Of a DNA stretch of 21,029 bases, positions 1 to 21,029 are shown piece after piece. Below the pieces are notes generated by a model. The model had not been told where the DNA came from. It saw nothing but the letters and a program-made list of their open reading frames with translations, and did no database searches. This DNA comes from Brevibacillus sp. (GTDB lineage Bacteria > Bacillota > Bacilli > Brevibacillales > Brevibacillaceae): the NCBI GenBank assembly GCA_029240815.1, contig JARDZO010000088.1:1-21029 (forward strand). Reading direction: 5' to 3'. Position numbers and translations under genes: made by a program. The stretch's first letter is position 1; each line of letters opens with the position of its first letter.

Positions 1-255
1 GAAATTCGGATGAACACCAAGGGTATGGGAGCAGAGGTACGTTTTTTGGCCGTTAAAACCGGCAAAGCTGTACTGAAATCCAATGAGTTGATCCTCGACG
101 TAGGCACCGAGAACCATGCCGCCATTTTTCACTGCTGTTATTGCATGAGACACAGGAACAGGGTCATCTTCTCCCCAGATTATTTTTTCAAGATCTCTGA
201 CCTTGGCTAGTTCATCAACTGAAGAGATGAGCCGAACAGAGAGAGACGGTGCCAT
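1..255 (-). CDS. GNAT-family acetyltransferase, N-terminal fragment (COG3375-like)
   Basis: The first 85 codons of a gene that continues past the left edge. The start is ATG at 255, one base after the TGA of the upstream amidohydrolase, with GGAG nine bases before it, so translation is probably coupled. The peptide begins MAPSLSVRLISSVDELAKVR and later contains IWGEDDPVPVSHA, NGGMVLGAYVEDQLIGF and HTLGVHPNF. This order (an x-WGE/D start, a beta-strand G-A-Y, then the S-H-x-L-G-V strand before the acetyl-CoA loop) is what I remember of the predicted GNAT acetyltransferases of COG3375. The acetyl-CoA loop itself lies outside the window. The acceptor substrate is unknown. It is the third gene of the permease-amidohydrolase operon. 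Confidence 0.75.
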   Translation of the reverse strand, partial: MAPSLSVRLISSVDELAKVRDLEKIIWGEDDPVPVSHAITAVKNGGMVLGAYVEDQLIGFQYSFAGFNGQKTYLCSHTLGVHPNF

Positions 256-256
256 T

Positions 257-1438
257 TCATTTTTCTCCAATGAGTAGATCTCCTTTCCTTTCATTCGGTA
301 AAGGAATGGCTGCTTCCAGCATTGCTGTTGTTAAAATTTTTGTTCCGTAGACGAGTGCATCCAATCGAAATGACATATGGGGATGGTGCAGTCCCGGCCT
401 TAAATCACATCCTAGACCGATCATCGTCGCTGACAGATCAGGATTTTCCAGCGAATAAAAGTGAAAATCTTCCCCACCTTGTGTAGCACACGGTTCTACC
501 AGATTTTCAGGTCCTAGCACCTTGGCGATCGCACCAGCTGCCAGCTTGATCATCTTGTCATTCAGTGTTGCAGCAGGAGAGTACCCATCGATTTCCCACT
601 CGATGCCGGTATCTGTTAATGCGGCAACCGTATCCATCGTGTGGACGGTTTTCTCCTTTAATTCAGCCATTCCCTCATTCGTTTGAGCACGCATGTCTAA
701 TGTAAAAGTAGCTTTATCCGGAATGATATTAGAGCTCCACTCACCAGCATGCATTTGTGTCATCTTCACAGAGAAAGGGCCGCCTGCTTGCAGGCGAATC
801 CCTTGTAGCGCTTGAATGAGGAACGATGCAGCTTCTATCGGATTTTTTCCGTTTTGCGGACGTGCTGCATGAGCTTGCTGGCCCTTGATCACTCCTCGAA
901 TCGATGTGGAAGCCCCATGTACAATCGCTGGAGCAGCTTTACCATAGGGGACTTCCATTACAGGACGCAGATGCACTCCAAACAACGTTTTCACATTTTC
1001 CAGTGCCCCGTCCGTAATCAATTGCAGTGCTCCCTCACCCTTTTCCTCCGCTGGTTGGAAAATAAAGCGAAGTGATTTGTAAGGACGTATGTTGCACGAG
1101 GCCAGGGCTATCGCCGTATGCAAAACCATCGTGCTGTGCGCATCGTGACCACAAGAATGGTTCGCTTTCACCACTCCATCCACATCTTGCACAAGAGCGT
1201 CCATATCCGCTCGCAGGGCCACTACATCACTCGTCTCTCCTTCGATCTGTGCGATCAGACCGCAGTGACCTTCAAATTGTTGAACGGAATAACCAGCTTC
1301 CTCCAAACGGTAAAGCAAGTATTCCGAGGTCTTTTTTTCTTCCCAGCTCGGCTCCGCAAGCTCGTGCAAATCACGATATGTTTGTAGAATGCTCTCTTGA
1401 TTTTGATTCAAATATTCTATTGGTGTGTGAGTACTCAT
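257..1438 (-). CDS. M20-family amidohydrolase (AmhX/N-acyl amino acid hydrolase type)
   Basis: A 393-residue zinc-dependent amidohydrolase of the M20D/peptidase-M20 family, which cleaves amide bonds such as those of N-acylated amino acids in the cytoplasm. Visible motifs are ALRADMDAL (about residues 74-82), the metal site SCGHDAHST (95-103), PAEE (129-132) with the catalytic glutamate, GVHLRP near 154-159, and a C-terminal GEDFHFY plus HHPHMSF histidine segment. The dimerisation domain lies in the middle (about 175-290). The length is normal for the family. There is no signal peptide. The start is ATG at 1438 with AAGGAG about seven bases upstream. It follows the permease pseudogene by 20 bases and precedes the GNAT gene by one base. 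The resemblance is to B. subtilis AmhX, but the exact substrate cannot be read from sequence. Confidence 0.88.
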   Translation of the reverse strand: MSTHTPIEYLNQNQESILQTYRDLHELAEPSWEEKKTSEYLLYRLEEAGYSVQQFEGHCGLIAQIEGETSDVVALRADMDALVQDVDGVVKANHSCGHDAHSTMVLHTAIALASCNIRPYKSLRFIFQPAEEKGEGALQLITDGALENVKTLFGVHLRPVMEVPYGKAAPAIVHGASTSIRGVIKGQQAHAARPQNGKNPIEAASFLIQALQGIRLQAGGPFSVKMTQMHAGEWSSNIIPDKATFTLDMRAQTNEGMAELKEKTVHTMDTVAALTDTGIEWEIDGYSPAATLNDKMIKLAAGAIAKVLGPENLVEPCATQGGEDFHFYSLENPDLSATMIGLGCDLRPGLHHPHMSFRLDALVYGTKILTTAMLEAAIPLPNERKGDLLIGEK

Positions 1439-1458
1439 CGTTCACTCCTTACGTTTGA

Positions 1459-2744
1459 TTAACTGTCGATGATTTCATCCGTAAATTGATGCATCTTTCT
1501 TCGCCCATATCTGAAATAGTAATACACATAGCATGCGAGCATAAAGCCAATCCCGATGAAGAATGAGGTGCGCTGTGTCGGGTCATACACGGTAAATCCA
1601 AAGATGAACATGCACATGAGAATACACAGGATGGGAACGATCGGGAAGAAGGGGACGGCGAACTTTAAGTCCTCCACCTTTCCGCCGCCGCGGATATATT
1701 GCTTGCGGAAATTGTACTGTGCCCATGCGATGACGGCCCAAGCAACCGTACCCCCGATTGCGGCGACAGAATACAGCAGGATGAATACTGTTTCGGGTGC
1801 GATCAGGCTAGACAGCAAGGACAACAGCGCATAGCCCAGCGTGACAAGCAGCGCATACAGCGGAACTCCTCTTTTCGTCAGTTTTGAAAAAACTGAGTGT
1901 GCCATTCCTTTTTGCGACATGGAGTAGAGAATGCGTGTACTGACAAAAAGACCTGAATTTCCTACCGACAAGAGAGCTGTCAAGATAACAAAATTCATAA
2001 TATCAGCAGCATAAGGAATGCCAACCATATCGAAAACAGTGACAAACGGGCTTTCCATCACACCGGCTTCCTTCCACGGGACGATCGCCGCCAAAACAAA
2101 CATGGCCGCTACATAGAAGAGCAACAGTCGAAAAACGATGTTTCTGATGGATCTGGGGATATTTTTTTCTGGTTCTTCCGTCTCCCCTGCAGCAACACCA
2201 AAGACTTCCGAACCTTGAAATGCGTATACGACGGTCATCATGGTAATGAATACGCCGGTAAATCCATTGGGGAAGAGCCCGCCCTCACCGATAAAATTGG
2301 AAAGGAACGGTGTAGGCCTATCTCCCATGCTCATGAACCCGAAAATTGCGGCTCCGCCGACGATGATAAATATAATGACAGCAGCAACCTTAATACCTGC
2401 AAACCAATACTCCGTCTCTGCATATGCTCTCGTGGTCAGCGCATTTAATGAAAAGAGCAAAACGACAAACAGCGCGCTCCAAATCCAAACGGGCGTATCT
2501 GGAAACCATCTTTGCATCAGGATACCGGCTGCCGTAAACTCTGAGCCAACCGTGGTACCCCAGCTCATCCAATAGACCCACCCCACCGTAAATCCTGTGG
2601 CTGGACCAATAAACTTGGTTGCGTGTTATAGCCTGAACTTAAGAAAAGCCCGGTACCGATTGTCCCTCCTAGGGAAATCATGAATAAATGCCTGCTTTTC
2701 ATGGAACGCTTCAATTGCCCGCCGTTTCCTTGCCCTGTTGACAT
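1459..2744 (-). pseudogene. Amino acid permease (APC superfamily, AAT/RocE-like), internal deletion and frameshift
   Basis: The gene starts at ATG 2744 with a GAGGGGG site, and its first 43 or so codons read [20 protein letters not shown] and then [16 protein letters not shown], the standard first membrane segment of AAT permeases. After codon SGY (about 2623) the frame breaks, and in this frame a TGA follows about 20 codons later. In the next frame the protein resumes at [18 protein letters not shown] and continues intact for the remaining segments to the stop at 1459. In family members these two pieces are separated by roughly 44 residues (end of segment 1 through segment 2 to SFQTY), and these are absent. 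A start at ATG 2586 gives 375 residues lacking two segments, which is unlikely to work. Preferred substrates of relatives are arginine, ornithine or other amino acids. Confidence 0.85.
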
Positions 2745-2760
2745 AAGATCCCCCTCTTTT

Positions 2761-2774
2761 TGTAAGCGCTTTCA
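2761..2774. promoter_or_regulatory. cre site (CcpA operator) upstream of the permease-amidohydrolase operon
   Basis: TGTAAGCGCTTTCA matches the Gram-positive cre consensus TGWAANCGNTNWCA at every defined position. It lies 17 bases upstream of the permease start codon, between the Rieske gene and the permease. By family knowledge, CcpA bound here would repress, by blocking the promoter or as a roadblock. No convincing -35/-10 pair could be placed beside it. Confidence 0.8.
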
Positions 2775-2802
2775 AAATAAGGACTTGTCCCTGCTTATCC
2801 GA

Positions 2803-2838
2803 GATCCTCCCCGCTTTTGTTGGCAAGCGGAGAGGATC
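2803..2838. other. Stem-loop after the Rieske gene
   Basis: GATCCTCCCCGCTT (2803-2816) pairs with AAGCGGAGAGGATC (2825-2838) over 14 positions with one mismatch (G-U in the minus-strand RNA) and an 8-base loop. It begins 12 bases after the Rieske stop codon. Neither strand has a run of T right after the stem, so it is not a standard intrinsic terminator. It may be a weak terminator, an mRNA 3'-end stabiliser, or a boundary between the Rieske transcript and the permease operon. Confidence 0.6.
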
Positions 2839-2850
2839 GACGGACATTTA

Positions 2851-3933
2851 TCATTTGGCCGGCAATGGCAGTACCTCTTGCAATGCTTCCTGGACTAGCA
2901 AGTGGAAATGATGCACGCAATTTTCTGTCAGCGAAAATCTCCCTTGCCTATATGCGCCGGTATCCAAGCCTTTTTGCACCACTTCGCAAATCTCTAGGTC
3001 TTCTTTACGAACGTCGAGGTCTATGGCGAACAATTCTTCTTCTTCTTTCGTCATCGTCTCATTCATCAAGAACGTCGTATATACATACTTGGTTGTTTTG
3101 TGGTCAATCGGAATGGATTGGTGGATCGATAAATTGGCTGGGCCCGGGTCAAAGGAAAACCACATATTCGGGTACAACCAGTAATATCGGCCGCCTTTTC
3201 CCAATTCATATTGATCTGTGGCTATTCCCTTAAGAGGGACACCTTGATAAATGTACTTTTCCTGAATATCGACTTCATAGCTGTCCATGTTTACCTTTTG
3301 CATCAATGATTTATGGACCAACGGACAGTGATCGCATTCCAGGTAATTATCGATTCCCACTTTCCAGTTCGACCGGCAAACAGTCTCGACCACTCTAACC
3401 TTTTTCAATTTTTCCAGATGAAGCTTCTCAAAGCCTTCAAAGAGACCGCCGTATACCTCTGCCATCGTTTGTGCGTTTGGATCGAGATTGACGAAGATAA
3501 AGGACGCCTGGATTTCCAATCGTATCGGTTTCAGGCAAAAATCCTTGTGATTGAATTGTTCTACGCCTTTCATATTGGGTGCCTTGTTGAGCTGGCCGTC
3601 CGTGTGGAACGTCCAGGCGTGGTACGGACAGGTGAACACACTTTTGTTCCCTTCTCCCTCAACCAGCTTTGAGGCGCGGTGTGTGCATACATTGTAAAAC
3701 GCTCTGACAATGCCATCGTTACCACGTGCGATAATGATCGGCTTGTCGGCAACCTCCGCCGTAAAATAGTCGCCAGGCTGCTGTACCCCGGTGACATGTC
3801 CTACGTACTGCCACGTCTTGCTGAAAATTTCCTTTTTCTCCACTTCCAGAACGTCCGGATTTGTATATAACCATGCCGGCAGGGTATATGCCTCGCTCAA
3901 TTTTTCGCTCACTCTCACATCTGTGTGCGGCAA
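2851..3933 (-). CDS. Rieske non-heme iron oxygenase, alpha subunit (betaine/carnitine/stachydrine demethylase group)
   Basis: A 360-residue terminal oxygenase. The Rieske site is C83-T-H85 and C102-P-Y-H105. The mononuclear iron site lies in DNYLECDHCPLVH, with H202 and H207 as ligands and D312 (in RKEDLEICE) as the likely third. E199 occupies the position bridging Rieske and iron centres in the carnitine/glycine betaine group, where most Rieske oxygenases use Asp. The C-terminal GLDTGAYRQGRFSLTENCVH stretch is also typical of GbcA/Stc2-like enzymes. These oxidise N-methyl groups of quaternary amines with O2, releasing formaldehyde. The start is TTG 3933, because GAGAGGGGG (3949-3941) sits seven bases before it; the upstream GTG at 3951 has no such site. 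It follows the activator gene after a 114-base gap that may hold its own promoter. No reductase partner is encoded nearby. Confidence 0.88.
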   Translation of the reverse strand: MPHTDVRVSEKLSEAYTLPAWLYTNPDVLEVEKKEIFSKTWQYVGHVTGVQQPGDYFTAEVADKPIIIARGNDGIVRAFYNVCTHRASKLVEGEGNKSVFTCPYHAWTFHTDGQLNKAPNMKGVEQFNHKDFCLKPIRLEIQASFIFVNLDPNAQTMAEVYGGLFEGFEKLHLEKLKKVRVVETVCRSNWKVGIDNYLECDHCPLVHKSLMQKVNMDSYEVDIQEKYIYQGVPLKGIATDQYELGKGGRYYWLYPNMWFSFDPGPANLSIHQSIPIDHKTTKYVYTTFLMNETMTKEEEELFAIDLDVRKEDLEICEVVQKGLDTGAYRQGRFSLTENCVHHFHLLVQEALQEVLPLPAK

Positions 3934-4047
3934 TGCTAATCCCCCTCTCACCTATTAATGTTGTGAATTCATTTTATAATAGAAATTATCAGACAATATA
4001 TGTGTATTTTGAACAAAAATGGCTGGATGACAGGACCATCGTTTTGT
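3934..4047 (-). other. AT-rich gap between the activator and Rieske genes
   Basis: About 114 bases, AT-rich in the part nearest the Rieske gene. It holds the Rieske ribosome binding site (3941-3949). I could not find a GG-N10-GC sigma-54 element on the minus strand. Candidate -10-like runs (TATATT, TATTAT) occur without a matching -35 at normal spacing, so a promoter here is possible but not demonstrated. No terminator hairpin follows the activator gene. Confidence 0.4.
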
Positions 4048-5808
4048 TCAATCCGTTTCGCCGATTTGGTACTTCTGCATTTTTCGCAGGACAGTCGCTT
4101 GATTGATCCCCAAAATGCGGGCAACTTTCCTCGAGGTCCTGTATTGCTTCCATGCCATCTGTACGATTTGCTTCTCCACTTCCTCGACCGCTTCCCTGAT
4201 CGGGACAAGCTGCTTGACCGACACCGCCTTTTCACCGGAATACGCGGTATGCCTGATATAGTCTGGCAAATCCTCAGCACTGATTCTGTTCGTTTCCACC
4301 GTGACAACCAACCGTTCCATCAGATTTTCTATCTCCCTCACGTTTCCAGGCCAGTGATAGGCAAGAAGAGCTTGCAGCGTCTCTGGATCCATACGGACGT
4401 TTCGGCCGAATCTGCCAATGTAGTATTGCAAAAAATGCTCGATCATCAGTTGGCAATCTTCCGGGCGATGGCGAATAGCCGGTATCTGGATGGGAATCAC
4501 GTGAATGCGGTAATACAAATCTTCGCGGAAGTCTCCGGTTTTCACCATCTGTTTCAAATCCCGGTGGGTAGCGGCAATGATCCTGACATCCGCTTCGACC
4601 TGGCGTTTCCCGCCTACTTTCGTGAACATTTTTTCCTGGATCACCTGAAGGATCTTCACCTGCAAAGATGGCGGAATCTCGGCGATTTCATCCAAAAATA
4701 ATGTTCCTTTGTCAGCCGATTCAACCAAACCGATCTTTCCGCGCCTTTCCGCACCGGTAAATGCCCCCGCTTCATATCCGAACAATTCGGACTCAAGCAG
4801 GTTGCCCGGGATTGCCCCGCAGTTAATATGCACAAAGGGACCATTTTGGCGCAGGCTGTGATCGTGAATATACTTGGCGAGGGCTCCTTTCCCGACTCCG
4901 GTCTCGCCCAAGAGAAGAACTGTGGAATCGACAGCCGCTATCTTTTGGGCAAGCTGCAGAATATCGGTCATCACCTTGCTTGCTGCGATAATCTCCTTGC
5001 CTTCTGCCTTGCCGCTGCGCAGTTGGTTTAATTCATCCCGGTAATAACCGATCAGCTCTTCCGCCTCTTCCAGACGTTTCTGCAGCTCCACTAGCTCGGT
5101 CACATCTCTGACGTTGCTGATAATCCGGTAAAGCTCCCCTTGCTCATCCAGCACGGGATTGGCGGTGACGATAAACTGCTTCCCGTTCACGATGATTTTT
5201 CCGGTTTGCGTTTTCTTCGTCTCAATCACTTTCGGATTCACCGAGTGAAGGATGTCGCCGTCCTGTTCCAATTCAAAACAGCTTCTCCCGATATAGTAGG
5301 AGGGAGGCTTACCTGTTGTCCGTTCACACGCCTGATTGACGTACAGGGTAACGCCTCTACCGTCGGCAACGTAGATCTCATCAAATGAATGGTCAAAAAT
5401 GAGTTGCATTTCTGCCTTACCGGAACGCAGCATATGGTGGAGGCGCTCAGCGATTTCCGCTTTCATCAGAAGCCGGACAGGCTTCTCTCCCGACATCAGG
5501 AGACAGGAATGGGTCACGTCACGATAGAGATGCTCCAACTGATCCACTGTCAGCGACTCCCACTCTTCCATTTGCATGTGCTTCACCCCAAGGAGACGGA
5601 GGCTAGAAACCGGAACATCGCCTCTCTTCTCCAGCATGGCATGCAATATCGCTTCAGTCGTAATCATCCCCTTAACAGAACCGTCCCCGTCGCTGACTAG
5701 AGCAACGTCAGCTTTTCTGTTAGCCAGTTCCCATCCGGCTTCAACGGCCCACACATCACCATCGAGGATGATGACTTCTTCTCGTGCTGCGTTCCCAAGC
5801 AGGTTCAT
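4048..5808 (-). CDS. Sigma-54-dependent transcriptional activator (CBS-PAS-AAA+-Fis HTH)
   Basis: A 586-residue enhancer-binding protein. Residues 1-125 look like a CBS-domain pair ([18 protein letters not shown] and a second, degenerate copy near 98-122). A PAS domain covers about 133-235, followed by a short coiled linker (236-265). The AAA+ domain shows Walker A GETGVGKG (301-308), the sigma-54 contact loop GAFTGA (348-353), Walker B GTLFLDEI (368-375) and a [11 protein letters not shown] end (486-496). The Fis/TyrR-type helix-turn-helix is at 556-582. It hydrolyses ATP to open promoters bound by SigL RNA polymerase. The ligand sensed through CBS/PAS is unknown. The start is ATG 5808 with AGAGGTGAGAG upstream, 12 bases after the oxidoreductase stop, so it is cotranscribed. 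It is the obvious candidate to act at the -24/-12 promoter at 11701-11718. Confidence 0.93.
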
Positions 5809-5820
5809 ACTCTCACCTCT

Positions 5821-7776
5821 TTATAATTTGGCTGCCAATTCAAATCCTTCCAAAATGGCGTTTTCGGCCGTTCGCGGAGCCAGGCAATCACCGATCCGGT
5901 AGATTTCCTTGCCAAGCTTTTTCAGTTGATAATATAAATCGGTTCGCTGGATGTAACCGGTTGACATCACTACACCATCCACATCATCAATGGTATACGG
6001 TTCATAGTTGAAAATATTATAAAATACAATGGAACTTTTGTTCACTTCTTGTATACGGTAATGAGGCGTCATTTTCACCTGCTTGCTGTATAAATTGCCT
6101 AGATACACGTCCTGGAGGTATTTTTGCAATTTTTCGCCGATTACATGCGTCCCTGACACGATTTCTACCTCTTTGCCCTGATCAGCCAGGTACTCCGCAA
6201 CGCCGACACCTGCCCAATCCCCTTTCCAATCGTACACGACGACACGCTGTCCCGGATCCACCCGTCCATTCAGCACATCCTCCACGGAAAAGATATGGTC
6301 CTGATCCATTCCGTCAATCTGCGGATAATGTGGATCGCCGCCGACCGCCATGACGACAGCATCAGGATTGACACTCCTGACGACCGCCTCGTCTACCGGC
6401 GAGTGGAGATGGACGTGTACACCGGAGAAGCTCAATTCCCGTTTCAAGTTGAGAATCAAATCCCCGAATTCACTGCGGTTCGGCGCTTTGATTGCGGTGC
6501 GGACAAGCCCGCCCAGTTCGCCATCCCGTTCATACAAATGGACGTCATGCCCTCTCTGGGCGGCAATCACCGCACACTTCATCCCGGCCGGACCGCCGCC
6601 AATCACCATTACCTTCTTCGCTTTTTCCGCTCGCGGAAGTTCCGCGTACTGAAGCTCCCGACCGGTGACCGGATTTTGGATGCAACTGATCGGCAAGCCT
6701 AGCTCCATGTGTCCGATACACGCCTGATTGCATCCGATGCAGTACCGGATTTCCTCCATTTTCCCCTGGTTCGCCTTGTTCGGCATATGGGGATCACAGA
6801 TCAACGCCCGCGTCATTCCCACCACATCAGCCTGACCATTGGCCAGAATCTTGTCCGCGATAACTGGATCGTTCACCCGCAGATTCATGAAAATGGGTGT
6901 TTTCAGTTGTGATTTGAATTGTCCGGACACCGGAGCGAAAACGCCTGGCTCGACAGGAGCAGGCGGCGCGATAAACACGGCAGCCGTCTCGGTCGACGAA
7001 TGTCCTCCGGTAATATTAAAATAATCCAGCCCCGCCGTTTCTTCGATGTACACGCAAATCTGCAGGATTTCTTCCGTCGATAATCCCTGTTCTGCCAAAT
7101 CATCTCCACTCAGTCGCATGCCGACCACAAAGTCTTCGCCTACCCTTTCACGGACCCTCTCGATGACTTCAATGGTAAATCGCATTCTCCCTTCAAAGTT
7201 ACCGCCGTACTCGTCCTCGCGGTGATTGACTTGCGGCGACCAGAATTGGTTGAACAAATAACCGTGCGATGCCACCAGCTCAACCCCGTCCAATCCCCCC
7301 TCCTTTACACGACGGGCTGCCGCAGCGTATCCTTCCACGATTTCCGCGATTTCTTCCGTTTCCAGTTCTTTTGGCATGTTTTTAAACCGGGAAGTGGGGA
7401 TTGCTGAAGGGGCGACGCCCGGATATCCGGGAGGACCGGATTCATTCACCTCTCTGCCCGGATGAAACAGCTGGACAAACATCTTCGTTCCGTATTTGTG
7501 GACGGCATCTGCAAGATTACGATAATACGGGATAATCTCATCCGTGTAGGCTACCAGCGTGTCCGCCGTGAAATAGGCGGTGGGATGGATCGCATTGGCT
7601 TCCATTACGATAAGTCCCGCTCCCCCTTTCGCCCGTTCCTCGTGATAGGCGATCAACCGATCGTTTGGAAGACGGTCCTCTACGAATGTTGTCATGTGTC
7701 CTGTACTCATGACCCGATTTTCCAAAATGAGGTTCCCTACCCGTACTGGTGTAAACAAAAATTGGAACTGGTCCAT
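5821..7776 (-). CDS. OYE-type flavin/iron-sulfur oxidoreductase (DgcA / N-methyl amino acid demethylase-like)
   Basis: A 651-residue protein of the 2,4-dienoyl-CoA reductase/trimethylamine dehydrogenase/dimethylglycine dehydrogenase DgcA family. An FMN-binding TIM barrel covers about 1-335 with the HGYLFNQFWSPQVNHR active-site segment (H171, Y173). A [4Fe-4S] site follows with C346, C349, C353 and C365 (C-x2-C-x3-C-x11-C). An FAD/NAD-type Rossmann domain begins VMVIGGGPAGMKCA at 389-402 and ends CLAPRTAENAILEGFE. The residue giving a covalent 6-S-cysteinyl-FMN in trimethylamine dehydrogenase is not evident. The start is ATG 7776, since AAAGGAGAGG (7792-7783) precedes it by six bases; an upstream ATG at 7815 would overlap the previous gene. 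The linked ETF genes suggest that it oxidatively N-demethylates a secondary or tertiary amine and passes electrons to ETF. A plain enoate reductase role is the alternative. Confidence 0.85.
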   Translation of the reverse strand: MDQFQFLFTPVRVGNLILENRVMSTGHMTTFVEDRLPNDRLIAYHEERAKGGAGLIVMEANAIHPTAYFTADTLVAYTDEIIPYYRNLADAVHKYGTKMFVQLFHPGREVNESGPPGYPGVAPSAIPTSRFKNMPKELETEEIAEIVEGYAAAARRVKEGGLDGVELVASHGYLFNQFWSPQVNHREDEYGGNFEGRMRFTIEVIERVRERVGEDFVVGMRLSGDDLAEQGLSTEEILQICVYIEETAGLDYFNITGGHSSTETAAVFIAPPAPVEPGVFAPVSGQFKSQLKTPIFMNLRVNDPVIADKILANGQADVVGMTRALICDPHMPNKANQGKMEEIRYCIGCNQACIGHMELGLPISCIQNPVTGRELQYAELPRAEKAKKVMVIGGGPAGMKCAVIAAQRGHDVHLYERDGELGGLVRTAIKAPNRSEFGDLILNLKRELSFSGVHVHLHSPVDEAVVRSVNPDAVVMAVGGDPHYPQIDGMDQDHIFSVEDVLNGRVDPGQRVVVYDWKGDWAGVGVAEYLADQGKEVEIVSGTHVIGEKLQKYLQDVYLGNLYSKQVKMTPHYRIQEVNKSSIVFYNIFNYEPYTIDDVDGVVMSTGYIQRTDLYYQLKKLGKEIYRIGDCLAPRTAENAILEGFELAAKL

Positions 7777-7795
7777 GACGATCCTCTCCTTTGTC

Positions 7796-8518
7796 TCAAT
7801 TGGAATGCTCATCAATGATTTCCGCTATGTCCTTGACGACCATTTGTTTCCCCATCAGGTTGATTCCCTCTTCCAGCATGATCGTGCAAAACGGGCAACC
7901 GGTGGCGACGATTTCCGCTCCTGTTGCGATAGCTTCTTCAGTGCGGATGCTGTTGATTTTTTCCCCTTGCCTGTTCCCGCCCCAGATCGCGCTGCCGCCC
8001 GCTCCGCAACAGAAGGCTTTCTCTCTGTTTCGCAGCATTTCCGCTATCGGAGCACCACCAGCTGCCGCTTGCAGCACCTTTCGCGGTTCCTCGAATACAC
8101 CGTTATGTCTCCCCAAATAACAGGGATCGTGGTAGGTGATCGATTTCTCCAGTTGTTTTGTCAGGGTCAATCGCCCTTCCTCTATCAACTGCCACAAGTA
8201 TTGGCTGTGATGGACGACTTCAAAATCGCCTCCGAACATCTTGTACTCTTTGCCGATGCAGGTAAAACAGTGGGGACACGCGGTCAGAATTTTCTTTGCC
8301 TGATGCGCTCGCAATGTCTTGATATTGTAAATCGCCAACTCCTGAAACAGCACTTCATCTCCAGCGCGGCGGGCCAGATCGCCTGTACAGCGCTCCTCTT
8401 TACCTAGAATGGCAAAGTCAACCTTTGCTTTTTGCAGCACGCGCACGATTGCCCTGGCAATATCCCTTGCCCGAGGATCAAAGGCAGGCGCGCAACCTGT
8501 CCAGTACAGGATTTCCAT
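7796..8518 (-). CDS. CCG-domain iron-sulfur protein (HdrB-like half of a FadF/DgcB-type ETF:quinone reductase)
   Basis: A 240-residue protein with two cysteine-rich CCG repeats. The first has C9, C44 and CPHC (81-84). The second has C133, CCGAGG (170-175) and CPFC (208-211), which is the spacing of the HdrB-type non-cubane iron-sulfur cluster. The start is ATG 8518, which shares its A with the TGA of the preceding gene (TGATG), with GGAGGAGG eight bases upstream; a longer open frame to 8896 lies inside that gene and lacks similarity. In B. subtilis FadF and in Pseudomonas DgcB the equivalent region is the C-terminal part of one long protein. Here it is a separate subunit. It presumably relays electrons between ETF or the flavoprotein and the membrane subunit. 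It ends 19 bases before the oxidoreductase start. Confidence 0.87.
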   Translation of the reverse strand: MEILYWTGCAPAFDPRARDIARAIVRVLQKAKVDFAILGKEERCTGDLARRAGDEVLFQELAIYNIKTLRAHQAKKILTACPHCFTCIGKEYKMFGGDFEVVHHSQYLWQLIEEGRLTLTKQLEKSITYHDPCYLGRHNGVFEEPRKVLQAAAGGAPIAEMLRNREKAFCCGAGGSAIWGGNRQGEKINSIRTEEAIATGAEIVATGCPFCTIMLEEGINLMGKQMVVKDIAEIIDEHSN

Positions 8519-9783
8519 CAACGTGCCTCCTCCTTTTTTTCCGCCACCGTAACCGTGAGTCCTTTTGTCCAATCCGTCCGCGTATGGCCTGGATTGCCCC
8601 AGGGATTGTGGTAGGTTTGCAGATTGGAAAGCGTGCTCTCCAATTGTGGCTCCAGCACGTTTTCCGCGATCAGTCCCTGCCGGAGCGAGACAATCATGGG
8701 CACATGTCTGATGGAAACAGGACATCTCTCCATGCACGCCCCGCATGTGGTACAGGAGAGGAGCTCCTCCTGGCTGAAGCCCATAAGAGAGTGATTCGGC
8801 TTGTGCATCTGGTCGCGAAGCTTCATCACGATGCTTCGCGGTGCAAGCGGCTTGCCGCTTCCTGCCGCCGGACACACCTCGTCGCATCGGCCGCACTCTG
8901 TACAGGCGTCCATGCTCAAAAGCTGGGAGAACGTAAAATCGCTTGGCGATCTCCCACCTAAACCAAGATTGCCTGCCGCTATTTCCTCGATCGATTGGTT
9001 TGCCAGATTAAAAGACGGCTTCAGATCCGTTTCCGTCAACGGTTCGGTCAAGATCATATGGATCGGCGCCAAAAAGATATGCAGCAATTTTGTAAAAGGG
9101 ATCAATGCGATCAAGGCGAGGGCAACCACCATGTGGAACACCCACATTCCGACATAGAGCATTTCAGACGACGGCCCCACGCCGAGTGTTTGCAGGATCG
9201 CCGCAAGTGAATAACCGACAAACGACCAGCCTCCATGACCCGGGGAAGTGATCGCCAGACGAATCGCTTCAAGCAAGAAACCGCTGATCCCAATCACCAA
9301 CATCAGGATGAGCATGACGCGATCGGCCGGTTTGGTCCGCAGGCGGGCAATTTTGCCTACGGGCAGGCGGTTCATGATCGCCAGCCCTACGCCGATCACG
9401 AACAGAACGCCAAACAGGTCCAAGGTCATTTCATAGAGAAGGTAGAACCATCCTCGCAGAAAATGAAGCCCTAAATCGTAATCAATAAAGACGAGCACCG
9501 TTCCGATAAAGAGAACGACCATCCCCGTGCTGAGCGGCATGTGCATGCGACCGCTCTTTTTTTCCTCCCTGATCCGCCTCTGGCTGAGGATGGCAGCCAA
9601 GCGCTGCCACAACACCGATCTCATTTGTTCCATTGAGATGGGGGATGGCCTGCCTTTCCTCCAAAGGCGAAAGCGGCGATAAAATCCATAACCGAATAAA
9701 ATCAAACTGATTGCGCTTGCCGCGTACAAAAGGATCTGAACGCTCACTGGAACAGCCCAAAAGGTATCGCGATAGATCTCCAC
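8518..9783 (-). CDS. Membrane [4Fe-4S] protein with NarI-like domain (N-terminal half of FadF/DgcB-type reductase)
   Basis: A 421-residue integral membrane protein. About five hydrophobic segments (13-32, 84-105, 117-137, 155-175, 207-232) resemble the nitrate reductase gamma subunit, with histidines (H107, H217, H235) that could ligate heme b. The soluble C-terminal part carries two [4Fe-4S] motifs, C294TECGRCDEVCP and C344TTCGACMERCP. FadF of Bacillus and DgcB of Pseudomonas have this arrangement followed by CCG domains, which are encoded here by the next gene. The probable role is to pass electrons from ETF to menaquinone at the cytoplasmic membrane. The start is GTG 9783 with AAAGGAGAG upstream, itself inside the last codons of etfB; the gap to etfB is one base. 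The final residues (402-421) are a charged, low-complexity tail consistent with a genuine end rather than truncation. Confidence 0.88.
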   Translation of the reverse strand: MEIYRDTFWAVPVSVQILLYAASAISLILFGYGFYRRFRLWRKGRPSPISMEQMRSVLWQRLAAILSQRRIREEKKSGRMHMPLSTGMVVLFIGTVLVFIDYDLGLHFLRGWFYLLYEMTLDLFGVLFVIGVGLAIMNRLPVGKIARLRTKPADRVMLILMLVIGISGFLLEAIRLAITSPGHGGWSFVGYSLAAILQTLGVGPSSEMLYVGMWVFHMVVALALIALIPFTKLLHIFLAPIHMILTEPLTETDLKPSFNLANQSIEEIAAGNLGLGGRSPSDFTFSQLLSMDACTECGRCDEVCPAAGSGKPLAPRSIVMKLRDQMHKPNHSLMGFSQEELLSCTTCGACMERCPVSIRHVPMIVSLRQGLIAENVLEPQLESTLSNLQTYHNPWGNPGHTRTDWTKGLTVTVAEKKEEAR

Positions 9784-9784
9784 G

Positions 9785-10681
9785 TTATCTCTCCTTTCTC
9801 CACTCCTCCAGCTTCTTCAGCAAAAGCTCCGCCGCTTTTTTCGGAGAGTCAGCGACCACTTCTTTCGTGCTCTGCTCTTTTTTTTCTGCCCGCGGTCCGC
9901 CCATCATCATTTTCATCCGGGCTGCCAGCGGATTGCCTCGTGACAGTCCTCCTGCAGGAGCTGTTTCCTTTACAGGGGCGGGCGAGGCTTTTGTTCTCGG
10001 TTTTACTTCCGACAGCCTTTCAAACACGATCGTCCTGTCTTTGACTTGGCGCTCCTCCAATGAGAAAGCCACTTTTTCCAGCGGAATCTGTCTCCCAATA
10101 AGATGAACTCTGCTCAACCGCGGGACGTAGGAAACGGTTTCATGCCGAGACAGGGAGAAAACAGCCGGCAACGTCACTAAAAAAGTCCCTTTGTACCCTT
10201 TCTGATAGACGGTTTCCACCATTACTTGTGCGGGGTCTGCTACACATGCCATCTTCTCCACCCCTCCCATGTGGGCGAAGTTCAGCAGTTCCGCCAGCCA
10301 GCCGCCCGTAAACGAATGGAACCCGTCCGATTGCCTTTCGTTGCAAAGCACGATTTGGGGCGAGTATTTCTGAATGAGCAAAGACAACTGCATGACCCTT
10401 TGCAAGGGAGCTTCCATGGCTGAATGCGGGGTGCTTACCAACACAGCACGATTTGCGCCTACAAGGGAGAGGGTTGAATACAGAGCTTCGTCCATTTCTT
10501 CGCCCACCACAATTACCGTCAACTCCGTGCCCCGTTCCTTCGCCAGCCTTTTTCCTTTTTCCAACACGGTCAGATCGCAGCGGCTGATCACCGGTACCAG
10601 ACCTTCCAACGCTTCCTTTTGCAAGTCGTACCGCATATTCAACGGGTCGGCCGTCACTTCCAGAATTGCTATGACGCTCAA
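9785..10681 (-). CDS. etfB: Electron transfer flavoprotein, beta subunit
   Basis: A 298-residue ETF beta subunit that binds AMP and forms a dimer with EtfA to shuttle electrons in the cytoplasm. The family pattern is visible as MRYDLQKEALEGLVPVISRCD, the ERQSDGFHSFTGGWLAELLNFA stretch and RLSRVHLIGRQIPLEKVAF. The first helix and central domain occupy about 1-215. Beyond this there is an unusual tail of roughly 70 residues, with a Pro/Ala/Lys-rich linker followed by a lysine/methionine-rich segment and a predicted helix (AAELLLKKLEEWRK). Typical EtfB proteins are about 250-260 residues. The start is TTG 10681, overlapping the etfA stop by four bases (TTGA), with GGGGGTGG upstream. The neighbours indicate that it accepts electrons from the flavin oxidoreductase. 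Confidence 0.9.
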   Translation of the reverse strand: MSVIAILEVTADPLNMRYDLQKEALEGLVPVISRCDLTVLEKGKRLAKERGTELTVIVVGEEMDEALYSTLSLVGANRAVLVSTPHSAMEAPLQRVMQLSLLIQKYSPQIVLCNERQSDGFHSFTGGWLAELLNFAHMGGVEKMACVADPAQVMVETVYQKGYKGTFLVTLPAVFSLSRHETVSYVPRLSRVHLIGRQIPLEKVAFSLEERQVKDRTIVFERLSEVKPRTKASPAPVKETAPAGGLSRGNPLAARMKMMMGGPRAEKKEQSTKEVVADSPKKAAELLLKKLEEWRKER

Positions 10682-11661
10682 GAAACCACCCCCAGTGATT
10701 CCCTCAACATTTCCAGGATGATTGGGACCACGTCCTGATAGGCAAGGGCAATGACCAATTCTGCGTTTTCCGTAATGGGGGCGCTGGGATCAGGATTGAT
10801 CACCATAAGATGCTTGACCTCTTTAATGCCGGCGAGATGGTGGGGTGCACCGGATATGCCAATCGCCAGGTAGATGTGGCTGGCGATATTTTTTCCGCTG
10901 GCCCCGATACGGAATTCCCTGGTGATGAGCCCGCTCTCGTCCGCGACCTTGCTTCCTCCGATCGGACAATTCCACATTTCAGCCAGCTTGTGGATGCTTC
11001 TCATGCCCTCCTTGCTGACTCCCCTTCCTACGCCAATAATGAAATCTGCTTCGTGCAAGGAGAGCTCGCTCCAGTGAATGGGCTCCACTTTTTGCAGAGC
11101 AATGCGCTGCGGTTCGCTGTGGCATAAAAACGGGACGATCTCCATCTCCTCCACCGGTTGTTCAAGCTTCTCCAATGAATCCAACGAGATCGTCAGAATG
11201 GACAATCGTCCGCCCGCCATCGCAAACAGTGCGTGCGTTTTCTCGCCATATGCCTTTTTGCGCAACTGCAGCATGCCCTTGGACCTGGAGTAGTCGACAA
11301 TTTCTCCCAGCACATCCGCTTGAAAACGAATGGACAAACGGGCGGCCCACTCATTCCCCAAGGAATTGGCTGCCAGCAGCAAACAATTGGGCTGTACAGT
11401 GACAAGCAATTGCGAGAGCCCTTGCAGATTCACGCTGGCTTCCGATTGACAGCGATCCTCCGCCTCCAACACATACACCTTGCGGATACCGCACTGTTTT
11501 AAGCGGCCCATCTCTTCTGTTGCTTCCCCACTGACCACAGCACAAGGCTTCATACCGGTTTGTTTGCTGAATCGGACCGTTTCGGCTGCGATTTTGATCC
11601 CTGTATCCGAAATCTTCCCTTTATCTATCTCAATCCAACCCCACACTTCGTTTGCGCTCAT
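10678..11661 (-). CDS. etfA: Electron transfer flavoprotein, alpha subunit
   Basis: A 327-residue ETF alpha subunit, the normal length. The C-terminal FAD domain is clear: VGRGVSKEGM (211-220), GGSKVADESGL (235-245), IGASGKNIASHIYLAIGISG (252-271) followed by PHHLAGI, and INPDPSAPI (288-296). In the first FAD loop GGSK replaces the usual GASR, a small departure. The open frame can be extended to a TTG at 11706, but that codon lies in the -12 element of the sigma-54 promoter, so the start must be ATG 11661, which has AAAGGGTGG (11678-11670) eight bases before it. It is the first gene of the operon, with a predicted leader of about 30 bases, and overlaps etfB by four bases. Confidence 0.92.
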   Translation of the reverse strand: MSANEVWGWIEIDKGKISDTGIKIAAETVRFSKQTGMKPCAVVSGEATEEMGRLKQCGIRKVYVLEAEDRCQSEASVNLQGLSQLLVTVQPNCLLLAANSLGNEWAARLSIRFQADVLGEIVDYSRSKGMLQLRKKAYGEKTHALFAMAGGRLSILTISLDSLEKLEQPVEEMEIVPFLCHSEPQRIALQKVEPIHWSELSLHEADFIIGVGRGVSKEGMRSIHKLAEMWNCPIGGSKVADESGLITREFRIGASGKNIASHIYLAIGISGAPHHLAGIKEVKHLMVINPDPSAPITENAELVIALAYQDVVPIILEMLRESLGVVS

Positions 11662-11700
11662 CAAACAAACCACCCTTTGAATTTGTTTGTCTATTTCGAA

Positions 11701-11718
11701 TTGCAAGTCTTATACCAG
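11701..11718 (-). promoter_or_regulatory. Sigma-54 (SigL) -24/-12 promoter of the etfA operon
   Basis: On the minus strand CTGGTATAAGACTTGCAA fits YTGGYAYR-N4-TTGCA at every position, with GG and GC separated by exactly ten bases. The expected transcription start is near 11691, about 30 bases before the etfA ATG. The same operon encodes a sigma-54 activator with an intact GAFTGA loop, which independently supports the assignment. Confidence 0.88.
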
Positions 11719-11806
11719 CTTACAAACACTGTGATTTCAATGCTCAGATGCAGGTTCATTAAACCCCATGATGCACCAGCGCTTCACTTCTGGATGGAAA
11801 ATAGAT

Positions 11807-11875
11807 CAAAAATGCATCTGTTTCGTGCACGAGCAAGCTGACGCATCGACGCTTCGCATGAAGCAAAAATGCATC
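11807..11875. promoter_or_regulatory. Cluster of repeats and palindromes, candidate upstream activator site
   Basis: The 12-mer CAAAAATGCATC occurs at 11807-11818 and again at 11864-11875. Between the copies lie the perfect palindrome TCGTGCACGA (11823-11832) and the inverted repeat GCTTC-GCAT-GAAGC (11851-11864?, arms about 11851-11855 and 11860-11864). The cluster starts about 90 bases upstream of the -24 element, a normal distance for a sigma-54 enhancer. It is also upstream of the divergent regulator gene, so either regulator could bind here. Confidence 0.5.
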
Positions 11876-11897
11876 ATCTATTAGAACAAAAATCCGC

Positions 11898-11903
11898 TAC
11901 AAT
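11898..11903 (+). promoter_or_regulatory. Possible sigma-A -10 box for the CdaR/PucR-type regulator gene
   Basis: TACAAT is one base from TATAAT and lies 42 bases before the regulator ATG. No good -35 hexamer is present 16-18 bases upstream, so the promoter would be weak or activator-dependent. Confidence 0.35.
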
Positions 11904-11945
11904 GATATGTATCGTCATACCCTCGAAAGGAAGGACGGATTCCTG

Positions 11946-13136
11946 ATGAAAATTCTGGAGCATATTGCCCAAGGTATTGCTGATAAGACAACGGAAATCT
12001 TGGGATACCCGATCAGCATCACGGATAAGGAAGGGTACATCATCGGATCGACAGACCGTGCCCGTCTTGGGATTTTCCATCAGCCGTCATTGGAAGTACT
12101 GAAAAAAAACGGGTTGGTGACTTGCTATGCCCAGGAGGAGCCGAAGATTCTGCCCGGCGTTTCCGTTCCATTGATGTTTAACAACAAGCCTATCGGCGTT
12201 TTGGGGATTGTCGGCGATCCGGGAGAGGTCGAAAAGTATGTACAGCTGGTGAAAAACCAGGTAGAGATGATGTGCCAAGAAGCGTTCCGCAAAGAAGTGA
12301 TCGAGCTTGAATCGAAGATGGTGGAAGTGTTTGTCCAACAAATCATCCATTTTGAGAATGATGCGAACACGGATTACATTTTGCAATACGCCAAAACGCT
12401 CGGCTACGACCTGGACACAAGCCGCACATGCATCCTGATCGACATTGACATCGACATGAAGACACTCAACGACAGCTCCACCTTTTCCGACAGATTCTCC
12501 TTTCCCTACTTCCAGCGCGAGGCACTGGACTTTCTCAACCTGGTCTTCCGCGAAACAAAAGGCGACATCATTTCTTTCTTAAACGTAGAGCGGTTTATCA
12601 TCATCAAAGCGTTCCGTTCGGATGAAGCACATGCCGCTTTTTTGGACAAGCTTGAGCAAAAGCTGGAAAAGCTAAACAAATTCCTGAAATCCAAGTATAA
12701 ATTGTCGGCATCCATTGCTGTGGGTGATTTGAAAACGGGAATCCACGGGATCGCGGAGTCATACCGGAACGCTTCCAAAGCGATGCAGGTTGGAAAGAGG
12801 GAAAACGAGATACCGCCTCTATACCTCTACGACGATTGGGACATCACACTTAAGCTTCTGCCAAAAGAATTGGCACCTGACCTGCAAAAAAAACTGACAT
12901 CGATTATCCGGCCTTTGATTGAGCAGGACAATTTTGAAGTTTTGTCATCCACTTTCCTGGGGTATTGCAAGTACAACATGAACGTGAGTGAGACATCACG
13001 CAACCTGTTCATCCACCGCAATACAATCATTTACCGCTTGGAGAGAATCAGCGAGTTGACTTCTCTGAACACCGGCAGCTTTGAACACTGCATGCTGCTT
13101 TATACCGCGATCCGGCAATATGAAGAGGTAACATAG
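11946..13136 (+). CDS. CdaR/PucR-family transcriptional regulator (sugar-diacid-recognition type)
   Basis: A 396-residue regulator with the CdaR layout. A putative ligand-binding domain with a PAS-like fold covers about 1-130 and begins ILEHIAQGIADKTTEILGYP, with GVSVPLMFNNKPIGVLGIVG near 71-90. A GGDEF-like middle domain covers about 145-285, lacking a real GGDEF motif. The C-terminal PucR-type helix-turn-helix is at about 335-392 (NVSETSRNLFIHRNTIIYRL). Relatives sense diacids, purine breakdown products or amino acids and usually activate adjacent catabolic or transport genes. The start is ATG 11946 after AAAGGAAGG; the open frame could begin at 11907, but that has no ribosome binding site. 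It is divergent from the etfA operon and just upstream of the ABC transporter genes, with a terminator between, so control of either or both is possible. Confidence 0.88.
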   Translation: MKILEHIAQGIADKTTEILGYPISITDKEGYIIGSTDRARLGIFHQPSLEVLKKNGLVTCYAQEEPKILPGVSVPLMFNNKPIGVLGIVGDPGEVEKYVQLVKNQVEMMCQEAFRKEVIELESKMVEVFVQQIIHFENDANTDYILQYAKTLGYDLDTSRTCILIDIDIDMKTLNDSSTFSDRFSFPYFQREALDFLNLVFRETKGDIISFLNVERFIIIKAFRSDEAHAAFLDKLEQKLEKLNKFLKSKYKLSASIAVGDLKTGIHGIAESYRNASKAMQVGKRENEIPPLYLYDDWDITLKLLPKELAPDLQKKLTSIIRPLIEQDNFEVLSSTFLGYCKYNMNVSETSRNLFIHRNTIIYRLERISELTSLNTGSFEHCMLLYTAIRQYEEVT

Positions 13137-13159
13137 ACTATATGAAAAGTACACAAAAT

Positions 13160-13186
13160 AGCAGCAATATTTTTGCTGCTTTTTGT
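13160..13186 (+). terminator. Intrinsic terminator of the CdaR/PucR-type regulator gene
   Basis: AGCAGCAA (13160-13167) pairs perfectly with TTGCTGCT (13173-13180) around a 5-base loop, followed at once by TTTTTGTT-type T-rich sequence. It begins 24 bases after the regulator stop codon. Confidence 0.85.
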
Positions 13187-13250
13187 TAATTCTATACATT
13201 TCGAGTCAATGCAGAAAAATGAGAAAATTCTTATAAATAAGCTTCGTAAT

Positions 13251-13290
13251 TGAAATGACATTTTACATAGTGAAATGTCATTGTAGAAAG
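13251..13290 (+). promoter_or_regulatory. Twofold 20-base repeat / dyad upstream of the ABC transporter operon, candidate operator
   Basis: TGAAATGACATTTTACATAG (13251-13270) is followed immediately by TGAAATGTCATTGTAGAAAG (13271-13290). The cores AATGACATTT and AAATGTCATT are also perfect 10-base inverted repeats of each other (13254-13263 and 13273-13282). Two near-palindromic sites spaced two helical turns apart are typical of cooperative dimer binding. It lies about 85-120 bases before the binding-protein start. The rest of the 13187-13373 leader holds no riboswitch I recognise and no clear -35/-10 pair. Confidence 0.55.
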
Positions 13291-13373
13291 ACAAGCCTTG
13301 CCAAGGAGGGATTCTTTTTTCACTAGTCTTACTGAAAACGCTGCAAAATCAAAAAAGCAGGAGGAGAAGAAAA

Positions 13374-14252
13374 ATGCGTCATATCATCAACCTTTGGATT
13401 GCAGGTCTGGTCTCTCTTCTATTGTTGGCAGGGTGCGGGGGACAGCAAACTGCTTCAAACGACCAGGCGAATGCCGCAGCCACAACAAATGCGGGCAGCT
13501 CATCCTCCTCATCGCCCCAAACACCCTCTCCCGAAACCAAGCAAGGCGAAGTATTGGCACGGGTAAAACAAAACGGCGTGCTGCGGGTAGGCTTTGAGGG
13601 TACCTATTCACCGTTTAACTTCCTTAACGACCAAAACAAATTTGACGGGTTTGATGTGGACATTTCCAATGAAGTGGCAAAACGGTTGGGAGTAAAGGCC
13701 GAATTTGTAGCCACCAAGTGGGAAGGTTTGATTGGCGGCCTGAACGCTGACAAATTTGATATCATCATCGCCCAGATGAGCATTACGGAAGAGCGGAAAA
13801 AAAGCGTTGATTTCACTGAACCGTATGTCATTACCGGCGGTGTGCTGGCTACCCGCACCGATACGAACGACGTGACCAAGCTCGACGACATCAAAGGAAA
13901 AGCGATAGGTGTTGGCGCTGGCACTACCTTTGAGGAAGTGGCGAGCAAAGTGGAAGGTGCCGACGTACGCAAATACAAGAGCATGAATGATTACCTCCAG
14001 GATCTCGTCAATAAACGACTGGATGTCATCATGAACGATCAGCTGGTTTTAGGCTACAACATCAAGACGAAAAACCTGCCTGTCAAAATTGTGAGTGACA
14101 TCATCAACGAAGACAAAATCGGGATGGAGATCAAAAAAGGGAACAGCGATTTTGTCGAAGCTGTCAACCAAGTTCTCGCCGACATCAAAAAAGACGGCAC
14201 TTACGAAACGCTTTACAAAAAATGGTTTGGAGTAAGTCCCACACTGAAATAG
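13374..14252 (+). CDS. Polar amino acid ABC transporter, substrate-binding lipoprotein
   Basis: A 292-residue solute-binding protein of the HisJ/GlnH family. The N-terminal signal ends in a lipobox, LLLAGC with lipidated C21, followed by a low-complexity Gln/Thr/Ser/Asn/Pro spacer (22-62) that tethers it to the membrane. The binding domain has the family signature GVLRVGFEGTYSPFNF, FDGFDVDISNEVAKRLG and SITEERKKSVDFTEPY, where the Arg usually pairs with the ligand carboxylate. It therefore delivers an amino acid or close derivative to the permease; the ligand is not predictable from sequence. The start is ATG 13374 with GGAGGAG seven bases upstream. It is the first gene of a four-gene operon. 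It is closely similar throughout to the lipoprotein encoded at 19113-19943, suggesting duplication. Confidence 0.92.
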   Translation: MRHIINLWIAGLVSLLLLAGCGGQQTASNDQANAAATTNAGSSSSSSPQTPSPETKQGEVLARVKQNGVLRVGFEGTYSPFNFLNDQNKFDGFDVDISNEVAKRLGVKAEFVATKWEGLIGGLNADKFDIIIAQMSITEERKKSVDFTEPYVITGGVLATRTDTNDVTKLDDIKGKAIGVGAGTTFEEVASKVEGADVRKYKSMNDYLQDLVNKRLDVIMNDQLVLGYNIKTKNLPVKIVSDIINEDKIGMEIKKGNSDFVEAVNQVLADIKKDGTYETLYKKWFGVSPTLK

Positions 14253-14270
14253 AAAGGAGGCGGATTGTTG

Positions 14271-14923
14271 ATGGAACTGGTCTTCTCCTCGTTCCCGGTT
14301 CTCCTTGGAGCTGCATTGGTGACACTTGCACTGGCCATTGGATCCATGTTGCTTGGGCTCATAATCGGCATTATAACCGCGTTGGCCCGCATCTCGAAAA
14401 ATCCTCTCTTGCACAAGACCGCATCTGTGTATATATATCCATCATTCGCGGCACTCCCCTTCTCGTGCAAATCTACGTCATCTACTACGGCCTGCCGCAG
14501 ATCGGCATCGCCCTCGATCCGATCTCTTCAGGGATTATCGCCTTAAGCCTCAATGTGGGGGCATACCTGTCAGAAAGTTTTCGCGCTGCCATCCAGTCGG
14601 TTGACAAAGGACAGATGGAAGCGGCTGAATCCATCGGGATGACTTACGGCCAAGCCATGCGCAGGATTATCATCCCGCAAAGCATCCGCACAGCCATCCC
14701 CACCATTGGCAACACCTACATCGGACTGTTAAAAGACACCTCCCTGGTCTCCGTCATTACCGTCACCGAACTTCTCCAAATGACATCCTTGCTGATCGCT
14801 AAAACGTTTGAACCGTTAACGCTATATCTGATTGCCGGGGCCATTTATTGGATCCTGAGCACGGCATTCACCATCTTGCAGGGGCGCGTGGAAATCCGGG
14901 TAGCCCGCCATGTACGGCAGTGA
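14271..14923 (+). pseudogene. Polar amino acid ABC transporter permease, frameshifted at a TA repeat
   Basis: The start is ATG 14271 (or TTG 14268/14265), preceded by AAAGGAGG at 14254-14260. The first frame gives the usual HisM/GlnP start through LLHKTASVYI and then loses similarity at 14430-14438, where the repeat TATATATAT occurs. Removing one TA pair restores SIIRGTPLLVQIYVIYYGLP and the whole remainder, including the EAA loop MEAAESIGMTYGQAMRRIIIPQ that docks on the ATPase, to the TGA at 14923. The repaired protein has 216 residues, the normal length, with five membrane segments. There is no other damage. This is a recent mutation, a slippage variant or a sequencing error. Confidence 0.85.
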
Positions 14924-14939
14924 TCGAGGAGGCAGGGGC

Positions 14940-15695
14940 ATGGAAACAATGATTCAACTAAATGGCATTTCGAAAAGGTTCGCTGACCATGAAGTGTTGA
15001 AACAGGTTGATTTGCACGTCAAAAAAAGCGAAGTTGTGGTCATTATGGGTCCGAGTGGATCTGGAAAATCCACCCTGCTCCGCTGTACTACCTTTCTTGA
15101 AGAGCCGGATGCGGGAAGCATTCGCATAGGCGGGTGCGAAATTCAAGCCGACGGGCAGCAAACCCGTTCCCGACAGATGCAGATTCGGCAACTGCGGCAA
15201 CAGACCGGCTTCGTGTTTCAGCAATTTAATTTGTTTCCACATAAGACAGCCATTCAAAACGTGATGGAAGGCCCGATCGTCACTAAAAAGATGCCCAGAG
15301 AGGAAGCCCAGGCAATCGCGACTAAACTCTTGACCAAGGTGGGCCTGGCCGAGAAATGCGATCACTACCCCTCCAGACTCTCCGGAGGTCAGCAGCAACG
15401 GGTAGCCATCGCCCGCGCATTAGCCATGGAACCAAAAGTCATGCTGTACGACGAACCTACGTCCGCACTGGATCCCGAGCTGGTCAGGGAAGTGCTCCAG
15501 GTCATGAAGGACTTGGCAAAGGAAGGCATGACCATGGTCGTCGTCACCCACGAGATGGGTTTCGCCCGTGAAGTAGCCGATCGCGTGATATTCATGGATG
15601 GCGGAGTGATTGTGGAAGAAGGAAAGGCAGAGGAAATTTTCCAGAATCCGAAAGAAGAGCGAACTCGTCGTTTTCTTGCCAATGTTCACCACTAA
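14940..15695 (+). CDS. Polar amino acid ABC transporter, ATP-binding protein
   Basis: A 251-residue ATPase of the GlnQ/HisP family that powers the importer from the cytoplasmic face. Walker A is GPSGSGKST (37-45), the Q-loop is [10 protein letters not shown], the signature is [15 protein letters not shown], Walker B is [13 protein letters not shown], and the H-loop is [20 protein letters not shown]. All catalytic motifs are intact. The start is ATG 14940 with GAGGAGG (14926-14932) seven bases before it; an in-frame ATG at 14910 lies inside the permease end and has no site. It begins 17 bases after the permease stop and ends 26 bases before the dehydrogenase, so all four genes should share one transcript. 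Confidence 0.95.
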
Positions 15696-15721
15696 TAAAA
15701 ATGATGCGGGAGGGAAATGAG

Positions 15722-16867
15722 ATGCGGGTTGCCGTTTTAGGAACAGGAATGATCGGAAACATGGTGGTTGGAGAACTGGCCAAATGTCCAGCTATTCATC
15801 ATGTCATCGCGGTTGATGCCGTGGGAGCCAATTTGGATCGCTGTCTGACCATGGCCAACAGCAATAAAGTGACGGGCAAGGTCGCCGCCCTGCATGATTA
15901 TCAGGTGATGGTGGACGTCTTGAAGGAAGCCGATGCAGCGGTTGCCTGTTTGCCGCACTCACTAAGTCTGCCTGCAATCGAAGCCGCCATCGAAGCAGGA
16001 TGTCACCTGGTCGACCTAGTCGGTTCCAAGTACGAGGAGAAAGCGAAACTGCATGAAAAAGCCGTGGAAGCCGGAGTCCTGATTGTTCCGGGTGCAGGAG
16101 TGGCACCGGGAATCGTCAACTTTTTGGCTGCCCGGGGCGTCGAGCTTTTGGACGAAGCGGATGAAGCGGTGATGATCTGCGGAGGAATCCCCCGGCATCC
16201 CCTTCCCCCGCTCTGGTACCAGGTGGTATTCAGATTGGAGAGTGTGCTCGGTCTGTATACGAGGCCGGCATTGGCAGCGGAAAATGGAGAGTTGGTAAAG
16301 CTCCCTCCTTTATCCGGCCTGGAAGAAATTCATTTCGCAGAGCCTGTGGGAGCATGTGAAGCGGTAATAACGGATGCGCACAGCACCGCCCATACGCTTA
16401 AAAAGAAAGTGAAACGCCTCTATGAGAAAACGGTGCGTTACAAAGGACATTTTGAAAAAATGGGTGTGCTGGCAGAGCTGGGATTTCTGGATGAAACGCC
16501 GGTCGAGGTGGATGGCGCACCGATCAGCCCGAAAAAGCTCTCCATGGCCCTCTTGGAACCAAAAATGAAAGGCGGTTCCCAGGAAGACATCACTGTCGTG
16601 AGAGTGACGGTCGCCGGAACAAAAGAGGGACGCCCAGCCAAGCTACAGTGGGACATGATCGATTTGTATGATACGGAACGCGGTCTTACCTCCATGGCCA
16701 AAACAACGGGAACGCCCGCAGCGATACTCACCGAATGGCTGGCAGCGGAAAAAGTGCCGCACCGCGGCGTACTGGGCATCGAGGAAATTGTCATCGGGGA
16801 CTTGTTTGACCCTTTTATCGCCGAGCTGGACCGCCGCGGCGTACACATCTCTTTTACGCAGGAATAA
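15722..16867 (+). CDS. Saccharopine dehydrogenase-superfamily enzyme, lysine 6-dehydrogenase-like (copy 1)
   Basis: A 381-residue NAD(P)-dependent dehydrogenase. The Rossmann motif is VAVLGTGMIGNMVVGEL at the N-terminus. The catalytic-domain segment VPGAGVAPGIVNFLAARG, followed by ICGGIPRHPLPPLWYQVVF, closely parallels what I remember of Geobacillus lysine 6-dehydrogenase (PDLGVAPG..., VGGIPVRPEPPLEY...). That enzyme oxidises the side-chain amine of lysine to the semialdehyde, which cyclises. Whether this protein uses lysine or another diamino or N-substituted amino acid is inference. The start is ATG 15722 with GGGAGGG upstream. It is the last gene of the ABC operon, so it probably acts on the imported compound. 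It is a paralog of the enzyme at 17918-19069. Confidence 0.82.
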   Translation: MRVAVLGTGMIGNMVVGELAKCPAIHHVIAVDAVGANLDRCLTMANSNKVTGKVAALHDYQVMVDVLKEADAAVACLPHSLSLPAIEAAIEAGCHLVDLVGSKYEEKAKLHEKAVEAGVLIVPGAGVAPGIVNFLAARGVELLDEADEAVMICGGIPRHPLPPLWYQVVFRLESVLGLYTRPALAAENGELVKLPPLSGLEEIHFAEPVGACEAVITDAHSTAHTLKKKVKRLYEKTVRYKGHFEKMGVLAELGFLDETPVEVDGAPISPKKLSMALLEPKMKGGSQEDITVVRVTVAGTKEGRPAKLQWDMIDLYDTERGLTSMAKTTGTPAAILTEWLAAEKVPHRGVLGIEEIVIGDLFDPFIAELDRRGVHISFTQE

Positions 16868-16891
16868 GACCTTTTCTCTCCATAAAAATGA

Positions 16892-16926
16892 AAGAATCCC
16901 CTCTGGTTATCCTGGAGGGGATTCTT
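16892..16926. terminator. Shared bidirectional terminator between convergent operons
   Basis: AAGAATCCCCTC (16892-16903) and GAGGGGATTCTT (16915-16926) form a perfect 12-base stem with an 11-base loop. On the plus strand the stem runs into a pyrimidine-rich tract; on the minus strand it is followed by TTCATTTTTATGG. The EamA stop codon (16909-16907) lies in the loop, so the terminator is partly coding for EamA. Confidence 0.85.
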
Positions 16927-17845
16927 CTGCTCTTTCTTTCCATTTCCTATACCAGCTTCGAACAGGCTTTATCCGCAATTCCGCCAGAATCATCCCCAAA
17001 AAGATGAATAGGCATCCGAAAAGACCTCGTCCCGTCAGTGTCTCGCTCGCGAAAAAATAGGCAAAAATCGCCGCGAAAACGGGCTCCATCACAAAAATCA
17101 AAGCGACTCGCGCTGCCGTCGTAAAGCGTTGGCAGGCTGTCTGTGCGAGGAAAGCCAGCGCCGTTGCCGGAATGCCAGTCAGCAGGAGTGACCAAAAAAC
17201 GACCGGGACGAGGAGATGATTCGGATCTGCTGCCGTCTGCCAGTCCTCTAACAATACCGTGCCAAGGAAACTGAAGACCGCGACGGTAAACAGTTGGACG
17301 AACGTCAGCAAAATCGTCGGGTACTCGGAGGCGTATTTACCTGTGTAAATGATGTGAAAGGCGATGGACAGCGCACAGACGAATACTAGCAGGTCCCCTT
17401 GATTGACCGCGGTCGGGCCGTTTACCGTCAACAAAAACAAACCGGCCATCGCCAAGATTACTCCGGCAATGGCTGTCTTTCGCAGCTTGTGCTTCCAGAA
17501 AACGAATGAAAAGAGGGGCACGATCACGCCAGACAAGCCGGTGATAAACGCTGTTTTTCCAGATGTCGTAAACTGCAAACCGGCCATTTGAAAGGCGGAA
17601 CCGACAAACAGCCAAAACCCTAGAAACATGCCGGAGCGCACCAGCTGACCGGTCAGCAATCGAAGCTGGCGCCGGTAAAACAACAGGATCAACAGAAGCA
17701 AAAAAAGGGCCGCAATCAAGTAGCGAAAGGCGTTGAATGCTAGCGGCGGGATCGTATCGATCGCCTGTTTCATGATCACGAAGGTCGTTCCCCAGACCAG
17801 GGTAACCAGCAGCAGGATAATGTCTGCCATGGTTGATTTCTTCAC
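16907..17845 (-). CDS. EamA-family (drug/metabolite) transporter
   Basis: A 312-residue membrane protein with about ten hydrophobic segments in two EamA repeats. Repeat 1 begins LLLVTLVWGTTFVIMKQAID and carries PLAFNAFRYLIAALFL. Repeat 2 has FVMEPVFAAIFAYFFASETLTGRGLFGCLFIFLG, a hallmark of the DMT superfamily. Members export amino acids or metabolites, or serve as unassigned transporters; the substrate here is unknown. The start is GTG 17845 with GGAAGGCGG seven bases before it; the TTG at 17863 sits directly behind the preceding terminator without a ribosome binding site. It lies downstream of the second dehydrogenase on the same strand but beyond a terminator, so its expression may depend on readthrough. 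Confidence 0.9.
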   Translation of the reverse strand: MKKSTMADIILLLVTLVWGTTFVIMKQAIDTIPPLAFNAFRYLIAALFLLLLILLFYRRQLRLLTGQLVRSGMFLGFWLFVGSAFQMAGLQFTTSGKTAFITGLSGVIVPLFSFVFWKHKLRKTAIAGVILAMAGLFLLTVNGPTAVNQGDLLVFVCALSIAFHIIYTGKYASEYPTILLTFVQLFTVAVFSFLGTVLLEDWQTAADPNHLLVPVVFWSLLLTGIPATALAFLAQTACQRFTTAARVALIFVMEPVFAAIFAYFFASETLTGRGLFGCLFIFLGMILAELRIKPVRSWYRKWKERAEESPPG

Positions 17846-17870
17846 GAAGTGACCGCCTTCCAATAAAATT

Positions 17871-17902
17871 CCTCTTCATGCCGTTTGCACGGCACGAAGA
17901 GG
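17871..17902 (-). terminator. Terminator after the second dehydrogenase gene
   Basis: On the minus strand CCTCTTCGTGCCGT (17902-17889) pairs with ACGGCATGAAGAGG (17884-17871) with one mismatch and a 4-base loop, and is followed by AATTTTATTG. It starts 15 bases after the dehydrogenase stop codon and only about 25 bases before the EamA start. Confidence 0.8.
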
Positions 17903-17917
17903 CTGCAGGATCGAAAT

Positions 17918-19069
17918 TCAGATGCTTTCTTCCTTGTAGGAAATGTGAATCCCCTCGTTCGCCAGATCACCTAGGAAAGCATCAAAGCGCTCTCCCCTGA
18001 TGATTTCTTCCAATGTCCAGATTCCCCGTTCAGAAAAGCGCCCCTGAGCAATCCACTCCGCCATGATGACCGCCGGGAACCCTGTCGTTCTCGCCATGGA
18101 CGTGAGATTGCGTTCGTTGTCGTACATGTCGACCATTTCCCATTCCACTCTTTTGCTTTGCCCGTCCTTCACGCCATTTGCATATACACGTATCACCGTG
18201 ATATCTTCCTCAGACGCCCCTTTCATTTTCGGCCGGAGCAAGGCAGCAGAGAGATCTCGCGGAGATACCATCACGCCGTCCACCTCTACTGGCGTATTAC
18301 TGAAGAAGCCCAGCTCGGCCAAAGTGGCTATTTTGGTCCAGTGCCCCTTGTAGCGAACCGTCTTTTCATAGAGGCGCCCTACCTTGTCTTTCAATGTAAA
18401 TGGAGTGGTGGAGGCATCCGTAATAATCGCTTCACACTCGCCGACAGGATCAGGGAAGGTCAACTCCTCATAGCCGGAAAACGGAGGAACATCGACGAGC
18501 TCGCCATTTTCCACTGCCAGGGAGGATTTCGTGTAGAGGTCCAGCAATCCTTCCAGACTGAACACGAGCTGATACCACAACGGCGGCAGCGGATGCCGCG
18601 GAATGCCCCCGCAAATCATGACAGCTTCCTCGGCTTCGTCCAGCAGATCGATTCCACGGGCAGCCAGGACGTTTACGATGCCTGGTGCTACCCCGCAGCC
18701 TGGCAGCACCAGCACGCCTGCCTCTTTTGCCTGATCATTGAACGCCAGCTTCTCGTGGTAATCGGTATGGACCAAGTCGACCAGATGGCAGCCAGCCTCG
18801 ATGGCCGCTTTTGTCACCTGCAGGCTCAGGAAGTGGGGCAGACACTGGATGGCGATATCCGCATCCCGCAAAACCTCTGTCAGCGCATGCTCGTCGCTTA
18901 GCACGGCAGTCTTGCCCGACACCTTGGGATGGTTGGCATATGCCAGACACTTCTCCAGACGCTCCTCCGAGCCATCGATCGCCACCACTTGATCGATGAC
19001 AGGGCTTTTCGCCAATTGCGCTACGACCGCATTCCCAATCATTCCTGTACCCAGCACGAAAACTTTCAT
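17918..19069 (-). CDS. Saccharopine dehydrogenase-superfamily enzyme, lysine 6-dehydrogenase-like (copy 2)
   Basis: A 383-residue paralog of the enzyme at 15722-16867, alignable end to end without large gaps. It shares VLGTGMIGNAVVAQLAKSP, GCGVAPGIVNVLAARGIDLL, ICGGIPRHPLPPLWYQLVF and the late LTSMARTTGFPAVIMAEW. The N-terminal Rossmann fold binds NAD(P), and the remainder is the catalytic dimerisation domain of the lysine dehydrogenase/saccharopine reductase group. The start is ATG 19069 with AGAGGAGGAAG upstream. It follows the second binding-protein gene by 43 bases and is the third gene visible in that operon, repeating the pairing of polar amino acid binding protein and dehydrogenase found on the other strand. 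The substrate is unproven. Confidence 0.82.
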   Translation of the reverse strand: MKVFVLGTGMIGNAVVAQLAKSPVIDQVVAIDGSEERLEKCLAYANHPKVSGKTAVLSDEHALTEVLRDADIAIQCLPHFLSLQVTKAAIEAGCHLVDLVHTDYHEKLAFNDQAKEAGVLVLPGCGVAPGIVNVLAARGIDLLDEAEEAVMICGGIPRHPLPPLWYQLVFSLEGLLDLYTKSSLAVENGELVDVPPFSGYEELTFPDPVGECEAIITDASTTPFTLKDKVGRLYEKTVRYKGHWTKIATLAELGFFSNTPVEVDGVMVSPRDLSAALLRPKMKGASEEDITVIRVYANGVKDGQSKRVEWEMVDMYDNERNLTSMARTTGFPAVIMAEWIAQGRFSERGIWTLEEIIRGERFDAFLGDLANEGIHISYKEESI

Positions 19070-19112
19070 GGATCTTCCTCCTCTTTTTTCTCTTCTGCAG
19101 ATAGGATTTGGC

Positions 19113-19943
19113 CTACTTCAATTCATCCGGCGGCTCGATCCCGAACCACTTCTTGTAGATCTGCGCATGCGTGCCGTCCTTCTTCATGTCGCTCAGTGCT
19201 TTGTTCAGTGCCTGCAGAAAGACAGGGCTATCCTTTTTAATTGCCATTCCCATGACGTCTTTGTAGAGGACATCGCCTACCATTTTGACCGGTATTTTTT
19301 GGGTGGTCAGATTGTAGCCGAGCCAGAGCTGGTCCTGGATAGCCGCGTCAATTCGTTTGTTGATCAGGTCGGCGTTAATGGCATCGGTCGTATTGTAGAC
19401 CTTCACATCTGCCTTCTCGATCGTATTGGCGAAGTCCAGGAATGTTGTCCCCGCTCCCGCACCGACGGTCTTGCCTTTCAGGTCTTCCGCTGTTTTGATG
19501 TCATCCGTGTTTTCCCGAACCGTGATGATCGCGCCGTTTATGACATATGGATCAGTAAAATCCGCATTCTTTTTTCGTTCTTCCGTAATTGTCATCTGAG
19601 CGATGATCACGTCAAACTTGTCTGCCTTAATCCCGCCGATCAGACTATCGAATTTGGTGGCGACAAACTCTGTTTTTACACCCAGCCGTCGGGCGATTTC
19701 ATTGGAGATGTCCACGTCAAACCCTGCGAACTCGTTCTTTTCGTTTACCATGTTGTAAGGCGGGTACGTTCCTTCAAAACCGACGCGAAGAACTCCCGAT
19801 TTTTTTACGCCATCCATCGCATCACCAGCGACGGCCTGATCAGTGCTGCTGCCAGCAGGCCCGGACGTCTTCACGGAAGAACTGCAGGCAGTCATCGTAA
19901 TGAAAAGGATCAGTGCTATTCCTACCGTAAGGAAACGATTCAT
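19113..19943 (-). CDS. Polar amino acid ABC transporter, substrate-binding lipoprotein (copy 2)
   Basis: A 276-residue HisJ/GlnH-type binding lipoprotein. The signal ends in TMTAC with C20 as the lipidated residue, followed by a short Ser/Gly/Pro linker. The domain signature GVLRVGFEGTYPPYNMVNEK, FAGFDVDISNEIARRLG and TITEERKKNADFTDPYVI is nearly the same as in the plus-strand lipoprotein (13374-14252). The start is ATG 19943 after AGGTGG; the alternative GTG at 19952 overlaps that site. There is no permease or ATPase between it and the dehydrogenase, so it may use the transporter encoded at 14271-15695 or genes outside the window. It begins 30 bases after the LivJ-like gene, with no terminator between. 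Confidence 0.92.
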   Translation of the reverse strand: MNRFLTVGIALILFITMTACSSSVKTSGPAGSSTDQAVAGDAMDGVKKSGVLRVGFEGTYPPYNMVNEKNEFAGFDVDISNEIARRLGVKTEFVATKFDSLIGGIKADKFDVIIAQMTITEERKKNADFTDPYVINGAIITVRENTDDIKTAEDLKGKTVGAGAGTTFLDFANTIEKADVKVYNTTDAINADLINKRIDAAIQDQLWLGYNLTTQKIPVKMVGDVLYKDVMGMAIKKDSPVFLQALNKALSDMKKDGTHAQIYKKWFGIEPPDELK

Positions 19944-19973
19944 ACTGACCACCTACTATCCGTTAGTATGGAA

Positions 19974-21029
19974 CTATTCCACTTTCCCAAAGAAAACCGC
20001 TTTTCCCTTCTCGAACTTATACATGAAGACATCAGCCAGCTTGTTATCCCCTTTTTCATCAAAGGAAACCTTCGTGAACATGCCCTGGAAATCAGTCGTT
20101 TTGTGGACGGCCGCAAGCACCTGCTCACGACTTGGCTTTTTCCCCCCGTTCGCTTCGATCGCTTCTTTTATGCCGCTTAAAACCACCCCCATCGCATCAT
20201 ACCCGTACACGGAGAAAGTCTCGGGCTTTTTGCCGATTGCGCTTTCATATTCCTGCGCCCATTTCTTCCCTTCCTCTGTCTGCGTCACGTCGCCTGCCGC
20301 TGAGGAGAAGACGACCCCTTCGGCAGCCGGTCCGGCAATTTTGACGAAGTCCGACGAATCGAGGCCTGCACCTCCCATGAAAATCCCTTGATAGTTCTTC
20401 TCCCGCGCTTGTTTCACCAGAATACCGCCCTCGGGATACAGTCCGCCAAAGAAAATCAGCTCGGGATTCAACGTCACAGCACGGTAAATCACCGAACTGT
20501 AATCTTTCTCTCCCGGAGTGATTCCTTCGTATCCGAGCACCTGCACGCCATCCTTTTCATATTGCGCTTTTACCTGATCGGCCAGCCCTTGGCCGTAAGC
20601 GGTTTTGTCGTGGATGATAAACGCTGTTTTGACCCCCAGCTGCTTCTGGGAATATTGGGCTGCTTTCGGGCCTTCCTGATCATCTCTCGCACAGATCCGG
20701 TGTACCGTTTTCTTTCCTTCTTCTGTCAGCTTTACCCCGGTGTTCGCCGGACCTACCATCACCAGCTTGCCTTCTTCGTACTTGACGGACGACGGTATCG
20801 CCACTCCTGTGTTGTAGTGACCGACCACCCCTAGCACATCAGGATTGGAGACGAGTAGCTCGGCATTCACCACACCTTGTTTCGGGTCTGCTTGATCGTC
20901 CTGCGGGAACAGCTGCAGATCGAAGCCCAGCTTTTTGAATTCTTCTTTTTGGTGATTCAACGCAAGCTCCGCTCCCGATTTGATCGCATCGCCCACAGCA
21001 GACTGCGGTCCGGAGAGCGGCGTTTGCGT
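19974..21029 (-). CDS. LivJ-type branched-chain/hydrophobic amino acid ABC binding protein, N-terminus missing
   Basis: About 352 codons of a periplasmic-binding-type solute receptor (type I fold, HAAT family). The 5' end runs off the right edge: in frame upstream of GTG 20996 the sequence reads TQTPLSGPQSAVGDAIKSG, the usual start of the mature domain, so the GTG is internal. Features include VVGHYNTGVAIPSSVKYEEG, FIIHDKTAYGQGLADQVKAQ, DYSSVIYRAVTLNPELIFFGG and a YGYDAMGVVLSGIKEA C-terminal segment. Such proteins bind leucine, isoleucine, valine or other amino acids and amides outside the membrane. Here it heads an operon that continues into a different class of binding protein and a dehydrogenase, so the ligand may be something other than a branched-chain amino acid. 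Confidence 0.9.
   Translation of the reverse strand, partial: TQTPLSGPQSAVGDAIKSGAELALNHQKEEFKKLGFDLQLFPQDDQADPKQGVVNAELLVSNPDVLGVVGHYNTGVAIPSSVKYEEGKLVMVGPANTGVKLTEEGKKTVHRICARDDQEGPKAAQYSQKQLGVKTAFIIHDKTAYGQGLADQVKAQYEKDGVQVLGYEGITPGEKDYSSVIYRAVTLNPELIFFGGLYPEGGILVKQAREKNYQGIFMGGAGLDSSDFVKIAGPAAEGVVFSSAAGDVTQTEEGKKWAQEYESAIGKKPETFSVYGYDAMGVVLSGIKEAIEANGGKKPSREQVLAAVHKTTDFQGMFTKVSFDEKGDNKLADVFMYKFEKGKAVFFGKVE

Follow-up and report, generated by a model that had tools for sequence, protein, structure and literature searches.

A predicted sigma-54-controlled flavoenzyme operon lies beside a CntA-like Rieske oxygenase gene with its own promoter in Brevibacillus sp.

Gene organization of the window

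The window, a 21,029-nucleotide stretch of contig JARDZO010000088.1 of Brevibacillus sp., shows a gene row that looks like two separately controlled units side by side, not one pathway (Table 1). We consider it rather probable that these are a sigma-54 operon, encoding an Old-Yellow-Enzyme-type (OYE) oxidoreductase, an electron transfer flavoprotein (ETF) and a split EtfD-type quinone reductase, and a CntA-like group Va Rieske oxygenase gene with its own promoter. Unit 1 spans 11717-4048 of the minus strand, running from a -24/-12 promoter through the genes of the ETF subunits, the split EtfD-type pair and the OYE enzyme to that of a PrdR-like activator, and is located between the CdaR gene and the Rieske gene. 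Unit 2 contains the Rieske gene, preceded by a conserved promoter, and the gene of an amino-acid permease, which is broken in the window. A search of open reading frames and Pfam domains recovers all seven minus-strand frames and domains named in a preliminary description of this DNA, which read the row as a demethylation cascade. That reading is supported for the gene content, the sigma-54 control (by sequence) and the ETF path, but not for the joint cluster, the demethylation by the Rieske enzyme and the DgcB identity of the quinone reductase. The Rieske promoter, the broken permease and the conserved Rieske partners (permease and CdaR gene) are absent from that description.

Table 1. Features of the window.
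Feature	Position	Strand	Evidence or remark
Sigma-54 -24/-12 promoter TGGTATAAGACTTGCA	11702..11717	(-)	Consensus 9/11; EtfA start 40 bp downstream
EtfA-like (ETF alpha, FAD domain), 327 aa	10678..11661	(-)	PF00766, PF01012
EtfB-like (ETF domain), 298 aa	9785..10681	(-)	PF01012
Membrane b-heme and two 4Fe-4S protein (NarI/FeS), 421 aa	8518..9783	(-)	PF02665, Fer4
CCG-domain protein, 240 aa	7796..8518	(-)	PF02754
OYE-type FMN/4Fe-4S/FAD oxidoreductase, 651 aa	5821..7776	(-)	PF00724, PF07992
PrdR-like sigma-54 activator (PAS, AAA+, HTH), 586 aa	4048..5808	(-)	NF041552, 418 bits
Conserved Rieske promoter/operator block	3967..4019	(-)	Matrix from 25 orthologues
Rieske oxygenase, CntA/YeaW side, group Va, 360 aa	2851..3933	(-)	Tyr203 (CntA numbering) and bridging Glu
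APC amino-acid permease, broken	1459..2745	(-)	Conserved Rieske partner, 30/31 orthologous loci
CdaR-family regulator	11907..13136	(+)	PF05651, PF13556
Amino-acid ABC transporter and saccharopine/lysine-dehydrogenase family enzyme	13374..16867	(+)	With Rieske in 4-5/31 loci

Sigma-54 promoter and activator of unit 1

The EtfA gene starts at ATG 11661; TTG 11706 was discarded, as it falls within the promoter. The sigma-54 site is not significant alone (nine matches in the window with up to two mismatches, against a mean of 12 in shuffled sequences), but its spacing from EtfA, together with the sites of this kind in related operons, makes it credible. Six of 10 homologous loci show a -24/-12 site, the same six that carry a PrdR-like gene, and none of the four loci lacking the activator has it. 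The site of L096 is weak, with nine of 11 consensus positions, and is located just within the start codon used. A -24/-12 promoter with an adjacent enhancer-binding protein is the arrangement of a sigma-54 operon, and at the sequence level unit 1 is predicted to be a single one, from ETF to activator, under its own PrdR-like protein; sigma-54 control was proposed in the preliminary description. In B. thuringiensis, PrdR/RocR/SoxR-type sigma-54 activators drive the sarcosine, lysine and arginine operons, according to the excerpt of PMC4428206 used here; the window shares with them a PAS-type activator adjoining a -24/-12 promoter, and differs in that its activator scores below the PrdR cut-off of 795 bits. 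Repeats are also present 5' of EtfA.

ETF and split EtfD-type quinone reductase

The EtfB position is occupied in 10 homologous loci by a frame of 269-300 aa, 58% alike in L088 and 15-19% in the other nine. The CCG gene starts at ATG 8518 and overlaps the stop codon of the NarI/FeS gene as TGATG. The NarI/FeS protein shows five hydrophobic stretches, and His81, His235 and all eight Fe-S cysteines are kept in 14/14 rows of its alignment, from which L159-L161, with uncertain frames, were removed. The best solved match of both proteins is 9ojn (E 4.2e-32 for NarI/FeS, with the eight 4Fe-4S cysteines aligned, and 3.8e-63 for CCG), which was taken as the mycobacterial EtfD structure because of its 1042 residues and the ligand positions given in the excerpt of PMC13083937. 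In the b-heme pair, His235 lies on 9ojn His241, and the first ligand candidate is His81 (14/14) or His107 (3/14). The D1-cluster cysteines C9, C44, C81 and C84 of the CCG protein align with 9ojn Cys503, 538, 581 and 584, and are kept in the window and in 10/10 block loci, in a cysteine table in which L161 could not be read and L160 is without the first segment.

The window pair bears both marks of the EtfD type, the two 4Fe-4S sites and the D1 cysteines of the CCG domains, and is predicted to be a split EtfD-type ETF:menaquinone oxidoreductase. The electron path to menaquinone drawn earlier is supported in this EtfD form by the conserved ligands, the D1 cysteines and the 9ojn match (PMC13083937, in excerpt). 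A DgcB-type quinone reductase, also proposed, was rejected on the presence of the four D1-cluster cysteines, absent from DgcB, and on a DUF3483 score of 23.7 bits, below the cut-off of 31.5 (270 bits in L164). From what the same excerpt describes, mycobacterial EtfD likewise has two 4Fe-4S sites, the second heme histidine and CCG domains that carry the D1 cysteines, whereas the window enzyme is split over two overlapping genes and tied to an OYE enzyme, EtfD being tied to fatty-acid oxidation. The DgcA-DgcB-ETF system of glycine betaine catabolism in Pseudomonas and Vibrio, as far as the excerpt of PMC12093977 describes it, is alike in co-encoding an OYE flavoenzyme, an ETF and a CCG/Fe-S membrane protein. 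However, DgcB is fused and contains DUF3483, the window pair is split, and the regulator differs. An arrangement unlike that of Pseudomonas, as first noted, is supported.

OYE flavoenzyme and conservation of its block

The OYE gene starts at ATG 7776, downstream of AAAGGAGAGG. The last (second nucleotide) domain of the protein shows VYDWKGDWAGVGVAE in place of the GxGxxG-type NAD(P) motif, which is present in FadH and NCR and also absent from TMADH and the L164 enzyme. TMADH uses ETF. The window enzyme has the features of an ETF-linked dehydrogenase, as had been claimed. It shares with TMADH and histamine dehydrogenase the FMN, the 4Fe-4S cluster, the lack of an NAD(P) motif in the nucleotide domain and the overall fold, but is 25-28% identical to them, belongs to a separate clade and lacks the flavin-linking cysteine. 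Its clade is sister to the L164 flavoenzyme (34% identical to the window protein) at 99/95, with L164, a DgcA reference chosen by gene context only (a dgc/gbc-like locus), on a long branch. The flavoenzymes of L152, L153, L159 and L160 group with TMADH in the tree and were dropped as DgcA references. The mycofactocin OYE 2 model TIGR03997 gives 670 bits, below its curated cut-off of 793. An enoate or dienoyl-CoA reductase like FadH, NCR or BaiCD, instead of an amine dehydrogenase, is unlikely: NCR is the best structural match of the predicted model, identity to NCR and FadH exceeds that to TMADH, and the Tyr of the GYL loop and the four-cysteine cluster are intact, but the NAD(P) motif is missing, the linked ETF and EtfD-type quinone reductase fit oxidation, and the tree splits the protein from FadH and NCR (99/95 and 99/93).

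EtfA, NarI/FeS, CCG and OYE genes occur together in 10/10 of the closest homologous loci found (OYE at least 53% identical), and in none of 13 Bacillales loci with an OYE at 41-45% identity. Operons of the window type were rare in the genomes searched, with matches of E 1e-200 or better in 2/39, 3/193 and 1/398 genomes; the last genome is one of the two among 39, and the best six and best three candidates per genome were scored in the 193- and 398-genome searches. One 50-genome comparison was made without five genomes (loci L074 and L076-L079). This marks out a rare OYE-ETF-EtfD operon with a split ETF:menaquinone enzyme that keeps the cluster cysteines DgcB is without.

Rieske oxygenase

The Rieske gene starts at TTG 3933, preceded by GAGGGGG. 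Its product matches CntA best (5.6e-62, against 1e-31 for Stc2), and CntA is also the best structural match of its predicted model. Y197 and E199 occupy CntA positions 203 and 205, those of the group Va aromatic residue and the bridging Glu205. Tyr is found at position 203 in 78 of 79 Rieske loci (L026, the 79th, was not called), whereas the Stc2-side rows show Asn in 4/4, and the excerpt of PMC7948474 sets the Va Tyr against an Asn in GbcA and Stc2, which are demethylases. In the tree, where L164 stands in place of a true GbcA, the window protein is on the CntA side and the four-row Stc2-side clade is apart at 100/100; it shows neither the Asn nor the clade of group Vb, and the GbcA model gives 159 bits, with a cut-off of 670. 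By its marker residue, its place in the tree and its model, this Rieske looks closer to carnitine-splitting than to methyl-removing oxygenases. A Rieske of the quaternary-ammonium kind, as first described, is supported by sequence match, marker residue, tree and model; the clade is a quaternary-amine one, but not that of the demethylases. Stepwise N-demethylation started by this enzyme is not supported, and GbcA-type demethylation was rejected on the Va marker (PMC7948474, in excerpt).

Identity to CntA/YeaW is about 35-37% over residues 14-353, with the bridging Glu, Tyr203, Tyr225 and Tyr295 in common. The carnitine pocket keeps its two polar tyrosines, Tyr225 and Tyr295, and differs in Asn270 (Ser here) and Phe258 (Gly); for Tyr315 and Phe319, the 315-319 region is gapped in the alignment, and an acidic residue at position 315, considered as a hint at an amino-acid substrate, was dropped for that reason. 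No CntB-like reductase was found among the window frames scanned. Relatives of the Rieske are linked to genes for an amino-acid permease and CdaR, and in many cases to one for a flavin amine oxidase, in place of the carnitine-type genes (for a malate-type dehydrogenase, an aldehyde dehydrogenase and BCCT) that accompany the 45% relatives.

Promoter and partners of the Rieske gene

The promoter block scores 26.1 bits, against a best of -9.2 elsewhere and a mean of -75 over 41,954 positions. The matrix was built from 25 of 34 upstream regions with at least 30 of 52 seed matches, leaving out L003, L006, L011, L025 and L028-L032 (9/34). CdaR, at 50% identity or more, is the divergent neighbour of the Rieske gene in 19/31 orthologous loci; the block is present in 19/19 loci with CdaR and in 6/12 without it. 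The permease of the window lacks about 40 codons and changes frame near 2625. ETF, NarI/FeS, CCG and OYE genes were found in 0/31 orthologous loci with thresholds of at least 30% identity, a match over half of the query and an E value of 1e-20, which a very distant EtfB would escape. This count and the Rieske's own promoter do not support one joint cluster. The refuting tests named in the preliminary description thus had a mixed outcome, for the clade of the Rieske as given above and for linkage: the linkage expected in related genomes is strong within the flavoenzyme block and absent between it and the Rieske, except for other pairings in three of 27 loci. The comparison also delimits a clade of Bacillales Rieske enzymes that have a conserved promoter and regulator and whose substrate can be tested.

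Relationship between the units and possible substrates

The sequence itself shows which genes are present, the conservation of the block, the two promoter regions, the Va marker and the cofactor ligands, while the direction of electron flow, the substrates, the bond cut, the control by CdaR and the cooperation of the units are inferred. In the model of two adjacent units, the PrdR-like activator would switch on unit 1 from the sigma-54 promoter, the OYE enzyme would oxidise what is most likely an N-methylated amine, either tertiary or secondary, and electrons would pass to the dedicated ETF, the split EtfD-type enzyme (CCG clusters, 4Fe-4S, b heme) and menaquinone. The Rieske, probably under the CdaR-type regulator, would by its likeness to CntA oxidise the carbon beside a quaternary nitrogen; splitting of the C-N bond would then yield a tertiary amine together with an aldehyde. 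Unit 1 would have come to sit between CdaR and Rieske, and an advantage of this pairing may be that unit 1 could use the amine released by the Rieske. Such cooperation is plausible but unproven; the plausibility comes from three of 27 other loci (L097, L134 and L100), where a Rieske of the Va type again adjoins a related flavoenzyme gene.

Chance neighbourhood, with unit 1 inserted and no common intermediate, is a possible though less favoured explanation. It agrees with the separate promoters, the 0/31 orthologous loci, the location of the units on different contigs in Brevibacillus massiliensis and, in Brevibacillus sp. B_LB10_24, a difference between the longest contigs that are listed for each of the two proteins. 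Against it are the three recurrent pairings, for which the probability of at least 3/27 is 0.0002 to 0.004 with one to three such genes randomly placed in a genome of 5 Mb, and of at least 2/24 is 0.004 to 0.03 leaving out three plasmid loci; these values are rough, many genomes having been chosen for holding a Rieske. One sigma-54-controlled N-demethylation cluster, with a GbcA-like Rieske and then a DgcA-like flavoenzyme feeding menaquinone, is improbable. The common strand and order, the quaternary-amine Rieske, the sister position of the L164 flavoenzyme and the lack of any terminator found 5' of the Rieske would suit it, as would a PurU-like gene adjoining related OYE genes in L090, L091 and L127 (mutual close relatives, Pfam checked for L127 only), but the Va marker, the Rieske promoter, the 0/31 linkage, the D1 cysteines and the long branch of L164 speak against it. 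For rows combining a Rieske and a flavoenzyme, a betaine demethylation cascade should not be assumed by analogy.

Quite doubtful, too, is a two-stage route in which the Va Rieske splits an onium amino acid imported by the permease, for instance trimethyllysine, which would give allysine, or S-methylmethionine, and the OYE-ETF-split-EtfD chain oxidises the freed amine or sulfide towards menaquinone. If true, it would be a unit not previously seen, with a new Rieske substrate class. In the literature library searched, no paper was found that combines a Rieske, an electron transfer flavoprotein and Brevibacillus. For trimethyllysine there are only hints: the saccharopine/lysine-dehydrogenase neighbour, which among solved structures matches 3abi best (tool name PH1688; presumably a lysine dehydrogenase), and an aldehyde dehydrogenase and an aminotransferase, each adjoining 7/31 Rieske loci. 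S-methylmethionine has no other support than a permease resemblance (390 bits, cut-off 716) and a methionine-gamma-lyase-like gene, judged by eye, in L005 and L008. The ABC transporter permease frame is also broken, near 14432.

Gene content of the window

The minus-strand series, which comprises EtfA, EtfB, a NarI/FeS protein, a CCG protein, an Old-Yellow-Enzyme-type flavoenzyme (OYE), a PrdR-like regulator and a Rieske oxygenase, was borne out with corrected starts. The membrane/Fe-S and CCG genes share a TGATG overlap and are separate genes rather than a single broken one. The Bacillales-type setting also proved right: the nearest OYE is that of Brevibacillus sp. NRS-1366 (92%) and the nearest named Rieske that of Scopulibacillus cellulosilyticus (79%), so that the window probably belongs close to Brevibacillus. 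The gene content of the preliminary description is confirmed, but its reading as a single sigma-54-controlled oxidative N-demethylation cluster, from the Rieske to ETF, is not. Two transporter genes of the window are broken: the APC permease behind the Rieske, which is intact in relatives and whose break is due either to decay or to an assembly error, and an amino-acid ABC permease.

Coordinates of the features in the window
Feature	Position	Strand	Remarks
Flavoenzyme block (-24/-12 site, EtfA, EtfB, NarI/FeS, CCG, OYE, PrdR-like)	11717-4048	-	
Conserved block upstream of the Rieske	4019-3967		53 bases
Rieske oxygenase (CntA-like, group Va)	2851-3933	-	
APC permease	1459-2745	-	about 40 codons missing, frame change near 2625
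CdaR-family regulator	11907-13136	+	
Amino-acid ABC permease	14265-14923	+	frame change near 14432-14435
Saccharopine/lysine-dehydrogenase family gene	15701-16867	+	
Saccharopine/lysine-dehydrogenase family gene	17918-19069	-	

The flavoenzyme block in relatives

The OYE searches covered overlapping sets of 16, 39, 193, 398 and 50 genomes. Ten loci show an OYE at least 53% identical to that of the window: L088 (Brevibacillus massiliensis), L096, L097, L104 (Niallia endozanthoxylica), L105, L106, L123 (Pseudalkalibacillus decolorationis), L124 (Siminovitchia terrae), L125 (Siminovitchia fordii) and L126 (Bacillus norwichensis). In all ten, the EtfA, NarI/FeS and CCG genes adjoin OYE and the EtfB position holds a frame of 269-300 amino acids, and in nine of them the fetched stretch contains no Rieske oxygenase. 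The flavoenzyme block is therefore a real module. None of the 13 Bacillales loci with an OYE of 41-45% identity has EtfA, NarI/FeS and CCG beside it, the stretches of L092 and L129 being short.

L123-L126 have an operon headed by a symporter gene (by Pfam for L123 and by eye for L124-L126; a sodium symporter in Siminovitchia), with the PrdR-like gene as the last one. In L104-L106, the block is joined by genes encoding an amidohydrolase, a Rieske ferredoxin and an EutQ-like cupin (Pfam for L104), and the substrate of this version probably differs; it also includes a protein of about 243 amino acids with no Pfam match. L089 and L133 show hydantoinase A/B-like genes (by eye) beside OYE relatives, and their substrates are perhaps N-methylhydantoin or similar.

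Electron acceptor of the block

The NarI/FeS protein shows five hydrophobic stretches. Its alignment contains 14 rows: the window, the ten block loci, two loci whose flavoenzymes group with TMADH (L152 and L153) and the dgc/gbc-like reference locus L164. His81, His235 and eight Fe-S cysteines are present in all 14. According to PMC13083937, EtfD, a mycobacterial ETF:menaquinone oxidoreductase, has five helices, binds heme through His78 and His241 and contains two 4Fe-4S clusters as well as the CCG clusters D1 and D2; the D1 cysteines are absent from its relatives DgcB and FadF.

The solved chain 9ojn (1042 residues), taken to be EtfD, is the top solved match for both the NarI/FeS protein (E 4.2e-32) and the CCG protein (E 3.8e-63). 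In the former, His235 is aligned to His241; which residue is the first heme histidine is uncertain, as the alignment, weak in that region, places His78 opposite His107. In the latter, C9, C44, C81 and C84 fall on the D1 ligands Cys503, 538, 581 and 584. These four cysteines are all present in the CCG proteins of the ten block loci; the full set is not found in the DgcB-like protein of L164, in the proteins linked to TMADH-like enzymes in L152, L153 and L159 (nor in L160, as far as readable) or in a second CCG copy of L097. The D1 cysteines and the match of both halves to 9ojn indicate that the electron acceptor is EtfD-like and split; it shares with EtfD the D1 ligands and the second heme histidine and differs from it in the division into two genes.

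Predicted sigma-54 control of the block

Close to the first gene, a -24/-12 site (9-11 of 11) occurs in the window as well as in L088, L096 and L123-L126, and PrdR-like genes are found in the window and in exactly these six loci. L097 and L104-L106 show no such site before the genes tested. In a random control, 129 of 4,000 stretches of equal length score at least 9. The L096 site counts weakly because it lies five bases inside the start codon used. In Bacillus thuringiensis, the sarcosine, lysine and arginine operons combine this promoter type with PAS-type activators (PMC4428206).

Linkage and promoter of the Rieske

The Rieske loci were scanned in the best 80 of 146 confirmed stretches, corresponding to 79 loci. 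Among these, 31 loci contain a Rieske of at least 60% identity (five stretches are below 20 kb): 30 show a permease, 19 CdaR, 18 a flavin amine oxidase, eight a DAO-type enzyme and four to five an ABC transporter and a saccharopine/lysine-dehydrogenase family enzyme, and none shows ETF, NarI/FeS, CCG or OYE. Genes similar to the window's two of the saccharopine/lysine-dehydrogenase family are Rieske-linked in four of the 31. Another 45 of the 79 loci, in which Rieske identity is about 45%, resemble carnitine-type clusters of Bacillales, with a gene for a PrdR-like sigma-54 activator near the Rieske in all of them and a malate-type dehydrogenase in 43. In L157, a Bacillales carnitine-type cluster, a ferredoxin and an NAD(P)/FAD-dependent oxidoreductase occupy the expected place of CntB. 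L013, whose record is titled Pseudomonas sp. ISL-84, has a typical Bacillales gene order and its name looks wrong.

Upstream of the Rieske there is a conserved 53-base block. A matrix built from 25 of 34 orthologues, window excluded, scores 26.1 bits at the block in the window and -9.2 bits or less anywhere else in it. The block is present in all 19 loci with CdaR and in six of the 12 without CdaR in the stretch, which makes control of the Rieske by CdaR likely. In the window, the flavoenzyme operon sits between the Rieske and CdaR, its usual divergent neighbour; the conserved block indicates that the Rieske retains its putative ancestral promoter, with the operon between it and CdaR.

Possible cooperation of the two units

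In Brevibacillus massiliensis, the flavoenzyme block and the Rieske unit are on different contigs, and the longest contig given for OYE in Brevibacillus sp. B_LB10_24 is not the one given for the Rieske. A Va-type Rieske lies beside an OYE relative in three of 27 loci (24 genomic and three plasmid): L097, directly behind the CCG gene and on the same strand; L134, where the Rieske, a symporter-like gene (by eye) and OYE are in a row; and L100, a Rhodococcus plasmid. In addition, a remote Rieske is present in L133. The probability of such pairings arising by chance is roughly 0.0002-0.004; when the plasmid loci are left out, it is roughly 0.004-0.03. As a working pair, the Rieske would cleave a C-N bond to give a tertiary amine, which would then be oxidised by the flavoenzyme block. 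Proteins whose longest contigs are equal in length hint at further pairings: P0141 with P0058 and P0063, and P0144 with P0060.
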